Below are positions 1 through 64,000 of a DNA stretch of 64,000 nt, piece after piece. Location of the stretch: contig CALULJ010000008.1 of assembly GCA_944321445.1 (NCBI GenBank), positions 1-64,000 of the forward strand. Direction: 5' to 3'. A program made the translations under genes and the position numbers. How positions within the stretch are numbered: the stretch's first letter is position 1; every line of letters starts with the position of its first letter. This DNA comes from an uncultured Collinsella sp. (lineage in GTDB: Bacteria > Actinomycetota > Coriobacteriia > Coriobacteriales > Coriobacteriaceae). A model generated the notes under the pieces. That model was not told the origin of the DNA. It did not search any database and worked only from the letters and a program-made list of their open reading frames with translations.

Positions 1-270
1 GGGCTCTTTGGGCGCGGCGAAAACCGCCTGCACAATCGCGTGGGTAGCGCGGGCCTTCTGACATACGGCTTCGGCGCGTCGGTCGCCTACGGCTGGATCC
101 TCAACGCCTGGTCTGTCCTGGGCTTTCTCCACACGGGACTCGGCTTCAACCTGCTGGCGGTCTACGCCGCGTCGCTTCCCTTCGACATCGCCCACGGCGT
201 CGCCACCGTCATCTTTCTCGTCACCCTCTACGTCCCCTGGCGCCGCAAGCTAGCTCGCATCCTCACCTAG
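1..270 (+). CDS. C-terminal part of an ECF-transporter S-component-like membrane protein (5' truncated)
   Basis: The frame is open from base 1 and ends with TAG at 268-270, so only the last 89 codons are in the window; an internal GTG at 40 is probably not the real start. The visible part has two hydrophobic segments (around GLLTYGFGASVAYGWIL and AHGVATVIFLVTLYVPW) and a basic tail (RRKLARI). The ending LPFDIAHGVATVIFLVTLYVPW resembles the last helix of substrate-binding (S) subunits of energy-coupling-factor vitamin transporters, where a conserved DxxH motif sits just before the final helix. Substrate unknown. Another small polytopic membrane protein is possible because the N-terminal domain is missing. 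Confidence 0.5.
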   Translation, partial: GLFGRGENRLHNRVGSAGLLTYGFGASVAYGWILNAWSVLGFLHTGLGFNLLAVYAASLPFDIAHGVATVIFLVTLYVPWRRKLARILT

Positions 271-272
271 TC

Positions 273-336
273 GGGAAAATAGGGACAGGCACTTTTTTCC
301 CACCGGTGGGAGATAAGTGCCTGTCCTCTTTTTCCC
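273..336. repeat. Family A 64-bp intergenic palindrome
   Basis: Imperfect inverted repeat with arms beginning GGGAAAATAGGGACAGGCAC and a CCCACCGGTGGG centre. Same length and sequence family as 13830-13893, 15198-15261 and 19481-19544. It lies between convergent genes, so it may also act as a bidirectional terminator. Confidence 0.9.
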
Positions 337-385
337 AAGAGCGCCCGAATGGAGCGCTCGTTTTTTTCTTTTGCTCTTTCAGAAC

Positions 386-537
386 TGTCCTCTCTGGGGA
401 CGGGGGTGCCAGGGGACATTTTGTCTCCTCCTGGGACGGGCCTCCGCCTCGAGAGGCGTTCCCTGTTCCATCCGGACCGAGACCTGTCCCAAATGGGGAC
501 AAAGTGTCCCCTGGGACCCCCGTCCCCGGAGAGGACA
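386..537. repeat. Family B inverted pair (large hairpin)
   Basis: Two copies of the family B unit (TGTCCTCTCTGGGGACGGGG, then a GTGCCAGGGGACA block and a TTTTGTC block) face each other, giving arms of about 59 bases around a loop near 450-478. Related single copies lie at 10416-10506, 55524-55585 and 63561-63663. It sits 3' of both flanking convergent genes. Confidence 0.85.
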
Positions 538-541
538 TCCC

Positions 542-578
542 AAAAGAAAAAAGAGGCGAGCCGAAACCGGCCCGCCTC
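542..578 (-). terminator. Rho-independent terminator of the fatty-acid operon
   Basis: Read on the minus strand, GAGGCG and CGCCTC pair around a CCGG/CCGAAAC core and are followed by CTTTTTTCTTTTG. It lies 22 bases after the last operon gene. Confidence 0.75.
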
Positions 579-599
579 CAACGTAACGGAATCTGCCTG

Positions 600-1094
600 C
601 TAGGCTTCTGCTCCCGCGGCGTCACCGCTCACGGGCAGCGACACCTCGGGCATGAGCTCCTCGCCCATCACGGTGAGGATCTCGTCCATTTTGGCCAGAT
701 CCTCGGGCGAAAAGCGCTGCTTGATGCGCTCCATCACCTTGTGCACGTACGACGAGGTGATGTCGTAGTAATCCAGGTACTTCTGCGTGGGGCGCAGGTG
801 GTACTCGCGGCCATCGCTTTCCGACTGCACCTTCTCCACGTACCCCTTGCGAATGAGGCTGCCGATCTTGTACGCCGCGTTCGACGACGAGATGCGCATG
901 AAGTCGGCGAACTCATGCACCGTGGGTGAACCCAGGGCATAGATCGCCTCCATCGCAAACGCCTCCACGGTGGTGAGGCTCGCCTCGCGGTTTTGGAACC
1001 GCGCAAAGGTTTCCTGGTAAAAGTGGAGCTTGAACTTGTTATACACGCTCGCGAACTTATCTTCCAACTCGAAATGCTCCTTGGGTGCAGCCAT
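600..1094 (-). CDS. MarR-family winged-helix regulator, FabT-like
   Basis: A protein of 164 residues with the compact winged-helix layout of MarR regulators: a long N-terminal helix, a helix-turn-helix around residues 55-80 (SPTVHEFADFMRISSSNAAY), a basic wing (SDGREYHLRPTQ) and a C-terminal dimerisation helix. It is the last gene of the fatty-acid operon, starting 6 bases after fabZ. In Firmicutes a MarR member, FabT, is encoded in the fab cluster and represses it with acyl-ACP as co-repressor; the position and family suggest the same job, but effector and target are inferred. A palindrome in the acpP leader (10933-10946) is a candidate operator. The ATG at 1094 is used because longer in-frame extensions run into fabZ and fabF. 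Confidence 0.85.
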   Translation of the reverse strand: MAAPKEHFELEDKFASVYNKFKLHFYQETFARFQNREASLTTVEAFAMEAIYALGSPTVHEFADFMRISSSNAAYKIGSLIRKGYVEKVQSESDGREYHLRPTQKYLDYYDITSSYVHKVMERIKQRFSPEDLAKMDEILTVMGEELMPEVSLPVSGDAAGAEA

Positions 1095-1099
1095 CGCGC

Positions 1100-1540
1100 T
1101 TACGCCTGGTCGGCCGAACCGAGTGCCAGCGTCAGCGTCGCGCTGCATGCCACCTTGCCGTCCACGCGCGCCTCGGCGTCCACGAAGGCAAACGAGCCGC
1201 GCACACGGGTGATGCGGCTCTCGAGCTCCAGCACGTCGCCGGGACGCACCTGGGAGCGGAACTTCGCATCCTTGATGGCAGCGAAAAAGCCCAGCTTGCC
1301 GCGGTTCTCGGGCAGCGACAGCATGGCCACGGCCGCCACCTGGGCGAGCGCCTCGACGATGAGCACGCCGGGCAGCACGTGGTACTGCGGGAAGTGGCCG
1401 CAGAACACGGGGCTCATGTTGCTCACGCACAGACGGCCGCGGGCCCAGGAGCCCTCCTCGCCGTCCTCGATGCGATCGACGAGCGCAAACGGGTAACGAT
1501 GCGGCAGAATCTCCGCGATCTGATTCGAATCGAGCTGCAT
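1100..1540 (-). CDS. fabZ: 3-hydroxyacyl-ACP dehydratase FabZ
   Basis: Dehydrates 3-hydroxyacyl-ACP to trans-2-enoyl-ACP in the type II fatty-acid cycle. About 146 residues, normal for FabZ. Visible family motifs are the N-terminal LPHRYPF, the catalytic-histidine segment GHFPQYHVLPG and the helix LIVEALAQ with the catalytic acidic residue. The ATG at 1540 is chosen because AGGTGA lies 6-7 bases upstream; a GTG at 1549 would add three residues. It follows fabF with a short gap and is cytosolic like the other operon enzymes. No FabA-like isomerase gene is visible nearby, so the source of unsaturated chains, if any, is not explained here. Confidence 0.95.
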   Translation of the reverse strand: MQLDSNQIAEILPHRYPFALVDRIEDGEEGSWARGRLCVSNMSPVFCGHFPQYHVLPGVLIVEALAQVAAVAMLSLPENRGKLGFFAAIKDAKFRSQVRPGDVLELESRITRVRGSFAFVDAEARVDGKVACSATLTLALGSADQA

Positions 1541-1549
1541 GGAAATCAC

Positions 1550-2794
1550 CTAGCCATTCCACTTCTTGAGCAGGACGCACGCGTTGTGGCCGCCGAAGCC
1601 GAGCGAGTTGGACAGCGCGTACTCGATGTCTGCCGCGCGGCCCTCGTTGGGCACGCAGTCCAGGTCGCACGCCGGGTCGGGCTCCACGTAGCCGATGGTC
1701 GGCGGCAGGAACTGGTCGCGCAGGGAAAGCGCGGTGAAGATGGCCTCGACCGCACCGGCAGCGCCCAGCATGTGGCCGGTCATGGACTTGGTGGAAGAAA
1801 CCGCCATGTCGTAGGCGTGGTCACCGAAGACCGTCTTGATGGCGGCCGTCTCGCCCTTGTCGTTCAGCGGCGTGGAGGTGCCGTGCGCGTTGATGTAGCC
1901 CACGGCCTCGGGAGCGACGCCGCCGGCGTCGGACAGGGCCTGCGCCATGGCGCGCGCGCCGCCCTCGCCGTCGGGCGCAGGAGCGGTGATGTGGTAGGCG
2001 TCGCAGGTCACGCCGTAGCCCACGATCTCGGCGATGATGTTGGCACCGCGGGCCTGCGCGTGCTCAAGCTCCTCGAGCACGAGCATGCCGGCGCCCTCGC
2101 CCATCACGAAGCCGCTGCGACGGGCATCGAAGGGCACGGAGGCGCAGGTGGGGTCGTCGCCCGTGTGCAGGGCGCGCATGGTGGTGAAGCCGCCGATGGA
2201 CAGCGGCGTGATGGCGGCCTCGGTGCCGCCGGTGAGCATGACATCGGCGTAGCCGTCGCGGATGTGGCGGAAGGCGTCGCCCACGGCGTTGGAGCCGCCG
2301 GCGCACGCGGTCACCGGGCAGGTGCACATGCCCTTGAAGCCGAACTCGATGGCGACCTCGCCGGCAGCCATGTTGGAGATGCCCATGGGGATGTAGAAGG
2401 GCGAGCAGCGATCGAAGCCGCGCTTCAGACAGCTGGTCTGCTGGTTCTCGGTCTCGCGGACGCCACCGATGCCGGAGGACACGATGACGCCGCAGCGGGT
2501 GAGGTCCTCGGCCTCGAGGTCAAGGCCGCTCTGCGCGATGGCCTCGCGGGCGGACACGAGCGCGAACTGCGTGAAGCGGGACTTGTGCTTGGCCTCGGGA
2601 GCGCTGAAGTGGTCCTTGGGCTCGAAGTCCTTGACCTCGGCCGCGATCTTCACCTTCTGGGCGCTCGCGTCGAACTGCGTGATGGGGCCGATGCCGAGCT
2701 TGCCGGCGCGTGCAGCGTCCCAGCTCTCGGTCGCGGTGTTGCCAATGGGCGTCAGCGCGCCCACGCCGGTAATCACAACCCTGCGTTTAGACAT
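1550..2794 (-). CDS. fabF: 3-oxoacyl-ACP synthase II FabF
   Basis: Condenses malonyl-ACP with acyl-ACP in chain elongation. About 414 residues, the usual length. The thiolase-fold core begins RRVVITGVGALTPIGN; the nucleophile segment is TACAGGSNAVGDAF with the active Cys; the two histidines are in NAHGTSTPLNDKGE and STKSMTGHMLGAAG; the C-terminus is SNSLGFGGHNACVL. The ATG at 2794 is preferred, with AAAGGA 8 bases upstream; the ATG three codons earlier directly abuts that sequence. The leader up to fabG is unusually long for this tight operon (about 320 bases) and is full of palindromic repeats, so fabF-fabZ-regulator may be expressed somewhat separately. Confidence 0.96.
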   Translation of the reverse strand: MSKRRVVITGVGALTPIGNTATESWDAARAGKLGIGPITQFDASAQKVKIAAEVKDFEPKDHFSAPEAKHKSRFTQFALVSAREAIAQSGLDLEAEDLTRCGVIVSSGIGGVRETENQQTSCLKRGFDRCSPFYIPMGISNMAAGEVAIEFGFKGMCTCPVTACAGGSNAVGDAFRHIRDGYADVMLTGGTEAAITPLSIGGFTTMRALHTGDDPTCASVPFDARRSGFVMGEGAGMLVLEELEHAQARGANIIAEIVGYGVTCDAYHITAPAPDGEGGARAMAQALSDAGGVAPEAVGYINAHGTSTPLNDKGETAAIKTVFGDHAYDMAVSSTKSMTGHMLGAAGAVEAIFTALSLRDQFLPPTIGYVEPDPACDLDCVPNEGRAADIEYALSNSLGFGGHNACVLLKKWNG

Positions 2795-2804
2795 AGTGTT
2801 CATC

Positions 2805-2883
2805 CTTTCAAAGGAGGGTGGGAAAAAAGGGACAGGCACTTTTTCAAAGGAGGGTGGGAAAAAAGGACAGGCACTTTTTTCCC
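2805..2883. repeat. Tandemly duplicated segment with two family A half-units
   Basis: The block TTTCAAAGGAGGGTGGGAAA plus AAAGGGACAGGCACTTT occurs twice in a row (about 2806-2843 and 2842-2880, second copy with one G fewer). Each copy joins a piece of the fabF leader to half of a family A palindrome; the mirror half is absent. Confidence 0.8.
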
Positions 2884-2897
2884 AGGTGCTGTTGACC

Positions 2898-2928
2898 GAC
2901 GCACTTCTCCCCTGGGGAGAAGTGCGTC
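2898..2928. repeat. Family C 31-bp palindrome
   Basis: GACGCACTTCTCCCC mirrored around a single central base; perfect 15-base arms. Other copies at 11037, 19546, 54349 and 55606. Confidence 0.92.
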
Positions 2929-2976
2929 ACTGACCGAAAACCCTGTAGGTCGAGTACTCAGTCAGCGAGCGGGCAG

Positions 2977-3058
2977 CTGGCGAGGCGAGGTGGGCCGAAA
3001 GAGGAGGGCATAGGCCTTTTGGCCATGCCCGACGATTGAGGCCCACATCGCCCGCCAG
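2977..3058. other. Long multi-tier hairpin in the fabG-fabF gap
   Basis: Outer arms CTGGCGAGGCGAGGTGGGCC (2977-2996) and its near complement at 3040-3058 enclose a second perfect hairpin at 3006-3030 (GGGCAT-AGGCC-TTTT-GGCC-ATGCCC). A further hairpin, CCGCGGTT/AACCGCGG, lies at 3083-3104. None has a T-run, so these do not look like simple terminators. Confidence 0.65.
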
Positions 3059-3112
3059 ATGTCCGCGCAGCGGCGGCACATTCCGCGGTTCGGTAGAACC
3101 GCGGAACTCGAG

Positions 3113-3853
3113 TTACATGGACATGCCACCGTCAACCGACAATACCTGGCCCGTGATGTACGCGGCCTCGTCGGACACCAGGAACGCCACGGCGTGGGCG
3201 ACGTCCTCGGGCTTGCCGGCGCGCGCCGCGGGAATCGCGGAGCACATCGCCTGCTGGGCGGCCTCGGGCATGGCGGCGGTCATATCGGTCTCGATGTAGC
3301 CGGGCGCCACGGCGTTCACGCGAATGCCCACGCTCGCGACCTCGCGCGCCACGGACTTCGTCATGCCGATGAGGCCCGCCTTGCTCGCGGCGTAGTTTGC
3401 CTGGCCAGCGTTGCCCATAATGCCCACGACGCTCGCCATGTTGACGATGGCGCCGCTCTTGGCGCGCATCATCGGGCGCAGCACGGCCTTGGTCATGAGG
3501 AACGCGCCCTTGAGGTTCGTGGCGATGACGGCGTCGAAGTCCTCCTCGCTCATGCGGGCGGCCAGCTTGTCGCGCGTGATGCCGGCGTTGTTCACAAGGA
3601 TGTCCACGCCGCCGAGCTCCTTGGCAGCCTCCACGAGCTCTTTGGCGGAATCGGCAGAGGTCACATCGCCCTGAATGGCACGGGCGGCGACCCCGGTCTC
3701 CTCCACGAGCTTCACGGTCTCCTCCGCAGCGGCGGCGTTGCCGGCGAAGGAGAACACGACGTTGGCGCCCAAGCGGGCGAGCTCAAGGCAGATAGCGCGG
3801 CCGATACCGCGGCTGCCACCGGTGACGATGGCGGTCTTACCGGTCAGATCCAT
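3113..3853 (-). CDS. fabG: 3-oxoacyl-ACP reductase FabG
   Basis: NADPH-dependent reduction of 3-oxoacyl-ACP to 3-hydroxyacyl-ACP. 246 residues, a classical short-chain dehydrogenase: nucleotide-binding TGGSRGIG near residue 12, NNAGI near 90, catalytic Ser in NMASVVG, the YAASK pair near 150, and the FabG-typical VAPGYIETDM. The C-terminus GQVLSVDGGMSM matches the family ending. The start sits 4 bases after fabD, with its ribosome-binding GGAGGG inside the fabD end, suggesting translational coupling. Confidence 0.97.
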   Translation of the reverse strand: MDLTGKTAIVTGGSRGIGRAICLELARLGANVVFSFAGNAAAAEETVKLVEETGVAARAIQGDVTSADSAKELVEAAKELGGVDILVNNAGITRDKLAARMSEEDFDAVIATNLKGAFLMTKAVLRPMMRAKSGAIVNMASVVGIMGNAGQANYAASKAGLIGMTKSVAREVASVGIRVNAVAPGYIETDMTAAMPEAAQQAMCSAIPAARAGKPEDVAHAVAFLVSDEAAYITGQVLSVDGGMSM

Positions 3854-3856
3854 GGA

Positions 3857-4801
3857 TTATCCCTCCTGGGTTTCGGTCAGCTTCTGCAGGTCCTCAACGG
3901 TCTCGACGGGCGTGCAGGAAATCTCCTTGGCGGTCTTGCGCACAAGGCCCGACAAAACCTTGCCCGGCCCGATCTCGATCACGCGGTCGACGCCCAGCTC
4001 GGCCAGACGGCAGATGGTGTCCTCCATGCGCACAGACGACTGCACCTGACGCTCGAGCAGGCTCACGATGTCATCGCCCTCGCCCATCTCGCGGCCCAGC
4101 GTGTTGAAGAGCACGGGCACGCGCATCTCGCCCAGCTCAAGACCGGAGAGGCGCTCGCGCAGGGCATCGCCTGCGGGCTTGAGCAGCGAGGTGTGGAAGG
4201 GACCGCTCACCTTCAGCGGAATGCAGCGGCGCGCGCCGGCCTCCTTGGCGGCGGCAGCGGCAGCCTCAACGGGCGCGCGGTCGCCGGCGATCACGATCTG
4301 ACCAGGGCAGTTGTAGTTGGAAACCTCAACGGTCGTGCCCTCGGCGGCATCCGCGGCGGCAGCGGCCACAACGGACTCCACGGCCGCGCGGTCAAGGCCC
4401 AGAATTGAAATCATCGCGGTGTCGCGGCCGGCAGCGGCGCTCGCCATGGCGGCACCGCGGAAGGCGGCGAGCTTCACGGCCTCGACGGGCTCGAACACGC
4501 CGGCGGCGGCCAGCGCGGAGTACTCGCCGAGCGACAGGCCGGCCACGTAGTCGGGCTCGATGCCGCACTCGGCAAGCACCGCAGTCATGCCGCAGGCGAA
4601 GGCCACCATGCAGGGCTGGGTGTACTCGGTGAGGTTCAGCTGGTCATCGGGGCCCTCGAACATGAGGGTCTTGAGGTCGAAGTCCACAGCGGCGTCAGCG
4701 GCGTCGATCACGGACGCAAACGCCGGGTAGGCCTCGTACATGTCGCGGCCCATGCCCGCATGCTGCGAGCCCTGGCCGGCGTACAGAAACGCGGTAGCCA
4801 T
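3857..4801 (-). CDS. fabD: Malonyl-CoA:ACP transacylase FabD
   Basis: Transfers malonyl from CoA to ACP to supply the elongation unit. 314 residues, typical. The N-terminus has the acyltransferase oxyanion motif YAGQGSQHAGMG; the nucleophilic Ser is in AGLSLGEYSAL, with Leu in place of the His often found before it, a variant also seen in Gram-positive FabD. The catalytic His is in KVSGPFHTSLL. It starts 4 bases after the fabK stop. Cytosolic; part of the same transcript as its neighbours. Confidence 0.96.
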   Translation of the reverse strand: MATAFLYAGQGSQHAGMGRDMYEAYPAFASVIDAADAAVDFDLKTLMFEGPDDQLNLTEYTQPCMVAFACGMTAVLAECGIEPDYVAGLSLGEYSALAAAGVFEPVEAVKLAAFRGAAMASAAAGRDTAMISILGLDRAAVESVVAAAAADAAEGTTVEVSNYNCPGQIVIAGDRAPVEAAAAAAKEAGARRCIPLKVSGPFHTSLLKPAGDALRERLSGLELGEMRVPVLFNTLGREMGEGDDIVSLLERQVQSSVRMEDTICRLAELGVDRVIEIGPGKVLSGLVRKTAKEISCTPVETVEDLQKLTETQEG

Positions 4802-4804
4802 CGC

Positions 4805-5734
4805 TTATGCCTCCAGACCATCGATCACGGCCTTGCAGCCGGCCATCATGTCCTCGAAGATCGCGCGCAGCGGGCGCACCTCGTGCACCATGCCGGCCAC
4901 CTGGCCGCACATGAAGCTACCGGTGTCCACGTCGCCGTCGAGCACGGCGCGGCGCAGGGAACCGAGCGTGAGCGCCTCGAGCTCATCTCGCTTGGTGCCC
5001 TCCTGCTCGAGCTCCAGGTACTTCTTGGTCATCTTGTTCTTCAGGCAGCGAACCGGAGCGCCCGCGGGGCGGCCGGTCACGACGGTGTCGTTCACGCCCG
5101 CCTTGACGACCTTCTCCTTGTAGTTGGCGTGGATGGGGCACTCCTCGCTCGCGAGCAGGCAGGTGCCCACCTGCACGCCGCAGGCGCCGAGCGCGAAGGC
5201 GGCCGCCATGCCGCGGCCGTCAGCGATGCCGCCGGCGGCGATCACGGGCAGGTCAACGGTGTCGACCACAGCCGGAACGAGCGCCATCGTGGTGGCCTCG
5301 CCCACGTGTCCGCCAGACTCGGTGCCCTCGGCGATGATGCCGTCGATGTCCAGGCGCGCCAGGCGCTTGGCCAGAATGGGGGCGGCGACCACGGGGAAGA
5401 TGCGGATGCCGGCCTCCTTGAAGGATTCGACGTACTTGGCGGGGTTGCCGGCGCCAGTGGTGACGACCCGCACGCCCTCCTCCACGACGACCTTGGCGCA
5501 GTCGTCGATGTGCGGGTTCATGAGCATGAGATTCACGCCGAAGGGCTTGTCGGTGAGCTCCTTGGCGCGACGAATCTGGGCGCGCAGGCTCTCGCCGTCC
5601 AGGCCGCCGCCTGCCACGAGGCCAAGCGCGCCGGCGTTGGAGCAGGCCGCAGCGAACTCGCCGGTGGCGATGTTGGCCATGCCGCCCTGGATGATGGGGA
5701 ACTCGGTCCCCAGAATCTCGTTCAGCTTCTTCAT
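4805..5734 (-). CDS. fabK: Enoyl-ACP reductase FabK (FMN-dependent)
   Basis: Last reduction of each elongation cycle. The 309-residue sequence is a TIM-barrel flavoprotein of the nitronate-monooxygenase/FabK type: it starts NEILGTEFPIIQGGMANIA, with GGLDGESL, VTTGAGNPAKY, the central ESGGHVGEATTM and PVIAAGGIADGRG FMN/phosphate-binding motifs. The position inside the fab operon, and no visible FabI or FabL gene in the window, support FabK over a nitronate monooxygenase. FabK enzymes are intrinsically insensitive to triclosan, a family property and not tested here. AAAGGA precedes the ATG. A 29-bp palindrome lies between it and the upstream fabH. Confidence 0.94.
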   Translation of the reverse strand: MKKLNEILGTEFPIIQGGMANIATGEFAAACSNAGALGLVAGGGLDGESLRAQIRRAKELTDKPFGVNLMLMNPHIDDCAKVVVEEGVRVVTTGAGNPAKYVESFKEAGIRIFPVVAAPILAKRLARLDIDGIIAEGTESGGHVGEATTMALVPAVVDTVDLPVIAAGGIADGRGMAAAFALGACGVQVGTCLLASEECPIHANYKEKVVKAGVNDTVVTGRPAGAPVRCLKNKMTKKYLELEQEGTKRDELEALTLGSLRRAVLDGDVDTGSFMCGQVAGMVHEVRPLRAIFEDMMAGCKAVIDGLEA

Positions 5735-5757
5735 ATCTGTATATCCTTTCGGGTGAT

Positions 5758-5786
5758 GACAAGATGGGGGCAGCCCCCATCTTGTC
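5758..5786. repeat. Family D 29-bp palindrome
   Basis: GACAAGATGGGGG mirrored around CAG, perfect arms. Lies between fabH and fabK. Related 29-bp palindromes are at 23986-24014 and 51582-51610. Confidence 0.85.
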
Positions 5787-5788
5787 GC

Positions 5789-6745
5789 CTAGGCGAACTC
5801 GGCCAGCGCGCCGGCCCAGGTGAGGCCCGCGCCGAAGCCGGCCATGAGCACGCGGCTGCCGGAGCCGAGCTCCCCTGCGCGCACCAGCTCGTCGAGCAGG
5901 ATGGGCACGCTGCCGGCCGACGTGTTGCCGGTGTGGTCGATGTTGCCCTCGCACTTGGCGGGGTCGAGGCCGAGCTTCTTCACGGAGTAGTCCACGATGC
6001 GCTTGTTGGCCTGGTGGTACACGAAGCGGTCCACGTCATCGGCGCAAACGCCCGCGCGCTCGAGCACCTCGCGCGTGCAGCGCGGCATGACCTCGGTGGC
6101 GAAGCGGAACACCGCGCGGCCGTCCATGTGCAAGTACGACGGCTCGTCGCAGCCCACGCCGGGCGCGAACAGCGAGGCGTCGTCGCCGCGCGAGCCCCAC
6201 ACGGCGTGCAGCTCGGGGTAGCCCTCGGCGCACTCCAGCACCGCCGCGCCCGCACCGTCGCCAAACAGCACGCAGGTGGTGCGGTCGGTGAAGTCCATGA
6301 CGCGCGACAGCGTATCGGCGCCCACCACGAGCGCGTACGGGCGCGCGGCACCGGGCAGCAGGCACTCGGCCACGTGCAGGCCGTACACAAAGCCGGCGCA
6401 CGCGGCGTTCAAATCAAAGCACAGCGTGTCCTCGGACATGCCCAAGTCGGCCTGCAGCAGGCAGGCGGCAGAAGGCGTGCAAGTATCGGCCGTGAACGTG
6501 GCCACCAGGCACACGCCCACCTGCTCGGGAGCGATGCCCACAGCACCCAGCGCGCGCAAAGCGGCGTCGCGCACCAGGCTGCGGTGGCACTCCCCCGCCT
6601 CCGCGTCGCAATAGCGGCGCGAGCGAATGCCCGTGCGCGTCGAGATCCACTCGTCGGAGGTCTCCACGATCTTGGCCATGTCGTCGTTGGTCATGATGCG
6701 GCTGGGCACAGCCGAACCGGTACCGACGATCTTCACGCCCATCAT
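5789..6745 (-). CDS. fabH: 3-oxoacyl-ACP synthase III FabH
   Basis: Initiates fatty-acid synthesis by condensing an acyl-CoA primer with malonyl-ACP. 318 residues. The catalytic triad is visible: Cys near 116 in NAACAGFVYG, His near 245 in YHQANKRI and Asn near 275 in GNTSAGSVP. The C-terminus MAGFGAGLTWAGAL is the family hallmark. The start ATG overlaps the accA stop in an ATGATG/TGA arrangement, so the two are translationally coupled. Primer preference (straight or branched) cannot be read from the sequence. Confidence 0.96.
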   Translation of the reverse strand: MMGVKIVGTGSAVPSRIMTNDDMAKIVETSDEWISTRTGIRSRRYCDAEAGECHRSLVRDAALRALGAVGIAPEQVGVCLVATFTADTCTPSAACLLQADLGMSEDTLCFDLNAACAGFVYGLHVAECLLPGAARPYALVVGADTLSRVMDFTDRTTCVLFGDGAGAAVLECAEGYPELHAVWGSRGDDASLFAPGVGCDEPSYLHMDGRAVFRFATEVMPRCTREVLERAGVCADDVDRFVYHQANKRIVDYSVKKLGLDPAKCEGNIDHTGNTSAGSVPILLDELVRAGELGSGSRVLMAGFGAGLTWAGALAEFA

Positions 6746-7590
6746 ATGCGGCCTCGCTTCACGGCGGTCGCACCCATGGCGCGGAACTTGCGGTAGCGGT
6801 CGTTGGCAAGCGCGGTCGGACTCATCTTCGAGAGCGCCTCGAGCTCGCGCGTGAGCTGCGTGTCGAGCACCTGGAAGAGCGCAGTCGCGTTCTCGTGCGC
6901 ACCGCCGGCGGGCTCGGGGATGATTCCGTCAATGATGCCCAGCTCAAGCAGGTCGTCGGCCGTGAGCTTCATGACCTCGCACGCCTCGTCGGCGCGGCTC
7001 GAGTCCTTCCACAGAATGCTCGCGAAGCCCTCGGGCGAAAGCACGGAGTACACGGCGTTCTCGAGCATGATCACGCGGTTGCCCACTGCGAGCGCCAGCG
7101 CACCGCCGCTCCCGCCCTCGCCGCAGATCACGGAGATGACGGGCACGGTGAGCGAGCTCATGAGCTCGATGGAACGCGCGATGGCCTCGCCCTGACCGTG
7201 CTCCTCGGCCTCCAGGCCGGGGTAGGCGCCGGACGTATCCACAAAGGTGAGGATGGGGCGGCCGAACTTCTGCGCAGCCAGCATGATGCGCTGCGCTTTG
7301 CGGTAGCCCTCGGGCGACGCCATGCCGAAGTTGCACGCCACGCGCTCCTCGATGTCGGCGCCCTTGCGGTTGCCCAGCACGGTGACGGGGCGGCCGTGGA
7401 AGCGCGCGATGCCGCCCATGATGGACGGGTCATCGGTGCTGGAACGGTCGCCGCGCTGCTCGAAGAAGTCGGTGAACAGGGCGTCGATGATCTCGGCCAC
7501 GCCGGGGCGGCCGGGGTGGCGGGCGATGGCCACACGCTGAGCGGCGGTCAACACGTCCACCGGCGCCAGGGTATCGGTCTTATCCGACAT
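6742..7590 (-). CDS. accA: Acetyl-CoA carboxylase carboxyltransferase subunit alpha AccA
   Basis: Forms the carboxyltransferase half of acetyl-CoA carboxylase with AccD, making malonyl-CoA. 282 residues. Crotonase-fold motifs include DDPSIMGGIARFHGRPV, the helix around NFGMASPEGYRKA, DTSGAYPGLEAEEHGQ and ICGEGGSGGALALAVG. The ATG at 7590 is chosen because GGGAGGTG lies 8 bases upstream. Its first codons overlap the last 11 bases of the full accD frame, an arrangement that normally couples the two subunits; the premature stop in accD ends translation about 130 bases earlier and could weaken that coupling. Confidence 0.95.
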   Translation of the reverse strand: MSDKTDTLAPVDVLTAAQRVAIARHPGRPGVAEIIDALFTDFFEQRGDRSSTDDPSIMGGIARFHGRPVTVLGNRKGADIEERVACNFGMASPEGYRKAQRIMLAAQKFGRPILTFVDTSGAYPGLEAEEHGQGEAIARSIELMSSLTVPVISVICGEGGSGGALALAVGNRVIMLENAVYSVLSPEGFASILWKDSSRADEACEVMKLTADDLLELGIIDGIIPEPAGGAHENATALFQVLDTQLTRELEALSKMSPTALANDRYRKFRAMGATAVKRGRI

Positions 7591-7720
7591 ACTCGGCACC
7601 TCCCTTCCCATGGAGCGAAAGCACGCGGATGAGCGTGGAGCGCATGCGGGCACGCGGCACCACGGCGTCCAAGAAGCCGTGCTCCAGCTGGAACTCGGCG
7701 CTCTGGAAGCCCTCGGGCAG
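7580..7720 (-). other. Detached 3' part of the accD frame, downstream of the amber codon
   Basis: Immediately after the TAG at 7721-7723 the same frame stays open to TAA at 7580-7582, and encodes conserved AccD C-terminal sequence (LPEGFQSAEFQLEHGFLDAV, then VPRARMRSTLIRVLSLHGKG). With this tail AccD would be 288 residues, the usual length. There is no obvious independent start, so it is only made if the stop is read through or is a sequencing error. Confidence 0.85.
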
Positions 7721-8446
7721 CTACTCGCCGATGGTCTGCTCGATCACGCGCGGACCGGCGAAGCCGATGAGCGCGCCCGGCTCGGCCAGCATGATGTCGC
7801 CCAGGCTGGCGAAGCTCGCGGTCACGCCACCCGTGGTGGGATGCGTGAGCACCGAGATGTACAGGCCGCCCTTGTCGGAAAAGCGCTGGATGGCCGCAGA
7901 GGTCTTGGCCATCTGCATGAGGGAGATGATGCCCTCCTGCATGCGTGCGCCGCCGCTTGCGGAAAACACGATGAGCGGCAGGTGCTGCTTGGTGGCGCGC
8001 TCGATGAGGCGTGTGAGCTTCTCGCCCACCACAGCGCCCATGCTCGCCATCAAAAAGCGCGTGTCGAGCGCGGCGACGGCCACGCGCACGCCGCCGATCT
8101 TGGCGATGCCGGTGACGATAGCGTCGCCCTGGCGCGTCTTGGAGCGCAGCTTGGCAAGCTTGTCAGGGTAGTCCGGGAACTCGAGCGGGTCGGTCGACAC
8201 CAGCGCGACGTCGAGCTCGCGGAACTGCCCGTCGTCGGCGATCATCTTGATGCGATCGCGCGCCGGGATGGCAAAGTGGTGGCCGCAGTAGGGGCACACG
8301 AACTGGTTGTTTACCAGGTCATCGTCGTGCAGGACGCGCCCGCAGCTGGGGCACGTCTTCTCCTCGACGGCCGGCGCGGTGCCCTGCTGGCGCATCTTCT
8401 TCAGCGCGAGCAGCCGGTTGCGGCGCTCGGCAAGGATTCCCGCCAT
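7721..8446 (-). CDS. accD: Acetyl-CoA carboxylase carboxyltransferase subunit beta AccD, cut short by an in-frame TAG
   Basis: Beta subunit of the carboxyltransferase, binding carboxybiotin and acetyl-CoA with AccA. The 241 residues present include the four-Cys zinc ribbon (CPSCG and CPYCG near 32-54) and crotonase-fold motifs SASGGARMQEGI, THPTTGGVTASFASLGD and EPGALIGFAGPRVIEQTIGE. At that point the family continues with Lys or Gln and LPEGFQ; here the codon is TAG (7721-7723) and the conserved tail follows in frame. A single base change from AAG or CAG explains it. TAG is an ordinary stop elsewhere in the window (e.g. fabF, the 600-1094 regulator), so general recoding is unlikely. Possibilities are a real nonsense mutation, suppression, or a sequencing error. 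Confidence 0.9.
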   Translation of the reverse strand: MAGILAERRNRLLALKKMRQQGTAPAVEEKTCPSCGRVLHDDDLVNNQFVCPYCGHHFAIPARDRIKMIADDGQFRELDVALVSTDPLEFPDYPDKLAKLRSKTRQGDAIVTGIAKIGGVRVAVAALDTRFLMASMGAVVGEKLTRLIERATKQHLPLIVFSASGGARMQEGIISLMQMAKTSAAIQRFSDKGGLYISVLTHPTTGGVTASFASLGDIMLAEPGALIGFAGPRVIEQTIGE

Positions 8447-8449
8447 GCG

Positions 8450-9850
8450 TTACGCCTCCTTCGCGGTATCGGTCACGGCGTCGTCGGCGGCGTTCGTCCA
8501 CGCCAGCAGCGTGTCGAGGTTCTCGTCGATGAACGAGGTGTTGTACGTCGCGCGGATGAAGCCGGGGTGGTACATGATCTGGTGGAGCACATCGATGTTG
8601 GTCTTGGGGCCGTCGATGACGAACTCCTCGAGGCAGCGGCGCATGCGGCGCAGCGCCTCCAGGCGCGTGGGCGCCCATACGATGAGCTTCGCGGCGAGCG
8701 AGTCGTAGTAGGGCGGCAGCTCGCAGCCGGCGTAGAGGCCGGTGTCGACGCGCACACCGTAGCCGCCGGGGATGTGGACGAAGTCCACCTGGCCGGGCGA
8801 CGGCATGAAGCCGTGCGCCGGGTCCTCGGCGTTCACGCGGCACTCGATGGCGTGGCCGCGCAGCTGGATGTCGTCCTGCGTGAAGGAAAGCGTGAGGCCC
8901 GATGCCACGCGCAGCTGCTCGCGCACCAAATCGACGCCCGTCACGCACTCGGTGATGGGGTGCTCCACCTGGATGCGGGTGTTCATCTCGATGAAGTAGA
9001 ACTCGCCGGAGGGGTCGAGCACGAACTCGATGGTACCCGCGTTCACATAGCCGGCAGCGCGGGCAGCGGCCACGGCGGCCTCGCCCATGCGCTGGCGCAG
9101 CTCGGGGGTGAGCACGCGCGACGGGGTCTCCTCGATCATCTTCTGGCCGCGGCGCTGAATGGAGCAGTCGCGCTCGCCCAGCTGGACCACGTTGCCCTGC
9201 GCGTCGGCCATGATCTGGAACTCGATGTGGTGCGGGTTCAGCACGAGCTTCTCGAGGTACATCTCATCGTCGTTGAAGCAGGCGCGGGCCTCGGCGCGGG
9301 CCTCCTCGAAGAGGTCCTCAAACTGGTTGGCATCAAAAACTTTGCGCATACCGCGGCCGCCGCCACCGGCAGCCGCCTTGATGAGCACGGGATAGCCGAT
9401 CTCGTCGGCAACGCGCTTGGCCTCGGCGACGTCCTTCACGGAGCCATCGGAGCCGGGCACCACGGGCACGCCGGCGCTCTTCATGAGCTCGCGCGCGGCA
9501 GCCTTGTTGCCCATCGTGCGGATGACGTCGCCCGAAGGGCCGATCCACGTGATGCCGTTCGCCTCGCACTCGTCAGCGAACTCGGCGTTTTCAGACAGGA
9601 AGCCGTAGCCGGGGTGAATGGCGTCGCAGTGTGCGGCCTTGGCCACGGTGAGCAGCGCCTTCGTGTCGAGGTAGCTTTGCGCGGAGGGAGCGGGACCGAT
9701 GCAGTAGGCGTGCTCGGCGAGCTGTACGTGCAGCGCCTCGCGGTCGGCCTCGGAGTACACAACCACCGGCTCGATGTCGAGCTCGCGGCACGCACGGAAC
9801 ACGCGCACGGCGATCTCGCCGCGGTTGGCGATAAGGATACGCTTGAACAT
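8450..9850 (-). CDS. accC: Acetyl-CoA carboxylase biotin carboxylase subunit AccC
   Basis: ATP-dependent carboxylation of the biotin carried by AccB. 466 residues. N-terminal domain ILIANRGEIAVRVFRACREL, HPGYGFLSENAEFA near 85; ATP-grasp glycine loop KAAAGGGGRGMR near 160; catalytic region GERDCSIQRRGQK, EFYFIEMNTRIQVEHPITE and the C-terminal GHAIECRVNAEDP. Starts 13 bases after accB and ends 4 bases before accD. The family alone could also include pyruvate- or propionyl-CoA carboxylase subunits; operon context settles it. Confidence 0.96.
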   Translation of the reverse strand: MFKRILIANRGEIAVRVFRACRELDIEPVVVYSEADREALHVQLAEHAYCIGPAPSAQSYLDTKALLTVAKAAHCDAIHPGYGFLSENAEFADECEANGITWIGPSGDVIRTMGNKAAARELMKSAGVPVVPGSDGSVKDVAEAKRVADEIGYPVLIKAAAGGGGRGMRKVFDANQFEDLFEEARAEARACFNDDEMYLEKLVLNPHHIEFQIMADAQGNVVQLGERDCSIQRRGQKMIEETPSRVLTPELRQRMGEAAVAAARAAGYVNAGTIEFVLDPSGEFYFIEMNTRIQVEHPITECVTGVDLVREQLRVASGLTLSFTQDDIQLRGHAIECRVNAEDPAHGFMPSPGQVDFVHIPGGYGVRVDTGLYAGCELPPYYDSLAAKLIVWAPTRLEALRRMRRCLEEFVIDGPKTNIDVLHQIMYHPGFIRATYNTSFIDENLDTLLAWTNAADDAVTDTAKEA

Positions 9851-9862
9851 CGGACGCCGCCT

Positions 9863-10357
9863 TTAAGCCTCGTGATAGCGGATGAGCGGAGCGCCGAAGG
9901 ACACGAGCTCGCCGTCGGCGGCCATGATCTCGTCGATGACGCAGTCGCACGGAGCGGTGACCTCGCTCATCATCTTCATGGCCTCGAGCAGACACACCGT
10001 GTCGCCCTTCTTCACGTGGTCGCCGGGCTGGACGTAGGGATCCTTGTCGGGCGAAGGCGCGACGTAGAACGTGCCCACCAGCGGCGCGGTGATGCAGGGG
10101 CCATCGGCCGCGGGGGCCTCATCGGCCGCAGGCGCAGCAGCCGGGGCAGCCGCAGGAGCAGCCGGGGCCGCAGCGGGAGCCGGGGCCGGGGCGGCAGCGG
10201 GGCCGGCGACGGGCGCGGGCGGCATGGGCGGCACGGGGCCGCAGCCGGGCTTCTCGAGCTCGATGGTGGTGTCGCCGCTCGTGATCTTCATGCGGCCGAT
10301 GCCGCTCGTATCAAAGCGACCCATGAGGTCGATGATGTCCTGAGTCTTCATAGCCAT
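9863..10357 (-). CDS. accB: Biotin carboxyl carrier protein AccB
   Basis: Carries biotin between AccC and the AccAD carboxyltransferase. 164 residues in three parts: an N-terminal region (KTQDIIDLMGRFDTSGIGRM), a long flexible Ala/Pro linker (about 40-85) and the biotinyl domain, with the biotinylated Lys in LEAMKMMSEV and the TAPLVGTFYVAPSP start. The ATG at 10357 has GGAGGA about 9 bases upstream; a second ATG two codons in is possible. It is separated from acpP by about 250 bases with a terminator-like hairpin and a family B repeat, so acpP may be partly uncoupled. Confidence 0.95.
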   Translation of the reverse strand: MAMKTQDIIDLMGRFDTSGIGRMKITSGDTTIELEKPGCGPVPPMPPAPVAGPAAAPAPAPAAAPAAPAAAPAAAPAADEAPAADGPCITAPLVGTFYVAPSPDKDPYVQPGDHVKKGDTVCLLEAMKMMSEVTAPCDCVIDEIMAADGELVSFGAPLIRYHEA

Positions 10358-10415
10358 AGTGCAGAGTCCTCCTCAATCCGGGAAACACTGATCGCTTGCC
10401 TCTGACCTCCGCTGC

Positions 10416-10506
10416 TGTCCTCTCTGGGGACGGGGGTCGTAGGGGACATTTTGTCCCCATTGGGGACGGGGGTGCCACGCGCCACTTTGGCCCCTTTTGG
10501 GACAGG
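10416..10506. repeat. Family B repeat
   Basis: TGTCCTCTCTGGGGACGGGG..., then a GGGGACATTTTGTCCCC block, a second GGGGACGGGGGTGCCAC block and a terminal GGGACAGG. Same composite as 63561-63663. Confidence 0.85.
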
Positions 10507-10563
10507 CCTCGCGACCGTAATGCCAGAGCCAACCGATCGGTGCTTCCCTCAGTGCATAAAGAG

Positions 10564-10596
10564 AAGCCGGGCAGGACGCGCGGCCCTGCCCGGCTG
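10564..10596 (-). terminator. Terminator-like hairpin after acpP
   Basis: AGCCGGGCAGG pairs with CCTGCCCGGCT around ACGCGCGG; on the minus strand it is followed by TCTCTTTAT. It lies 15 bases beyond the acpP stop, so it probably attenuates read-through into accB. Confidence 0.6.
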
Positions 10597-10610
10597 TTGG
10601 CTCGGATATG

Positions 10611-10841
10611 TTACTGAGCCTTGTTCTCCAGGTAGTCGGCCAGATCGCCAACGGTCTTGAACTGGTCGAGCTCGGCGTCGTCGATCTCGCAGTCGAAGGC
10701 CTCCTCAAGAGCCATGACGAGCTCCATGGCGGCCAGGGAATCGGCGCCCAGGTCCTCCTCGAGCTTGGCCTCGCGGGTGACCTTCTCAAGGTCGCAACCG
10801 ACGGTCTCGGAGATGACCTCGCGCATCTTCTCGAAATCCAT
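10611..10841 (-). CDS. acpP: Acyl carrier protein
   Basis: Carries growing acyl chains as thioesters on a phosphopantetheine arm. 76 residues, acidic, four-helix ACP: the modified Ser is in LEEDLGADSLAAMELVMALE. First gene of the operon; the following hairpin could give it higher expression than downstream genes, as is usual for ACP. GGAGTTG lies just before the ATG. Confidence 0.96.
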   Translation of the reverse strand: MDFEKMREVISETVGCDLEKVTREAKLEEDLGADSLAAMELVMALEEAFDCEIDDAELDQFKTVGDLADYLENKAQ

Positions 10842-10932
10842 GACAACTCCTTTCCGAGTGCGTCATTCGTTCGCACTCGAACCCGAAGCGCGCATTCTTC
10901 GCGCACCCCTTGTGTGCAAAACTCGCTAAAGC

Positions 10933-10946
10933 ATTTTAGTTAAAAT
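10933..10946. promoter_or_regulatory. Candidate operator/promoter of the fatty-acid operon
   Basis: A perfect-armed palindrome ATTTTAGTTAAAAT lies 92 bases upstream of the acpP start in the most AT-rich stretch of the leader. On the minus strand TAAAAT could be a -10 box, so a bound dimer would block it. That the bound protein is the MarR/FabT-like product of 600-1094 is inference. Confidence 0.45.
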
Positions 10947-11036
10947 TTTTGAGATGTTGACGACGCAACATCCCTTCGCAGTAACTGCACAATCCAACAA
11001 ACCCGCTGGTCGCACTTGAGCAACAACCTCGCCAAC

Positions 11037-11067
11037 GACGCACTTCTCCCCAGGGGAGAAGTGCGTC
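11037..11067. repeat. Family C 31-bp palindrome
   Basis: GACGCACTTCTCCCC and its complement around one central base; perfect arms. Lies 15 bases from the stop of the ABC transporter gene. Confidence 0.92.
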
Positions 11068-11081
11068 AACGTTTCACGCTG

Positions 11082-13754
11082 CTACTCGGTGCGCAGCGCC
11101 GTCACCGGGTCCTTCTTCGCGGCCATGCGGCTCGGCGCCATACCGGCCACAAGGGACAGCACGACCGAGATCACCACGAGCGCTACGCCCGCGCCCACCG
11201 GCACGGCGGCCAGGTTCGCCACGTCCGCGACCTGCTCGATAATCATATTCACCGGAATGTCCAGCAGCACCGTTACCACGATGCCCAGCACGCCGGACAC
11301 CAGGCCGATGATGAATGTCTCGGCGGTGAAGATGCGGCTCACATCGCGCTTGCTCGCACCGATCGAGCGCAGGATGCCGATCTCCTTCGTGCGTTCCAGC
11401 ACCGAGATATACGTGATGATGCCGATCATGATCGAGCTCACCACGAGCGAAATCGCCACGAAGGCAATCAGGATGTACGTGATGGCATTCACGATATCGG
11501 TCACGTTCGACATCAGCGTGCCCACGATGTCGGTGTACTGAATCTCGGTCCCCTCGCCCGTCGCCGCAACATCGTCGTTGTACGCCGTGATCAGGTCGTC
11601 GATGTACTCCTTCGCCTCAAAATCGTTGGGATAGATGTTGATGGTGAACGGGTCGTCCATGCTCGCCACGCCCAGCTTCTCCAGGTTGCCGTCGTAGGTC
11701 GCGTTGTCGGTCTGCTCCGTCATCTGGCGCGAGAACGCGGCGGCGATCTCCTCGTCGCTCATACCCTCGGCGCGCATCTCGTCCACGTACCCCTGCAGCT
11801 GAGCCCCCTGTTCGCCGGGCATCTGCGCAATCAGCGCCTCGATGCCCTCCATGGTGAGCTCGCCGGTCGACGAGTCGGAAAACGGCATGCCGGTGAAGAT
11901 ATCCGTCTCGGGCTGGTCCTCCTGCGCGGCCACGACGTCGCTCGCATCCACCAGACCCACCAGGTGCTCCATGAGCTCCGGGGTGTACAGAACGGCGCCC
12001 CAGTTGCTGCCCACATCGCTGTCCTCGCTCGGCCGCACGATGCCCACCACGCGAACCTCCTCCGCGCCGTCCACAACGTCGCGCATATAGTTCTCGTCGT
12101 CGGTCATGTCCTTCCACGTGCCGTCGTCCTGCTCGGCGTACTTCGAGCTCTCCGGCACCAGCTTGAACGTCAGACCCATGAGCTCGTCGTAGGTGTAGCT
12201 CGTCTGCTCGACCTCTTCCACATCCTTGCCGGCGATGACATCGGCCATCATGCCGCGCAGGTCAGACTGGTCGAGCAGTCCCAGCGCGTACAGCGTATAG
12301 TCCGAGATACGGTCGTTGCGGTCCACGTAGATCACGACCTCGTCCCAGCTCTCGGGCATGCGGCCGGCAACCACGTCGTAGTCGCGCTCCCACAGGTCGC
12401 GGTTGGGAAGCAGCTCCGTCCACACGTCGTAGCTCGAACCGCTCGTACCGGACATCGTGCTCATCATCTCGGTTTGCGTCGAGCCCATGGAAATGCCGAG
12501 CGCGTCCATGACGGTCGCCGGATTCACCTGCACCGCGCCGTCGGACGTATCGGATTTGTACACATTCAGCGGCGTATCGTAGGTGTACTCGATAGATGTC
12601 ACGTAGTCGTCGATGTCACCGGGGTTGGAATCGAGCCATTCCTTAATGGCACGCATATCGTTTTCGTTTGCGCCATCGGCCACGCTCGTCACCATGTCGG
12701 TCACGAGGTCCTTCGACTCCACCTCGCCCGACGTGTTCTCCGCCGCGGCGTCGCCCGCCGTGCCCATCATCGACGTCATCATGCTCGCAATATCAATCGA
12801 TGTCTCTTGGATGGTTAGCGGGTAGTCACCCATCGTCGATTCCTCGGTCTCGGCGATATAGTTCTGCGCGCCGTCGGACAGCGACAGAATGAGTGCGATG
12901 CCGATGATGCCGATCGACCCGGCAAACGCCGTCAAAAACGTGCGCCCCTTCTTCGTCATGAGGTTCGTGAACGAAAGCGAGATGGCCGAAAGGTAGCTCA
13001 TGCCGCGCTTGCCCTTGCGCGCGTCGGCCACAGCGTGCTCCTGGATTTGCTCGTCGGTCAAAAACTCCGTCGCGGGGTCGACCGGATTGGTGTCGTCGGT
13101 GAGCAAACCGTCCTTGATGCGGACAATACGGTCAGAGTATTCCTCCGCAAGCTGCGGATTGTGCGTAACCATGATCACCAGGCGGTCGCGCGAGAGCCGC
13201 TTCAGGATCTCCATGACCTCGACCGAGGTGTCGGTGTCGAGCGCGCCCGTGGGCTCGTCGGCCAGAATGATTTCCGGATTGTTCACGATGGCGCGCGCAA
13301 TGGCCACGCGCTGCATCTGGCCGCCGGAGAGCTGGTTGGGCTTCTTGTTCATCTGCTCGGCCAGGCCCACCTGCGCAAGCGCTTCCTCCGCGCGGCGGCG
13401 GCGCTCCGCCTTGGGCGCACCGGAAAGCAGCAGCGCCATCTCGACGTTGGCAATGACGCTCTGGTGCGGAATGAGGTTGTAGCTTTGGAAGACGAAGCCC
13501 ACCGAGTGGTTGCGGTAGGTATCCCAATCGCGGTCGAGGTAGCTTTTGGTGGAACGACCGTTGATCACCAAATCGCCGCGCGTGTACTGGTCAAGGCCGC
13601 CGATGATGTTGAGCAGCGTGGTCTTGCCGCAGCCGGACTGGCCGAGGATGCTCACAAACTCCTGGTCGCGGAAGGTGACGGACACGCCCTTGAGCGCATG
13701 GACGACGCTATCGCCAGACGGGTAATCTTTGGTGATGTTCTTAAGCTCGAGCAT
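11082..13754 (-). CDS. ABC transporter, ATPase fused to FtsX-type permease (MacB-like)
   Basis: 890 residues. Residues 1-225 form a LolD/MacB-class ATPase: Walker A GQSGCGKTT near 38, signature LSGGQMQRVAIARA, Walker B IILADEPTGALD and switch VTHN. A first membrane segment follows near 275 (TFLTAFAGSIGIIGIALIL), then an extracytoplasmic domain of about 450 residues rich in Asp, Glu and Ser, then three C-terminal helices of the FtsX fold (ILIAFVAISLVVSSIMIGII; FIIGLVSGVLGIVVTVLL; GVALVVISVVLSLVAG) ending MAAKKDPVTALRTE. Proteins of this class act by mechanotransmission on exported peptides, lipoproteins or antimicrobials. Substrate unknown. It stands alone between repeats. Confidence 0.9.
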   Translation of the reverse strand: MLELKNITKDYPSGDSVVHALKGVSVTFRDQEFVSILGQSGCGKTTLLNIIGGLDQYTRGDLVINGRSTKSYLDRDWDTYRNHSVGFVFQSYNLIPHQSVIANVEMALLLSGAPKAERRRRAEEALAQVGLAEQMNKKPNQLSGGQMQRVAIARAIVNNPEIILADEPTGALDTDTSVEVMEILKRLSRDRLVIMVTHNPQLAEEYSDRIVRIKDGLLTDDTNPVDPATEFLTDEQIQEHAVADARKGKRGMSYLSAISLSFTNLMTKKGRTFLTAFAGSIGIIGIALILSLSDGAQNYIAETEESTMGDYPLTIQETSIDIASMMTSMMGTAGDAAAENTSGEVESKDLVTDMVTSVADGANENDMRAIKEWLDSNPGDIDDYVTSIEYTYDTPLNVYKSDTSDGAVQVNPATVMDALGISMGSTQTEMMSTMSGTSGSSYDVWTELLPNRDLWERDYDVVAGRMPESWDEVVIYVDRNDRISDYTLYALGLLDQSDLRGMMADVIAGKDVEEVEQTSYTYDELMGLTFKLVPESSKYAEQDDGTWKDMTDDENYMRDVVDGAEEVRVVGIVRPSEDSDVGSNWGAVLYTPELMEHLVGLVDASDVVAAQEDQPETDIFTGMPFSDSSTGELTMEGIEALIAQMPGEQGAQLQGYVDEMRAEGMSDEEIAAAFSRQMTEQTDNATYDGNLEKLGVASMDDPFTINIYPNDFEAKEYIDDLITAYNDDVAATGEGTEIQYTDIVGTLMSNVTDIVNAITYILIAFVAISLVVSSIMIGIITYISVLERTKEIGILRSIGASKRDVSRIFTAETFIIGLVSGVLGIVVTVLLDIPVNMIIEQVADVANLAAVPVGAGVALVVISVVLSLVAGMAPSRMAAKKDPVTALRTE

Positions 13755-13829
13755 GAAGCTCTCCTACCGTGCAAACAATCGCGATTCAATCCCACTTACT
13801 GTACCCAAATTCACCAAATAGACGCGTGC

Positions 13830-13893
13830 GGGAAAATAGGGACAGGCACCTTTTTCCCACCGGTGGGAAAAAGGTGCCTGTCCCTATTTTCCC
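13830..13893. repeat. Family A 64-bp perfect palindrome
   Basis: 32-base arms, perfectly complementary (GGGAAAATAGGGACAGGCAC...), centre CCCACC/GGTGGG. Ends 4 bases before the methyltransferase stop codon. Confidence 0.95.
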
Positions 13894-13897
13894 AGCG

Positions 13898-15148
13898 TTA
13901 GCGGTGTTCAAGGATGGCGACGGTTTCCACGTGGTCGGTATGGGGGAACATGTCGACCGGCGTGAGACGAATCATGCGGTAGCCGCTGCGGGCCAGGTGC
14001 TCGATGTCGCGCACCTGCGTCTGCGGGTTGCAGCTCACGTACACGATGCGGCGCGGCCCCAGCTCACAAGCGGCGTCGAGACAGGCGGGCGTGGAGCCGG
14101 CGCGCGGCGGGTCGAAGCACAGCACGTCGACGCGCTCGCCGTGCTCGGCAGCGCGGCGCATGTAGGCCGTGGCATCGTCGGCGACGAAGTGAGCGACCTG
14201 ATCCAGGTCATTCAGCGCCGCGCTGCGCTTGGCGTCGGCGATACCCGCGACGTTGCGCTCCACACCAAGCAGCTGCACCGTGTGCCCGGCATCGACCGCG
14301 GCGCGCGCGGCGCACAGGCCGATGGTACCGCTTCCGCAGTAGGCATCCATAAGAACATCGCCGTCGCGCAGGCCCATACCGTCAATGGCAAGCTGATAGA
14401 GCACCTCGGTCTGCGCAGGGTTCGTCTGGTAGAACGCAGTGGGCGAGATGTCGAACGTGCAGCCCAGGAGCTGGTCGCGCAGGTGCGTACGGCCGGCGAG
14501 AATGTGCGTCTCGCTTCCCAAGATGGCATTGGTCACGCGCGGGTTGATGTTTTGCGCGATGGTGGTAATACGCGGGTCGATGTCGTGAAGCGTCTTAAGA
14601 AACGACTGGTAGTGAGGCAAATTACGCTGACTCGTGACGAGCGTGAGCATGGCCTCGTCGCTTCTCCAGCCCATACGCAGCACGGCGTAGCGCAGCAGGC
14701 CGCGGCGCGTGTCCTCGTTGTATGCGGGGATGCGGCAGCTCTCGGCGGCGCGGGCGACGCCGTTCAGGATGGCGCGCGCCCCAGGGGCCTCGACAATGCA
14801 CTCGGGAATGGGAATGATACGGTGCGTTCCGCGGGCGAAAAAACCGCTACGCACGCGGCCGCGCGGCCCGGGAGCGAAGGGCGTGACCGCTTTGTAGCGA
14901 AAGGCACGCGGCGCAGGGATGTCGGCATCTCCCGCCTTGCCGCCCATGCCCTGCACAGGATCGATGGCAACGTCCCAGCGATGCTTCTCGATGAGCGGGG
15001 CGAACAGCTCCTCCATAGCCCGCTGCTTGCGGGCGAGCTGCTTGCGATAGGGCATGCCGAGCCAGGCGCAGCCGCCGCATTCCCGCATGACGGGACAGGG
15101 CCCATCGGCGGGACGCTTCTTATGGGAGGCGGTGCGGTGCTGTGCCAT
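13898..15148 (-). CDS. TrmA/RlmD-family RNA (uracil-5)-methyltransferase
   Basis: SAM-dependent methyltransferase for C5 of uridine in rRNA (RlmD/RlmC type) or tRNA. About 416 residues. N-terminal iron-sulfur cysteines CPVMRECGGC (Cx5CxxC) are as in RumA/RlmD; the SAM motif is LMDAYCGSGTIGLCAA; the catalytic motif is CFDPPRAGSTPACL and the nucleophile segment VYVSCNPQTQVRD. The N-terminal TRAM domain seen in many members is absent. The start is uncertain: no good ribosome-binding sequence precedes the ATG at 15148 (MAQHR...) or the one at 15181; earlier frame extends into a repeat and is unlikely. Confidence 0.88.
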   Translation of the reverse strand: MAQHRTASHKKRPADGPCPVMRECGGCAWLGMPYRKQLARKQRAMEELFAPLIEKHRWDVAIDPVQGMGGKAGDADIPAPRAFRYKAVTPFAPGPRGRVRSGFFARGTHRIIPIPECIVEAPGARAILNGVARAAESCRIPAYNEDTRRGLLRYAVLRMGWRSDEAMLTLVTSQRNLPHYQSFLKTLHDIDPRITTIAQNINPRVTNAILGSETHILAGRTHLRDQLLGCTFDISPTAFYQTNPAQTEVLYQLAIDGMGLRDGDVLMDAYCGSGTIGLCAARAAVDAGHTVQLLGVERNVAGIADAKRSAALNDLDQVAHFVADDATAYMRRAAEHGERVDVLCFDPPRAGSTPACLDAACELGPRRIVYVSCNPQTQVRDIEHLARSGYRMIRLTPVDMFPHTDHVETVAILEHR

Positions 15149-15197
15149 GGTGTTCCAATCGTGCAAAAGCGGGACGGACATATTGTGCGACAAAAAT

Positions 15198-15261
15198 GGG
15201 AAAATAGGGACAGGCACCTTTTTCCCACCGGTGGGAAAAAGGTGCCTGTCCCTATTTTCCC
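15198..15261. repeat. Family A 64-bp perfect palindrome overlapping a coding end
   Basis: Perfect 32-base arms, same sequence as 13830-13893. Its right arm provides the last codons (Gly-Lys) and TAG of the gene at 15252-16655. Confidence 0.95.
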
Positions 15262-16655
15262 AGGGAGGCCAGCCAGGCAATGTACACGCTCGGATAATGC
15301 GGGTTCAGAATGGTCAGCGGGTCGACGTGCTCGGCCAAAATCCCAAACACCTGCGCCACGCCCGCAGGCGTCGTGAGCGCCTCGACGGAATCGAACCGCT
15401 CAGACAAGTCGTCCACCATATCGCGCACCGTCGCCTCCGCATCCGCATCAAGCGGGCACGCAACCCCCATCATCTGTTCAAACAGGGAGTTCATCTGCGT
15501 AAAAGCCGCCTCGAACCCCGCATCTCCCAGCGCGGGTAGCTCCACATCCGTACCGAACCGCTCGTACCCCCACGACTGCAGCGGCAGATGCACCATAATA
15601 TCCGCCGTGTTCAGAACGTTAAAAATCCCCGCATACCGCGCGTCGCGCACATCATCGCTCGTGGTCGTTGCGGGCGTCGCGAAGGTGTAGGCGCGCACGC
15701 CATCACCCGGCTCAAGCGGCAGCCGCTCCGCAGCATCGCCCACGCCGGCAAGCGCATCGCACGCCTCCGCCGCCACCAAATTGGCGATCGCCCCGCCACG
15801 GCTGTGCCCCACGACCAGCAGCTGAGCAGAGCGCCCCGCACGGTGTGCAGCCTCAACGCGCCGAGCGACCTCTCCGCAAATCTCCTCCGCCGCCTGCGTG
15901 TACCCGGGATGATCGTCCTCGGTGCCCGCCTCGCAATCCGGCCCCGCGGCACGCGCCATGGCATCGGCGATGTCGCGATCCGCCTGCTGCGCGTCGTCGC
16001 CCTGATCGAACAGAACCTCCAGGTTGCTCAGCCATTCCGACCCATAGCTGCCGCGCACGGAAACCAAAATGACATCCGTCTCTGCAACGCCATTACCAGC
16101 GCCGGCGGGAGCGGCGAGGGTCTTGGTCGCAATCGCATAGGCAGCTACATCGGCCGTCTGCGTCACCAGCGAAAGCGCCTCGTCGACCACCTCGCTGCGA
16201 TACCGGTACGACTCGGTCGACACATCGGAAAACCCCAGCTCGGCCAAAGCGAGCTCCATATAGGCAGGCTGCGACGAATGCTGCTGGTAGTACCCGGATT
16301 CCGAGTACGCGAGCGTCGAGATCACCGCCGCTGTATGGGCCAACTCGGCGTTATATGCGGAAGCATCGTCGAAAAACCAGCCATCGTCCCAGGTCACCGA
16401 GGTCGATATCTCGCCCGACCCCGGAGCCAGCAAGTCGGTGAAACGCAGCGTGGCATCAAAGCGACCGGTCTGCGCAGGCTCATCGCCCCACGCGACCGCA
16501 GGCGTCGCGACCGCTCCCTGATTCCCCTGCTGCTGACGATAGCGAACGTACAGCATCACGCCGCACACCAGCGCCGCAATCAAAAGAAGAAGAATCGCAA
16601 CGGCCGACACGCGCACCGCAGCACGACCGGCGGCACAAAGCATCTTGTGTTGCAT
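15252..16655 (-). CDS. Membrane-anchored alpha/beta-hydrolase (lipase class 3-like)
   Basis: 467 residues. An N-terminal transmembrane anchor (VSAVAILLLLIAALVCGVMLY, near 17-37) precedes an extracytoplasmic domain. The nucleophile elbow is LLVVGHSRGGAIANLVAAEA (GHSRG), preceded by VILVSVRGSYGSEW, which resembles the oxyanion strand of class 3 lipases, and followed by AYTFATPATTTSD; a late His-containing segment (LAEHVDPLTILNPHYPSVY) could hold the catalytic His. Likely a surface lipase/esterase; substrate unknown. AAAGGAGGAGG precedes the ATG at 16655. The stop is supplied by a family A repeat, so the original C-terminus may have been altered by repeat insertion. Confidence 0.8.
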   Translation of the reverse strand: MQHKMLCAAGRAAVRVSAVAILLLLIAALVCGVMLYVRYRQQQGNQGAVATPAVAWGDEPAQTGRFDATLRFTDLLAPGSGEISTSVTWDDGWFFDDASAYNAELAHTAAVISTLAYSESGYYQQHSSQPAYMELALAELGFSDVSTESYRYRSEVVDEALSLVTQTADVAAYAIATKTLAAPAGAGNGVAETDVILVSVRGSYGSEWLSNLEVLFDQGDDAQQADRDIADAMARAAGPDCEAGTEDDHPGYTQAAEEICGEVARRVEAAHRAGRSAQLLVVGHSRGGAIANLVAAEACDALAGVGDAAERLPLEPGDGVRAYTFATPATTTSDDVRDARYAGIFNVLNTADIMVHLPLQSWGYERFGTDVELPALGDAGFEAAFTQMNSLFEQMMGVACPLDADAEATVRDMVDDLSERFDSVEALTTPAGVAQVFGILAEHVDPLTILNPHYPSVYIAWLASLGK

Positions 16656-16674
16656 GACCTCCTCCTTTCGCTCT

Positions 16675-16703
16675 GGGAAAATAGGGACAGGCACTTTTTT
16701 CCC
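16675..16703. repeat. Family A half-unit
   Basis: GGGAAAATAGGGACAGGCAC then TTTTTTCCC, without the mirrored half. Located between the hydrolase start and the stop of the FmdE-like gene. Confidence 0.85.
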
Positions 16704-16704
16704 A

Positions 16705-17283
16705 TTACAGCTGCACCTCGGCGCCCAGCTGGTAGTACACGTGCTCGCCGGCGCAGCGGCGGCAATACGTGTGTCCATCGCGCTCCACGCCGCGCCCGTC
16801 GTGAATCCGCTCGCCGCACACCTCGCACACCTGCGTCTTGCGCGGACGGCCCGGCAGGTCGAACTCCTTGAAATCGGGCAGCTCGACCTCATGCACCAAG
16901 AACAATTCCGCATCCGAAAGCCCAGCGAAGAAGTCGAGCATCTCCTGCTTGTCGTGCGGTGCCTTGGGAACTCCCGGCCGCTGCGTAATGCGAATCGCCC
17001 GGTCGCTCGCGATATCGTAAAAACTCGCAGCCATGATGCCGTAGTCATACCACTTGAGCCGGCGCTTTCCCAAATGGCAATTCGCCACGGAAATCACCGC
17101 GTCGGCCAGGCACCGGTCGCACTCCACGAATGCAATGAGGTCGCGATACGTATCTGCATCCTCAATCCCAAAATATGTCATGGCCAGCCGAGCCATGCGC
17201 GTGCCAATCACCTGCCCCGGACACATATGCCCGTGGAACGCCACGGCGCGCTGCAGATCTTCCTCAAAGCTCCGTTTGAGCAT
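16705..17283 (-). CDS. FmdE-family protein with C-terminal zinc ribbon
   Basis: 192 residues. The N-terminal domain has the family signature AVAFHGHMCPGQVIGTRMARLAM and a second Cys pair (VECDRCLADAV) that line the presumed metal or substrate site; the C-terminus is a four-Cys zinc ribbon, CEVCGERI...YCRRCAG. FmdE was first described as a subunit associated with formylmethanofuran dehydrogenase, but free-standing bacterial homologues are common in anaerobes and their role is not established; no molybdenum or methanofuran genes are visible here. GGGGAG precedes the ATG at 17283. Confidence 0.85.
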   Translation of the reverse strand: MLKRSFEEDLQRAVAFHGHMCPGQVIGTRMARLAMTYFGIEDADTYRDLIAFVECDRCLADAVISVANCHLGKRRLKWYDYGIMAASFYDIASDRAIRITQRPGVPKAPHDKQEMLDFFAGLSDAELFLVHEVELPDFKEFDLPGRPRKTQVCEVCGERIHDGRGVERDGHTYCRRCAGEHVYYQLGAEVQL

Positions 17284-17323
17284 GAAACTCCCCTCGCAAC
17301 CACAAGCAACCAAAAGGGGCAGG

Positions 17324-18178
17324 TTACTTTTGGTTGTCCTCTTCGTCATATTCGGCCAAATCGGCCAGCTCACACAGATTGCAAATCCCTGCGTCCGCCA
17401 GCGCGCCCAAAAACGTGCGGCGATCCCGGTTCATAATCAGTTCCTGCGGAAAACCAATGCCCTCCAGCATGGCCTGCGCATGCGGAAAACTCCCCAGCAC
17501 CGGCGCCACGTGAGCGTCGGTCGACACCGCGATTCCCACGCCCATCTCGGCGCACCGCTGCGCAATCCGCGAGCACACACTGTGGAACCACCCGCGCGAA
17601 TCGACCTCCAGGCTGTGCTCGTTGATCTCGATCAGCTTGTGCTTCTCCTTCGCAACGGTCAGCACCTCGTCGTAATCGAACGGCACGCCCGAGCGCCCCG
17701 TGTGTCCCAGAATGAACACCTTGGGATTCTCGAGCGCCCGCACATACATGCCGGTCGTGCGCGCAATGGGCGCGGCGTTGGTGAACTCACCGTTATGCAC
17801 GCTGGCAATAAGGTAGTCAAGCGGCTCGGTCACGTGGTCGAACAGACTGCGCGCCTCGCGGTACGGCCGCCCCACAATGGTGTCCGGCACGTCGATATCC
17901 TGGCCAAACAGCTCGCCGTCGAGCGACACGATGTCCACCTCGGCGCCGCGCAGCACCACCACGCCATCCCACACGCGCGGCCACACGTTCTGGTTCAAGA
18001 AGTACTGGAAATTGCGCAGGTGCTGCCCGGGAAAGAGCATCTCGCTGAAATGATCGGTCGACCCTAACAGCTCGATGCCGCGGTCGCGGCACGCAGAGAC
18101 GTTCTCGGCGATCGTCGAATACGCATGCCGCGAAAACAGCGTGTGCGTATGGACGTCGCAAGCGATCTGATAGCTCAT
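17324..18178 (-). CDS. PHP-domain metal-dependent phosphoesterase
   Basis: 284 residues. PHP motifs with metal-binding His and Asp residues: DVHTHTLFSRHAYS near residue 8, STDHFSEM near 41, the ASVHNGEF and ILGHTGRSG segments, and AVSTDAHVAPVLG near 215. The layout matches the YcdX/HisK-like group of phosphatases; substrate not predictable. AAGGGGG lies before the ATG at 18178. The gene lies between an aminotransferase upstream and FmdE downstream on one strand with gaps of 40-66 bases, so the three may be co-transcribed. Confidence 0.88.
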   Translation of the reverse strand: MSYQIACDVHTHTLFSRHAYSTIAENVSACRDRGIELLGSTDHFSEMLFPGQHLRNFQYFLNQNVWPRVWDGVVVLRGAEVDIVSLDGELFGQDIDVPDTIVGRPYREARSLFDHVTEPLDYLIASVHNGEFTNAAPIARTTGMYVRALENPKVFILGHTGRSGVPFDYDEVLTVAKEKHKLIEINEHSLEVDSRGWFHSVCSRIAQRCAEMGVGIAVSTDAHVAPVLGSFPHAQAMLEGIGFPQELIMNRDRRTFLGALADAGICNLCELADLAEYDEEDNQK

Positions 18179-18244
18179 GCGAACCCCCTTGCCCTCTGCC
18201 ACCTGCCCGTACGCCGCGCGCAGGCAGCGCACCGGTTTTCCTCC

Positions 18245-19426
18245 TTATACCCCGTACTCCTCCGCAAGCTTCTTCCAAGCGGGCAACGAAGCAACAATGA
18301 CATCGTAATCGATGCAATACCCCAAGCGGAACCACCCCGGCACGCCAAAGCTATTGGAGGGAACGGGCAGCAGCTCATAGGCCTTCGCCCGCTCGCAAAA
18401 CGCCTCCGCGTCGTCCTCCAGCGCCTTAACCCACAGGTAGAACGCGCCGTCGGGCTCCACGTAGGTGTAGCCGTACTCAGAGAGCGCGCGGGTGAGTGCC
18501 TCGCGGTTGCGCGCGTACGCCGCGACGTCGGACGGCTCGTCCACGCAGTCGGCCACCACGCGCTGGAACAGGGCGGGTGCGCACACAAATCCCAGCGTAC
18601 GGGCCGCACCCGCAACAGCCGCCATCACGCGCGTCGCCAGCGGGCACGTGTTGGGCACCAGCACCCAGCCCACGCGCTCGCCCGGCAGCGACAGCGACTT
18701 GGAATATGAATAGCACACCACCGTGTGCTCGTAGATCGAGGGCACCCACGGCACCTCCGCGCCGTAGACAATCTCGCGGTACGGCTCGTCTGAGATAAGG
18801 AAGATAGGCTGTTCGCGGCCCTCGTTGGCAGCGCGCAGCACGTCGACGAGCGCCTCGAGCGTTGCACGCGTGTAGACGGCGCCCGTGGGGTTGTTGGGCG
18901 AATCGATGATCACCGCGGCCGTGCGCGGCGTGATCGCGGCGGCAACGGCGGCGGGGTCCACTTGGAAGGTCTCCTGGTCGGCCAGCACCTCGACGCACGT
19001 CGCGCCCGCCTTTTCGATCCACACGGCGTATTCGGGGAAGTACGGCGCGATGACGATGACCTCTTCGCCCGGGTTGGTGAGCGCGTGCACGGTCATGGAC
19101 ACCGATGCCGCGGCACCCACGGTCATGAACACGTCGCCCATGGTGTATGACGTGCCAAAACGCCGGTTGAGCGACTCGGCGACCGCCGTGCGCGCCTCGG
19201 GCAGGCCGGGCGCGGGCGTATAGCCGTGCAGCTGGTCGCTCGGCAGCTCGAGCGCGCGCTCGATGGATGCGCGCACGGCCGCCGGCGCAGGAACGCTGGG
19301 GTTTCCCAGCGAGAAATCGAACACCTTGTCGGCACCGATCTGCGCCTTGCGCTCCAGCCCGTAGGAGAAAATCTCGCGGATGACCGAGCTCTCGGCCCCG
19401 CGCGCATACATGGTCTCGTTGATCAT
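18245..19426 (-). CDS. Pyridoxal-phosphate aminotransferase, class I/II
   Basis: 393 residues, fold type I. Visible: VFDFSLGNPSVPAP near the N-terminus, TVGAAASVSMTVHALTNPGE, the substrate/cofactor motif DSPNNPTGAVY, DEPYREIVY and the PLP-binding Lys in YSYSKSLSLPGERVGW, followed by the conserved Arg region GWFRLGYCID. Similar enzymes act on aspartate, alanine or aromatic amino acids; substrate is unresolved. The ATG at 19426 has GAGGGG 7 bases upstream; the longer frame enters a repeat and is rejected. It is followed by the PHP gene after 66 bases. Confidence 0.92.
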   Translation of the reverse strand: MINETMYARGAESSVIREIFSYGLERKAQIGADKVFDFSLGNPSVPAPAAVRASIERALELPSDQLHGYTPAPGLPEARTAVAESLNRRFGTSYTMGDVFMTVGAAASVSMTVHALTNPGEEVIVIAPYFPEYAVWIEKAGATCVEVLADQETFQVDPAAVAAAITPRTAAVIIDSPNNPTGAVYTRATLEALVDVLRAANEGREQPIFLISDEPYREIVYGAEVPWVPSIYEHTVVCYSYSKSLSLPGERVGWVLVPNTCPLATRVMAAVAGAARTLGFVCAPALFQRVVADCVDEPSDVAAYARNREALTRALSEYGYTYVEPDGAFYLWVKALEDDAEAFCERAKAYELLPVPSNSFGVPGWFRLGYCIDYDVIVASLPAWKKLAEEYGV

Positions 19427-19480
19427 GGAAACCCCTCGCTTTCGCATCGTTTGTGCAATTGTACGCGCTTCGCCGCCGGT

Positions 19481-19544
19481 GGGAAAAAGGGGACAGGCAC
19501 TTATTTCCCACCGGTGGGAAATAAGTGCCTGTCCCCTTTTTCCC
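19481..19544. repeat. Family A 64-bp palindrome
   Basis: GGGAAAAAGGGGACAGGCAC... with ATTTCCCACC/GGTGGGAAAT centre. A variant of the 13830 copy, one base pair from perfect. Two bases separate it from a family C copy. Confidence 0.95.
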
Positions 19545-19545
19545 T

Positions 19546-19576
19546 GACGCATTTTTCCCCTGGGGAGAAGTGCGTC
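19546..19576. repeat. Family C 31-bp palindrome (degenerate)
   Basis: GACGCATTTTTCCCC versus GGGGAGAAGTGCGTC: two mismatches in the arms. Ends 3 bases before the ftsH stop. Confidence 0.88.
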
Positions 19577-19579
19577 GGT

Positions 19580-21757
<2,178 letters not shown>

Positions 21758-22306
21758 CTACGAATAGACCTCCGGTTTAAGCACACCCACATAGGGGAGG
21801 TTGCGATAGCGCTCGGCGAAATCGAGGCCGTAGCCGACCACGAAGTCGTCGGGGCAATGTGTACCCACATATTTGGGATCGATAGCCGCCTGTTTGCCCT
21901 CCACATCTTTCACGAGAAACGTCGCGACCTCGAGCGACGCCGGATGACGGCTCGCGAGGTTCTTCATGAGGTAGCGCAGGGTGAGGCCAGAATCGAGAAT
22001 GTCCTCGACGATGAGCACGTCGCGACCCTTGATGTCCATGTCCAGGTCCTTGACGATGCGCACGATGCCCGAGGACTTCGCGCCGTCGCCGTAGCTCGAA
22101 ACGGCCATGAAGTCGATGGCGAGCGGCGCGTCGATGGCGCGCATGAGGTCGCCCATGAACACGACCGCGCCGCGCAGCACCGCGATGAGCACCAGGTCTT
22201 TTCCCTGGTAGTCGCGGGCAATCTCGCTGCCCATGCGCTGGACGATCTGCGCGATCTCCTCTTTGCTGAACAGCACGTGGTCGATGTCGGGATGCAGCGC
22301 TTCCAT
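21758..22306 (-). CDS. hpt: Hypoxanthine-guanine phosphoribosyltransferase
   Basis: Purine salvage: hypoxanthine or guanine plus PRPP gives IMP or GMP. 182 residues. PRPP-binding loop VLIVEDILDSGLTL near 100; the flexible-loop/first motif LRGAVVFMGDLMRAI, DFMAVSSYGDG, and the C-terminal purine-binding DDFVVGYGLDFAERYRNLPY. The ATG at 22306 has AAAGG 8 bases before it. Sits between tilS and ftsH, a widely conserved arrangement. Confidence 0.95.
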   Translation of the reverse strand: MEALHPDIDHVLFSKEEIAQIVQRMGSEIARDYQGKDLVLIAVLRGAVVFMGDLMRAIDAPLAIDFMAVSSYGDGAKSSGIVRIVKDLDMDIKGRDVLIVEDILDSGLTLRYLMKNLASRHPASLEVATFLVKDVEGKQAAIDPKYVGTHCPDDFVVGYGLDFAERYRNLPYVGVLKPEVYS

Positions 22307-22345
22307 GGTTGACCTTTCTCGCAGCGGCGTGCCCGGCGGCACGTC

Positions 22346-23935
22346 TTATCGATCGCTGGCGCCCTCGGCGGAACCGACGGCGCGAATGACTAATTTTATC
22401 AGCAGCTTGCTTGCGGACGTGCACTTAAAACGGTCGTCGAGGCGAATGCCCCCAACCCACACAACGGCCCCGCCGGGCGCCGTGCGAACCACCGGCACGT
22501 TCGCGCGCTCTGCCACCGGCACGCGCGCCGCGCCCAAGATGTCCGAAACCTTCTTGGAGCGCCCGTGCATGCCCAACGGACACATAATATCACCCGCTAC
22601 CGGGCCATCCACCCACAGCCGCGCGTTAAGCACCTCGGCGGGAAGGTCCGCAGCGTCGGAAGAAAAGCGGCCGGGATCGCGCTCGGCGTACCCCAGCGCC
22701 GCCGCATCGACGTACGCAACGCTCATCACCGGCGCGCCGCCCGGGACCTCAAGCAGGGACGCCTGGTCTGTCTGCACAAACTCAAGAGGGCTCGTGCCTG
22801 CGGGAATGCGCACGATGTTCGCCTCGAGCACCGCGTGGTTCGCCAGCGGCATGCTCCCGGGCACGCCCAGCCAGCCGGCCACGAGCTGCTCGCGCGCCTG
22901 CATCGAACGCAGCGACAGCGTGCCGAACTCCATGCGCGCATCGATGCCGCCCGGCAGAGATAGCGACCCCTTTCCTTCCGCCACACAGGCCAAAACGGCC
23001 TCCACATGGCGCATCTCCAGGCGCTCCTCCGGCGCTACGCGGCGATACGCCAGGCGCACCATGCGCCGCGCGATCGCAATCTCGGCCGAAGCCAGGCGCG
23101 CGGCGTCGAGCACAATAAGCCCTTCCTGCTCGCGGCGGACGCACGCGCGCAGCGCCGTCGCGGCGAGCTGCGACATGAACGCGTCCTCCTCGCCCAGGAT
23201 GTCGCAGGTCGATCCGATAGCGCGCTCCAGGTTCGCATTGCGCTCCGCCGCCACCGGTACCACGCGGTGACGAATGAAATTCCGCAGGTAGGAGGTATCG
23301 CTATTGGTTTCGTCCTCGCGCCAGCCAATGCCCGCCACCTCCAGGTAGCGGCACAGCTCCTCGTGCGTGTAGTCGATGAGCGGTCGCACGATGATGTTGC
23401 GGCGGCGTGGGATGCTGGAAAGCCCTGCCGGACCCGACCCCTTGATGGCGTTCATGAAGAACGTCTCGGTGCGGTCGCTTGCCGTATGCGCCGTGAGGAT
23501 GCGCGCCGATGCCCGCGGCGCGCCGGTCTGCTCGCACAGCTCGCGCACGTAGCGGCGGGCGGCAGCGTAGCGCACCTCGCGCGCCGCTGCTTCCAGATTA
23601 TGCCCATCGAGCTGCGAAAACGACGCGTGCTCCACGCACAGCGGCACGCCTAGGCGCTCGCACAGGTCTCGGACGAACTGCTCGTCGCCATCCGACGCCG
23701 CGCCGCGCAGGTGATGGTTGATGTGCAGCACGTGCAGCCGCTCGCGCGCAATGCGCGCCGGCCCGCGCCCGTCGCACAGGTCGAGCTTGGACGAGCACGC
23801 CATCACCAGTAGCGCCGTCGAGTCTGCGCCACCCGATACCATAAGCACCACGGGGACACCGGGACCCGCCGCATCCGACGCCCTGCCGGACGCCACCGGA
23901 TGCAACCGCGCAAAATGCTGAGCAACTGTAGGCAT
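22346..23935 (-). CDS. tilS: tRNA(Ile)-lysidine synthase TilS
   Basis: Converts C34 of the CAU-anticodon tRNA-Ile to lysidine so that it reads AUA. 529 residues, in the range for long TilS. The N-terminal PP-loop ATPase has VLMVSGGADSTALLVMA near 40; the family segments LHINHHLRG, EAAAREVRYAAARRY, TAHTASDRTETFFMNAIKGSG and RPLIDYTHEEL follow, with the C-terminal domain near the end (VSDILGAARVPVAERANVPV, WVGGIRLDDRFK). AAGGAGGG precedes the ATG at 23935. Essential in most bacteria. Confidence 0.94.
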   Translation of the reverse strand: MPTVAQHFARLHPVASGRASDAAGPGVPVVLMVSGGADSTALLVMACSSKLDLCDGRGPARIARERLHVLHINHHLRGAASDGDEQFVRDLCERLGVPLCVEHASFSQLDGHNLEAAAREVRYAAARRYVRELCEQTGAPRASARILTAHTASDRTETFFMNAIKGSGPAGLSSIPRRRNIIVRPLIDYTHEELCRYLEVAGIGWREDETNSDTSYLRNFIRHRVVPVAAERNANLERAIGSTCDILGEEDAFMSQLAATALRACVRREQEGLIVLDAARLASAEIAIARRMVRLAYRRVAPEERLEMRHVEAVLACVAEGKGSLSLPGGIDARMEFGTLSLRSMQAREQLVAGWLGVPGSMPLANHAVLEANIVRIPAGTSPLEFVQTDQASLLEVPGGAPVMSVAYVDAAALGYAERDPGRFSSDAADLPAEVLNARLWVDGPVAGDIMCPLGMHGRSKKVSDILGAARVPVAERANVPVVRTAPGGAVVWVGGIRLDDRFKCTSASKLLIKLVIRAVGSAEGASDR

Positions 23936-23985
23936 GAACCCTCCTTGTACCTTTTCATTCCCCATTGTAGCCGCCCCGGAAAAGC

Positions 23986-24014
23986 GACAAGATGGTGCCA
24001 GGTACAATCTTGTC
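23986..24014. repeat. Family D 29-bp palindrome
   Basis: GACAAGATGGTGCC and its near complement (12 of 14 positions) around one base. Sits in the divergent tilS / MBL-hydrolase gap. Confidence 0.75.
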
Positions 24015-24048
24015 ACTTGCACGCATCACGTAAGGAGCACCCGCTCGC

Positions 24049-24876
24049 ATGAGCACCATCGACCACCCTCTGCACCTGCACATTCTTGGCAGCGGATCGA
24101 AGGGCAACTGCGCCCTTGTCGAAGGTCCGCAGGGCCTCATCATGATCGACAACGGCTTCTCGCGCCGCGAAGTCCTGTCGCGCATGCACGACCTCGGCCT
24201 CAACGAGGGCGACGTCCGCGCGCTCGTGCTCACGCACGAGCACACCGACCACGTGAGCGGCATCAGCGTGTGGTGCCGCGCCTTCCCCGTGGAGCTGTAC
24301 GCGAGCGTCGGCACGCCCGGAATGCGCAAGTACCTGGCTGAACTGCCGTTTTGCGAGTTCATCCCCGGCACATCTTTCATCATTGCGGGCGTGACGGTGG
24401 CGACCTTCGGCACATCGCACGACGTCACGAACCCCGTGGGCTTTCGCTTCAGCTGCGACGGCGACGTCATCGGCTACGCAACCGATACCGGCGTCCTGCC
24501 CGAGCGCGCCCTTGCCACGCTGGCCGACGCGCGCATCCTCGCGCTCGAAAGCAATCACGACGTCCCCATGCTGCGCACCGGTCCCTACCCGCGCTACCTG
24601 CAGGACCGCATCATCTCCGAGCGCGGCCACCTGTCGAACGCGCAGGCAGCTAAAGCGGCAACTCAGCTGGTCACCGACCATACCGAGCAGCTTATCGCCA
24701 TGCACATCTCGCAGGAAAATAACCGCCCGAGCCTGGCTGTGCGTTCCTTCGCCGAGGCGCTTGGGGCACAGCTGGACAACGACCTGGGCTCCAGCGCCAC
24801 ACTCGCACGCCCCGGCGATACGCCTGACCTGCACATTCGCGCCGCAGGGCAGAACCGCCCCATCTCCATCTGGTAG
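24049..24876 (+). CDS. MBL-fold metallohydrolase, WalJ/YycJ-like
   Basis: 275 residues of the metallo-beta-lactamase fold. The N-terminal strand LHILGSGSKGNCALVEG and the metal motif LTHEHTDHVSGI (HxHxDH) near 65 are clear; further metal ligands are in TSHDVTNPVGF and the C-terminal MHISQENNRP. The SGSKGNC start is typical of the YycJ/WalJ group; in Firmicutes these accompany the WalKR two-component system and are implicated in DNA metabolism or cell-wall homeostasis, but no walKR is here. GGAG lies 11 bases before the ATG. Confidence 0.88.
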   Translation: MSTIDHPLHLHILGSGSKGNCALVEGPQGLIMIDNGFSRREVLSRMHDLGLNEGDVRALVLTHEHTDHVSGISVWCRAFPVELYASVGTPGMRKYLAELPFCEFIPGTSFIIAGVTVATFGTSHDVTNPVGFRFSCDGDVIGYATDTGVLPERALATLADARILALESNHDVPMLRTGPYPRYLQDRIISERGHLSNAQAAKAATQLVTDHTEQLIAMHISQENNRPSLAVRSFAEALGAQLDNDLGSSATLARPGDTPDLHIRAAGQNRPISIW

Positions 24877-24906
24877 CCGCACAGCAAAATCCCAGGTCAG
24901 GGCCGC

Positions 24907-25054
24907 ATAACGTTTTACAAAGGACTTGTGTATGGGTTTTCGGCGCCCCATCGAGTAGACAGCGATTCCCGGCCGTAAAAACCGCAGGTAAACAGCTATG
25001 CCACAAAAGCGTCTGCTCAGCGCATACGCAAAAACCCATACACAACATCCTCGA
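24907..25054. repeat. Family E element with inverted ends (copy 1)
   Basis: Left end ATAACGTTTTACAAAGGACT... and TTGTGTATGGGTTTT mirror AAAACCCATACACAA near 25031-25045. The interior CGAGTAG... and CCGCAGGTA blocks recur in copies 2 and 3. It shares its right end with the left end of copy 2. Confidence 0.75.
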
Positions 25055-25214
25055 TAACATATTACGAAGACCTCATGTGCACGTTTTTGGCGACCGTCCG
25101 AGTAGACCGCATCCCGCAGCCGAAGAAACCGCAGGTACAGGCGCTGCGTTTTTTGCGGCTACTTTGACGGCAACGAAAAACCCGCACACGCGGTCTTCGT
25201 AAGAAGTTAATCGA
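25051..25214. repeat. Family E element with inverted ends (copy 2)
   Basis: Ends TCGATAACATATTACGAAGA and the complementary TCTTCGTAAGAAGTTAATCGA region; interior contains CGAGTAGACC and AAACCGCAGGTA as in copy 1. No gene is visible here. About 480 bases between the MBL gene and hsp20 consist almost only of the two copies and a terminator. Confidence 0.75.
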
Positions 25215-25281
25215 GCCAAAACAGGGACCGCACGACGCCAAATAGCCCAATCCGACCCCGTAACCCCGTACCGCCGCACAG

Positions 25282-25313
25282 CAAAGGGACCCGGAGCCGA
25301 AGCTCCGGGTCCC
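25282..25313 (-). terminator. Rho-independent terminator of hsp20
   Basis: Perfect 12-bp stem GGGACCCGGAGC with a stable TTCG loop on the minus strand, followed by TTTGC; 45 bases after the hsp20 stop. Confidence 0.85.
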
Positions 25314-25357
25314 CTCCGAGTCAATGTGCTATGCGGCACTTGCGCCAACCGCGTACG

Positions 25358-25786
25358 CTAGTCGATCGAAATCTTCGTGACGTTGTTCTTCTCGACGATC
25401 TTGGGCACGTTCACGGTCAGAACGCCGTCGGCATAACGGGCGGACAGGCCCTGCGAAGAAGCATCCTTCAGATACACGCCGCGGGTCGCGCTGTAGGAGG
25501 TGAACTCCTTCTGCAGGTAGTTCTTACCCTTGTCCTCCTCCTTCTCCTCAACCTTGACGGCAATGGAAAGGCGACCCTCGTTGAGCTCGACGTCGATGTC
25601 GTCCTTGCTCACGCCAGTGAAGTACGCCTTGATCTCGTACGCGTCGCCCTTGTCCTCAACGTCGATGGGGAACGCCTTGGTCGACAGCGGCGTGGAGGCC
25701 AAATCCATCATGTCATCGAACGCGTCGAACAGCGACGTGGTGGGACGAAGACCGAAAACCGAACGATAAGGAACCATGCTTGCCAT
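25358..25786 (-). CDS. Small heat shock protein, Hsp20 family
   Basis: ATP-independent holdase that binds unfolding proteins. 142 residues: a short N-terminal arm, then the alpha-crystallin domain from about residue 35 (FPIDVEDKGDAYEIKAYFTGV, DDIDVELNEGRLSIAVK) to the conserved ADGVLTVNVPKI near 130. The C-terminal tail VTKISID carries the I-x-I type motif. The ATG at 25786 has AAGGAG 8 bases upstream. An inverted repeat at 25921-25947 in the 135-base leader may be a stress operator; it does not match the CIRCE or HAIR consensus as I know them. Confidence 0.93.
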   Translation of the reverse strand: MASMVPYRSVFGLRPTTSLFDAFDDMMDLASTPLSTKAFPIDVEDKGDAYEIKAYFTGVSKDDIDVELNEGRLSIAVKVEEKEEDKGKNYLQKEFTSYSATRGVYLKDASSQGLSARYADGVLTVNVPKIVEKNNVTKISID

Positions 25787-25920
25787 ATCTATCACTCCTT
25801 TGGTGATGTGCCGCGCTCCCCGGTGGGGCGCGAGGACTTTCTTTGGTCGCCTACAGTTATTCCCGCCACGGCGCGCAGTATTCACCAATCGGAAGATTTT
25901 TTAAGCGTCACAGTATCATC

Positions 25921-25947
25921 AAATCTAAGTGTGCTTAACTAAGATTT
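25921..25947. promoter_or_regulatory. Inverted repeat upstream of hsp20, possible operator
   Basis: AAATCT and AGATTT flank an inner TAAG-TGTG-CTTA palindrome. It is placed midway in the divergent gap between hsp20 and the gene at 26084, so it could control either. Confidence 0.35.
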
Positions 25948-26083
25948 ATGACCGCAATGACCGATTCTATGGAGGGGCCGTAACGGTTTTCGCAACAATC
26001 GACGGTTTTTCTTAAATTGGAGTTTGAACCCACGGCCCCCTCGTACAATGTGGGCAATTGGGAAATCGGGTCGAAGGCATGGC

Positions 26084-26590
26084 ATGGACGAACGCATCGA
26101 CAACACCACCTCTCCCCAGTACACGGGGCAGCACCGCCGCATCAGCAGCGTCGATGTCCCCTCCCCTGCCGCTCAGCCGGCAGAGTCCCAGCCCCAGCCG
26201 CAACCCTTTCACCGGACCGTCCCACACGTGACGCAGGAGCCCATCAACGACGTGGAGCCGGAATACGTTACGCGCAACCGCTACATGACGCTCGAAGAGG
26301 CGCAGACGCGCCCCGGCCGCAAGCACATGGGCGTCGCCGTCGGCGACAACGATTACCTGGGGTCGACCGGCTCGCTGGGCACGACCGGTCAGTTCGCCGC
26401 CAACCCCGGCGACACAGGAGCCATTAAGCGCCAAAGTCTGCATTACGAGCGCTATCTCGAGACGCCCAAGCCCGGCAAAACGATCTTCACCTCGCGCCGC
26501 CGCAAGCAGCGCCGCGCCTACCTCGCCATCGCGATCATCGCCATCCTCATGCTGGTGCTCGCGATCGTGTGGTTCTTCTTCCTGCGCTAA
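26084..26590 (+). CDS. Hypothetical tail-anchored membrane protein
   Basis: 168 residues, not recognised. The first ~130 residues are hydrophilic, Pro/Gln-rich and probably largely disordered; then a basic patch (SRRRKQRRAY) and a single C-terminal transmembrane helix (LAIAIIAILMLVLAIVWFFF) ending LR, so most of the protein should face the cytoplasm. GAAGG before the ATG at 26084 decides the start. Followed by its own terminator and by the cysteine desulfurase gene 123 bases on. Confidence 0.7.
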   Translation: MDERIDNTTSPQYTGQHRRISSVDVPSPAAQPAESQPQPQPFHRTVPHVTQEPINDVEPEYVTRNRYMTLEEAQTRPGRKHMGVAVGDNDYLGSTGSLGTTGQFAANPGDTGAIKRQSLHYERYLETPKPGKTIFTSRRRKQRRAYLAIAIIAILMLVLAIVWFFFLR

Positions 26591-26603
26591 CCGCGCACCA
26601 GGC

Positions 26604-26626
26604 GCCGCCGCACAGGCGGCATTTTT
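26604..26626 (+). terminator. Rho-independent terminator
   Basis: GCCGCC-GCACA-GGCGGC followed by ATTTTT, 14 bases after the stop of the tail-anchored protein. Confidence 0.8.
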
Positions 26627-26713
26627 CCGCTTTGCCGCAGGCACGACCCCATTCCGTGACACAATAAAGCCGCGGCTGACGCCGCATGCCACGCACCTTG
26701 CGGAAGGATCGCC

Positions 26714-27943
26714 ATGTCTGCCCTGTCCGAGCGCTATATCTATGCCGACAACGCGGCCACAACACCGCTCTCCCCTGCTGCCCTCGAGGCCATGATGCCC
26801 TACCTTACCAGCGAGTTCGGCAACCCGGGAGGCATCCACCGCGTGGCCAAGGCGGCGGCGAACGCCCTGGCCGACGCCCGCACGCGCACAGCGGCCCAGC
26901 TGGGCGCCAAGCCGCACGAGCTCTACTACACCAGCGGGGGAAGCGAGTCGGACAACTGGGTCCTGTGGGGCGCGGTCCAGCGCTACCGCGACCTGTACGG
27001 GGCGGACGCGCCGGTCCGCGTAATCACGAGCGCCATTGAACATCACGCCGTGCTGCATACGTGTCGCGCACTGGGGTCGGCGCAGGAGGAAACCACCTAC
27101 CTGCCGGTCGACAACCAGGGCCACGTACGCATCGAAGACCTGGAGCGTGCGCTGGAAGAAGCCCACACGGCATCGCTGGCGGCCGGTGTCGACGCGCCGG
27201 GGGCGGCCCTGGTGTCCATCATGCTCGCCAACAACGAGGTCGGAACCATTCAGGACGTCCCCGCGCTAGCAGCCGTCGCGCACAGCCGCGGCGTCCCCTT
27301 CCACACCGATGCGGTCCAAGCCGTGGGCCACATCCCTGTGAACGTGAACGACCTGGGCGTCGACGCACTGTCGCTCTCGGGCCACAAGTTCCATGGGCCA
27401 CGCGGCATTGGCGCCCTGTACCTGCGCGAAGGCTTTTCCATTCCGCCGTTCATCGAAGGCGGCGGCCAGGAACGCGGCGAGCGGGCCGGCACCGAAAACG
27501 TCGCGGGTGCCGTCGGCATGGCAGCAGCGCTGGAAGAAGCGCACGAAGGTCTGGCGGATCGCATGGCGCGCGTCGGCGCGCTGCGCGACCAGCTAGTTGA
27601 ACACGTGCTGGCAACCGTTGACGACGTCCGCTACACCGGTGACCCCGACCCCGAGCACCGCCTGCCCAGTATCGCCTCATTTGCCTGCAAAAACGTCGAC
27701 GGCGAGCTACTCGTGGTGCTGCTCGACCGCGCCGGGGTGGCAGCGGCGACGGGTTCCGCCTGTTCGACTGGGTCGACCGATCCCTCGCACGTCGCAACCG
27801 CCTTAGGGCTAGACGACCCCGCGTGGGCACACGGCACCCTGCGCCTATCGCTTGCCGACAACGTTGCGGAAGAGGACATCACGGAGCTCTGCGACCGCGT
27901 CCCCCGCTGCATCAAGCGCGCCCGCCTGCTTTCCGGAAGGTAG
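26714..27943 (+). CDS. Cysteine desulfurase, NifS/IscS family
   Basis: PLP enzyme releasing sulfur from cysteine for Fe-S clusters or thiolated tRNA. 409 residues. N-terminal IYADNAATTPLSPAALEAM, SGGSESDNWVLWG, the His stacking on PLP in TSAIEHHAVLHT, MLANNEVGTIQ, the PLP Lys in SLSGHKFHGPRGIGALY, GGGQERGERAGTENVAG, and the active-site Cys in GSACSTGSTDPSHV. No scaffold (IscU/NifU) or thiolase partner is adjacent, so pathway is open. The CSTG loop fits the NifS/IscS (group I) type better than SufS. The start ATG at 26714 follows AAGGATCGCC. Confidence 0.93.
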   Translation: MSALSERYIYADNAATTPLSPAALEAMMPYLTSEFGNPGGIHRVAKAAANALADARTRTAAQLGAKPHELYYTSGGSESDNWVLWGAVQRYRDLYGADAPVRVITSAIEHHAVLHTCRALGSAQEETTYLPVDNQGHVRIEDLERALEEAHTASLAAGVDAPGAALVSIMLANNEVGTIQDVPALAAVAHSRGVPFHTDAVQAVGHIPVNVNDLGVDALSLSGHKFHGPRGIGALYLREGFSIPPFIEGGGQERGERAGTENVAGAVGMAAALEEAHEGLADRMARVGALRDQLVEHVLATVDDVRYTGDPDPEHRLPSIASFACKNVDGELLVVLLDRAGVAAATGSACSTGSTDPSHVATALGLDDPAWAHGTLRLSLADNVAEEDITELCDRVPRCIKRARLLSGR

Positions 27944-27984
27944 CGCAGCGCGGCGACAACCCGGGGACAACCTTGGCACGCGAT

Positions 27985-28026
27985 CGCTTTTTGACAAGGT
28001 TATGCCCATAGCCTTGTCAAAAAGCG
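27985..28026. terminator. Long inverted repeat, possible bidirectional terminator
   Basis: CGCTTTTTGACAAGGTTATG and its complement (one G-U pair in 20) with almost no loop. Located 42 bases after the desulfurase stop. The GACAAGG...CCTTGTC core resembles family D. Confidence 0.55.
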
Positions 28027-28127
28027 AAATTGAGGTATACAACCTGACATATTGCCGCATTTTTGTGGAGGCGCAACGCCGATCAGCAAGATGCCACCCC
28101 ATCGCACAAACACCCCCAATACGCATA

Positions 28128-28167
28128 AAAAGAGCCCGGTCCTGAGGGTTGGGGTCAGAACCGGGCT
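28128..28167 (-). terminator. Rho-independent terminator downstream of the giant surface-protein gene
   Basis: On the minus strand AGCCCGGTTCTGA...TCAGGACCGGGCT is followed by CTTTTTATG. It lies about 235 bases after the stop codon, giving the giant mRNA a long 3' UTR. Confidence 0.75.
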
Positions 28168-28172
28168 TGAGG

Positions 28173-28273
28173 CCAGCCCTGGAGTCGGGATTGGGCTGGC
28201 GCGGGTCCGCTCCGAAGTCGGGATGGGAGCGAACCCTGGGTGTGCCGGCTCCAGGTGTCGGGATGGGAACCGG
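28173..28273. other. Array of three stem-loops with a common loop sequence
   Basis: Stem-loops at 28173-28199 (CCAGCCC/GGGCTGG), 28208-28231 (CGCTCC/GGAGCG) and 28245-28273 (CCGG/CCGG) each carry GTCGGGAT in or beside the loop. The arms differ but pair, which suggests selected structure in the 3' UTR of the giant gene. Confidence 0.55.
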
Positions 28274-28360
28274 GCACGGTTGCCGGACGCGCGATGCGTA
28301 TCGTCCGGCGCTATGCAAAGCCGCGGTCGGGAAGCGGCTGTTGCAACAAGGGAATCAAAG

Positions 28361-28390
28361 GGAGGGGTCGGGCCAACGCTCGGCCCCTCC
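28361..28390. terminator. GC-rich hairpin just after the giant gene
   Basis: GGAGGGG and CCCCTCC arms around TCGGGCCAACGCTCGG, 11 bases beyond the stop; on the minus strand followed by CTTTGATT. A weak T-run makes termination here uncertain. Confidence 0.45.
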
Positions 28391-28400
28391 TGTATGCCAC

Positions 28401-31400
28401 TTAGTGGCTGTTGCGACGGCGCAGGTACAGGCCGGTCGCGATGAGCGCCGCGGCCGCCAGGCCGGTGCCACCGATAGCCGCGACGGCGAAGTCGCCGGTC
28501 TGCGGGATGCTCTCAGAGGGCTCTTCGGGCTTGGTAGGCTCCTCGGGCTCCTCAGGTTTCGTGGGCTCCTCAGGCTCGGGCTCGGGCGTCGGCTCGGGCT
28601 CCTCGCTGGGCTCGTACTCGTTCTCGAAGACCATGGGCGCGTCAGCGTTCTCCCAGGTCACCACAAGCTTGTTGCCCTGCTTGGTCACGTGCGCCGTAAT
28701 GGTGAACGTGGCCTCGTCGTAGGTGACGCCGTCGCTCTGGACGCCCTCGGTGTCGGGGTCGTCGTCGGCGGGCAGCACCTCGGTCACGGTGAACGTGTAG
28801 TCGCCGGCCTTGTCGAACACGAAGCCCTTTCCGCCGAACGTCACGTTGCCGGACGCATCGTTGGTGCCGGTCAGGCTCTTCGGCGAGACGTGTGAGGCGT
28901 TGTCGCCCGTGGCGGTGATGACGAAGGAGAACTCGCCGTCGACCAGGTCACGGCCGGTCAGCTTCTTGTCCACGTCGGTGTCCGGCTTGGACGGGTCGGA
29001 GGGATCGGGATCGACAGGCGTCGGCGGGGTGTACGGCTCGTCGTAGACGTTCTCGACGGTCGGGTTGTTGAACTCAACCGTAGCCTCGAGCTTACCGTCG
29101 TGATCCTCGTCGGTCACGTGCACGACGATGGTCTTGGGCGCGTTGTCGTACGCCCAGTTCGGGTCGTCGGTCGTCGTGATCTCGGTCACGGTGAAGTGGT
29201 AGTCGCCGACCGCGTTGAAGGTGAGGTCGCCGAAGTTCAAGGTCTCCTCGCCCTGCTTGCCGGTGAGGCCGGAGGTGGCCTTCACGATGCCGTCTGCCGT
29301 GATGCCCTCGATGTCCTCGAGCTTACCGGTGCTGTTCTCAGCGTCAAATGCGAGCACGAACTCGAACTCGGACGGAGCGTTGCCGCCGGTGACCCTCTTG
29401 GTCACCTGGAGGTCGGCCTCGTCGTCGCCCACGATCACGCCTGCAGGCGTGTAGGTGTTCTCGATGGTCGTGGTTTCCGGGTCAATGCTGTCAACAACAA
29501 GCTTGCCGTCCTGGTCCTCGACCGTGACCGTGATGGTCTTAGCCGCGTTGTCATAGGTCCAGCCACCTGCTGTGGTGGTCGTGAGCTCGGTCACCGTGAA
29601 GGTGTACTCGCCCGCAGCAGTGAAGGTCAGCCCGTCGAAGGACACGGTCTCGGAGCCCTCCCTGCCCGTCAGGCCCTTGGTCGAGGTCTCGATGCCCCCA
29701 GCCGGGAAAGCAGTCGCGGACTCGCCGGATCCAACGAACACATTGGCCGCATTATCGGACGTCAGCTTGAGCTCGAACTCGAACTCAGACAGCGCCGGAG
29801 CACCGGAAACCTTCTTGATTACCGAAATGACGGCATCATTCGGATCGCTCGCGTCGGGGTTGTAGACGTTCTCAACAGTCGGGTTGTTGGTGTCGATGCC
29901 GTCAACGACGGTGGTCGCATCGAGCTGGCCGTCAAAGCCATCGTCGGTCACTGTGACCGTGATGGTCTTGGCCGCGTTGTCATACGTCCATCCGTGCGCG
30001 CCCTCAGGCTTCGTCGTGGTCTCCACCACCGTGAACTTGTAGACACCGACCTTCTTGAAGATGAGGTCGCCGAAGCTCACGGTCTCCTCGCCCTGGGTAC
30101 CCTCGAGGCCAGCGGTCGCCTTCACGATGCCATCGCCGGTGATGCCATCGATATCCTCGAGCTTACCCGTGTTGCCCTCGGCGTCAGCGTCGAACGCGAG
30201 CGTGAACTCGAAATCGGACAGGGCGTTGCCGCCGATGACCTTCTTGGTCACCTTGAGGGCACCCTCGCCACCAACGGTCACGCTTGCAGGCACGTAGGTG
30301 TTCTGGATGGTCGGGTTGTTGCCCTCAATCGCATTCTCGGCGATTTCAAGCTTGCCGTCGCCATCGGTGTCGGTCACCGTAACCGTAATGGTCTTCGGCT
30401 GGTTGTCGTACTTCCAGTAGTCATGGTCGGATGTCGTGGTCTCCTTCACCTCGAAGGTGTACGTTCCCGCCTTGGTGAACGTCATGGAGCCGAAGCTTAC
30501 CGTCTCGGAACCCTTATTTTTCTCGAGGCCCTTGGTGCTTGCAGTAACACCGCCATCCGGGAAGGAAACGTCCTCACCTTCATCGTTCTTTACCTTGATG
30601 TCATCCTTGTTGCCAGACTTCAGAGTGAGCGCAAAGTCAAACTCGGACAGCGCCGGAGCACCCACAACCTCCTTGGTCACCTGGATCTGGGCCTGGTCAT
30701 CGCCGCCAATCTCAGTGCCCTCGGGGATGTACGTGTTAGTGACTGTGAACAGCAGAGCATTCTCGGGATTCGTCGTGACGGTGATGTTGCCGGCACCATC
30801 GTCCTTCACGGTCACCGTGATGGTCTTTGTGCTGGTGTCGTACGTCACGCCTTCCATCTTCTCATTTTCGGCAGGCCCGTTCTCGGTCACCTCATAGGTG
30901 AACGTCTTCTCGCGCTTCTCACCGGAAGCGGCAAGCGTGTTCGGTAAAGGCGTGACGCCCCAGGTGTTCTCGAGCGTGTAGTCGATGGTGCCGAAGTCAA
31001 CCTTACCGTCGGCGTCATTCTTGACCGTCTTCGAGCCGTCGACAGCGCCCTCGGGCATCGGAGCGTTCGGGTTGCTCTCGCTCGGCTTCAGTGTAAAGCT
31101 GAACTCGCCGCCCTTCAGGTCGGGAGCGTCAACGCCCTCCATGCCGGACTTGAGCACCTTCTCGCCCACGATGTTGAGCTTAGAGCCCTCGGCGCTATGC
31201 TCGGTCTCATCGTACTTGTTCTTGAACTGCAGCGGAGCATTCGCCTCGCCGTAGTTGACAGACGTGTCCATCGTGCCGTTGCCGTTGTCCTTGACGGTCA
31301 CAGTTACCTTGTAGGACGTAGCACCAACAGTCGTAACGCTTTCCGGCAGGTTGTCGATCTTCTCGGACACGGTGTAGGCAATGGTGTAGGTCGCGAGGTC

Positions 31401-34400
31401 GGTGCCCTCGTCGGCCGTCTTGGTCACGCCGGACTCCTTGTCCTTCGCGAGCTCGTCGAGCTCGTTGCTGTTGTAGGAGATCTCGTCGAAGGAGATGGCA
31501 GCAGCCTTGCCCTCGTCGGCGCCAGCGTTCTTGCCCTCAGCGACCACGTTACCCTTGGCGTCCTTCACCTCGAACGTGAACTCGCCCTGGAGCAGCTCGC
31601 GACCGGACAGGGTCTTCTTGGCCTCGATGGAGGCCTTGCCCTCGGCGTTGAGGCCGCCCGTGCCCTTGTACTCATTGGTGAACGCGGCAACGGCGGTTTC
31701 GTTCGCATCGGCCTCGGTCACGGCGTCGGTGTTCTTCACCGTCACCTCTGCCTCGAGCTTGCCGTCGGCATCGGTGTCGGTCACCTCGACAGTCACCGTG
31801 GCGGTATGCCCGTCGTAGGTCAGGCCGTCCTTGCCCCCGTTCGTCTCGGTGATGGTGTACTCGTAGGTTCCGACCTCGTCATACGTGATGTCGCCGAACG
31901 TCGCGACCTTGGGGGCGCTCACGTCGGTGATGGTCACCTTGGCGCCGTCGCGCTCGGGAATCGGGGCCGTGGCACCCTCGATGACGTTGCCCTCGTGATC
32001 CTTAACGGCACCAGCAGTGAGCACGAACTCGAAGCTGTCGCCGTCGATCCAGTTGCGGCCGCTCAGCGTCTTCTGGACGCTGATGGAGGCGTCGCCGCCC
32101 TCGCCGACGGTCACCTTCTCCGGAGTGTACTTGTTCACGAAGGAGAACAGCGGGGCATCCGCAGTCACGGCAGGATTGGTTTCCACCGTGACCTTGCCCT
32201 TGCCGTCGTCGTGCACGTGCACGATGAACGTCTTAGCGGAGTCCTCGGTAACGCCGGCCACCTTCGACTCTTCCTCGGTCACCGTGTACTTGAAGTACGC
32301 GTCGCGCTCCACGCCGCCAACGGCAAACGTCGTCACTTGGCGTCCCCACACGTTTTCAACCGTGAAGTCGATGGTGCCGAAATCAACGTTACCCTCGGCA
32401 TCATTCGAGACCGTCTTCGAGCCATCAGTGTCGGTACCCTCGGGCATGGGAGCGGGTTTTCCGCCCTCAACCGGATTACCGTCCTTATCGACCTGCTCGC
32501 CCGTCAGCGTGAAGGAGAACATGTTGTCCCTCAACTCGGGGGCGTCGACGCCGGCCATGGTGGACTCGATGGACTTCGTGCCCTCAACAGCGATCTCGGT
32601 GTCGGAACCCTCCTTCTCCTCATAGATATTCTTGAAGCCGAGCGATGAGGTGCCGGTGGGATAGTTCACCTTGACGGACAGCTTGCCGTCACCGTCGTCA
32701 GCAACAACAACGGTGATATCGAACGATGTCGCGCCATCGGGCGTCACGCCGGCATCGCTCAGTCCGGTCTTATCCTCTTCCACCTTGTAAGAAATGGTGT
32801 ACGAGGCCAAATCCGTCTTGTCGTCAACCGACTTGGTCACACCCGTCTTCTCGGGGTCCTTTGACTTCAGCTCGAGATCCTTGATCTCATATTTAATGGC
32901 GCTGAACGTGATGGCTGCAGCATCGCCGTCCTCGGCGGGAGCATTGGTTCCCGTAGAAACCGTCTGACCGGCCTTATCCGTGACCTTGAAGGTGAATTCC
33001 TCCTTCTCCATGTTACGGCCGGTCAGGGTCTTGTTGGCAGCGATGCTCACCTCGCCGTTTCCGCCAAGCTCACCAGTAGAGGTATAGGTGTTGGTGAAGT
33101 CGACGCGGCCCGTACCCTCGTACGGTTCACCATCGCGTGTGATGGTAGCGGTGCGGTTCAGGACATGCTCACCGTCCTGCACAACGTCCTCGATCACGAC
33201 GGTCACGACGTAGGTCGAGCTGTCCTTGGTAACACCCGCCACCGTGCTGTTGCGCTCGGTGATGGTGTACACATAGGTGCCCTCGTGCGTGTAGGTGGGA
33301 ACGCCCGTGCCAAACGCATAGCTGTTGCCCGTCGCGCTCTGCGAGGGGTTGATGGTGATGTTGTACCTCAGCCCACCGTTAGTCTCGGTGAGATCAGCAA
33401 CGTTACCTGCCAGGTTGTTGAAGTTGAACTCCGGCAGATCGTCCTTGGCAATCCCATCAGCCTTCATCGACACGTCGAAGGTGAAGGTGTCGCCCTGTTG
33501 CCAATTGCGGCCGCTCAGCGTCTTGAAGATCTGGATGCCGCCCGTAATCGTGCCGGCGTCGTACTTGTTGACGAAGTCGAGGCTACCCAGAGTCGCGGGG
33601 ACATTCTCGGTATCGCCCGAGTTCACCAGAACGGCCTCGCCCTCGGCGGTGATCTCACCGGTCGCCAGATCCTCGGTCACCGTGATGGTAACCGTGTACG
33701 TGCGGCCAGGATTCACTGCGCTCACGCCGGCGGGCATATCGGTTTCGTTCTCGTACACGTTGTACTGGAACGCCTTGCTGATCTTGCCGTCGTTGTCGTC
33801 GTCGGTCACGCCGGCCAGATCATCATGGTCGAAGGTGATGCTGCCGAAGCTGTAGTCGGCGGTATACGCATGCGCGTCGGTGTTCGTATTCTTAACCGAC
33901 ACGACCTTGTAGCCGTTAGTGTCAGTCTCAACCGTCAGGTTGTCGGGCATCGGATTGGCTTCAGCCTGCGCACGCATGACGAACGTGAACTGATCGTCGG
34001 CCATCTGGAACGAACCAACGTTGTCCTCGACCGTCTTGTGGCCGCTCAGCATCTCGTCGGCTTCGAGACCGAAGGTGTAGGGCTTGCCCTCGAAGGTGTT
34101 GACGAACTCGACGGAGGCATCGTCCGTGCCCGGAGTCACCTTGGCCTGCAGCGTGCCGGAACCGTTATCGGTCACCTCAACGGTGATGGTACCGACGTGG
34201 CGGTCGTAAGTCATACCGTTAGTGCCGTCCTCGGGCAGTTCTTCGCCGTTGTGCTGCGTCTCGGTCACATTGAAGGTGTACGTGCCGGGCTCAGAGAACA
34301 GGTAGGTGCCGGCGAACCAGAAGGTGCCGTTCTTGTCGTTCTGCTCGTTAGCCGTGGCGGTAGCGCTCTCAAAGGCAACCGGCTCGGTACCCTCGGCCGC

Positions 34401-37400
34401 GTTGACGGGGAGATACGTCACGTTATCCCACGAAGCACCTTCAGACACGGCGCCCTTGGTCAGCTCGAAACCGAAGGTCTCGTTGTCGAGCCAGCCACGC
34501 CCGTTGATCATCTTGGTGCCTGCGAAGGTGGCCTCGCCACCCTCAACGGTAGCCGTACCGGCCTTGTAGGTGTTCTCGAATTGGGCAGGACCGCTAACGG
34601 TGGCGTGGAGGCTGCCGTCGTAGTTGCCATCAGCATCAGTCTCGGACACGGTCACCGTGATGGTTTGAGTGCTGTTATCGTAGGTCCAGCCGGCGGGATC
34701 GGTGGTCTCGTCCTGAGCCTCGTCCTCAGTCACGTTGAACGTATAGGTGCCGGGCTCGGTGAACGTAATCTCACCAAACTGAGCGCTGTGCGTGGCGCCG
34801 TCGGCAAAGCTCTCGGTCACCGCGGTCTTATCGGCAGCGCCCTCTTCGTACTCGACGGTGCTCCAATCGACACCCTCCTCCTCAACAGGAGCGAAGGTGA
34901 AGTGGAAGTCGGCATCGGTGGACCAACCCTTGACCGTCTTCTCGACCGTCAGAGCCTCGGCAGCGTCGCCGCCGATGGTGACGGTGCCGTGGTCGTACTT
35001 ATTCTCAATCGTCGGGTTGTTGCCCGTCACATCGCCGATGTAGAGATTGCCGTCATACTGAGGTGCATCCCCGCCGGGCTCGTAGTCGGGATTAATGTCC
35101 GTAACCTCGACAGTGATCGTCCTAGGCGTCGTATCGAACGCCCAACCGTCGTCAGCGGCAGGCTGATTCTCCTGCACCGTGAAGGTGTAGGTACCCGGCT
35201 CAGTAAAGGTCAGCGTGTCGAAGCTCAAGGTCTGGGTGTTACCAGCCGCGATAGTTCCGCTGGTGGTCTCCGTGGTCTGATGATTCTCATCAAGACCCTT
35301 GATGTTCGCCACGGGTCCCTCAGTAGTATCCTGCGCGGTCAGCGTGAAGGTGTAGTCCGCAGCGGACGGGGCACCGGTAACCCTCTTGGTCACCTGCAGC
35401 GCATTGTCGGTGTCCTCGCCCATGTCGACGGAATTCGGGTTGTAGTCGTTCACGAAGCCGAAGGTCGGAACCACGTAGCCATCAGCATCGGAATTGGCGT
35501 GATTAACAACGACCTTACCGCCGTCCGCAATCTCGTTTCCATCCTTATCCAGGGTCTGAGTAACCGTGGTCACGGCATGCATGGTGCCGTCACCGTTGTC
35601 CACAACCTCGATCTCGACCTTATACTGAGACTTGTCGTAGCTAACGCCCGCGAGTCCCTCGCCCTCGACGGGCTCGGTCTCGTCCACGATGAACGTATAG
35701 GTCTTGCCAGCGTCCGTCTCATCAAAGGTCAGGCTCTGGAACTTGGCCATGGTGATGGTCTGATCGGCCGCCGCTCCCGTGTTCTGGAAGCTCTCGTCAG
35801 CGTTAGTGGTCAGATCCGCCGCATCGCCCTCGCCGGTAATGGTGAAGGTGAATTCGCCAGCGGTCATCGGGCGGTCGAGGAGCTGCTTGGTGACGTTGAT
35901 GCCACCCTTGCCCTCAGCACCGTACTTCAGCTCTGCCTCGTAGACGTTGGTAAACACGGCCTTGCCGGTCTCGTCGCTACCATTGTTCTCGTAAACAATG
36001 GGACCGTCGAGCACCAGCGCGCCGTTGCCGCCGTCCTTGACCTTGATGGTCACCTTGGCGACATTCTGGCTGTAGGTCATACCGTTGCCATTAGCGGTCT
36101 CGGTTCCTTGATCGTCAGCAACCTCGTTCACGGTAAAGGTGTACGTACCGGCCTTAGAGAAGGTGAGCGCGCTAAACGCGAAGTCCATACCGCTGGCCTT
36201 GGTGACAGTCTTCACCTCGGGATCAGCAAGCACTGTCTCCGGGCCGCCCGTCTGCTCCAGCTGGAAGTAGAACGTCTCGTTTTCGCCTATCTCGCGACCC
36301 TGCATCACCTTGGTGCCATGAATGGCCTCGTTGCCCTTCAGCGTATAGTCCGTCGGATCATAGACGTTGATGAACTTCACATCGGCAGGCTGCATGCTGG
36401 GCGTGGCCACGAGGTGCATGCCCTCACCCTGCTCGTTGGGCTCATCGGTTATCTCAACGGTGACGGTGTACACCGTGCCGTCATAGGTCATGCCGTTCAC
36501 CGACCAGGTGCCATTTTCGTTCTGGGTTGCATCCTCGGGGATAACCTCACGGATCTCGTAGATATAGGTGTTGTTCAGATGCGTTCCGTTATACCTGATG
36601 GTCTGGAACGCGAAACCATCAGGGTTCGTGCCATTGTTGCCAATGGTGATGGTGTGCGTATCCGCATCCGCGCCCTCGGGCATCGGGACGTCAGCCGCCT
36701 CAATAGTCGGGTTCTGCGCGGAGCCACCGTTGGTTGCGTAGCCGCCGATCGCCTTCAGCTCAAACGTGAACTTGTTGGCTGCGTTCGGATTGGCACCGGA
36801 GTTGTCCGTGTAATACTTGGTACCGTTGAGGTTGGTCGTGGCCTCCGTAGCATCGTAGTTGTTGGTGAACACGACCGTATTGTCGGTAATCTGCGGCTGC
36901 TCAGCAGGCGTGTTGCCGTCCACGTCAGTGCGCTGCGTGAACTGGACGGACTGAATCTCGAGCTTGCCCGTGCCGTTATCCACAACAGTAATGGTCACCG
37001 CATAGGTCTCGTTGGAGTAATCGATACCCGCGATCGGGTCGGTATCGTTGTCCTCCTCGATGACATAGGTGAACGTGCCCGGGTTCTCAAACTTGATGTT
37101 GCTCAGGTTGACGGTGTAGTCAGCAGCAGCATCCTCGTCGTCGACCACGACAGCGTCAGTGGACTCAGGCGCAGGGGCACCGCCCTCGGGAAGCATGGTG
37201 AACCTAAACTCGTCAGTATCCTGCCACTCGCGTCCGGTCAGATTCTTCTTCACCTTGACCAGCTGGTTGGCGCCTTCCAGCGTCACCTCAGTTGCGTGAT
37301 AGGTGTTGGTGAACATCGCAGTCTGCTGGCTGCCGCCCACAATGGTACCCTCGACAATACCGTCGTCGGTCTTGGCATTCTCGCCTGTCGAATTGTCCGT

Positions 37401-40145
37401 CGTGGCAAAACCGTTCTGGTTCGCAGTCTGCTCGGTCACGGTGTACTGAGCGCCATTGGGCAGGTCGGAAATCACGACATACTGACCGCCCTCAAGGGTA
37501 ATCTCACCGTTGTCAGAGACGGTACCCTCGCTCACAGGCGTCTCGCCCGTTGCGTATACGGCGTAGTCGTATTGGTTGGTGAGGTTGGTCTCAGCGCCGC
37601 CCTCGCCCACGGTGTACAGATGTACCGTGAACTTGAAGGTGTTCTTGTCCGCCTGTGTCTCGCTGGAGGCATTGCCCCAGTCGACATTCTTGTCGATGCG
37701 CAGATCGCCAGGAGCGTCAACGGAAAGCTTGCCGTTGTTACCCAGCTTCTGAGACACACTGTTGCCAACCCACGTCGGGGTCAGGACCGTAGAAGCGGTA
37801 CCTGTGAGATTCTCGCCCTTGTTGGACACGAGAGTTCCCGGACGATCCGCACGAGGCGTATCCGCCGCGATGTAAACGTTGCCGTTCCGGTAGGTAACAT
37901 TCCAGTCGTTACCACTACGGGTAATGGAACCGTTAGCGGGAACCTCTACAGCTCCGTTGTCATTTCCTGTCAGCTGCCAATAGCTGTCCTGATAATAGAG
38001 AGTATTGTACCGCGCGATATTGTTGGGCGTAGCCGGCTGCGTGCAATCCTCGTCGATGAAGAGCTGTGTATTGACGGGGTAGTAGTAGAACTTGTTTCCG
38101 TCGCTCGGCGTGAAGGAGGCCTCGGTCGTGCCCTGGGCGGCTTCCTGTACGAAGCTGTTGGAGTAGAAATCAACGGTCGTTCCGTCAGCAGAGGTCTGCG
38201 CCAGAACCGCATCATGATTTGCATCCTGCGGATTATTCAGAGCATCGATGACCCCATCCTTAACGCTGACGCCATAGAACAGACGAACCGGGAAGGTGTC
38301 ACTCACGGTCATCGTGCCATTGTCGGTGTCAACGTCATAGTTACGCATCGGGATGAGCGACGCGGGAATCTGCACGGTAATGATGTCACCCGTCGCAAGG
38401 TCGTTGCTCTTGGTGACCGTTACTTTGATTTCCGAAAGATCTGCACCCTCGGGGTAGGCGGTGTTCACGCCATTGCCCTCGTTGACAACGCCGGAGAACG
38501 TCCAAGTATTGCCACGGTCACTGGTCGTGCCCTCATGGAGTCCGTCAGCGAACGCAAGATACATCTTGTTGTTGTCCGCACCCACACCCGTGACTTCCAT
38601 GAAGGAACCAAGGGTGTCGGTAAAGGTCAGGTAGCCAGGGGTACCCGCGGCGCCCTCCACCTCTTCAATCGGAGAACCGGAGCCTTGATTGATGGGGAGA
38701 GACTCGGTGATGTCCTCAAACACCTGGTTGAGCTCATCGGCGTTGGAGGCAGCAAAGTAGTACTGCGGGGTCTCCTCCCCTTCGGCCCCTTCAACACGGT
38801 CGCCAAGAACGAGGTCACCGTAGTCGTCGGTCTGTCGCCACTCATACTGCGGATTCCAGAATGATCCAACGTTTACATTATCCGCGCACTCGGCATCAGG
38901 ATAATTACTCGAGACCGCGTTCATATAGCGATTGAAGTCATTGTTCGTGTCAGAGGGGTTGGCTCCTTGGAACACGCCGATGCTGTAAACAAGCGCACCG
39001 TCCTGCTTCATATCGTATGCATAGTTGATAGCCGTACCGGCAACGCTATCGCTCCAGCTTGAAGAGGTGGTGGGGTTGCCATCAGTGAAGAAGATGACGA
39101 TCTTCTGTGCGTTTGTGCGCGCGCCCGTGAGATTGCCGTCACCGTCGAGAACACGCTGCGCCTGATGCATGCCGTAGTCAGCACGTGTTGCGCCTTCACC
39201 CTCCAGGGAGTTGATTGTGTTTTTGAGGGTTGATGCATTCTGCGTCGTGTACGCAGTCAAATCCGAAACGACTTGAGAAAAGTTGTACCCGTCCCAATTG
39301 GTACCGTTGCCAATCGAGTTGTTCTCGTCGCTTGCAAACTTAACAAGTGAGATGCGGTGCTGCTGAGCAGTATCGGTAATGCCGTCATTCATGGCAGCAA
39401 CAGAATCCACAAAGGCATTGGCGGCATTCTGGAGTGCCTCCATGCGGCTCATCTGCTGGTTAGAGCGCGTGTAGAACTGGACGCGACCGTCAGCAGTATC
39501 GCCTTCCCAACGCATAGGAGTAACGTACGTGCGGTTGTAGCTCGGTCCGTAATACCAACCTTGGTTGTTGTGCTCAAGCTCAGTCCATTGACCATTGACC
39601 TGGATGTAATAATTATTCCGGTTGTTAGTGTTATAGGTGGGGCTGTAGGAATAGCCCATGTCGTGACCGCTGTTGTTGTCCATCGAACCAGAAGTATCCA
39701 CCACGAGAACAATATCGAGCGGGGTGGTGTTGGTAACAACAGATTTCAGGTTGGAGGTAGAGGAGATGGCAGACAGGCTCACCAAGAAGTCGGAATCGGA
39801 ACCCTTTACGACGCTCGTGTCATCAAGCGCGCCCTCGAAGTTATAGTCATCATTAAAGACACTTTTATCAGTCCAAATGCGACCTATGTTCTCCGTGCTC
39901 TTAGAGTTCGCCGCCAGCGTCTCCCATGCGTTCGTCGTGTCGGGATCCACCACGGTGTCAGCGCCGTCGACAGCATAAAGTTCAATCTCGCTGTCAGCAC
40001 TAAACAGCGAGATCCCAAACAGCTGTTGCGTTATTCCATTAACACCATTGGAAATTGCGTTCCCCAAATCCTCCAGGGGATTCGCATACGCTCCGGGAAC
40101 CGCCACGGAGCATGCGATCGCGATTGCCATCATCACGGCAATCAC
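28401..40145 (-). CDS. Giant LPXTG-type surface adhesin: vWA domain plus about 20 pilin-type isopeptide repeats
   Basis: About 3,914 residues. After a hydrophobic signal stretch (VMMAIAIACSVAVPGAYA) comes a von Willebrand A domain with its metal site DIVLVVDTSGSM at about 145-155, a linker domain, a first CnaB-like module, then by my count 19 modules of the Spy0128/FctA pilin type. Each has a Lys strand (VTKTLSGR-like), a Glu strand (TFTVTE or YTITE) and an Asn end (FENTY or FVNKY), the residues that form internal isopeptide bonds. The tail is Pro/Glu-rich, then IPQTG, a membrane helix and RRRNSH, a sortase sorting signal. Predicted role: cell-wall-anchored stalk with adhesive tip. No sortase or pilin neighbours are here. 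The start shown (GTG) lacks a ribosome-binding site and the signal-peptide n-region; the likely true start is ATG 40233, out of frame because of a G tract. Confidence 0.92.
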   Translation of the reverse strand: MIAVMMAIAIACSVAVPGAYANPLEDLGNAISNGVNGITQQLFGISLFSADSEIELYAVDGADTVVDPDTTNAWETLAANSKSTENIGRIWTDKSVFNDDYNFEGALDDTSVVKGSDSDFLVSLSAISSTSNLKSVVTNTTPLDIVLVVDTSGSMDNNSGHDMGYSYSPTYNTNNRNNYYIQVNGQWTELEHNNQGWYYGPSYNRTYVTPMRWEGDTADGRVQFYTRSNQQMSRMEALQNAANAFVDSVAAMNDGITDTAQQHRISLVKFASDENNSIGNGTNWDGYNFSQVVSDLTAYTTQNASTLKNTINSLEGEGATRADYGMHQAQRVLDGDGNLTGARTNAQKIVIFFTDGNPTTSSSWSDSVAGTAINYAYDMKQDGALVYSIGVFQGANPSDTNNDFNRYMNAVSSNYPDAECADNVNVGSFWNPQYEWRQTDDYGDLVLGDRVEGAEGEETPQYYFAASNADELNQVFEDITESLPINQGSGSPIEEVEGAAGTPGYLTFTDTLGSFMEVTGVGADNNKMYLAFADGLHEGTTSDRGNTWTFSGVVNEGNGVNTAYPEGADLSEIKVTVTKSNDLATGDIITVQIPASLIPMRNYDVDTDNGTMTVSDTFPVRLFYGVSVKDGVIDALNNPQDANHDAVLAQTSADGTTVDFYSNSFVQEAAQGTTEASFTPSDGNKFYYYPVNTQLFIDEDCTQPATPNNIARYNTLYYQDSYWQLTGNDNGAVEVPANGSITRSGNDWNVTYRNGNVYIAADTPRADRPGTLVSNKGENLTGTASTVLTPTWVGNSVSQKLGNNGKLSVDAPGDLRIDKNVDWGNASSETQADKNTFKFTVHLYTVGEGGAETNLTNQYDYAVYATGETPVSEGTVSDNGEITLEGGQYVVISDLPNGAQYTVTEQTANQNGFATTDNSTGENAKTDDGIVEGTIVGGSQQTAMFTNTYHATEVTLEGANQLVKVKKNLTGREWQDTDEFRFTMLPEGGAPAPESTDAVVVDDEDAAADYTVNLSNIKFENPGTFTYVIEEDNDTDPIAGIDYSNETYAVTITVVDNGTGKLEIQSVQFTQRTDVDGNTPAEQPQITDNTVVFTNNYDATEATTNLNGTKYYTDNSGANPNAANKFTFELKAIGGYATNGGSAQNPTIEAADVPMPEGADADTHTITIGNNGTNPDGFAFQTIRYNGTHLNNTYIYEIREVIPEDATQNENGTWSVNGMTYDGTVYTVTVEITDEPNEQGEGMHLVATPSMQPADVKFINVYDPTDYTLKGNEAIHGTKVMQGREIGENETFYFQLEQTGGPETVLADPEVKTVTKASGMDFAFSALTFSKAGTYTFTVNEVADDQGTETANGNGMTYSQNVAKVTIKVKDGGNGALVLDGPIVYENNGSDETGKAVFTNVYEAELKYGAEGKGGINVTKQLLDRPMTAGEFTFTITGEGDAADLTTNADESFQNTGAAADQTITMAKFQSLTFDETDAGKTYTFIVDETEPVEGEGLAGVSYDKSQYKVEIEVVDNGDGTMHAVTTVTQTLDKDGNEIADGGKVVVNHANSDADGYVVPTFGFVNDYNPNSVDMGEDTDNALQVTKRVTGAPSAADYTFTLTAQDTTEGPVANIKGLDENHQTTETTSGTIAAGNTQTLSFDTLTFTEPGTYTFTVQENQPAADDGWAFDTTPRTITVEVTDINPDYEPGGDAPQYDGNLYIGDVTGNNPTIENKYDHGTVTIGGDAAEALTVEKTVKGWSTDADFHFTFAPVEEEGVDWSTVEYEEGAADKTAVTESFADGATHSAQFGEITFTEPGTYTFNVTEDEAQDETTDPAGWTYDNSTQTITVTVSETDADGNYDGSLHATVSGPAQFENTYKAGTATVEGGEATFAGTKMINGRGWLDNETFGFELTKGAVSEGASWDNVTYLPVNAAEGTEPVAFESATATANEQNDKNGTFWFAGTYLFSEPGTYTFNVTETQHNGEELPEDGTNGMTYDRHVGTITVEVTDNGSGTLQAKVTPGTDDASVEFVNTFEGKPYTFGLEADEMLSGHKTVEDNVGSFQMADDQFTFVMRAQAEANPMPDNLTVETDTNGYKVVSVKNTNTDAHAYTADYSFGSITFDHDDLAGVTDDDNDGKISKAFQYNVYENETDMPAGVSAVNPGRTYTVTITVTEDLATGEITAEGEAVLVNSGDTENVPATLGSLDFVNKYDAGTITGGIQIFKTLSGRNWQQGDTFTFDVSMKADGIAKDDLPEFNFNNLAGNVADLTETNGGLRYNITINPSQSATGNSYAFGTGVPTYTHEGTYVYTITERNSTVAGVTKDSSTYVVTVVIEDVVQDGEHVLNRTATITRDGEPYEGTGRVDFTNTYTSTGELGGNGEVSIAANKTLTGRNMEKEEFTFKVTDKAGQTVSTGTNAPAEDGDAAAITFSAIKYEIKDLELKSKDPEKTGVTKSVDDKTDLASYTISYKVEEDKTGLSDAGVTPDGATSFDITVVVADDGDGKLSVKVNYPTGTSSLGFKNIYEEKEGSDTEIAVEGTKSIESTMAGVDAPELRDNMFSFTLTGEQVDKDGNPVEGGKPAPMPEGTDTDGSKTVSNDAEGNVDFGTIDFTVENVWGRQVTTFAVGGVERDAYFKYTVTEEESKVAGVTEDSAKTFIVHVHDDGKGKVTVETNPAVTADAPLFSFVNKYTPEKVTVGEGGDASISVQKTLSGRNWIDGDSFEFVLTAGAVKDHEGNVIEGATAPIPERDGAKVTITDVSAPKVATFGDITYDEVGTYEYTITETNGGKDGLTYDGHTATVTVEVTDTDADGKLEAEVTVKNTDAVTEADANETAVAAFTNEYKGTGGLNAEGKASIEAKKTLSGRELLQGEFTFEVKDAKGNVVAEGKNAGADEGKAAAISFDEISYNSNELDELAKDKESGVTKTADEGTDLATYTIAYTVSEKIDNLPESVTTVGATSYKVTVTVKDNGNGTMDTSVNYGEANAPLQFKNKYDETEHSAEGSKLNIVGEKVLKSGMEGVDAPDLKGGEFSFTLKPSESNPNAPMPEGAVDGSKTVKNDADGKVDFGTIDYTLENTWGVTPLPNTLAASGEKREKTFTYEVTENGPAENEKMEGVTYDTSTKTITVTVKDDGAGNITVTTNPENALLFTVTNTYIPEGTEIGGDDQAQIQVTKEVVGAPALSEFDFALTLKSGNKDDIKVKNDEGEDVSFPDGGVTASTKGLEKNKGSETVSFGSMTFTKAGTYTFEVKETTTSDHDYWKYDNQPKTITVTVTDTDGDGKLEIAENAIEGNNPTIQNTYVPASVTVGGEGALKVTKKVIGGNALSDFEFTLAFDADAEGNTGKLEDIDGITGDGIVKATAGLEGTQGEETVSFGDLIFKKVGVYKFTVVETTTKPEGAHGWTYDNAAKTITVTVTDDGFDGQLDATTVVDGIDTNNPTVENVYNPDASDPNDAVISVIKKVSGAPALSEFEFELKLTSDNAANVFVGSGESATAFPAGGIETSTKGLTGREGSETVSFDGLTFTAAGEYTFTVTELTTTTAGGWTYDNAAKTITVTVEDQDGKLVVDSIDPETTTIENTYTPAGVIVGDDEADLQVTKRVTGGNAPSEFEFVLAFDAENSTGKLEDIEGITADGIVKATSGLTGKQGEETLNFGDLTFNAVGDYHFTVTEITTTDDPNWAYDNAPKTIVVHVTDEDHDGKLEATVEFNNPTVENVYDEPYTPPTPVDPDPSDPSKPDTDVDKKLTGRDLVDGEFSFVITATGDNASHVSPKSLTGTNDASGNVTFGGKGFVFDKAGDYTFTVTEVLPADDDPDTEGVQSDGVTYDEATFTITAHVTKQGNKLVVTWENADAPMVFENEYEPSEEPEPTPEPEPEEPTKPEEPEEPTKPEEPSESIPQTGDFAVAAIGGTGLAAAALIATGLYLRRRNSH

Positions 40146-40194
40146 AGCGGAGAACCGCTTACGAGCGGTATCAGAGGCTACTCGTTTGGAGCAA

Positions 40195-40233
40195 CCCCCC
40201 CCCCGTCACGTATTTTTCGAACCACCGACTCAT
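40195..40233 (-). promoter_or_regulatory. Upstream start codon and 10-G tract: probable phase-variation switch of the giant adhesin
   Basis: On the minus strand, AAGGA precedes ATG at 40233 by 9 bases. Translation gives MSRWFEKYVTGGG and then reaches a run of ten G (40195-40204). With ten G the frame ends at TGA after 20 codons. With nine (or twelve) G it joins the adhesin frame and adds CSKRVASDTARKRFSA ahead of the hydrophobic core, completing a textbook signal peptide. A stop (TGA at 40206-40208) lies just upstream in the adhesin frame, so no earlier in-frame start exists. Confidence 0.8.
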
Positions 40234-40714
40234 ACTAACCCATCCTTCTCGTCTGCTGCGATTAAGCAACGTTTATGGCCCTCGGCACCCGCATCACCCG
40301 CTTGATATCCGACCACGAGCTCTGCGTATGCCTACGGCCACGAACAGCGATACACGCGTAACACTTTAACACTTAATTTCCGCTTAAGGTTCGAGTTTAG
40401 GTTGAAATATCAGAACCCCTGCTGAATGAACGCTCCACACCATCATTTACCTGCACATATTCTTTTAAGAGCTTGTGTAAGGGATTTGTTTCCTCTTAAC
40501 GACGAACGCCCCCATCGCACCCGTAAACGGCTCCCGTTATCCGATGTTAAGCGCTCGCTCCACCGCGAGACTCCCAAACCCCTGCAAATCAACCCAGCAC
40601 CTATCCCTCCAATCATTCAATTTGCTTCTATAAAGCAATATCATGCACAATTCATATAGAACATACTCTATACTGCGTATTTACCTACCAAACCAACCCA
40701 CTGGAAGTCGCCCT
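40234..40714. other. Divergent intergenic region
   Basis: About 480 bases with lower GC than the flanks, holding the leaders of the giant adhesin (left) and the ATP-binding protein (right). A doubled word AACACTTTAACACTTAA is near 40358-40376. I see no convincing gene. Confidence 0.5.
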
Positions 40715-41728
40715 ATGAACACCTCATCCCTTTGGCTCACACCGCCCGATACCAGTATTGCCCTTACCGACCTCACCTTCGAAGAGGTCGCAGCCAAGCT
40801 CAACCTCCACGCATTCATCGACCGGCTCTTCCCATTTGCCTGGCCCGATCAATCGCAAACCCAGCTGGCGCTCGTCCAATCCGGCGTCTGCACCACAACC
40901 GAATCAGGCCTGCTCAGCATCACCGCCGCCGGAGCCCTCATGCTCGCGCGCGACCTCGCGATCTTCCCGCAGCTCTATCATGCAGCGCCGCAGGTCATAC
41001 GCTATGCCGGCACCGACCGTCTCAACATAGCCGACCGCACGACCTTCTCGCAAGGCTTCTTGCTCGCGCTCCCCCGCCTTGTCGACCACCTCACCGCGGT
41101 GCTCCCCCGCACACGCAACGCACAAAGTACGTCGACTTCATTTGCTCCAGCCGTGCCAACCGACGCCATACGCGAGCTTGCGGCAAACGCCCTCATCCAT
41201 CAAGATCTCACCGCCCGCAACGCGCATCCCACCGTCGAGATCTTCCCCGACCGCATCGAGTTCACCAACCCCGGACCGCTCCCCATGGAAGCCCTGCGCA
41301 TAGCCGACGCCGCTCCCCTGCCGCGCAACCCGCAGCTATCTCAGCTCGCCAAACAGCTCAATCTCACCGGAACTACTCACTACACAGGCTGGCTCAACGT
41401 CATCGATACTCTTGACCAGGCAAAACTCCCCGCACCGTCCATCGAATCCATCGGCACGACGACGCGCGCAACGCTCTACCTGCCGCTCCCCTATCGCGAG
41501 CAGTCACCGGAAGCCCGCCGTCGCGCCTGCTACTGGCACGCCTGCGCCCAATACCAGCACGGAGCATCCGCCACCAACGCCAGCATCCGCGAGCGCTTCG
41601 ACCTGCCCGCAACCTCAGCCGCCCAAGTCTCCCGACTGCTCCGCGACTGCGTCACCGCAGGTATCCTGCGCCCCGCACGCGCCCGGTCCTCCAAGCGCAA
41701 CACCAGCTATCTCCCCTACTGGGCATAG
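40715..41728 (+). CDS. ATP-binding protein of the AlbA_2/Schlafen-RecG-like group with C-terminal winged helix
   Basis: 337 residues. The central motif AIRELAANALIHQDLT plus VEIFPDRIEFTNPGPLP is the signature of the GHKL-like ATP-binding half found in AlbA_2 (Schlafen) putative regulators, in which E and N bind Mg-ATP; here the usual HRD is HQD. The N-terminal AlbA_2 DNA-binding half is short or divergent. The C-terminal 60 residues (ATNASIRERFDLPATSAAQV, SRLLRDCVTAGIL) look like a winged helix. Likely a DNA-binding regulator; these proteins are common in accessory regions. GGAAG before the ATG at 40715 fixes the start. Its Thr/Pro-rich codon use is C-ending like the core genome. Confidence 0.75.
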   Translation: MNTSSLWLTPPDTSIALTDLTFEEVAAKLNLHAFIDRLFPFAWPDQSQTQLALVQSGVCTTTESGLLSITAAGALMLARDLAIFPQLYHAAPQVIRYAGTDRLNIADRTTFSQGFLLALPRLVDHLTAVLPRTRNAQSTSTSFAPAVPTDAIRELAANALIHQDLTARNAHPTVEIFPDRIEFTNPGPLPMEALRIADAAPLPRNPQLSQLAKQLNLTGTTHYTGWLNVIDTLDQAKLPAPSIESIGTTTRATLYLPLPYREQSPEARRRACYWHACAQYQHGASATNASIRERFDLPATSAAQVSRLLRDCVTAGILRPARARSSKRNTSYLPYWA

Positions 41729-41984
41729 CCAGAGCCGGCGGTCGCCCGTACGTCATCTACGCCCCAAGGGTGTCTATGGGCACAACAACCACACCGTCGT
41801 CACGCATGTGCGCCGCCCCGTTCTGCAAAAACCGCACCAAACGTGTATTTAGACTCGATCATCTTCGCATCACTGAATCAGTTGACGTGATTCCGTTCCA
41901 CCTTATTAGCTCCCTGAAACAACGCTTCTACATCAACCTTATAACAGCAGGTCAAACGCCTATCATCGTTTTTTCGAATGTTTT

Positions 41985-42030
41985 GTCGGTTGAATTTCAA
42001 ATGATTCGTCGGTTGATTTTCATATGATTG
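41985..42030. repeat. Two 23-bp direct repeats
   Basis: GTCGGTTGAATTTCAAATGA and GTCGGTTGATTTTCATATGA, adjacent, period 23, two substitutions. AT-rich island between the ATP-binding gene and a family E element. Confidence 0.7.
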
Positions 42031-42100
42031 CAGCCATATGACCGCACCAGAGCGACCGAACCTGACCGAACCGCACTCTCGCGACCTGCGGTTTTACCGC

Positions 42101-42259
42101 ATAACGTCTTACGAAGACCTTGTGTGCATGTTTTCAGAGGCTCGCCGAGTAGTCACCAAAACCCGCAATCAATCTACCTGCAGGTTTGCTTTAGCCGTAA
42201 GCGCCATCTACTCTGTCAGCCGCCTAAAACCTGCACACGAGGTCTTCGTAAGACGTTAT
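42101..42259. repeat. Family E element with inverted ends (copy 3)
   Basis: Terminal arms ATAACGTCTTACGAAGACC and GGTCTTCGTAAGACGTTAT are perfect over 19 bases and continue imperfectly (TTGTGTGCATGTTTT / AAAACCTGCACACGA). Contains CGAGTAG and CTGCAGGT blocks as in copies 1 and 2, about 17 kb away. Confidence 0.85.
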
Positions 42260-42320
42260 CCCCCGCGAGCCCGCAGAATTCCGCCCGCACAACGGCCCGC
42301 ATCACATGCCATATGAACAC

Positions 42321-42350
42321 AAAAGAGGGCGCCCGCAAAGCGGACGCCCT
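42321..42350 (-). terminator. Rho-independent terminator of the phosphohexomutase gene
   Basis: AGGGCGTCCGC and GCGGGCGCCCT pair on the minus strand, followed by CTTTTGTG; 25 bases after the stop. Confidence 0.85.
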
Positions 42351-42375
42351 CCCAGCAGCGCTATCTAACCAGCTG

Positions 42376-44070
42376 TTAGCTCAGCAGCTCGCGACCAGCA
42401 GCCTCAATCGCATCAATCTGCGCGTCGGCAGCGGCAGCGTCCGCGCCCTTCGCAAAGATGTACAGCTTGATCTTCGGCTCGGTACCGGACGGGCGCACAA
42501 TCGCCTTGTCGCCACCCTCGAGGTCGAACTCGATGACGTTTGCCTTGGGCAGGCCGTTCACGCCGGTCTCGTAGTCCACGACGCCCTCGACCTTGGCGCC
42601 CGCGATCTCGGTCGGCGCGGTCTCGCGCAGGCCAGCCATAATGCCAGCCATCTTGGCGGCACCGTCGGCACCCGGGTAGCTCAGCGAAATCGTCTTGTTG
42701 TGGTAGTAGCCGTACTTCTCGTACAGCGCGCGCATGGCCTGAACCAGGTTGATGCCCTGCAGCTTGTAGTACTGCGCCATCTGGCAAATGAGCATCGACG
42801 CGTTGACGGCGTCCTTGTCGCGCACGTGGTCGCCGGACAGGTAGCCGTAGCTCTCCTCAAAGCCGAAGATGAAGCGGTCGACCTCGCCCGCATCGGAAAG
42901 ACCGGTGATGATGTCGCCGATGTACTTGAAGCCGGTCAGGCAACGGCGCAGCTCAAAGCCGTACTCCTCGGCCAGCGCGTCCACCATGGCGGAGGACACG
43001 ATCGTGGTAACGGCAACCTTGCGGGACAGATCCTCGCCGCGGGCGGCGCGCATCTTGCAGATGTAGTCGAGCAGCAGGACGCCCATCTCGTTGCCGGTCA
43101 GCAGCGTGTAATCGTCGCCATCGGCGCACGCCACGCCCACGCGGTCGGCGTCGGGGTCGGTGGCCAGCAGCAGGTCGGGCTTGACCTCCTGGCACAGGTC
43201 GATGCCCTTCTGCATGGCCTCGCGAATCTCCGGGTTGGGATACGGGCAGGTGGGGAAGTTGCCGTCCGGATCCTTCTGCTCGGGCACGATGGTGATATCG
43301 GTGATACCCACCTTGTTGAGCACGGTGGTAACCGGAATCAGGCCGGTGCCGTTCAGCGGGGTGTACACGAGCTTCAGCGGCGCGGCCTCAACCTGCTCGG
43401 GCGTCAGCGCGCTCACAGACTTGTCCACGACCGCGTCATAGTACGCGTCAAGGACCGAGTCATCGATCCATTTGACCAGACCCTGCTCCACAGCCTCGTC
43501 GAAGTCCATGGTCTTCACGTCGGTGAAGGGGTTGGTAGCCTCCATAGCTGCGGAAATAGCAGCCGCAGCCTCGCTGGTGATCTGGCAGCCGTCGGGGCCG
43601 TAGGCCTTGTAGCCGTTGTACGGAGCCGGGTTGTGTGACGCAGTCATGCAGATGCCGCCGGAGCACTGCAGGTAGCGCGTGGCCCAGGACAGCGTCGGCA
43701 CGGGGGAGATCTTGGGGTACACGTACGCGGTCACGCCGTTGGCGGCAAGAATCGCGGCGGTGGTCTTCACGAACAGCTCGCCCTTGTTGCGGCTGTCGCG
43801 CGCGATAGCGACGGTGGGGTTCTCGAACGTTGCGTTCAGATAGTTGGCGAAGCCCTGCGTGGCGCGGCCAACGGTATAGATGTTCATACGGTTGGTGCCG
43901 GCGCCAATGGTCCCACGAAGGCCAGCCGTGCCAAAGGCCAGATCCTGGAAGAACGCGTCGGTGATAGCGTTTTCGTCACCGGAGTCCTTCATCTGCTTAA
44001 GCTCGGCCAGAAGCTCCTCGTCCTTGACGTTGGCAATCCACGTGTCAAGCAGCTCATGCACGTCTACCAT
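42376..44070 (-). CDS. Phospho-sugar mutase (phosphoglucomutase/phosphomannomutase, PgcA-like)
   Basis: Interconverts hexose 1- and 6-phosphates. 564 residues, the length of PgcA-type alpha-phosphoglucomutases. Family motifs: FGTAGLRGTIGAGTNRMN near 45, the phosphoserine loop MTASHNPAPYNGYK near 145, the metal-binding loop LLLATDPDADRVG near 300, sugar-binding GFEESYGYLSGDHVRDKDA near 400, and the phosphate-binding RPSGTEPKIKLY near 535. Probably feeds UDP-glucose or glycogen and cell-surface sugar synthesis. AAAGG is 8 bases before the ATG at 44070. Stands alone with its own terminator. Confidence 0.94.
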   Translation of the reverse strand: MVDVHELLDTWIANVKDEELLAELKQMKDSGDENAITDAFFQDLAFGTAGLRGTIGAGTNRMNIYTVGRATQGFANYLNATFENPTVAIARDSRNKGELFVKTTAAILAANGVTAYVYPKISPVPTLSWATRYLQCSGGICMTASHNPAPYNGYKAYGPDGCQITSEAAAAISAAMEATNPFTDVKTMDFDEAVEQGLVKWIDDSVLDAYYDAVVDKSVSALTPEQVEAAPLKLVYTPLNGTGLIPVTTVLNKVGITDITIVPEQKDPDGNFPTCPYPNPEIREAMQKGIDLCQEVKPDLLLATDPDADRVGVACADGDDYTLLTGNEMGVLLLDYICKMRAARGEDLSRKVAVTTIVSSAMVDALAEEYGFELRRCLTGFKYIGDIITGLSDAGEVDRFIFGFEESYGYLSGDHVRDKDAVNASMLICQMAQYYKLQGINLVQAMRALYEKYGYYHNKTISLSYPGADGAAKMAGIMAGLRETAPTEIAGAKVEGVVDYETGVNGLPKANVIEFDLEGGDKAIVRPSGTEPKIKLYIFAKGADAAAADAQIDAIEAAGRELLS

Positions 44071-44239
44071 AGCTTTTACCTTTCCCTTGCCGGATAAACA
44101 CTCGATTGTGCCCCGTATGCCCACGGGGTTGGATCCGTTAATACACGCACCCACTCGGATGATACGTCATCTAGGTAAAGTTTATGACAGTGCGCCGCTC
44201 GACGGACGATTTGTCCGGTAGGCGTTCCTCGCACAATAG
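44071..44239. other. Leader of the mutase gene
   Basis: A short hairpin CCCCGT-ATGCCC-ACGGGG lies at 44110-44126; otherwise nothing recognised. Confidence 0.4.
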
Positions 44240-45440
44240 GAGATACAGGCCTCATTTCGACCCGCGACCCAATCGCCCACCAGACCGGACTGCCCCTCCT
44301 GACTCTTGCTCCAAACCGGACGAAACGGTCAGTGAACCGATCTGCATTCGTTGATGAGCAGCATTGGCGCGATTTGAAGCAGTTTTCTTGTGCTCAAAAG
44401 ATTCGATTCATGAATTGATTCCATAACGCATCATACAACCGATTCACTGTCTGCATCGCATTGGTTCAGTCATATTCAATTGATTTACAACTGATTCTTC
44501 GTATCAACTCGCACTCAGTCGTTGGCGAAGAGACAACGAGATAAGATTCGGAGCATACTTTCGGTATCAAACCGACCCGCAGAACGCTTCATAACGAGAA
44601 TCCTGACGCACTCTTCTATATCCGTACCAAACGTCACCGCGCTAGGCAGAGTGGGGGAGAGGCGTTCATGCGAAACGATTCCATGACCCATTCCGTCTGA
44701 ACACATACCGTTTCGAAGACACATATCACCGCTCTTATATCTGATTCCATACGACACAACTATCGCTCTAAGAGTGCATCCCCTAACCAAACCAGATTTG
44801 CCCGGACCTATTGAGTACTCGAACTACAGGTCCACTTCAACAGTGTGCTTCACCAGATGTTTTTAAACTCGGAGCTCGTTGGACGCAGACCATTCAACTA
44901 AACCAACCACCGACTCAAACGCACCATCGGGTCACTCAGACTCATTCAAAGATTCAAGCGCATACGCTCAATCTATCCCAACCGCTTCGCGCTAACTCCG
45001 CCCATCTCAACTGATTCGAACGATCCCATCGAGTCGATGCGATCCTAAGTAGTTCCAATTCACATGCGTGTGCGTAGGCCGCTCGTACTCGATCAATCAC
45101 CGAATCACTGAATCGGATTGCAGAATGAGTCTCATCGATCCGTCAATCGATTCCACTTCTCGTGCCACACATCTTCAACCGAATCGTGGGTTCGCACACG
45201 ACTCATTCGCTATTAATCCGCCAACCACGTCAGAACCGATTCACACGCAGCAGGAGAGACCACATCAACCTGAACCTTGTCGATTCACTCCATAATCGAA
45301 CCAACCAAAGAATCGACTCTGTCGTTTACACCAAGAATTCAAACCAGGTTCGATTCATGCGAATCGAACCCTCTACCAGTGCAAAGACTGAATCCAACCG
45401 CGTCACACCGACCCACGCACGTCAATTAACCGCACCATAA
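44240..45440. other. Gene-free, GANTC-rich stretch of about 1.2 kb
   Basis: No convincing reading frame on either strand and clearly lower GC than the flanks. The five-base words GATTC, GAATC, GACTC and GAGTC recur about 28 times by hand count (about 4-5 expected at random), mostly as C/T/A-GATTC-A/C/G, e.g. 44400-44420, 45098-45152 and 45345-45366, where GGTTCGATTC and GAATCGAACC mirror each other. The copies are dispersed and irregularly spaced, not a clean tandem array. It ends at the promoter of the HTH gene at 45523. Confidence 0.6.
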
Positions 45441-45454
45441 GCTCAATATCACGA

Positions 45455-45460
45455 TATAAT
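45455..45460 (+). promoter_or_regulatory. Probable -10 element of the HTH/coiled-coil gene
   Basis: Consensus TATAAT 63 bases before the start codon, at the edge of the GANTC-rich stretch; no clear -35 box at 17 bases. Confidence 0.45.
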
Positions 45461-45522
45461 CGCAGGCAGATTAACCAATGCACTGATGCAGTCAGAAACG
45501 TAGCAGGGTAGGGTGAAACGTT

Positions 45523-46011
45523 TTGCCAACCATCAAAGAGATCGCCGACGCAACCGGACGCGGAAAATCGACCGTAAGCAGGGCCGTCAAGGAGCTTGGC
45601 CTGCGCGAATCCGGTCACGCCAAAGCTGATGGAGCCCGCGGCGCCCTTATCATCGATGCCGAGGGCGCATCGATGCTCGCTGACTACCTCACCAAGAATG
45701 TCGAGTCAAAACCGCAGGTAGACGACGATGAAACCCCTGCTCAGCCCGCTATTGACCTCGATGCCCTGGTCGGCGTGTACAAGGAGCGCATCGAAGACCT
45801 CAAAACCCAAATCGACGGCCTCAATGCCCAACTCGCCGCCAAAGACGAGCAAATCAAGGAGCTTTCCATGGCGCTCGACAACGCTCAGAACGCTGCAAAG
45901 GATGCTCAGGAAGAAACTCGCCGCTCGCACGACCGCGTCCTCCTCATGGCGAGCGCCGGCGTATGGGAGCGCCTCACCGGTTTCAAGGGCCTTTTGGAGT
46001 CCGGCGAGTAA
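45523..46011 (+). CDS. Helix-turn-helix protein with coiled coil (plasmid replication/partition-like)
   Basis: 162 residues. N-terminal HTH (TIKEIADATGRGKSTVSRAV, KELGL), a short linker, then a heptad-rich coiled coil from about 85 to 145 (IEDLKTQIDGLNAQLAAKDE, QIKELSMALDNAQ). The layout resembles DUF536/KfrA-type proteins of plasmids, which bind DNA at one end and oligomerise through the coil; the exact family is not certain. TTG at 45523 is the only possible start, since TGA lies three codons upstream in frame. It directly follows the GANTC-rich stretch, so it may bind there (inference). Confidence 0.75.
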   Translation: MPTIKEIADATGRGKSTVSRAVKELGLRESGHAKADGARGALIIDAEGASMLADYLTKNVESKPQVDDDETPAQPAIDLDALVGVYKERIEDLKTQIDGLNAQLAAKDEQIKELSMALDNAQNAAKDAQEETRRSHDRVLLMASAGVWERLTGFKGLLESGE

Positions 46012-46080
46012 AAAATCAAAGGCTCTGAGACGCCGAATACGGGCATTTTAGCCACCATTACATATAAGTAGACCAATAGA

Positions 46081-46117
46081 CCCTCAGATGGCGAAATACA
46101 GCCATCTGAGGGCTTTA
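46081..46117 (+). terminator. Rho-independent terminator of the HTH gene
   Basis: CCCTCAGATGGC-GAAATACA-GCCATCTGAGGG, then CTTTAAATT. Confidence 0.85.
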
Positions 46118-46195
46118 AATTAGATTTCGCGTTTTTACATGAAAAACCGGCTCTTACCTGGCCACGGTGCCAGCAATAATCACCAAACAGTAGGG

Positions 46196-46285
46196 GAGTA
46201 ACCCGCGAGGCCTTCGGTCTCTCGCACGCTCCTCAGCGAACAGTCCCGCACCCCGAACGGGGTTCGATCCCCCGAACGACCCCTA
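46196..46285 (+). other. Structured segment with a tRNA T-arm-like hairpin
   Basis: Contains GCGAG-GCCTTCGGTCT-CTCGC and then CGGGG-TTCGATC-CCCCG (46255-46271), exactly the form of a T arm, with TAGGGG/CCCCTA at the ends. A complete cloverleaf cannot be drawn, so it is either a tRNA remnant or an unrelated small RNA. Confidence 0.35.
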
Positions 46286-46291
46286 GACATG

Positions 46292-46315
46292 AAAAGACCC
46301 CGCCGTAGCGAGGTC
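46292..46315 (-). terminator. Terminator after tRNA-Ala
   Basis: GACCTCGC-TACG-GCGGGGTC with one mismatch on the minus strand, followed by TTTTC; 11 bases after the CCA end. Confidence 0.75.
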
Positions 46316-46326
46316 AACAGGATCAA

Positions 46327-46402
46327 TGGTGGAGGTTAGGGGGATCGAACCCCTGACCTCAGGCTTGCAAAGCCCGCGCTCTCCCAGCTGAGCTAAACCC
46401 CC
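46327..46402 (-). tRNA. tRNA-Ala (TGC)
   Basis: 76 nt with encoded CCA. Acceptor starts GGGGGTT; D arm GCTCAGCTGGGAGAGC; anticodon stem-loop CGGGC-TTTGCAA-GCCTG gives anticodon TGC; T arm AGGGG-TTCGATC-CCCCT. Lies 63 bases from tRNA-Ile, with a hairpin between them. Confidence 0.97.
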
Positions 46403-46409
46403 ACTTAGT

Positions 46410-46454
46410 AATAAACACCCCAGCGGCGACTCGGCTCTCGCTGGGGTGTTTATT
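46410..46454. terminator. Bidirectional terminator between the two tRNAs
   Basis: AATAAACACCCCAGCG and CGCTGGGGTGTTTATT, 16 perfect pairs, with A- and T-rich outer ends. Confidence 0.8.
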
Positions 46455-46465
46455 GCGAAAGAAAG

Positions 46466-46542
46466 TGGTGGACCTGACAAGATTCGAACTTGTGACCTCC
46501 CGGTTATCAGCCGGACGCTCTAACCAACTGAGCTACAGGTCC
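46466..46542 (-). tRNA. tRNA-Ile (GAT)
   Basis: 77 nt with encoded CCA. Acceptor GGACCTG/CAGGTCC, D arm GCTCAGTTGGTTAGAGC, anticodon stem-loop with CTGATAA (anticodon GAT), T arm ACAAG-TTCGAAT-CTTGT. Outside any rRNA operon, unlike many bacteria where Ile and Ala tRNAs lie in the 16S-23S spacer. Confidence 0.97.
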
Positions 46543-46771
46543 ATCGCGCGAGGAATATATTAGCGCGCTCCCCAAACGGGAGTCAACAACTTTTTTGAGA
46601 AATTTCTTCCTCACACACAACCGTCCCCATCGTATCCATCATTCCATGAACAGCTCGATGAAGAGGCCATGTAACCACGCGTGCGCCGCGCATTTTGGGT
46701 ACTATAACTATCCAGTTTTAAACCGAAGGCTTTCGGTAACGCGATTATCCATATACCTAGGAGGTGCCATA

Positions 46772-47275
46772 ATGATTCGCGTTGATATCGAGACCATTAT
46801 TATGGCCGCCGGCCCCGTTCCATCTATCATCGTGCTGCGTGAGCGCAGTGCCGAGGGAGCATCTGACGCCCCGCTGCGGGCGCTTTCCATCCAAACCGGT
46901 TCATTCGAGGCGGCTGCGGTCGGACGCGGTGTGGACGGCACGGGCGAAGGCTCGCGCCCCATCACGCATGACCTCATGGTCGACGTTATCAAGTCCCTAG
47001 GCGGTAAGCTCGAGCGTGTCGAAATCGACCGCGTCGACGCACCCGTCTTCTACGCCACCGTCGTGCTCGAGGATGCCGATGGGGGAGAGAAGCACATCGA
47101 TGCTCGCCCCAGCGACGCACTCGCCCTCGCGGTGCGCACCAACGCACCAATCTACGTCGAGGACGACGTCATGAACCGCGCCGGCAACATCTCGTACCGC
47201 ACCGAGGACGACACGGAAAAGGAGCTCGAGCGCTTTGACGAGTTCGCCCGCTCCGTCTCCCCGGACGACTTCTAA
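46772..47275 (+). CDS. Bifunctional nuclease (BFN, DUF151) domain protein
   Basis: 167 residues, one BFN domain: RALSIQTGSFEAAAVGR, the conserved DLMVDVIKSLGGKLERVEID, FYATVVLEDADGGEKHIDA and the signature RPSDALALAVRTNAPIYVED near 120. Plant and bacterial BFN proteins have been reported to cut DNA and RNA; the physiological role in bacteria is unclear. The ATG at 46772 is fixed by AGGAGGTG. An upstream in-frame extension overlaps the tRNA-proximal region and is rejected. Followed by a strong terminator. Confidence 0.9.
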   Translation: MIRVDIETIIMAAGPVPSIIVLRERSAEGASDAPLRALSIQTGSFEAAAVGRGVDGTGEGSRPITHDLMVDVIKSLGGKLERVEIDRVDAPVFYATVVLEDADGGEKHIDARPSDALALAVRTNAPIYVEDDVMNRAGNISYRTEDDTEKELERFDEFARSVSPDDF

Positions 47276-47297
47276 CGAGCAGGCCACCGCATCGGCC

Positions 47298-47338
47298 AAG
47301 GGCCCGACCGAATCACGATTCGGTCGGGCCCTTTCTCT
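47298..47338. terminator. Rho-independent terminator between convergent genes
   Basis: AAGGGCCCGACCGAAT-CACG-ATTCGGTCGGGCCCTT, 16 perfect pairs, then TCTCTT; serves the BFN gene and possibly the convergent HTH gene. Confidence 0.9.
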
Positions 47339-47347
47339 TACCTCGGG

Positions 47348-47977
47348 TTATCCAAGCAGCTTTTCGCCAAGCATTGCGCCGCCGTACCCCAAAAACGCAC
47401 CGATTGCCGCACACAGCAGCGTCAAGCCAACGGTCCGGATAACCTTCATCCAACGCGGCAACATACGCTCCCGGCGCCCGCGATCGGTATCGCGATCGAC
47501 CTCTTCGCCATTCCAGTACGCCAAGATCTCGCGATACGTGATCAGATCGTGCCTCTTTTTGATGCGCTCGACCCATACCGCGGCGAACATCGCAATGCCC
47601 CACAGCACAATGGCCAGCGCGAATGTGGGTACTGTCTGCCCCAGAGGCCAATCCCAAGCCGACGTCTGAACAATCCCCCACACCATCGCCAACACCATCA
47701 GCAGCAAAAAGCCAAGCGTCACATAGCTCAACCGCTTCATGGTGCGAACGTCTGAATCAATGGTCTTCGTCATGGTCTCCACGTCTCCTTTGATGAGGCT
47801 ATCTGCAGTCACGTCGAAGATCTCAGAAAGGAGCAGCAGGCTTTGAATGTCGGGATAGGTCTTGCCGTTCTCCCAGGAGCTGATGGTCTGGCGCGACACG
47901 TACACGCGCGCCGCCAGATCATCCTGAGACATATGCGCCTCTGCCCTCAGGCCCTTGATGCGCTTCCCGACCTCCAT
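47348..47977 (-). CDS. XRE-family HTH regulator with three membrane segments
   Basis: 209 residues. Residues 1-60 form a Cro/CI-type HTH (IKGLRAEAHMSQDDLAARVY, VSRQTISSWENGKTYPDI). It then has two adjacent membrane helices (LGFLLLMVLAMVWGIV and TFALAIVLWGIAMFAAVWV), a basic/polar cytosolic loop, and a third helix near the end (VGLTLLCAAIGAFLGYGGAML). Such membrane-tethered XRE regulators are common in Gram-positives; signal and targets are unknown. AAAGGAGG is 7 bases before the ATG at 47977. Confidence 0.85.
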   Translation of the reverse strand: MEVGKRIKGLRAEAHMSQDDLAARVYVSRQTISSWENGKTYPDIQSLLLLSEIFDVTADSLIKGDVETMTKTIDSDVRTMKRLSYVTLGFLLLMVLAMVWGIVQTSAWDWPLGQTVPTFALAIVLWGIAMFAAVWVERIKKRHDLITYREILAYWNGEEVDRDTDRGRRERMLPRWMKVIRTVGLTLLCAAIGAFLGYGGAMLGEKLLG

Positions 47978-48181
47978 AGCCGCCTCCTTTCGCAACCTCG
48001 ACGGGACCCCTACAGCCCCACCATTCCATGACGCGCCGCATCGTACCATCAAAAGGGCCCGACGCAGCCCGCAGAGGAGCGAACCGCGCCGTCAAATGTT
48101 CTTGACGGTGCGGTTGACCAGCGTCAATCTCACGCGCAACCAGACCCCGAAGCCGCAAGCGGACCCCTTTCCACGCCAAGC
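47978..48181. other. Leader region of the HTH regulator
   Basis: About 200 bases. Contains GTTCTTGACGGTGCGG followed by TTGACCAGCGTCAA, a TTGAC/GTCAA inverted pair that could be promoter or operator sequence. No gene seen. Confidence 0.35.
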
Positions 48182-48395
48182 TGGATAGAAATGTCGATTC
48201 TGCATTCCGCGCGGACAGCCTCAAGCCGCCTGCGACCGGAACCCACAGACCAAGGCGCCAAAACCTGTCTCAATCAGTCATCAATCACGCTCAACACGTC
48301 AAGCCCGCTCATCATCGCCCAGCAACACAAGCACCGCGCCCGCGGCAAGGCCCGAAAGCACCGACCAAGCGATGCATAATCGACATTTCTATCCA
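48182..48395. repeat. Family F element 1 with 24-bp inverted ends
   Basis: Ends TGGATAGAAATGTCGATT plus C/A plus TGCAT pair with one mismatch in 24; total 214 bp. The interior has no gene and is C-rich on the plus strand. Immediately followed by a related element of almost the same length. Confidence 0.8.
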
Positions 48396-48410
48396 CCAAC
48401 GGCCGCAGAC

Positions 48411-48626
48411 TAGACAAATAGGGTCGATATGCATTTTTTGCACGGCCATCGTGGCACGCGTCCCGTGCGCAACCGCGCCGCTATCCGGCACCCAGACCCA
48501 CCCGAGCCATCAAACCACCAGGATTCCCGCGACCACACCCGGAATCACGCAATCCTGCACTGCCCCGCACGCCATCGCGCCTTCAAACCACACCGCTGGA
48601 AAATGCATATCGACCCCATTTGTCTA
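48411..48626. repeat. Family F element 2 with 27-bp inverted ends
   Basis: Ends TAGACAAATAGGGTCGATAT plus GCATTTT pair with one mismatch in 27; total 216 bp. The ends share TAGA, AAAT, GTCGAT and TGCAT with element 1. The interior is C/A-rich on the plus strand and gene-free. Confidence 0.8.
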
Positions 48627-48710
48627 CCTGCGCGCCACCAGCACCCCGCACCGCACCACACCGACCGAACCTCACCGCGCCAAGCGCGGCACGCGACTCG
48701 GTCGCGACGC

Positions 48711-48745
48711 AAAAAGCGGGGTCGGGGCTACCGCCCCGACCCCGC
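48711..48745 (-). terminator. Rho-independent terminator of gyrBA
   Basis: GCGGGGTCGGGGC-GGTA-GCCCCGACCCCGC on the minus strand, followed by TTTTT; 32 bases after gyrA. Confidence 0.9.
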
Positions 48746-48776
48746 CAAACAAGCAGGTCAAACCTACAGCGAAGCG

Positions 48777-51554
48777 CTACTCGTCCATCAGGTCCTCGAG
48801 CGCCTCGTCGCCGCTGCCGATGTCCACATGGTCATCGCTCGGCGCCTCGGCGGCGCCGGCAGCGGCCAGGTCAAGCGCGCCCTGGCCCTCGGCCACCACA
48901 GGCGCCTTGGGCTTCTTCTTCGCGCTCGTCATACGGGCCACCGCGGTCACGCGGTCACCGTCCGCCACGGACATCATCTTCACGCCCTGCGTGGCGCGGC
49001 CCGTCTTCGAAATCTCGTCGGTCTTCACGCGAATGACCGTCGCGCCCTCGGTGATAATGAACAGCTCGTGCTGCGGACCCACGGTCTTCATGGCCGCCAG
49101 GTTGCCCTTGCGCTCGGTCATCTGGATCGTGTACACACCCTGACCACCGCGGTTCTGCTCCGGGTAGTCCGCCACGGGCGTGCGCTTGCCGTAACCGCGC
49201 TCGGTGATCACGAACAGGTCGCCGCGGCCGTTGGAGATCTCCATGCCCAGCACCGTCGTGTCGCCCTTCATGGTAATACCGCGCACGCCGCTCGTATCGC
49301 GGCCGGTCGCGCGCACCTGGTCCTCGGCGAACATGATGGCCTTGCCCGCCGTCGTCGCCAAAATCACCTTGTCGCCCTCGCGTACGCGACGCACGTCCAG
49401 CAAGTGGTCACCGTTCTTGAGGTTGATGGCGATGATGCCGTCGCGACGGCTGCGGTCATACGCGCTCATCACGGTCTTCTTCACCATGCCGCTCGCCGTG
49501 GCGAACATCAGGTACTCGTTATCGGGGAACTCGCGGCACGAAATCACGCTCGCGATCTTCTCGCCCTCCTCAAACGGCAGCAGGTTCACAATCGCCGTGC
49601 CGCGCGCCTGACGCGTGCCCACGGGCAGCTCGTGCACCTTCAGGCGATACACCTTGCCGCGGTTCGAGAAGAACAGTACGTACTCGTGCGTGCTCGCGAT
49701 GAACATCTCGTCGATGACGTCATCCTCTTTGAGGTTCGCGCCCGTCACGCCCTTGCCGCCGCGCTTCTGCGCGCGGTACGCGGCCACCGGGATGCGCTTC
49801 ACGTAGCCGGTGTGCGTGATGGTCACGACCATGTCCTCGTCGGCGATGAGGTCCTCGACGTCCAGGTCCTTCTCGGCGGCACAGATCTCGGTGCGGCGCT
49901 TGTCGCCGTACTTGCGCGAGATCTCGCGCATCTCCTCCTTGATGACGCCCAGAATCTTCTCCTCGTGCGCTAGCAGGTCCTCGTAGTAGGCGATGGCGCG
50001 GCGCAGGCCGTCCAGCTCCTCCTGGATCTTGTCGCGCTCCAAGCCGGTCAGGCGGCGCAGCTTCATCTCGAGGATGGCCGTGGTCTGCTCCGGAGTGAAG
50101 CCGAAGCGCTCGATCAAGCGCTGGCTCGCCTCGGCGTCGGTGCGCGAAGAGCGGATGATGGAAATGACCTCGTCGATGTGGTCGAGCGCCATGAGGTAAC
50201 CCTCAAGGATGTGCGCACGGGCCTGCGCCTTCTTCAAATCGAAGCGCGTGCGGCGGGTCACCACGTCGACCTGATGGTCGATGTAGGCGCGCAGCATCTC
50301 GCGCAGCGACAGGCACTTGGGCACGCCGCCCACGAGCGCCAGGTTGTTCACACCGAAGGTGTTCTGCAGCGAGGTGTACTTGTACAGGTTGTTGAGCACG
50401 ACCTGTGGAATGACGCCCTTCTTGAGTTCGATGACCAGGCGAATGCCCTTCTGCGTCGACTCGTCGCGCATGTCCGAGATGCCCTCGATGCGCTTCTCGT
50501 TCACGAGCTGGGCGATCTTCTCCTGCAGGTTGCCCTTGTTCACCTGGTAGGGAATCTCGGTGAACACCAGGCGGTTGCGGCCGGTCTTCGTGGACTCCAC
50601 ATGCGCCTTCGCGCGCACGGTGATGGAGCCGCGGCCGGTCTCGTAGGCCTGACGAATGCCGTCGGAACCCATGATGCGCGCGCCAGTGGGGAAGTCCGGA
50701 CCGGGCATGACGGTCATGAGTTCCTCGGTGGTGGCGTCCGGGTTGTCGATGAGCATGCACGTGGCCTCGATGGCTTCCGCGAGGTTATGCGGCGGAATGT
50801 TCGTGGCCATGCCGACGGCGATGCCCGACGAACCGTTCACCAGCAGGTTGGGAAAGCGCGCCGGCAGCACCTGGGGCTCGGCGAGCGACTCATCGTAGTT
50901 GGGCTGCCAGTCCACGGTGTCCTTCTGCAGGTCGCGCAGCAGCTCCATAGCGGGCTTGGCCAAGCGGCTCTCGGTGTAGCGCATGGCCGCCGCGGAGTCG
51001 CCGTCGATGTTGCCGAAGTTACCGTGACCGTCGATGAGCGGCGTGCGCATGCTGAACCACTGCGCCAAACGCACCATGGTGTCATACACCGCGGAGTCAC
51101 CGTGCGGGTGGTACTTACCGATAACCTCGCCGACCGTCCAGGCCGACTTCTTGTGCGGGCGGTTGGGATAGATGCCCGACTCGTTCATGGCGTAGAGGAT
51201 GCGACGGTGCACCGGCTTCAGGCCGTCGCGCACGTCCGGCAGGGCGCGCGCGGTGATGACCGACATCGAGTACTCGATGAACGACTGCTTCATCTCGTGC
51301 CCGAACTCGGAGATCTGCAGCTGGCCACCGTTGATGTCCTCACCGGCCGCCTCGCCGCGCTCGACGGTGCCAAAGCTCTCCTCGAGCTCGCCCTCGTCCT
51401 CTTCTTCGTCCTCATCGACCGCGTCGGGGTCGTACCCCACGGTCTCGCCATCCTCGTTTTGCGTCTCGGCGCGCGCGAGCAGGCGCTTCAGGTCCTCGGG
51501 CAAGCCCTCGGAACCCTCATCGCCCACCGGCGTGTTGTTCATATCGTCTGCCAC
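48777..51554 (-). CDS. gyrA: DNA gyrase subunit A
   Basis: DNA cleavage/rejoining subunit of the A2B2 gyrase. 925 residues. Catalytic Tyr is in the ARFPNLL / GRDTSG-independent core: the winged-helix region is [20 protein letters not shown] with the wild-type-looking Ser and Asp of the quinolone pocket, and the Tyr follows in AMRYTESRL. The beta-pinwheel has the GyrA box QKRGGKG near 590, needed for DNA wrapping. Odd feature: an acidic N-terminal extension of about 70 residues (many D/E, e.g. [17 protein letters not shown]) before the usual start [16 protein letters not shown]. Begins with GTG preceded by AGGAGG. Follows gyrB after 61 bases that contain a family D palindrome. Confidence 0.97.
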
Positions 51555-51581
51555 GTACTACCTCCTATGGTTCGGTCGAGC

Positions 51582-51610
51582 GACAAGTTTGGGCCCGCCC
51601 CCATCTTGTC
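51582..51610. repeat. Family D 29-bp palindrome (degenerate)
   Basis: GACAAGTTTGGGCCCG...CCCCATCTTGTC between gyrB and gyrA; same length and ends as the copies at 5758 and 23986. Confidence 0.65.
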
Positions 51611-51615
51611 AAAAG

Positions 51616-53640
51616 CTAGGCGTCCAAGAAGCGAGCATCATGCGCGTGCTTCTCGATGTACTCGCGACGGAACTCCACTTGGTTGCCCATGAGCTCGCGC
51701 ACCGCGCGGTCGGCCACGGCAGCATCCTCGATGGTCACGCGCTGCAGAATGCGCGTCTTGGGATCCATCGTGGTCGACGCCAGCTGCTTCGGGTCCATCT
51801 CGCCCAGGCCCTTGTAGCGCTGGACGGTGTAGCCGCGGCGCTTCTTGGTCACCTTGCCGCCGGCGGCCTCGTCCTCGCCCTCGTCGGGGTTCAGACCCAG
51901 GCTCTTGATGGTGTCGCGCAGGATCTCCTCTTCCGGCTGACGGCCGTTGGGATACACGTAGTGGATCTTGTTGCGCACCTTGATGCCGAAGATCGGCGGG
52001 CACGCCACGTACACGTAACCGGCGTCTATCAGCGGGCGCATGTACTTGTAGAAGAACGTCAGCAGCAGGATGCGGATGTGCGCGCCGTCGACGTCGGCAT
52101 CGGTCATGATGATGATCTTGTGGTAGCGCGCCTTCGTGATGTCGAAGTCGCCGCCGTCGCCGGAGCCGGTGGTCACGCCGCAGCCGATCGCGGTGATGAG
52201 CGACTGAATCGTGTCGGACGAGAAGGCGCGATGATCGCCCACGCGCTCGACGTTCAGGATCTTGCCGCGCAGGGGCAGAATCGCCTGGATGTCGCGGCGA
52301 CGGCCGTCCTTGGCCGAACCGCCTGCGGAGTCGCCCTCAACGATGAACAGCTCGGTCATCTCGGCATCGCGCACGGAGCAGTCCGCGAGCTTACCGGGCA
52401 GCGACGCGGTCTCGAGCAGGCTCTTGCGGCGCGTGGCCTCGCGGGCCTTGCGCGCGGCGTTGCGGGCCTTGGAGGCCTGCTGGGCCTTCTTGATGATCTC
52501 GCGCGCCTGCTTGGGGTGCTCCTCGAGGTAGTCGGAAAACCCCTCAGACACAACCTTGCGCACAAGGGTGCGCATGAAGGAGCTGCCCAGCTTGGCCTTG
52601 GTCTGACCCTCGAACTGCGGGTCGGCGAGCTTCACGGAGATGACCGCCGCCAGGCCCTCGCGCACGTCGTCGCCCGTGAGGTTGGCGTCCTTCTCCTTCA
52701 GGATGTTCTGCTTGCGCGCGTAATCGTTGATCACGCTGGTGAGTGCTGTGCGGAAGCCCTCGAGGTGCATGCCGCCCTCAGGCGTGTAGATGTCGTTCGC
52801 GAAGCTCATGACCGTCTCGGAGTACGAGGTGTTCCACTGCATCGCGATCTCGACCTCGCCGGTGCGGTCGGCCGGCAGCCCCGGTTCGGACGCGCCGGAA
52901 AGATAGATGGGCTTCTTCAGGCCATCGGGAATGTCCTTGCCCTCGTTCAGGAACTTGACGAAGTCGATGATGCCGCCCGCGTAGCAGTATTCGTCCACGC
53001 GCGGCGCCAGCTCGCGCTCGTCCTTGAGCACGATCTTCAGGTTCTTGTTCAAGAAGGCCGTCTCCTGCAGACGGTTGCGCAGGATGTCGTAGTCGTAGAC
53101 GGTGGTCTCGAAGATCTCGTCATCCGGCCAAAACGTCGTGGTGGTGCCCGTGGTCTTGGACGTGCCCACCTCGATCATCTTCTGCGTGGTCTTACCGCGG
53201 GAGAACTGCATCTCGTAGATCTTGCCGTCACGGCGCACCTGAACGACCATCTTCTTGGACAGCGCGTTCACGACCGACACGCCGACGCCGTGCAGGCCGC
53301 CGGACACCTTGTAAGCCGAGTTGTCGAACTTGCCGCCCGCGTGCAGGATGGTCATAACGACCTCGAGCGTCGGGATCTTCTTCACCGGGTGCTTGTCCAC
53401 CGGGATGCCGCGGCCGTTGTCGACGACGGTGATGGAGTTATCGGGGTGCACCGTGACCTCGATCTTGGAGCAGAAGCCCGCCATGGCCTCGTCGACGGAG
53501 TTGTCGACGATCTCCCACACCAGGTGGTGCAGGCCGCTGGAGCTTGTGGAACCGATGTACATGCCCGGGCGCTTGCGGACAGCCTCAAGACCCTCGAGGA
53601 TCTTGATTTCGCTTCCGCCGTATTCATTCTTCTTCGCCAC
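51616..53640 (-). CDS. gyrB: DNA gyrase subunit B
   Basis: ATPase subunit of gyrase. 674 residues from the GTG at 53640 (MAKKNEYGG), chosen because AGGGAG lies 6 bases upstream; an ATG two codons earlier directly abuts it. GHKL ATPase motifs: EIVDNSVDEAMAG, VVDNGRGIPVD, HAGGKFDNSAYKVSGGLHGVG. TOPRIM: LFIVEGDSAGGSAKDGRRR, PLRGKILNVE, and the metal DxD in MTDADVDGAHIR. C-terminal YKGLGEMDPKQL. Upstream is dnaN-recF-DUF721, giving the classic dnaA-dnaN-recF-(DUF721)-gyrB-gyrA order. Confidence 0.97.
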   Translation of the reverse strand: MAKKNEYGGSEIKILEGLEAVRKRPGMYIGSTSSSGLHHLVWEIVDNSVDEAMAGFCSKIEVTVHPDNSITVVDNGRGIPVDKHPVKKIPTLEVVMTILHAGGKFDNSAYKVSGGLHGVGVSVVNALSKKMVVQVRRDGKIYEMQFSRGKTTQKMIEVGTSKTTGTTTTFWPDDEIFETTVYDYDILRNRLQETAFLNKNLKIVLKDERELAPRVDEYCYAGGIIDFVKFLNEGKDIPDGLKKPIYLSGASEPGLPADRTGEVEIAMQWNTSYSETVMSFANDIYTPEGGMHLEGFRTALTSVINDYARKQNILKEKDANLTGDDVREGLAAVISVKLADPQFEGQTKAKLGSSFMRTLVRKVVSEGFSDYLEEHPKQAREIIKKAQQASKARNAARKAREATRRKSLLETASLPGKLADCSVRDAEMTELFIVEGDSAGGSAKDGRRRDIQAILPLRGKILNVERVGDHRAFSSDTIQSLITAIGCGVTTGSGDGGDFDITKARYHKIIIMTDADVDGAHIRILLLTFFYKYMRPLIDAGYVYVACPPIFGIKVRNKIHYVYPNGRQPEEEILRDTIKSLGLNPDEGEDEAAGGKVTKKRRGYTVQRYKGLGEMDPKQLASTTMDPKTRILQRVTIEDAAVADRAVRELMGNQVEFRREYIEKHAHDARFLDA

Positions 53641-53760
53641 GCACATCTCCCTCTCTTTAAGAAATGCTAGTAACCTTCAATATTTTACTTGAAATATCGA
53701 GGTGTCTGCGCGTGGTCCGAATACCCCCACAAGGCCACCAAACGCCGCTAGAGGGTCGAT

Positions 53761-54327
53761 TCACTCCTCCTTGGTGATTTTGTGCTCAAAACTTGCCTTC
53801 ATGGCCTTTTTGAGCGCTTCCCGCAGACGATCGTCGCCGATTGGCGACACGCTTTCGTCCAAAGCGGACACTTCGGCCGCAGACAGCGCGCGAGAAGGAG
53901 TCACCGGGCCCTGCTTTGCCGTCGCTGCGGGGGAGGGGGGTGAGGGAGCGGAAGAAGCCGGCGCCTTCACGCGGCCGCCCGCCGGGTACCCGCCGCGCGA
54001 GAGGCGCACCTTGATGTCGGCGATGTTGGCCCCATGGCGCAGCATGCGGGCGCGGATGATCTCGCGCATCATGGTGAGCTCGCCCACCCAGCTCGAGCCG
54101 TCGGCGTAGACGATAAGCTCGTTCGATTCCGGCACGTAGTGCAGCCCCGTCACGTGCGCGCCTTCGCGCGTGCCGGCGCATACCTCGTTCCACGCGCGAT
54201 ACACGGAGCGGCTCGATTCCGCGGCGCGCATCTGTTCGCGGCGCACCGGCGACGCGCCGTCCATGATGCGGGCGCGCTCCGACGGAATGAAATCCGCCAA
54301 ACTATGCGTCTCACCCGTCCTCTTCAT
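53761..54327 (-). CDS. DUF721 / DciA-like protein
   Basis: 188 residues. The conserved segment YRAWNEVCAGTREGAHVTGL then LHYVPESNELIVYADGSSWVGELTMMREIIRARM is the DUF721 domain, known in many bacteria as DciA, which helps load the replicative helicase; in actinobacteria it lies between recF and gyrB, as here. The C-terminal third (RVKAPASSAPSPPSPAATAK) is disordered, with a last basic helix. ATG at 54327 with GGAGAAGGAGG just upstream. A role in replication is inferred from family and position. Confidence 0.82.
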   Translation of the reverse strand: MKRTGETHSLADFIPSERARIMDGASPVRREQMRAAESSRSVYRAWNEVCAGTREGAHVTGLHYVPESNELIVYADGSSWVGELTMMREIIRARMLRHGANIADIKVRLSRGGYPAGGRVKAPASSAPSPPSPAATAKQGPVTPSRALSAAEVSALDESVSPIGDDRLREALKKAMKASFEHKITKEE

Positions 54328-54348
54328 ATCGCCTCCTTCTCCTCGCCC

Positions 54349-54379
54349 GACGCACTTCTCCCCTGGGGAGAAGTGCGTC
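54349..54379. repeat. Family C 31-bp palindrome
   Basis: GACGCACTTCTCCCC and perfect complement, between recF and the DUF721 gene. Confidence 0.92.
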
Positions 54380-54389
54380 GGTCCGGCCT

Positions 54390-54411
54390 GCCCCCGTCCC
54401 CAGAGAGGACA
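54390..54411. repeat. Family B fragment
   Basis: CCCCCGTCCCCAGAGAGGACA, the outer end of the family B unit in inverse orientation, 6 bases before the recF stop. Confidence 0.75.
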
Positions 54412-54417
54412 GAGCGG

Positions 54418-55518
54418 CTACGCGTCCCCACCGATCCGCACCACGGTGGCGCGGTCGAGCACCTCGTGCGAGAAATACCCCAGGTTGGTGGTGGTGATGA
54501 CCGTCTGGATCTCATCCGCAATGAACCGCACGATCGATTCACGGCGCGCTTCGTCCAGCTCACTCATCACGTCATCCAGCAGGAGGATGGGGTAGCGCCC
54601 CAAGATGTCGCGCGCCACCTCCACCTCGGCGATCTTCCACGCCAGCACGAGGCTGCGCTGCTGCCCCTGGCTCGCGAAGCTGCGCGCATCGCGCCCGTCG
54701 ACCAAAAAGACGATCTCGTCGCGATGCGGCCCCACAAGCGTCAGCCCACGCCGCCGCTCCTCCTCATGCGTCTCGGCGAGCGCCGCCGCGAAGCACGCCG
54801 CGACCGCCTCGCGGTCGCGCGCGGACGCGGCAGGGATGTCACCAATGGACGCGCGGTACCGCACATCGACCGATTCATGCGGCGCGATGGTGCGATACAC
54901 CGCCACCAGTCGCTCGCGCACCCGCTCCAACAGCGCCAACCGGTGCACCAGCACCGCCGCACCGGCGCTCACCAGGGCATCATCCCACGCCCCCAGCAGC
55001 TCCGGCGACACGAACCGATCCTTCAACAGGTTGTTGCGCTGCTCCACGGTGCGCTCGTACGAACCGGTCAGCTGCGCGTAGCTCTCGTTCAGCTGCACGC
55101 CGAAGTCGTCGAGCGCCGCGCGCCGCACGCGCGCCGACCGCTTCACCATATCCAGATGGTCGGGGCAAAACAGCACGCTGGGCAGCACGCCGCGCACACC
55201 GGACGCGGTCACGCGCTTTCCGTTGCGCGAAAACGACCGCCGGCCCTTCTCGGACACCATGCCCATGTCGAGCACGCGGCCCTCGCCCTCGAGACGCAGC
55301 GATATCGCCGCGCGGGAAGCCCCGTCGCGCACCAGGTCGACCGGCGCCGGCCGGCGAAACGATTGCCCCGCCGTGAGCAGCTGCAGCGCCTCGACCAAGT
55401 TGGTCTTGCCCGCGGCGTTGGGCCCCACCAGCACGGTAATATCCGAGGCGAGCTCCAGCTCAAACGCCTCGTAGCTGCGAAAATCCCGAACGCTCAGCGT
55501 CCGCGCCAAAATACCCAA
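54418..55518 (-). CDS. recF: DNA replication and repair protein RecF
   Basis: ABC/SMC-type ATPase loading RecA at gaps with RecOR. 366 residues. Walker A VGPNAAGKTNLVEALQLL near 32, signature region SQGQQRSLVLAWKIAE near 300 and Walker B PILLLDDVMSELDEARR near 325 are all present. The start is a TTG at 55518, preceded by AGAGGATAACG; ATG starts upstream lie inside family B and C repeats and are unlikely. The ribosome-binding AGAGAGGA is part of the family B repeat that abuts the gene. Downstream of dnaN as usual. Confidence 0.94.
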   Translation of the reverse strand: MGILARTLSVRDFRSYEAFELELASDITVLVGPNAAGKTNLVEALQLLTAGQSFRRPAPVDLVRDGASRAAISLRLEGEGRVLDMGMVSEKGRRSFSRNGKRVTASGVRGVLPSVLFCPDHLDMVKRSARVRRAALDDFGVQLNESYAQLTGSYERTVEQRNNLLKDRFVSPELLGAWDDALVSAGAAVLVHRLALLERVRERLVAVYRTIAPHESVDVRYRASIGDIPAASARDREAVAACFAAALAETHEEERRRGLTLVGPHRDEIVFLVDGRDARSFASQGQQRSLVLAWKIAEVEVARDILGRYPILLLDDVMSELDEARRESIVRFIADEIQTVITTTNLGYFSHEVLDRATVVRIGGDA

Positions 55519-55523
55519 CGTTA

Positions 55524-55585
55524 TCCTCTCTGGCCTCTCTGGGGACGGGGGCGAGAGACGCCACCTTGGCCTCCGTGGGGACAGG
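55524..55585. repeat. Family B repeat
   Basis: TCCTCTCTGGCCTCTCTGGG then GACGGGGGCGAGAGACGCCA and terminal GTGGGGACAGG. Its left end supplies the ribosome-binding sequence of recF. Confidence 0.8.
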
Positions 55586-55605
55586 TTCCCCACCCCCGCG
55601 ACAGC

Positions 55606-55636
55606 GACGCACTTCTCCCCAGGGGAGAAGTGCGTC
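55606..55636. repeat. Family C 31-bp palindrome
   Basis: GACGCACTTCTCCCC and perfect complement, 3 bases after the dnaN stop. Confidence 0.92.
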
Positions 55637-55639
55637 GTC

Positions 55640-56743
55640 CTAGATCCTCACCGGCATGACCAGGTAGAGGTAGTTGATCTTGTCGTAGCTCTTGAAGATG
55701 CCCGCCTGGCTGTAGCTCTGCAGCTCCAGCGTGAGCTCCTTCTCGCGGCCCAGCACGTTCAGGCAGCCGAAGATGTAGTGGTAGTTGAACGCGATGACGC
55801 CCGACGCGCCCTCGACCTCGATGTCAATCGTCTCCTGCGCCTGGTCTTGGTCGTTCGAAATCGCCGAAAGACCCATGGTGCCCGTCTCGGCGGAAATCTC
55901 GAACTTCACCGCGGAGTTCGCCTGCGCCACGACGGCCACGCGCTTCAGCGCGGCCGAGAACGCCTCGACATCAATCTTCACCGTGGTCGCGCAGGTCGGC
56001 GGCAGCAGCGCCTTGTAGTTGGGGTACGTGCCTTCGATGCGGCGCGACACATACGTCGTGTTGCCGGCGGCGAACACCACCTGCGTGTCGGTCGACCCGA
56101 TCATGATCGTGCCCTGCGAGCCCATGATGCTCAGCGCGTCGTTGAACGCCTCGGCAGGCACGTTCAGCTCAAAGCTTCCCTCGAGCGACGAGGTCTCGAC
56201 CTGCGTGTCGCACACCGCCAAGCGGTACGAGTCGGTCGCCACCAGGCGCACCGTGTTGTTCTCGACCGTCATGTACACGCCGTTCAGTACCGGGCGGTTC
56301 TTGTCGGTGGAGGTCACGCGCCACACGCGGCCGACCATTTCCGACAAGATATCGCACGGAAGTTCAACCGAACGCTCGAGCGCGATGGTGGGAAACTCAG
56401 GGAAATCTGTCGGGTCGAGCGTGTTCAGTTTGAAGGAGCTCTTCTCGCACGCGATGCGCGCCTGGCGGTCGGCGACCTCGAACGACACCGGGGCGTCGGG
56501 CAGGGTCTTGGTGATGTTGGAGAGCATCTTGCACGGGATGACCGTCTCGCCCTCTTCTTCAACGCGCGCGGCGATGCGGTGGCGGATGGAGATGGTGTAG
56601 TTGGAGGTCTGGAACTCCAAGACGCCGTCCGTGGCCTTGATGAGTACACCGGAGAGGATGGGGAGTGTGCTTGCACTCGCCACACCCTTCATGACGGTGG
56701 TGAGTGCCTCAGAGAGTGCCGGTTGGCTGACGGTGAATCTCAT
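55640..56743 (-). CDS. dnaN: DNA polymerase III beta sliding clamp
   Basis: Ring-shaped processivity clamp. 367 residues, three repeats of the clamp fold: N-terminal MRFTVSQPALSEALTTVMKG, VEEEGETVIPCKMLSNITKT, middle NRPVLNGVYMTVENNTVRLVATDSYRLA (the canonical LVATDSYRLA), and the C-terminus with the binding-pocket end LYLVMPVRI. AGGAAGGA is upstream of the ATG. It lies 310 bases downstream of dnaA. Confidence 0.97.
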   Translation of the reverse strand: MRFTVSQPALSEALTTVMKGVASASTLPILSGVLIKATDGVLEFQTSNYTISIRHRIAARVEEEGETVIPCKMLSNITKTLPDAPVSFEVADRQARIACEKSSFKLNTLDPTDFPEFPTIALERSVELPCDILSEMVGRVWRVTSTDKNRPVLNGVYMTVENNTVRLVATDSYRLAVCDTQVETSSLEGSFELNVPAEAFNDALSIMGSQGTIMIGSTDTQVVFAAGNTTYVSRRIEGTYPNYKALLPPTCATTVKIDVEAFSAALKRVAVVAQANSAVKFEISAETGTMGLSAISNDQDQAQETIDIEVEGASGVIAFNYHYIFGCLNVLGREKELTLELQSYSQAGIFKSYDKINYLYLVMPVRI

Positions 56744-57053
56744 GTGCCGGGTCCTTCCTTTTTCTATCTATCTCTATATATCTATACATAACAATAGTAA
56801 TAAGCCGGTCGACGGTGTGGATTAGTGAGAAAAGCGCAGGTGGAAGTTGTTAAAGTTTTCGACTTCCGTCCGTGGAGAACCGCTCGGTTGTCAATGGACG
56901 AATCCCTGCGCTTTGGTTGTCCCCCAAATCGGTCACCTTTCCAACACGTTATCCCGACGTATTCCAACAGTTTTCAACAGCTCGTGAAAAACTCGGCAGC
57001 CGCCTGCGGCATCGTGTGAAATATCACGCGAACGCCCAGGTAGCGGCCTTGCC
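56744..57053. other. dnaA-dnaN intergenic region with DnaA-box-like sites and AT-rich tract
   Basis: An AT-rich stretch (56762-56801: CTATCTATCTCTATATATCT and on) next to dnaN could be the unwinding element. DnaA-box-like 9-mers cluster at 56938 (TTTCCAACA), 56949 (TTATCCCGA), 56961 (ATTCCAACA) and 56971 (TTTTCAACA), with TGTGGATTA at 56816. All differ from TTATCCACA by 1-3 bases. Likely one half of a bipartite origin and/or the dnaN promoter. Confidence 0.6.
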
Positions 57054-58724
57054 CTACGATTTGATGAGGATGATGTTCTTGAGCTGCTGCACCTCCTCGT
57101 TAAAGCGCGCGTCCTCTTTCATCTTGGTCTCGACCACTTCCAAGCTGTGAATCACCGTGGTGTGGTCGCGCCCGAACGCGGATCCAACAGCCTTGAGTGA
57201 CATCTCACACAGCGTGTTGGTGAGATAGACCGCCACGTGGCGCGGGAACGCGATGTTTTTAGAGCGCTTGCGGCCGATCATGTCCTCGTGGCTCACGTGG
57301 TAGAACTCCTCGACCACGCTCTGCACGGTGTCGACGCGGATGACCTTGTGTGCGGTATCGAAGTACTCGTCGGCGATGGCGTCGATGTCGGCCGCCGTGA
57401 GCTCGCCGCCCGCCTGCTCGCGTTCGTAGGAAAGGCCCGCGCAACGTTCACAGAAGCTTTCGAGCTCGCGGATGTTGTTGCCCGAGATCTCCGCCATGTG
57501 GCGCAGCTGGTCGTCAGAGAGATGTCCCTCTTCGAGGCCAATTCCGTCGAGCAGCGATGCACCCGCACCCGGAATCGCGACGTTTTGCGACCCGCGAATC
57601 GTGTGCTCGTAGTAGTTGCGCAAGATGGCGTACTTCATCTCGAAGCCGGGCTCCGATACGAGGCACAGCATGCCCGAGTTGAAGCGGCTCGTCAGGCGCT
57701 CGTCCATGCCCAGCTTCTTGGGCGCACGGTCGCTCGCGATGACGATCTTCTTGTTCTCGCGGATGAATTCGTCCACCAGCTGGAAGAAGAACTCGATGGA
57801 GGCCTGTCGGCCGATGATGTTTTGGATATCGTCGATGATGAGCACGTCCGCCGCGCGGTAGTCGCGCATGATGGGCTCGCCCGGTCCGCGCTGCGCGCCC
57901 AGGTCGCGCATGTAGTCGTCGATATAGGCCTGGCTGTTCGCGTATTTCACGCGGATATAGGGCTTTTCGGCGGCCAGGTAGTTCTTGATGGCGAACAGCA
58001 GGTGCGTTTTGCCCAAGCCCGAGTTGCCGTAGATGAACAGACTCGTGCACTGCCCCGGCTCGTCGGCGAACGCGGCGAAGCGCACGGCGCTTTGGTAGGC
58101 ATGTTTGTTCTCGTCGCCGAAGACGAAGTTTTCAAACGTGTACTTGGCGTTGATACCCACGGCGGGATAGCTCTGCTCGACAGGTTCCGGTTGGGGTTCT
58201 GTCGGTACGGCCACCGCGCTCGCCGACGGCTGCTCCTGGCGCTTCATGTTGGCCATCACGCGCTGGAACTGCTCGTTGGTCAAGGTGTTGTTCACGGTCA
58301 CGCGCCCGCTCCCGGCATCCGAGGCGATGGGGGCCTTGGCGAGCCGCCGCGCGCCATCGGTGTTCCAGGGCAGTCCGCCGCCCGCCGTGCGCGCGCCCGC
58401 GGGGGCGGCCCCGGCTGCCGGCTCAGGCTCAGCGCCCGAAACGGGCTCGGTGCGCGACACCGGCGCGCCGGCAGGCGCCTGCGGCACGGTGATGGTGAGC
58501 GCGAGGGGAGCGAAGGCGATTTCCTCCAGGTAGCGCTCGATAACCTCTCGCTGTTTCACCAGGTAGGAGTAGGCGAATCGGCTGGGCGCCTCGATGGTGA
58601 GCGCGTCATCGGTCAAGTCGCACGCCCGCGCGCTCGCGAGCATGTTGACCAGCCGCGCGTCTAGGCCGTCGCGCTGGCAGCATGCGATGGCGTCATCGAG
58701 AAGAATGCGTGCCTCGTTATCCAT
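57054..58724 (-). CDS. dnaA: Chromosomal replication initiator DnaA
   Basis: Binds DnaA boxes and melts the origin. 556 residues. Domain I is near 1-80, domain II is a long Ala/Pro/Glu-rich linker (about 85-195), domain III is the AAA+ module (KYTFENFVFGDENKHAYQSA, Walker A GNSGLGKTHLLFAI, Walker B VLIIDDIQNI, sensor IVIASDRAP) and domain IV is the DNA-binding helix-turn-helix SAFGRDHTTVIHS. In the family the Walker B is usually DDIQF; here DDIQN. GAGGTGAACC is before the ATG. It starts 8 bases after the upstream ATP-binding protein gene, so they are probably co-transcribed. Confidence 0.97.
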   Translation of the reverse strand: MDNEARILLDDAIACCQRDGLDARLVNMLASARACDLTDDALTIEAPSRFAYSYLVKQREVIERYLEEIAFAPLALTITVPQAPAGAPVSRTEPVSGAEPEPAAGAAPAGARTAGGGLPWNTDGARRLAKAPIASDAGSGRVTVNNTLTNEQFQRVMANMKRQEQPSASAVAVPTEPQPEPVEQSYPAVGINAKYTFENFVFGDENKHAYQSAVRFAAFADEPGQCTSLFIYGNSGLGKTHLLFAIKNYLAAEKPYIRVKYANSQAYIDDYMRDLGAQRGPGEPIMRDYRAADVLIIDDIQNIIGRQASIEFFFQLVDEFIRENKKIVIASDRAPKKLGMDERLTSRFNSGMLCLVSEPGFEMKYAILRNYYEHTIRGSQNVAIPGAGASLLDGIGLEEGHLSDDQLRHMAEISGNNIRELESFCERCAGLSYEREQAGGELTAADIDAIADEYFDTAHKVIRVDTVQSVVEEFYHVSHEDMIGRKRSKNIAFPRHVAVYLTNTLCEMSLKAVGSAFGRDHTTVIHSLEVVETKMKEDARFNEEVQQLKNIILIKS

Positions 58725-58732
58725 GGTTCACC

Positions 58733-60112
58733 TCACTGTCCCTGAATCTGCTCTTCTGCCCACAGTTTGCCCATCTCGGTGAGGAAGCGCTTCTGCCCGC
58801 GCTTGATCACGAGTCCGTCCTGCGCCAACGCCTCGAGCTCGCGCGACCACGTGGGCGCTGACGACCCCAGCGCGTGCGCCAGGTCGGTCGGGCCGCAGCT
58901 GCCCTGCTCAAGCAGGTAGCGCATCGCCTGCGCACCGCGCTCGGACACATACAGGCCGGCCGCGGCCCCGGCGGGGGAGGGCTGCTGCCATCCGCCCGCG
59001 CCGTACGCGTACTGCGGCCAACCCTGCGCGCCCGCCGTGCCCGGTGGATAAACCCCCGGGTATCCGGCAGGTATCTGTTGGGGATATGCCTGAGCCGGTT
59101 GCGCCGGCGGATACCCCTGTGGGGCGTAGCCGGGAGCATACCCACCTTGCGCCGGGTACCCCTGCGGTCCCGGGTACCCCATCGCTCCGGCAGCGCCGTA
59201 TGCGCCGGCCGGCGGATATCCCCAGGCCGGCTGGTAGGGCACCCCCGCGCCGCCGGCCATCCCGCCGCCCGCGTCCGCTCCACCGAACGCAGCGGTCCCG
59301 GTGGAGCGGACGCCCCACGCGGCGTCGCCCACCGCGCCAGCATCCGCCGCCGCACCGAGTCCCACCGCGCCAGCCGCCGCGAAACCGTCTGCAACACCGG
59401 CACCAACACCGCTAGCTACCTGCGGTGACGCACCTGTGACCGCACCGTGCAACCCATCATGCACCGCACCTGCCGCAGCTCCACGCACCGCACCGCCGTG
59501 TGCGCCCGCGCGCTCGATCTGCGCCACGCGCGAGGGGTCGATCGACACGGTCACCACGGTTCCCTGGTGCAGGTTGTCCTCGATGGACACCGCGCCCCCG
59601 GCGTTCTCCAAATACTGCTGCACCATGGGAAAGCCCGCCCCGGTGCCGCGAATGTAGCGCTTCTGGTCGCGGTCGGCGCTCGTCACGCCGAACTCGAACG
59701 CGCGCTCCTTGTCTTCAATGCCCGGACCCTGGTCGGCAAAGCGAATGGTGTTGCCGCTATCCAAAATTGAGATGATGGGCTCAACGAAGTTCGCGTGGAT
59801 GAAGTTTTCCACAATCTCGCGAATGACCATCAGCGAGATGCCGCCGCCCTGCTCCTTCATGCAGCGGTAGACGGTGTTGGTGATCTCTTCCAAATAGGTG
59901 CGCACGTCCTTGGGCGCGATTACGATCACGCGCGGCGTCGACAACATGTCGTCGTAGACGGCGATGCGCGTCGCGTACGCCACCTGCTCGCCCTCGGCGG
60001 CACTGCTCGCAGCAATGTCACCGCGCCCGCTCTGAGCAGGGGAACCCGTGATATGTGCGTTGTCGGGAGCCGGGTCACCGGAGTCCACGAACGGGTAGAA
60101 GTCATCAGACAT
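58733..60112 (-). CDS. GHKL-ATPase protein with Gly/Pro-rich linker and C-terminal winged helix, upstream of dnaA
   Basis: 459 residues from the ATG at 60112. The histidine-kinase-type ATPase domain (about 70-215) has N box MVIREIVENFIHANF, G1 RFADQGPGIEDKERAFEFGV and G2 IRGTGAGFPMVQQYL; no phospho-acceptor His domain or membrane segment. Then about 170 residues of low-complexity Gly/Ala/Tyr/Pro sequence (repeated YPxxG), and a C-terminal winged-helix-like domain (ALGSSAPTWSRELEALAQDG, LVIKRGQKRFLTEMGKL). It resembles anti-sigma/regulator kinases fused to a DNA-binding domain. Adjacent to and probably co-transcribed with dnaA; a role in origin or cell-cycle control is a guess. Confidence 0.75.
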   Translation of the reverse strand: MSDDFYPFVDSGDPAPDNAHITGSPAQSGRGDIAASSAAEGEQVAYATRIAVYDDMLSTPRVIVIAPKDVRTYLEEITNTVYRCMKEQGGGISLMVIREIVENFIHANFVEPIISILDSGNTIRFADQGPGIEDKERAFEFGVTSADRDQKRYIRGTGAGFPMVQQYLENAGGAVSIEDNLHQGTVVTVSIDPSRVAQIERAGAHGGAVRGAAAGAVHDGLHGAVTGASPQVASGVGAGVADGFAAAGAVGLGAAADAGAVGDAAWGVRSTGTAAFGGADAGGGMAGGAGVPYQPAWGYPPAGAYGAAGAMGYPGPQGYPAQGGYAPGYAPQGYPPAQPAQAYPQQIPAGYPGVYPPGTAGAQGWPQYAYGAGGWQQPSPAGAAAGLYVSERGAQAMRYLLEQGSCGPTDLAHALGSSAPTWSRELEALAQDGLVIKRGQKRFLTEMGKLWAEEQIQGQ

Positions 60113-60233
60113 GGCGCACCGCATTCCGTCTTCGTTTGAGCTGCGAATCGCCGGTCGAGCGAGCCCGTCTGGACCCGCGCATCCGGCGCGTATCCAAGGA
60201 TACCAGCTCGCCCACCCGAAACCTTTCAACAAC

Positions 60234-60306
60234 TTTTCCAAACCTGTTGAAAAGTGAAGAAAAGTCCTGAAAAGTTATCAACAGTTTCCGCATCACCTGT
60301 GGAAAA
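60234..60306. other. DnaA-box cluster, probable oriC
   Basis: Four box-like 9-mers within 73 bases: TTTTCCAAA (60234), TGTTGAAAA (60245), TTATCAACA (60275) and TGTGGAAAA (60298), with near-identical AAAAGT spacers. It lies between the divergent dnaA-side genes and rpmH, where gene direction switches. Confidence 0.7.
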
Positions 60307-60404
60307 GTGCATGAAAGAACGTGAAAGAATCGCCGTAGGACCTCCTGTGCTCCCGCAAATCGTGCGCAAAGGGTGTGTTGTGCAGGACTTTTGCGATTCA
60401 TTCA

Positions 60405-60434
60405 TTGACACGCGCGCGCGGTATTCCCTACAAT
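60405..60434 (+). promoter_or_regulatory. Promoter of the rpmH operon
   Basis: Consensus -35 TTGACA (60405-60410), 18-base spacer including a CG repeat, -10 TACAAT (60429-60434). Confidence 0.8.
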
Positions 60435-60497
60435 CTGTAAGCTCACGTGTCTAAACCGTGCAAAATGCACGCAAAATGCAGCAGGAGGATATCAACC

Positions 60498-60641
60498 ATG
60501 AAGCGTACGTATCAGCCCAACAAGCGTAAGCGCGCCAAGACCCACGGCTTCCGCGCCCGTATGGCCACCAAGGGCGGCCGTGCCGTTCTCGCCCGTCGTC
60601 GCGCCAAGGGCCGCAAGCGCCTCACCGTCAGCGACAAATAA
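60498..60641 (+). CDS. rpmH: 50S ribosomal protein L34
   Basis: 47 residues, extremely basic: [20 protein letters not shown] and [20 protein letters not shown] are diagnostic. AGGAGG is 10 bases before the ATG. First gene of the conserved rpmH-rnpA-yidD-yidC-khpB-rsmG cluster. Confidence 0.98.
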
Positions 60642-60656
60642 GCACCATGCTCTCGC

Positions 60657-60983
60657 ATGAGGACGATTAAGTCTCAGCTAGATTTCGAGCGCGTGTTTCA
60701 TGAGGGGCGGCGCTACAACCACCCCTTGGTTCGCATGACCGCATGCACCACCAGCGAAGGCGATCCGGGTAGGGTCGCCTTCGTCGCAGCGAAGCGCCTT
60801 GGTTGCGCCGTGCTGCGCAACCGGTCCAAGCGCGTGTTGCGCGAGGCCGCCCGTGCCTGCGACTTCCCCCGCGACGGGTTCGACATCATCCTGTTCGCGA
60901 CGAACCGCACGTCGACGTCCTCACCGCAAGAGATGCAGGCTGCACTCAGGTCGCTGTGTTCTCGGGCGGGCATCGATGGATAA
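60657..60983 (+). CDS. rnpA: Ribonuclease P protein component
   Basis: Protein subunit of RNase P, helping the catalytic RNA trim tRNA 5' ends. 108 residues. Starts with a central [18 protein letters not shown], then the RNA-binding RNR motif [20 protein letters not shown] and a C-terminal [10 protein letters not shown]. Starts 15 bases after rpmH and overlaps yidD by 8 bases. Confidence 0.95.
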
Positions 60984-61218
60984 GAGAATTGACGCTTTGG
61001 CGCACCTGCCGCGACGCATAGCCGTCGCTGCGGTGCGCTTTTACCAACGCGCCATCTCGCCTCTGTTGCCAGATTCCTGCATATACATCCCGACCTGCTC
61101 GCAATACACCGCCCAGGCTATTGCGAAATATGGCGTTATCAAAGGCTGTTGGCTGGGCTTTCGGCGCATCCTGCGCTGCAATCCCTGGCGTGACGGCGGT
61201 TACGACCCGGTGCCGTAG
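60976..61218 (+). CDS. yidD: Membrane protein insertion efficiency factor YidD
   Basis: 80 residues. Family motifs: [61 protein letters not shown]. Small membrane-associated protein thought to assist YidC/Sec insertion. Begins inside the end of rnpA. Confidence 0.95.
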
Positions 61219-61248
61219 AGGCGCTCGGATATTCCCGGAGGTTATTCC

Positions 61249-62019
61249 ATGTGGGACTGGATCGTTAACATCCTCTTCCAGATTCTGAAGCTCATCCAGG
61301 GCTTCGCGGTCGACTGGGGCCTGTCCATCATCATCCTGGTGGTCATCGTGCGCCTGCTTCTGTCGCCGCTCATGATCAAGTCGTCGCGCTCCACCGCGCG
61401 CATGCAGGTGCTCCAGCCCAAGATGCAGGAGATCCAGGAGAAGTACGCCGACGATCCTCAGCGTCAGGCCGAGGAGATGCAGAAGTTCTACTCCGAGAAC
61501 AAGTTCAACCCCTTCGGAAGCTGCCTGCCGCTGCTCATCCAGATGCCGATCCTCATCGCTCTGTTCACGCTGCTCAACAATCTTCCGCAGTACTTCTCGG
61601 GCGAGAACTTCTCGTTCTACAACATCCTGCCCAACCTGCAGGCGTCCCCCGCGGGCACCATCGGCGAGGGCTTTGGCGTCGCCGCGCCCTATCTCATCGC
61701 GCTCGTGCTGTTCGCCGTGCTCACGCTCATCCCGCAGCTGTGGATGTCGCGCAACCAGACCGGCCAGCAGGCGCAGACCATGCGCATGACGGCCGTGGTC
61801 ATGACTATCATGATGCTCTGGATCGGTTGGGGCCTGCCCGCCGGCGTTCTGCTGTACTACGACGTCTCGTCTCTGTGGCAGGTCGCCCAGCAGCTCTTCG
61901 TGACCCAGAAGGTCATCGACAAGGCGAAGGCCGAGGAGGAGGAGCGCCTGAAGAACGCCCCCATCGAGGTCAACGTCGTGCGCCGCGAGCGCAAGCAGCG
62001 CCCGCACAAGAAGAACTAG
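61249..62019 (+). CDS. yidC: Membrane protein insertase YidC/Oxa1
   Basis: Inserts and folds membrane proteins with or without SecYEG. 256 residues, Gram-positive-type short YidC. Five hydrophobic segments (IVNILFQILKLIQGFAV; GLSIIILVVIVRLLLSPL; LPLLIQMPILIALFTLL; YLIALVLFAVLTLIPQLW; MTAVVMTIMMLWIGWGLP), the conserved Arg in VRLLLSPLM of the hydrophilic groove, the cytosolic coiled loop (QVLQPKMQEIQEKYADDPQR) and a basic tail. Unlike lipoprotein forms (SpoIIIJ) it has no lipobox at the start. GGAGG precedes the ATG. Confidence 0.95.
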   Translation: MWDWIVNILFQILKLIQGFAVDWGLSIIILVVIVRLLLSPLMIKSSRSTARMQVLQPKMQEIQEKYADDPQRQAEEMQKFYSENKFNPFGSCLPLLIQMPILIALFTLLNNLPQYFSGENFSFYNILPNLQASPAGTIGEGFGVAAPYLIALVLFAVLTLIPQLWMSRNQTGQQAQTMRMTAVVMTIMMLWIGWGLPAGVLLYYDVSSLWQVAQQLFVTQKVIDKAKAEEEERLKNAPIEVNVVRRERKQRPHKKN

Positions 62020-62100
62020 CGCTGCTTCCCATTGGTAAATGCAATCCGGCGAACCCCCTGGTGAAGCCGGTATTTAGGTACCTAACTTTTGGAGTGAACC

Positions 62101-62655
62101 ATGTCTGACGAGATTCAGGACGTAACGGAAGGGGCGGTCGCCGAGTACGCGGAGATTGCTGCCCGCTACAAGGCGGGGGAGGAGCTCTCCGACGCCGACC
62201 TGGACACGATCGCCGACGTTGCCGTGTCGGTGCTGCGCGACATCCTGTATCACTTCGATGCGCAGGATTCTCCCATCGACGAGTACGATGGCGACGAGGG
62301 TGAGCTCATCTTGGACGTCACCGCGCCGGACCTCGCCGTGCTCATCGGTCGTCACGGCCGCACGCTCGAGTCGCTGCAGACGCTCTTCTCGCTGCTCGTG
62401 AGCCGCAAGCTCGGATTCCGCTACCCGGTTGCCGTCGATGTCGAGGGTTACAAGAGCCGCCGTCACGACAAGGTGATCTCTATGGCCCACTCTGCCGCTT
62501 CGCGCGCCGTGCGCCAGCACTCCAAGGTGAGCCTGCCGCCCATGAGCGCCTACGAGCGCCGTCTGGTCCACATCGCCCTGCGCGATAACGACCGCGTCGA
62601 TACCCATTCCGAGGGTACCGAGCCGGAGCGCCGCGTGGTCATCACCGCGCTGTAG
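62101..62655 (+). CDS. khpB: KhpB/Jag-type RNA-binding protein (KH and R3H domains)
   Basis: 184 residues. KH-like domain around ELILDVTAPDLAVLIGRHGR (GxxG = GRHG) and a C-terminal R3H domain: ISMAHSAASRAVRQHSKVSL, PPMSAYERRLVHIAL. The Jag_N domain of the Firmicute protein is missing; the N-terminus is acidic. In other bacteria KhpB with KhpA binds many RNAs and affects cell division and envelope growth. GGAG precedes the ATG. Located in its standard place after yidC. Confidence 0.92.
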   Translation: MSDEIQDVTEGAVAEYAEIAARYKAGEELSDADLDTIADVAVSVLRDILYHFDAQDSPIDEYDGDEGELILDVTAPDLAVLIGRHGRTLESLQTLFSLLVSRKLGFRYPVAVDVEGYKSRRHDKVISMAHSAASRAVRQHSKVSLPPMSAYERRLVHIALRDNDRVDTHSEGTEPERRVVITAL

Positions 62656-62676
62656 CGCACATTCCATCGGAAGTTC

Positions 62677-62709
62677 GAGGGTCATGTCTGCGGCATGGCC
62701 CTCTTTTTT
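62677..62709 (+). terminator. Rho-independent terminator after khpB
   Basis: GAGGG(T)CATG-TCTGCGG-CATG(G)CCCTC followed by TTTTTTG, 22 bases after the stop. Confidence 0.85.
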
Positions 62710-62780
62710 GACTCAAATCCACGTATCGCCGGTTTGTGTCACAATAAGCCCGTCCTGTGTACGCACGGAGAGGAACCGCC

Positions 62781-63560
62781 ATGTCGCCCACGCCCGCACG
62801 CGCCATTCATCTGAAGCCGCTCGATGACCAAGCTGCCGAGCATGCTCGTCTGTGCGAGCTGCTGGCGGGCTACTGCGCCGATGCCGGGCTTGCGCTTGAT
62901 GACGATCAGGTCGCGGCATGCATCGACCACCTGCTGTACGTGATTCAGGTGAACGAGTACATTAACCTCACGCGCATCACCGATGTCGACGAGGCGGTCG
63001 TGCTGCACATCTTGGACTCGCTGCTGCTTGCGCCCTATATCAAAGAGGGGAGTGCGGCGATGGTCGACATGGGGACCGGTGCCGGCTTCCCGGGTATTCC
63101 GCTGGCGGTCATGACAGGCATCCAAGCGACGCTGCTCGATTCGGTGAACAAGAAGGTGCTCGCCGTGAACGCCTTCGCCCGTGCGCTGGGACTCGATGGT
63201 CGGGTTCGTGGCGAGCATGATCGTCTGGAGACGTTTGGAGGCGCCCATAGGGAGGAGTACGACCTCGTTGTCGCCCGCGCCCTGGCGCCGCTGCCCGTGC
63301 TTCTTGAGTACGCGAGCCCCTTGCTCAAGCGTGGCGGTCAGTGCCTGCTTGCCAAGGCCAATCCTGAAGATGACGAGCTGGCTCAGGGCTCCCGCGCAGC
63401 AGCCATCTGCGGCTTCGAACTCATGAACATCCACGAGTTCGACCTCCCCGGCGGCCTCGGTCACCGTACCGTCTTCGACTACCGCAAAATCAAGCGCCCC
63501 ACCATCAAGCTCCCCCGCCCCGCCGGTCAAGCCAAACGCCACCCCCTCGGCACCAACTAA
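62781..63560 (+). CDS. rsmG: 16S rRNA (guanine(527)-N7)-methyltransferase RsmG
   Basis: SAM-dependent N7 methylation of G527 in 16S rRNA; loss gives low-level streptomycin resistance in other bacteria. 259 residues. N-terminal YVIQVNEYINLTRITDVDEA, VLHILDSLLLAPYI, SAM-binding DMGTGAGFPGIPLAV near 102, VNKKVLAVNAFARALGL and the C-terminal VARALAPLPVLLEYASPLLK. GGAGAGGA precedes the ATG at 62781. A family B repeat begins at the base after its stop. Confidence 0.95.
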   Translation: MSPTPARAIHLKPLDDQAAEHARLCELLAGYCADAGLALDDDQVAACIDHLLYVIQVNEYINLTRITDVDEAVVLHILDSLLLAPYIKEGSAAMVDMGTGAGFPGIPLAVMTGIQATLLDSVNKKVLAVNAFARALGLDGRVRGEHDRLETFGGAHREEYDLVVARALAPLPVLLEYASPLLKRGGQCLLAKANPEDDELAQGSRAAAICGFELMNIHEFDLPGGLGHRTVFDYRKIKRPTIKLPRPAGQAKRHPLGTN

Positions 63561-63663
63561 TGTCCTCTCTGGGTGTCCCCTCTGGGGACGGGGTGCCAGG
63601 GGGCACTTTGTCCCCTCTGGGGACGGGGGTAGGAGAGGACACTTTGTCCTCTCTTGGGACAGG
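63561..63663. repeat. Family B repeat, abutting the rsmG stop
   Basis: Three GGGGACGGGG-type blocks separated by CACTTTGTCC; begins TGTCCTCTCTGGG and ends TTGGGACAGG. Its first base is the base after the TAA of rsmG. Confidence 0.85.
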
Positions 63664-63788
63664 CTTGCGTCACGATTAATATTGCGCTCGCGATAATGAG
63701 TCCATCTTTGGACGCATCGACCAAATCTGGCGGTAGCGACCACGGCAATTCGTGCATCCCTTGTGCATCGATATTCTCCTTGTCAGTG

Positions 63789-63804
63789 TGTTTCACGTGA
63801 AACA
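63789..63804. promoter_or_regulatory. parS: parS site 1
   Basis: Perfect 16-bp TGTTTCACGTGAAACA, the ParB-binding consensus known from Bacillus subtilis and most bacteria. 101 bases upstream of parA. Confidence 0.97.
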
Positions 63805-63847
63805 TAATGATTCATGCCCGTTCCCTTGGGGTCGGGCGACCTGCTGA

Positions 63848-63863
63848 TGTTTCACGTGAAACA
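63848..63863. promoter_or_regulatory. parS: parS site 2
   Basis: Second perfect TGTTTCACGTGAAACA, 59 bases centre to centre from the first and 42 bases before the parA start. ParB bound here could also autoregulate parAB. Confidence 0.97.
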
Positions 63864-63904
63864 GTGCGGAGCATAATTCAAAATCAGAAGCATAGGAGGG
63901 TGAC

Positions 63905-64000
63905 GTGGGGTTCAAGGACGTCAAACGTTCAAAGTCTGGCCTTCAGACACGCATCATAGCCATCATCAACCAGAAAGGTGGCGTGGGAAAGTCGACGACC
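63905..64000 (+). CDS. parA: ParA/Soj ATPase (N-terminal part, cut by window end)
   Basis: 32 codons are visible, beginning with GTG preceded by AGGAGGGTGAC. The deviant Walker A AIINQKGGVGKSTT shows a ParA-type chromosome partition ATPase (KGGVGKST). It segregates the origin region together with ParB and the parS sites just upstream. The rest is beyond the window. Confidence 0.93.
   Translation, partial: MGFKDVKRSKSGLQTRIIAIINQKGGVGKSTT

Follow-up and report, generated by a model that had tools for sequence, protein, structure and literature searches.

The window, i.e., the whole 64 kb stretch of DNA analysed here, carries on its minus strand an open reading frame at 28401–40145 that encodes 3914 aa when counted from a GTG. 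A very large wall protein had been predicted at exactly this place, with a metal-binding vWA domain at its tip, about 20 Spy0128/FctA-type modules, and an IPQTG sorting signal, and each of these elements was recovered (Table 1). Pfam placed a VWA domain in the N-terminal tip, and the MIDAS motif is complete (DTSGS at aa 150, GATR at 318, TDGNP at 354), giving the protein a putative binding domain in the position of the N-terminal adhesive domain of fibrillar adhesins; an adhesive function of the tip is accordingly presumed. In profile searches against solved structures, the vWA similarity of the tip was weak, and the end of the tip region resembled the CnaB-like domains of vWA pilins. An AlphaFold2 (AF2) model of the tip built from two sequences reached a pLDDT of only 31. 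At the other end of the protein, IPQTG at aa 3880 is followed by a hydrophobic stretch and an RRR tail, which together form a predicted cell-wall anchor of the kind expected of a fibrillar adhesin.

The gene lies between a convergent class V aminotransferase gene and a divergent HATPase_c_4 gene, beyond which phosphoglucomutase (PGM), tRNAs, and gyrA/gyrB are located; TilS is also among the neighbours. As predicted, the neighbours tested (aminotransferase, HATPase_c_4, PGM, TilS, gyrase) include neither a sortase nor a pilin gene, and in this the locus differs from a sortase-assembled pilus operon, where a class C sortase and distinct pilin genes are adjacent. The genome-wide sortase search that had been proposed returned three sortases in the draft genome (84 contigs), all away from the adhesin locus: a class C sortase adjoining a SpaH/EbpB-like pilin on contig C1, and two class B-like enzymes. 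Scans for consensus promoters and terminators found nothing. An antisense open frame of 1899 aa (window 33165–38864, plus strand) overlaps the adhesin gene and probably results from the codon bias of its repeats.

Table 1. Features of the adhesin gene, in coordinates of the window
Feature	Position	Strand	Basis or remark
Giant adhesin gene, from the Shine-Dalgarno-bearing ATG to the stop	28401..40233	-	ATG out of frame as assembled
Shine-Dalgarno-like AGAAGGA	40243..40249	-	Sequence; scored as AAGGA
Proposed true start codon ATG	40231..40233	-	No other start has a Shine-Dalgarno
Signal peptide region, intact in the in-frame reading alone	40083..40233	-	Translation
G10 homopolymer, candidate ON/OFF switch; G9 or G12 would restore the frame	40195..40204	-	
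vWA domain with complete MIDAS motif, aa about 143–480	38706..39719	-	Pfam and motifs
Remaining tip region, aa 481–812	37710..38705	-	Conserved in relatives
Module 1, DUF7601/CnaB-like, aa 813–949	37293..37709	-	Pfam
Modules 2–20, FctA/Spy0128-like isopeptide domains	28608..37292	-	Pfam, profile, AF2
Block of modules 7–10, 90.7% DNA identity over 1,991 bp to the syntenic allele of the sister species	33082..35057	-	Allele comparison
Pro/Glu-rich wall linker, IPQTG (28494–28508), membrane helix, basic tail	28404..28607	-	Sequence

A stalk of FctA modules and its mosaic history

The stalk consists of repeated domains, as do those of fibrillar adhesins, with 19 FctA (Spy0128-like, PF12892) stretches (E 3.5e-295) and one DUF7601 identified by Pfam. 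When it was cut into 20 modules, every one (20/20) had an invariant Lys close to its start, a central Glu, and an Asn towards its end. In the module profile, the first two of these residues align with their isopeptide counterparts in the Spy0128 N-domain, and the Asn aligns with the equivalent Asn of the T18.1 pilin. AF2 modelled one module as a confident beta-sandwich (pLDDT 87), for which Foldseek returned FctB and streptococcal backbone pilins (Spy0128) as the best matches. Profile match, fold, and Lys-Glu-Asn triad together identify the modules as FctA/Spy0128 domains, and isopeptide bonds within them are predicted from sequence and fold. In both fold and triad they resemble the Spy0128/FctA and FctB pilins of Streptococcus pyogenes; Spy0128, however, is a separate pilin joined by sortase, whereas the modules here are fused in one gene.

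The proposed covalent stalk made of a single chain is hence upheld, with one polypeptide, a triad in every module, and bonds that remain predictions. The novelty implied for it is not, since fibrillar adhesins are a known class of single chains with many isopeptide domains (PMC8286594, PMC12617251) that includes a giant adhesin of Mobiluncus with 7651 residues and 51 domains (PMC10619420). With this class the protein would share one long chain, an adhesive N-terminal tip, a repeated cross-linked Ig-like stalk, and a wall anchor; it differs in that its stalk is made of FctA modules and in the poly-G switch proposed below at its start codon, which is not described in these three reports.

The protein might instead form the tip of a pilus assembled by sortase, in which case the class C sortase and the shaft pilin would be encoded elsewhere in the genome. 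The sortase–pilin pair on contig C1 could serve in this way, tip pilins typically carry a vWA domain, and a pilin ORF of 2674 aa is known from Bifidobacterium breve (PMC9187656). Against this, the gene occupies a locus of its own where the neighbours tested comprise neither sortase nor pilin, its twenty modules already supply the length of a stalk, and that length varies from 7 to 26 modules among the relatives compared below, so that a role as pilus tip is considered unlikely and the reading as a stand-alone fibrillar adhesin is retained.

The module subtypes pointed out in the original prediction are real, and they pair along the chain: modules 10–12 with 13–15 (46% for 11/14, 49% for 12/15, and a weak 35% for 10/13), and modules 16–17 with 18–19 (52% and 63%). 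The longest exact repeat within the adhesin gene is 20 nt, which makes collapse or expansion of repeats during assembly unlikely, and the repeat artefact that had been named as a possible refutation was therefore rejected as an explanation of stalk length.

Protein identity to the sister-species allele is 44% in the tip, 35–43% in modules 2–6, and 28–41% in modules 11–20, versus 87–97% in modules 7–10, and the breakpoints of this block coincide with module borders. The block is as similar as the gyrase genes of the two species lead one to expect (90–91%); it is the rest of one of the two alleles that has been replaced. A more distant MAG allele (81% at gyrase) matches modules 1–6 at 86–89% and modules 14–20 at 67–83%, and is devoid of modules 7 and 9–13. 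As judged from these alleles, the stalk is a mosaic in which blocks of modules have been exchanged between lineages, varying the stalk. The module pairs and the mosaic support the duplication and recombination suggested earlier, to which exchange between lineages can now be added.

A G10 tract behind the proposed start codon

The GTG that opens the listed reading frame has neither a Shine-Dalgarno sequence nor the basic n-region of a signal peptide, and is probably not the real start. From the ATG at 40233, the frame as assembled ends after 20 codons; a run of ten Gs that starts nine codons past this ATG separates it from the long frame. With nine Gs, by contrast, the same frame joins a normal signal peptide and the entire adhesin. 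The signal peptide of the in-frame reading comprises an n-region with GGG contributed by the tract, a hydrophobic core, and an end in ...PGAYA, after which the cleavage site is predicted. The tract is the sole G or C run of at least 8 nt in the window, and G9 tracts elsewhere in the genome are mostly intergenic, antisense, or off start regions. A 5′ homopolymer of at least 8 nt that decides the reading frame marks the gene as a candidate for poly-G phase variation. The original prediction, while right about the stalk, the triads, the duplications, and the lack of a pilus operon, had erred on novelty and overlooked this tract.

Taken together, the locus is best explained as encoding a phase-variable fibrillar adhesin with module shuffling, a reading held with considerable confidence. 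The G tract would gain or lose a G during replication by slipped-strand mispairing. In the ON state (nine Gs), the ATG would read into the signal peptide and the protein would be exported and anchored, whereas in the OFF state, which the assembled genome would represent, translation would stop after about 20 codons. Once exported, the modules would lock themselves by isopeptide bonds into a rigid stalk of roughly 100 nm, which would be anchored by one of the sortases of the genome and hold the vWA tip away from the wall.

Poly-G phase-variable pili (bbr_0113 and bbr_1889) have been shown by experiment in B. breve UCC2003 (PMC9187656), where a G tract near the start likewise stands between a short ORF that has the translation signals and a very long ORF for a sortase substrate, and tract length sets the frame. 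There, however, the gene is the first of a pilus operon that includes a sortase of its own, whereas the present gene encodes a stand-alone single-chain adhesin in the class Coriobacteriia, in which similar tracts also lie on many unrelated surface genes. Coding poly-G tracts in surface genes with mixed frames are likewise found in the simple-sequence contingency loci of Campylobacter and Neisseria (PMC8355987, PMC3786947), although the frames are mixed there between strains, the hosts are Gram-negative, and the genes are different.

Tract length and reading frame among related adhesins

Relatives were collected by a search of the genus and family with the tip region, which found many homologous adhesins. 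The comparison set (n = 18, one genome per species) consisted of the window gene and 17 fetched genes, nearly all of them whole (L080 runs off its contig). A G9–G10 tract was present in 9/18 genes within a 240-nt zone spanning the 5′ end (4,320 nt over the whole set), compared with zero G runs of at least 7 nt in 166,866 nt of gene bodies (Poisson P about 3e-16, with the gene-body rate set at its 95% upper bound). Based on the most likely starts, three of the nine are in frame (L081, L087, L090) and six out of frame (the window gene, L039, L082, L083, L088, L091), where the state of L082 varies with the choice of start and the frame of L091 is broken a second time; this ratio is close to the one in three expected from random lengths. 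The homologous genes L083 (G10, out of frame) and L090 (G9, in frame) have the N-terminal peptide MAFWKKKTLAGGG in common. Half of these genes thus carry a tract in the same place, at in-frame and out-of-frame lengths, a pattern pointing to poly-G phase variation. L041 is the syntenic gene from a species with about 90% identity at gyrAB. It keeps TGGGC together with ACGGGTGGAGGTTGC, two synonymous changes away from the G9 reading of the window gene, and its broken G run reads as a fossil of the in-frame length. TGGGC was also considered as a conserved functional peptide and dropped, as other relatives have RGGGR, AGGGT, or AGGGS, so that the constant part is the glycine run itself.

It could be argued that G10 is a sequencing or assembly miscall of G9 without regulatory role in an ordinary, constitutive fibrillar adhesin. 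The genome is a draft, homopolymers are error-prone, and the authors of the B. breve study warn that published tract lengths can differ from those of the real population (PMC9187656). The tract is furthermore absent from half of the relatives, so that a switch is not obligatory. A miscall of this kind would hardly place tracts at the same position in nine of 18 related genes and never in gene bodies, yield out-of-frame lengths in six assemblies, or let the start-plus-tract layout exceed its reversed control across the class (see below); although the G10 of this draft could be a miscall, a constitutive gene is improbable as the full account. Alternatively, the tract could act by transcriptional or ribosomal slippage, with each DNA length giving a fixed full-length fraction and hence dosage instead of ON/OFF control. 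Slippage can occur on long G runs, six related genes keep the long frame open despite being out of frame, and some product could be made from the G10 allele in this way. Tract lengths nevertheless differ between near-identical genes, in-frame alleles exist as expected for switching at the DNA level, and DNA-level length variants have been shown in B. breve (PMC9187656), which leaves dosage by slippage with a slightly smaller chance than a miscall. A decaying pseudogene, with the frame break as its first lesion, would account for the gene being out of frame as assembled but is very improbable, given about 3,900 codons without another stop or frameshift, intact triads in 20/20 modules, an intact anchor, and a break that falls exactly in a tract recurring among relatives. 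Phase variation of a fibrillar adhesin remains the preferred reading.

Two further FctA genes in the genome of the window (2237 and 1594 aa) are both without G tracts. L042, a related adhesin, carries a coding G10 run and also a C11 run in the promoter region about 160–170 nt upstream of the gene start, possibly a second, transcriptional switch. In the L043/L091 relative, two G runs (G9 and G8) are found and the frame is broken at both.

Start-proximal G runs across the Coriobacteriia

Genomes were searched for the pattern AGGA, ATG, and a G9 run within 40 nt, with the pattern read backwards as a control. About 29 distinct places in 65 family genomes matched AGGA-ATG-G9 versus 4 reversed-pattern matches, and about 41 places in 246 class genomes matched the G10 version versus 12 reversed, counts that are upper bounds of real switches since some matches look like chance (short frames, low complexity). 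Large secreted or surface proteins begin at many of these places (vWA/GBS104-like, collagen-binding, BspA-like LRR, SpaA/PA14, C69 peptidase), and other places belong to genes for a Flp-like pilin, capsule-initiating sugar transferases, and a DNA methylase. The vWA/GBS104-like, collagen-binding, BspA-like LRR, SpaA/PA14, sugar transferase, and methylase genes are typical contingency types. Near-identical C69 peptidase genes of two species differ in their tract, which is G10 (out of frame) in one and G9 (in frame) in the other.

With moderate confidence, we propose that Coriobacteriia have widespread, so far undescribed poly-G contingency switches within about 13 codons after the start, often just before the signal-peptide core, that control adhesins (vWA-FctA, collagen-binding, LRR, SpaA/PA14), a Flp-like pilin, C69 peptidases, capsule-initiating sugar transferases, and DNA methylases, by which the composition of the surface would differ randomly between cells. 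The openly available literature yielded no account of poly-G switching in this class, for which inversion-based switching in Eggerthella lenta was the only phase variation found (PMC13174815). If the proposal is true, common gut, oral, and vaginal members of the class would randomly switch their largest surface proteins on and off, reference genomes would often show OFF-phase adhesins as shortened or broken genes, and, together with module exchange, giant adhesins would be both switchable and sequence-variable. Tract length in metagenomes or single colonies would directly test whether ON cells are selected during host colonisation, which has been reported for Bifidobacterium pili.

Several single tracts are recorded here as separate observations. 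In the genome of the window, a gene that fuses a MutH-type nuclease to a C5 DNA methylase contains a G13 run (L097; contig C3, 65164–65176, minus strand). Its last conserved methylase segment (RFRRLVPDELDELQGFP) is read in a different frame, and this restriction-modification gene may therefore be phase-variable as well. A second DNA methylase gene (L134, N6_N4_Mtase) has a G9 run after its start and is out of frame as assembled, making phase-variable methylation possible. Five species of the same genus have a common gene with a Flp-like pilin start and a 5′ G9 or G11 run (L112–L115, L123), out of frame in all five as assembled and with a DUF285 downstream in L113. In one distant class member (G085), seven runs of G10 or longer lie behind start sequences that resemble one another (mostly ATGACCGCCA), which looks as though a single switch cassette had been copied to several genes. 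Finally, related genes in four genomes (L151, L152, L153, L157) carry G10–G11 behind the start with differing lengths and frames, and a Bac_transf sugar transferase was found in L151 and L152.

Follow-up and report, generated by a model that had tools for sequence, protein, structure and literature searches.

A run of ten G near the 5' end of a giant surface protein gene is, with a probability of about 0.88, a contingency locus, that is, a slipped-strand on/off switch of this gene. The gene lies on the minus strand of a 64,000-nucleotide stretch from an uncultured Collinsella sp., here called the window. The features of the locus are listed below, all on the minus strand.

40243–40250, minus: ribosome-binding site GAGAAGGA, 9 nt 5' of the ATG, read from the sequence; AGAAGGATGG also precedes the ATG of the homologue in Collinsella tanakaei ET30
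40231–40233, minus: ATG start codon of the switched gene, read from the sequence; the uninterrupted ET30 homologue starts at the same place
40195–40204, minus: G10 tract, proposed slippage switch, productive with 9 or 12 G; from run counts and from G9–G10 at the matching place in seven other homologues
40171–40233, minus: 20-codon frame as assembled, with the OFF product MSRWFEKYVTGGGLLQTSSL and then a stop; from translation
40083–40194, minus: ON-state signal peptide with basic n-region CSKRVASDTARKRFS, hydrophobic core AVIAVMMAIAIACSVAVPG and a probable AYA cleavage site; from translation and hydropathy
28401–40145, minus: long open frame of 3,914 codons for the giant surface protein, its first ATG, GTG or TTG being GTG 40145; from frame analysis
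38913–39416, minus: VWA domain, long-frame residues 244–411 (Pfam PF00092, E 2.7e-7)
37299–37709, minus: DUF7601 domain, residues 813–949 (Pfam PF24547, E 1.1e-16)
28560–37300, minus: region of FctA/Spy0128-like isopeptide domains, 19 stretches, outer limits approximate (Pfam PF12892, E 3.5e-295)
28401–28508, minus: sortase sorting signal IPQTG (28494–28508), hydrophobic helix, RRRNSH tail and stop; from sequence and hydropathy

The ribosome-binding site AGAAGGA (40249–40243) is followed by ATG 40233–40231, and the tract lies at nt 30 of the gene. As assembled, the frame from this ATG ends after 20 codons at TGA 40173–40171. The tract length was varied in silico. With 9 or 12 G, the ATG frame reads MSRWFEKYVTGGGCSKRVASDTARKRFSAVIAVMMAIAIACSVAVPGAYA and runs on through the 3,914-codon frame, whereas 7, 8, 10, 11 or 13 G lead to an early stop. 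One-base changes in tract length turn a truncated frame into a full-length one, or the reverse. The predicted ON-state signal peptide has a hydropathy of up to 2.7, and its n-region has a net charge of +4. A preliminary description had given the AAGGA site, the start, the ten G and the early TGA exactly as they stand in the sequence. Its statement that the loss of one G, or the gain of two, fuses the start to the long frame and adds a basic n-region was borne out by translation. Its term "OFF state" holds for the assembled sequence, which is out of frame; that sequence is a single consensus assembly and may miscount a homopolymer by one base. A simple scan around the gene gave no sigma-70 promoter, a point against the switch, and a terminator scan there had no match.

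By its predicted domains, the product of the long frame is a sortase-anchored protein that combines a VWA domain with 19 FctA domains and an IPQTG sorting signal. An open frame of 3,914 codons has a random probability of about 3e-50. The ends of the protein agree with this class: the ON-state signal peptide at one, and IPQTGD...LYLRRRNSH at the other. Sortase genes were found in the genome (PF04203 matches at C1 and C12; the one at C34 was below the cut-off). Among the flanking genes, no pilus operon with a class C sortase was found, and the neighbours matched by Pfam were an aminotransferase, a protein with a RecG C-terminal-like ATPase domain and a phosphoglucomutase. For this reason, the giant protein was not filed as a pilus subunit. 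A PDB sequence search with the N-terminal 615 residues gave no match. The protein had been called a "giant surface adhesin". The domains uphold a giant sortase-anchored protein, while "adhesin" exceeds the evidence; the domains suggest such a role.

The tract stands apart from the other G/C runs. The window has 307 runs of length 4, 59 of length 5, one of length 6, none of length 7–9 and one of length 10, the G10 tract itself. The expectation from a first-order Markov model, whose tail of run lengths is too heavy, was 0.12 runs of at least 10 in the window. Across the 2.36-Mb assembly, only two runs of at least 10 G came up in pattern searches and sampled stretches: the G10 tract and a 13-G tract. 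A dinucleotide shuffle alone is a weak test, as it lets long G runs become commoner than they are in real genes. A chance origin of the G10 tract was ruled out by the run-length counts.

The homologue in C. tanakaei ET30 has a homopolymer-free start, GGTGGAGGT. It passes without a change of frame from ATG...ACG GGT GGA GGT TGC TCC to the signal peptide, with synonymous codons breaking the run. Its peptide TGGGCSERV corresponds to TGGGCSKRV in the predicted ON product of the window, and this match confirms the start codon and the ON frame. The same comparison bears on where translation begins. In the long frame, no ATG, GTG or TTG occurs between the in-frame TGA (40208) and GTG 40145, its first start codon, so that translation might begin at this GTG or at another internal codon, leaving the upstream ATG and the tract irrelevant. 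However, GTG 40145 has no ribosome-binding site upstream, and its product would begin inside the hydrophobic core and lack the basic n-region. Tract-free homologues with a conserved start at this GTG had been named beforehand as contrary evidence; no homologue starts at the equivalent position, and ET30 uses the upstream ATG. An internal start, ruled out by the ET30 comparison and the frame scan, is hardly conceivable.

Including the window, eight homologues carry G9–G10 at the matching place, in mixed phases. Tracts of 10 G were assembled OFF in the window, L007, L216 and L219, and ON in L011; tracts of 9 G were OFF in L012 and L217, and ON in L214. With one assembly per species, two of the eight were thus ON and six OFF. 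This fits the one in three expected of random phase and was counted in favour of the switch. In the 24 homologues without a long tract, the start was in frame in every case (24/24 versus 2/8, Fisher p = 3e-5). The location of the tract between start and signal peptide, part of the preliminary description, was thereby recovered. A point against the switch is L213, the nearest relative by mature domain from another genus: it is 77% identical over the first 600 residues and has no tract at all. On the mature-domain tree, tract presence and absence require at least 4–5 changes, which means that the tract was gained or lost repeatedly.

The direction of the required shift also differed: +1 in the window, L007, L217 and L219, −1 in L216, and none in L011 and L214. 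In L012, a second G tract also breaks the frame, and both tracts would have to change at once, which likewise counts against the switch. G runs can cause slippage of RNA polymerase and ribosomes. The frame could accordingly be restored during expression, through a programmed ribosomal frameshift or through slippage of transcription on the run, letting an OFF genotype leak some protein; the tract would then tune output and be no DNA switch. A programmed site, however, would keep one direction, and ET30, which has no run there, reads straight through. We consider this explanation improbable, the programmed frameshift being disfavoured by the differing directions, although transcriptional slippage on the run may act as a minor leak beside a slipped-strand switch.

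Purifying selection acts on the copies assembled OFF. Between the window and L007, its closest tract-bearing relative, dN was 0.13 and dS 0.58 (1,464 codons), and the resulting dN/dS of about 0.23 indicates that neither copy has decayed. A decaying pseudogene, frozen by a frameshift within the tract, would agree with the only copy at hand being assembled out of frame. Against this, the 3,914-codon frame is otherwise intact, and the out-of-frame homologues break the frame only at the tract (L012 also at its second one). The pseudogene reading was ruled out by dN/dS and frame integrity, and we regard it as very improbable.

MutS_I was missing in this genome, as it was in 44 of 45 genomes of the genus, and NucS was absent from this genome. 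All Coriobacteriia examined in an earlier study were without NucS and MutS-MutL (PMC5290159). Many further large surface proteins of the genus have a tract at their start. Where long frames (500+ codons) open, tracts of at least 10 G were counted 18 times with G on the sense strand and twice with C; the control G4–6 runs gave 32/746 (p = 2e-6). At matching places in different species, the tracts measured 12, 11 and 10 G in one locus set (L108, L138, L162) and 13, 10 and 11 G in another (L109, L128, L159). These data also speak to an assembly or sequencing error, by which the true tract would be fixed at 9 G, the gene simply ON and the tract no switch. Homopolymers are error-prone, and annotated G-tract lengths sometimes differ from the true ones (PMC9187656). 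Yet six of the eight tract-bearing homologues are out of frame, in both directions, lengths of 10–13 G recur across the genus loci, and, with MutS and NucS both absent, even a 9-G tract would be prone to slippage. Such an error is unlikely to account for the locus.

Under the slipped-strand switch, the polymerase would slip on the G run during replication, gaining or losing one G. Cells with 9 or 12 G would translate a single protein of about 3,943 residues, which would leave via Sec and then be anchored to the wall by sortase. Other tract lengths would bring a stop within about 20 codons and no surface protein. Slips would stay uncorrected, since both known post-replicative mismatch-repair systems (MutS-MutL, NucS) are lost. 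In a population, cells bearing the giant VWA/FctA surface protein would be mixed reversibly with cells lacking it, and display of the protein might serve adhesion or immune evasion.

The 13-G tract of the assembly interrupts a MutH/C5-methylase gene. We lean towards a wider proposal, in which the Coriobacteriaceae (Collinsella and relatives), having lost both known mismatch-repair systems, would run a genome-wide repertoire of G-tract switches in surface proteins, Tad-type pilins, regulators and restriction-modification genes. Tracts would come and go repeatedly at one signal-peptide site, and a clonal gut population would be a patchwork of cells differing in surface and in methylation type.

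Collinsella and related bacteria are common in the gut. A working switch would make the cells within a strain differ randomly in a giant wall protein, and colonisation, immune recognition and single-genome strain comparisons would be misread. Annotation would show many genes of this kind as frameshifted or as truncated at the N-terminus. Without MutS-MutL and NucS, the group offers a natural test of how G tracts behave in the absence of mismatch repair.

A literature search on Collinsella that covered phase variation, homopolymeric tracts and simple sequence repeats gave no paper on slipped-strand switching in these bacteria. Streptococcal FctA/Spy0128 pilins and VWA-containing tip pilins share the FctA isopeptide domains, the VWA domain and the sorting signal, whereas the window gene has 19 FctA domains in one chain of >3,900 residues and no pilus operon. 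In the poly-G/poly-C contingency loci of Neisseria, Campylobacter and Helicobacter, one-base tract changes near the 5' end switch translation ON or OFF; these are Gram-negative pathogens, and the proteins are not sortase-anchored. Gardnerella, an actinobacterial genus, likewise has numerous homopolymer tracts at genes for surface proteins and methyltransferases, with length variation shown for one gene; its class and proteins are different, and most of its G/C tracts lie upstream of frames (PMC11287997). In Bifidobacterium breve UCC2003, the sortase-dependent pilus genes bbr_0113 and bbr_1889 undergo G-tract replication slippage (PMC9187656). They are alike in having a short upstream frame with a ribosome-binding site, a homopolymeric G tract and a giant LPXTG-type surface protein downstream in another frame, assembled OFF and turned ON by the loss of one G. 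In bbr_1889, this is the step from G10 to G9, and G-length mixtures were measured (PMC9187656). B. breve belongs to the Bifidobacteriales and the window gene to the class Coriobacteriia, where it is a single gene with VWA and 19 FctA domains and no adjacent sortase; slippage and pili were measured in B. breve, while for the window gene they are inferred. The slipped-strand mechanism is already known in other bacteria, and the case in the window is apparently the first described in the Coriobacteriia.

The minus strand of the window was re-read, and all coordinates in the preliminary description proved correct. The tract, start codon and reading frames that it reported are confirmed:

40233-40231, minus strand: ATG, preceded by AGAAGGA and then nine bases
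40204-40195, minus strand: exactly ten G, a few codons after the ATG
28401-40145, minus strand: long frame of 3,914 codons, entered from the ATG at 9 or 12 G

At the assembled tract length, the ATG frame runs for 20 codons before a TGA. A tract of 9 or 12 G would instead join it to the long frame via KRVASDTARKRFS, followed by a hydrophobic core ending in AYA. G or C runs in the window numbered 307 of length 4, 59 of length 5 and one of length 6, with none between this and the ten. The chance of a frame as long as this one arising at random is about 3e-50. It encodes a VWA domain, a DUF7601 domain and 19 FctA/Spy0128 isopeptide domain matches, with an IPQTG sorting signal and a basic tail at the C-terminus. 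The predicted product is a giant wall-anchored surface protein, presumably acting in adhesion. No sortase or pilin was found among the checked flanking genes; sortases are encoded elsewhere in the genome.

The claimed start codon and in-frame (ON) reading were borne out by a run-free homologue, recovered alike from G043, a genome of the same genus, and from Collinsella tanakaei ET30 (NZ_JAUDCO010000001.1). In its start, ATG GGT CGG CAC TTC AAG AAC AAT GCA ACG GGT GGA GGT TGC TCC GAG CGA GTA, synonymous codons interrupt the G run, and one frame yields TGGGCSERV. This matches TGGGCSKRV, the predicted ON peptide of the window, and settles the start codon and ON frame. Seven other homologues, from the genus, the family and one metagenome-assembled genome, had G9 or G10 in the same position, between start and signal peptide, in mixed phases.

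Tract length and assembled phase at homologous loci (ON, ATG in frame with the long frame; OFF, out of frame)
L007: 10 G, OFF
L011: 10 G, ON
L012: 9 G, OFF; second tract present
L214: 9 G, ON
L216: 10 G, OFF
L217: 9 G, OFF
L219: 10 G, OFF

With the window counted, two of eight tract-bearing genes were in frame, versus 24 of 24 without a long tract, read from start through signal peptide (p = 3e-5); one of these 24, L014 (G6), had a separate stop further on. In the mature-domain tree, the tract requires at least 4-5 gains or losses. The shift needed to reach the frame was +1 in four, -1 in L216 and none in two, and in L012 both tracts must change. Because the needed shift differs between homologues, random slippage fits, and a programmed frameshift at the tract is disfavoured. 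A pseudogene was rejected on the length of the open frame and on a comparison of the window gene with L007, both assembled OFF, over 1,464 codons (dN 0.13, dS 0.58).

The two tracts of L012 (genome G038), G9 and G8, lie in series, 168 nt apart, flanking the signal peptide, and both were assembled out of frame. A GGGGGnGGTACAAAA-like element, perhaps a shared promoter or operator, was located upstream of several homologues (L213:1314, L220:838, L007:9673, L216, L218). At L188 (G030:C10), G10 occupies a promoter-like spacer (TTGGCA-17-TATCCA) ~250 nt upstream of the homologue start, and at L191 (G031:C10) a C11 run lies ~160 nt upstream. Transcriptional switching of this gene family by such upstream runs is possible.

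The MutS mismatch-recognition domain was not found in the window genome or in 44 of the 45 genomes of the genus, the lone match being an unusual 3,249-residue frame. NucS was not found in the window genome either; control genomes gave a positive signal. All Coriobacteriia analysed in one earlier study are reported to be without NucS and without MutS-MutL (PMC5290159). With these systems absent, slips at G runs should remain uncorrected.

The 2.36-Mb assembly has one single further run of at least ten, 13 G at G000:C3:65164-65176 (L006:8165-8177, minus strand), and no third. In the gene that contains it, a C5-cytosine methylase is joined to a MutH (Sau3AI-like) domain. The assembled 13 G leave the C-terminal methylase portion of this gene out of frame, and 12 or 15 G would bring it into frame, making the gene a candidate for phase-variable restriction-modification (phasevarion). 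Fourteen runs of exactly nine G were also present. One (G000:C4:87993-88002), flanked by TTGACG and TATACT (spacer 19) and followed by the gene of a DUF6020 protein, is a possible promoter-spacer switch. Tandem 36-bp units with GGGACA/TGTCCCC (window 2806-2879 and 63574-63660) resemble G-rich intergenic repeats adjoining several nine-G runs elsewhere in the genome.

Across the genus, 18 of 96 tracts of at least ten G open a frame of at least 500 codons with G on the sense strand. Two do so in the opposite orientation, with C on the sense strand, and among control G4-6 runs the figure is 32 of 746 (p = 2e-6). Domains of the encoded proteins include SpaA, FctA, VWA with a GBS104-like tip-pilin domain, BspA-type LRR and F5/8-type, and in several genes the tract lies within or adjoins the signal peptide. 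The arrangement of start, tract and TGGGC recurs at L186 in an otherwise different giant protein. Tad/Flp-type pilin-like genes (locus centres L103, L104, L105, L136, L170) open with ATGCATG, then G10; the two ATGs overlap in different frames, so two of three tract phases are predicted to be productive, with different N-termini. In several species (L109, L128, L134, L159), a conserved tract of 10-13 G lies close to the 3' end of a reverse-transcriptase (RVT_1) gene, and 12, 11 and 10 G immediately precede a LuxR-type regulator frame in three species (L108, L138, L162).

The window gene agrees with all sequence-based criteria applied for slipped-strand phase-variable genes. The wider interest lies in a G-tract repertoire spread across a genus of bacteria that lack the known mismatch-repair systems. 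The mechanism is a known one; its taxonomic setting, a Collinsella-like member of Coriobacteriaceae, is apparently new. Tracts comparable to that of the window occur in Gardnerella (PMC11287997). Bifidobacterium breve bbr_1889 shares the layout of the window gene, with G10 as OFF and G9 joining the frames; tract-length mixtures were measured there, and in-frame strains show pili (PMC9187656). Together with the homologue phases, this layout supports the proposed slipped-strand phase variation, and the analogy strongly suggests that the window gene works like the bbr_1889 switch.

Follow-up and report, generated by a model that had tools for sequence, protein, structure and literature searches.

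The window analysed here, a stretch of 64,000 nt from an uncultured Collinsella sp., carries a noncoding tract of about 1.2 kb that is crowded with short GANTC words and lies beside a gene for a small helix-turn-helix (HTH)/coiled-coil protein. What is this tract for, and does it belong to the neighboring gene? On the evidence presented below, we think it probable that the tract is an origin-proximal docking array of the RacA/Par kind, to which the neighboring protein is predicted to bind, and which probably serves to tether or condense the origin region.

The locus and its genomic setting

The host genome is a 2.36-Mb draft, 97% complete. The features of the window that are referred to in the text are the following.

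42376..44067, minus strand: phosphoglucomutase/phosphomannomutase gene (pgm), bordering the tract on the side away from the HTH gene; context, outside the proposed system
44228..45447, no strand: word-saturated noncoding array, i.e., the interval between pgm and the HTH gene, trimmed by 160 bp at its start and 75 bp at its end; contains 28 GANTC and 16 AYYGAWYC words
44400..45394, no strand: span of the AYYGAWYC words
45448..45522, plus strand: promoter/leader of the HTH gene
45523..46011, plus strand: HTH gene, encoding a 162-aa protein modeled with a winged HTH (residues 1-58), a linker and a long coiled coil from residue 79 onward, and with the invariant tail LMASAGVWERLTGFKGLL
57054..58724, minus strand: dnaA; context, oriC neighborhood
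63789-63804 and 63848-63863: two perfect parS sites, the chromosome's canonical centromere; context

Downstream of the tract are found the HTH gene, tRNA-Ala, tRNA-Ile, a bifunctional-nuclease-domain (BFN) gene, and two genes that we take from their sequences to be gyrA and gyrB. Beyond gyrB, Pfam matches identify DciA, a RecF/SMC-type ATPase, DnaN and DnaA. The HTH gene and the tract are 11-13 kb from dnaA. A third parS site, with one mismatch, is at contig position 65904, and a ParB gene is at contig position 64782-65312; the chromosome's own ParB and parS are thus 18-20 kb from the tract. With dnaA, parS and ParB all close by, the region represents oriC with a canonical ParB-parS system.

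Other features of this neighborhood may be mentioned. The tRNA-Ala(TGC) and tRNA-Ile(GAT) genes (46327-46542) are paired outside any rRNA operon within the window, and the pair has an identical placement in all genomes that carry the HTH gene and in several that do not. The gene at 58733-60241 (minus strand), which adjoins dnaA, matches a histidine-kinase-type ATPase domain and, at its C terminus, a winged helix; it is an unusual oriC neighbor. The longest listed open frame of the window has 3914 aa (28401-40145, minus strand).

Density of the word

A sequence-only reading of the locus had described about 28 GANTC words between positions 44240 and 45440, mostly GATTC or GAATC, as a several-fold excess within a gene-free stretch of lower GC content. 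The counts bear this out. There are 28 GANTC words, 21 of them GAWTC and 7 GASTC, and the 21 GAWTC words of the pgm-HTH interval compare with 5.6 expected from dinucleotide shuffles, the highest of 500 shuffles reaching 14. The tract has 49% GC and is gene-free as far as seen: the only open reading frames of at least 80 aa are one of 91 aa and one of 92 aa, and an Rfam search of the tract gave no match.

As a control, roughly one third of the same genome (800 kb, in 40 stretches of 20 kb) was scanned. GANTC has a mean of 2.94 per 1.2 kb there, and no 1.2-kb window exceeds 16, compared with 28 in the tract; control windows below 53% GC average 5.75 and reach at most 11. The longer form of the word described below, AYYGAWYC, has a mean of 0.37 per 1.2 kb and a maximum of 4 in the same 800 kb, compared with 16 in the tract. 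In the whole window it is found 51 times, of which 16 are in 44181-45522. Those on the plus strand start at 44414, 44438, 44490, 45010, 45099, 45107, 45134, 45146, 45178, 45235, 45295, 45363 and 45387, and those on the minus strand are at 44400, 44463 and 45347.

The window as a whole is short of GANTC (182 words vs 280 expected), and given this scarcity outside the tract, avoidance of the word by the host genome is possible. The densest other GANTC stretch of the control (positions 13501-14900 of locus L164, contig G000:C13; 16 per 1.2 kb) is nearly devoid of the AYYGAWYC context. Triples of GAWTC with gaps of up to 30 bp are represented by 41 rows in the host genome, 8 of which are inside the tract. 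Triples within 20 bp were also tried as a probe for arrays in other genomes and were rejected, as seven genomes with the HTH gene gave 3-16 rows and five without it gave 4-12, i.e., no separation. The array is better detected by AYYGAWYC per 1.2 kb.

Form of the word

The corresponding tracts of the seven genomes that carry the gene were pooled, each trimmed by 160 bp on the pgm side and 75 bp on the gene side. GATTC/GAATC is found 93 times in the pool, with 30.9 expected, and GASTC is weakly enriched (29 vs 17.6). The flanking bases are decisive: YGAWTCR occurs 98 times vs 22.2 expected, whereas RGAWTCY shows no enrichment (6 vs 9.5; both patterns are palindromic, with both strands counted). 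By these counts GANTC is just the center of a longer word of approximately the form AYYGAWYC (A[CT][CT]GA[AT][CT]C), found 66 times vs 8.2 expected, and the word contexts that the sequence-only reading had seen as shared correspond to this unit. The flanks are near-palindromic, with Y before and R after the core, and would fit binding by a dimer. That reading was also right in seeing no fixed period: successive words are 5 to 364 bp apart, with no regular spacing or 10-11 bp phasing over the seven tracts.

It should be noted that the form AYYGAWYC was picked after the pooled tracts had been viewed, and a leave-one-out test was run for this reason. When each tract was held out in turn, the 20 7-mers with the strongest enrichment in the other six were enriched in it as well, in seven cases of seven; shuffles that matched the count numbered 0 of 300 for six tracts and 3 of 300 for the tract of genome G012. 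The latter fits AYYGAWYC less well (6 vs 2.1 expected), and 32 of 1000 shuffles reach 6. An EM motif search of the tracts was abandoned after it had drifted to general composition (about 720 "sites"). On the strand of the HTH gene, the seven tracts contain 27 GACTC words (11.5 expected) and 3 GAGTC words (7.8 expected), a strand asymmetry that a palindromic site does not explain.

Fold of the 162-aa protein

An AlphaFold2 model made with the seven carrier sequences (pLDDT 77, pTM 0.33) displays a winged HTH and a single long helix. The secondary structure of the former, H4-11 H15-25 E33-36 E41-44 H46-58, is that of a MerR-like winged HTH. In the single-chain model the long helix starts at residue 79, and the mean pLDDT is above 90 over residues 81-130. 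The HTH and the tail are nearly invariant across the seven carriers, and the tail stretch L141-L158 is the same in all of them. The last 11 residues have a hydrophobic moment of 0.44, with equal or higher values in other segments of the protein.

In a Foldseek search the top match is 8csh, the pSK1 Par protein on centromere DNA (probability 1.00, TMt 0.83), followed by 5i44, RacA with DNA; none of the E-values is below 0.001, the best being 0.019 over 58 columns. VIA-align also ranks 8csh highest (Z 8.7, 53 aa, rmsd 1.4), with RacA-DNA at Z 8.0; below them, IF2 fragments reach 7.5 and MerR proteins score 4-7. Because IF2 fragments come this close, the Z margin by itself is modest. A profile search against PDB sequences also gave Par as the best match (E 0.042, residues 1-134). 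The Pfam family DUF536 (PF04394) aligns weakly at residues 101-133 with 15.3 bits, under the cut-off of 20.7, and a homolog from genome G115 reaches 20.4 bits. The Pfam search detected no ParB domain in the protein and no Rep domain over the cut-off, and no parS was found in the tract.

As modeled, the protein is of the Par/RacA/RocS type. Thus the resemblance to partition proteins proposed from the sequence is reinforced, with Par and RacA as top folds, and the accompanying statement that the system matches no named class was too strong.

Co-occurrence of gene and array in Collinsella

The HTH gene is present in 7 of the 43 Collinsella genomes examined; its absence from the other 36 means that Collinsella does not require it. 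Named carriers are Collinsella tanakaei An791, ET30, ET10 and An368, C. ihumii GD8, and the metagenome-assembled Ca. C. stercoripullorum. The proteins of the other carriers are 76-92% identical in aa sequence to that of the window. The gene order is the same in all seven: pgm / tract / gene / tRNA-Ala, tRNA-Ile / BFN / gyrA / gyrB. The pgm-HTH intervals and their GANTC counts are as follows, G000 being the genome of the window.

G000: 1455 bp, 28 GANTC
G034: 1652 bp, 24 GANTC
G016: 1389 bp, 24 GANTC
G012: 1720 bp, 28 GANTC
G064: 1953 bp, 20 GANTC
G015: 377 bp, 7 GANTC
G021: 390 bp, 1 GANTC

Tract and gene, suspected at the outset to go together, are therefore found at the same place in seven of seven carriers; six of these have the word array, and G021 has a remnant of 390 bp. 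The G021 gene product is 87% identical to the window protein, yet the remnant has one GAWTC and two AYYGAWYC words; the large array is thus not always retained by genomes that keep the gene.

Among genomes without the gene, 8 BFN loci and 9 pgm loci show no array. A BFN gene was detected in 41 of the 43 genomes and its locus was obtained for 30, consisting of the 7 carriers and 23 non-carriers; none of the latter shows more than 3 GAWTC per 250 bp. One non-carrier, G005, has five AYYGAWYC words in 500 bp of locus L148, in apparent coding sequence.

Sequence turnover and retention of the word

The tracts of the different carriers show little sequence similarity. With blastn at word size 7, similarity is confined to the tract ends, and mid-tract identity is 52.6% for G000/G034 (51.4% when shuffled), 53.5% for G016/G064 (50.4%) and 54.6% for G000/G016 (48.8%). 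At four-fold sites of the HTH gene, a fraction of 0.29-0.49 is identical in seven pairs, compared with 0.64-0.80 for gyrB. These low values show that neutral sequence is near saturation. Judging from this comparison, the word density is kept by selection rather than by descent in all carriers except G021. The 76-92% aa identity at one locus, together with four-fold sites so close to saturation, points to long purifying selection on the protein.

Proposed mode of action and comparison with known systems

In the proposed mechanism, the MerR-like winged HTH, brought into pairs by the coiled coil, would read a near-palindromic word of about AYYGAWYCR. The many copies of the word over 1.2-1.7 kb upstream of the protein's own gene, near oriC, would gather many dimers. 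The conserved C-terminal tail and contacts between coiled coils may then bridge the bound DNA, and the bridged complex may link the origin region to the membrane or to another partner, with segregation or anchoring, beyond autoregulation, as the presumed outcome. The mode of action would be akin to that of pSK1 Par, RacA and RocS, and the array would give this chromosome, in addition to its canonical ParB-parS, a further centromere-like element close to the origin.

pSK1 Par, the single-protein partition system of a staphylococcal plasmid, has the MerR-like winged HTH and coiled coil seen in our model, likewise encoded by a single gene. The solved entry 8csh shows its DNA-binding domain on the centromere, whereas here the array is a candidate and its binding is predicted. 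The Collinsella gene differs in being chromosomal and next to oriC, in the degenerate, non-periodic words and in the DUF536 match below the cut-off.

RacA of Bacillus subtilis acts in sporulation through DivIVA. It shares the winged HTH and coiled coil of the model and is the second-best fold match. As with RacA, sites are dense near the origin, 11-13 kb from dnaA in this case, with none as dense in the 800 kb of control. However, the ram sites of RacA are described as being spread over the rest of the chromosome as well (available text of PMC6593407), whereas the Collinsella words form a single dense array adjoining the gene.

In layout the protein matches RocS of Streptococcus pneumoniae, which is also chromosomal and almost equal in length and domain order: 163 aa, with an HTH at 1-55, a coiled coil, DUF536 at 104-146 and an amphipathic helix (PMC11500499). 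The available text of that paper relates RocS to Par and RacA, reports that it drives pneumococcal chromosome segregation, and names no specific docking array; in Collinsella a candidate array is visible. The C-terminal amphipathic helix of RocS is MinD-like and binds the membrane. The tail described here, which is conserved and has an unexceptional hydrophobic moment, may do so as well.

ParABS has in common the proposed origin-proximal, centromere-like function. It differs in that the Collinsella protein lacks a ParB domain and the tract lacks parS, both of which are found elsewhere in the genome. What is new here is the putative Par/RacA/RocS-like single-protein handling of DNA with an origin-proximal array adjoining the gene, in Collinsella. 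A literature search found no publication on this gene-array system, subscription papers being mostly outside its reach.

Alternative explanations

The main rival is autoregulation, i.e., that the array is an operator for the protein's own gene, and perhaps for pgm, with no role in the chromosome. The array is directly upstream of the gene and of a TATAAT -10-like word (45455-45460). By eye, this word is also found in G034, G021, G016, G012 and G064, and in G016 a GAATC word abuts it. However, 16 sites over 1 kb are more than an operator needs, the final AYYGAWYC of the window tract begins at 45387, some 70 bp upstream of the -10-like word, and the fold matches and oriC-proximal position point to partition-type proteins. 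We therefore regard an operator without any chromosomal role as unlikely, though it should be noted that autoregulation is compatible with docking and the two can coexist.

It is more doubtful that the locus is the remnant of a plasmid or other mobile element, with a par-like gene and centromere that have lost their function. Lactobacillales plasmids encode DUF536/RepB-like proteins of about 30% identity, weak homologs lie on short contigs (G064:C42 and G262:C18), and the gene is in just 7 of 43 genomes. A plasmid ancestry of the gene is possible; loss of function of gene or array is unlikely, as the locus is the same in all carriers, the HTH and tail are nearly invariant in proteins 76-92% identical despite near-saturated four-fold sites, and the words are retained against neutral decay.

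There is little to recommend a noncoding RNA, or a decayed gene in which the word recurs by accident of composition. The second half of the tract folds better than its shuffles (z -3.26), as expected of dense near-palindromes, but the first half does not (z -0.28), Rfam gives no match, and the tracts cannot be aligned between species. Equally improbable is a datA- or iteron-like tract that titrates DnaA or binds an initiator and so controls replication. The 11-13 kb distance to dnaA would suit it, but no DnaA-box-like site (TTATCCACA, up to one mismatch) is found in the tract, and the word is unlike the DnaA box. Plasmid iterons in the strict sense were rejected, with no regular spacing and no Rep domain over the cut-off. 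An iteron-like or nucleoid-organizing array, as suggested by the sequence-only reading, is still the best description.

Its other suggestion, a GANTC methylation hub of the CcrM/HinfI type that times replication or transcription, had in its favor 28 GANTC words in 1.2 kb near oriC, but it fails and is barely credible because the enrichment requires Y before and R after GAWTC, with GASTC weak, and because no match to PF01555 (N6_N4_Mtase), the family to which CcrM belongs, was found in the genome with a search whose Caulobacter control was positive; moreover, L164 is GANTC-rich without the flanking context.

Homologs in the wider class

A class-wide search found homologs of the gene in 15 of 296 genomes, and dnaA was sought in 11 genomes with the gene. 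In 9 of these the gene is 10-36 kb from dnaA; the other two, G246 and G262, have it on short contigs without dnaA, where it cannot be placed. The distances, with those for G115 and G223 assuming a circular replicon, are as follows.

G000, 11 kb; G064, 10.4 kb; G016, 10.5 kb; G215, 23.0 kb; G281, 24.3 kb; G283, 30.4 kb (downstream of dnaA)
G223, 33.2 kb; G115, 35.7 kb; G038, 35.9 kb (upstream of dnaA)

As the gene is found on either side of dnaA, these positions suggest that origin proximity itself is favored in the family.

No AYYGAWYC array was seen at homologs outside the seven carriers. Upstream of the g5 homologs of G115, G038 and G223, the repeated word is another one, GTTACGC or GTTAC. 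In G115 (locus L135), four of the five GTTACGC words of 12 kb lie 80-294 bp upstream of the homolog. The single GTTACGC of G038 is likewise upstream, as is one of the three of G223; in these two genomes recurrence is limited to shorter forms. GTTACGC is thus no more than suggestive of a private array in another lineage. The regions upstream of g13-type homologs show no clear repeated word.

A broader reading may be considered tentatively, and we would place it somewhat below an even chance: some Coriobacteriia may carry a second, ParABS-independent origin centromere made of a single Par/RacA-like protein and its private array. Individual sites would be wholly replaced from one sister species to the next while the array as such persists, and related lineages would have exchanged both the word (for GTTACGC) and the recognition helix. 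If true, this would be a bacterial case of fast centromere evolution. The locus offers a directly testable protein-DNA pair, a RocS-type chromosomal protein beside a strong candidate array with ParB-parS intact. The seven species-level genomes with diverged arrays, and the related lineages with another word, are natural replicates with which it can be asked how a bacterial centromere-like array evolves.

Viral contigs were also searched for relatives; none were found, and a viral origin was rejected. Weak second homologs are found in two of the carriers, on a 622-kb contig of G016 (C3, with dnaA of that genome on C5) and on a 14-kb contig of G064. A shorter homolog (MPTIKELADACGASKP...) is found on short contigs at L083 7694-8137 (G064:C42) and from L142 6244 onward (G262:C18); being near-identical in two different families, it probably belongs to a mobile element.
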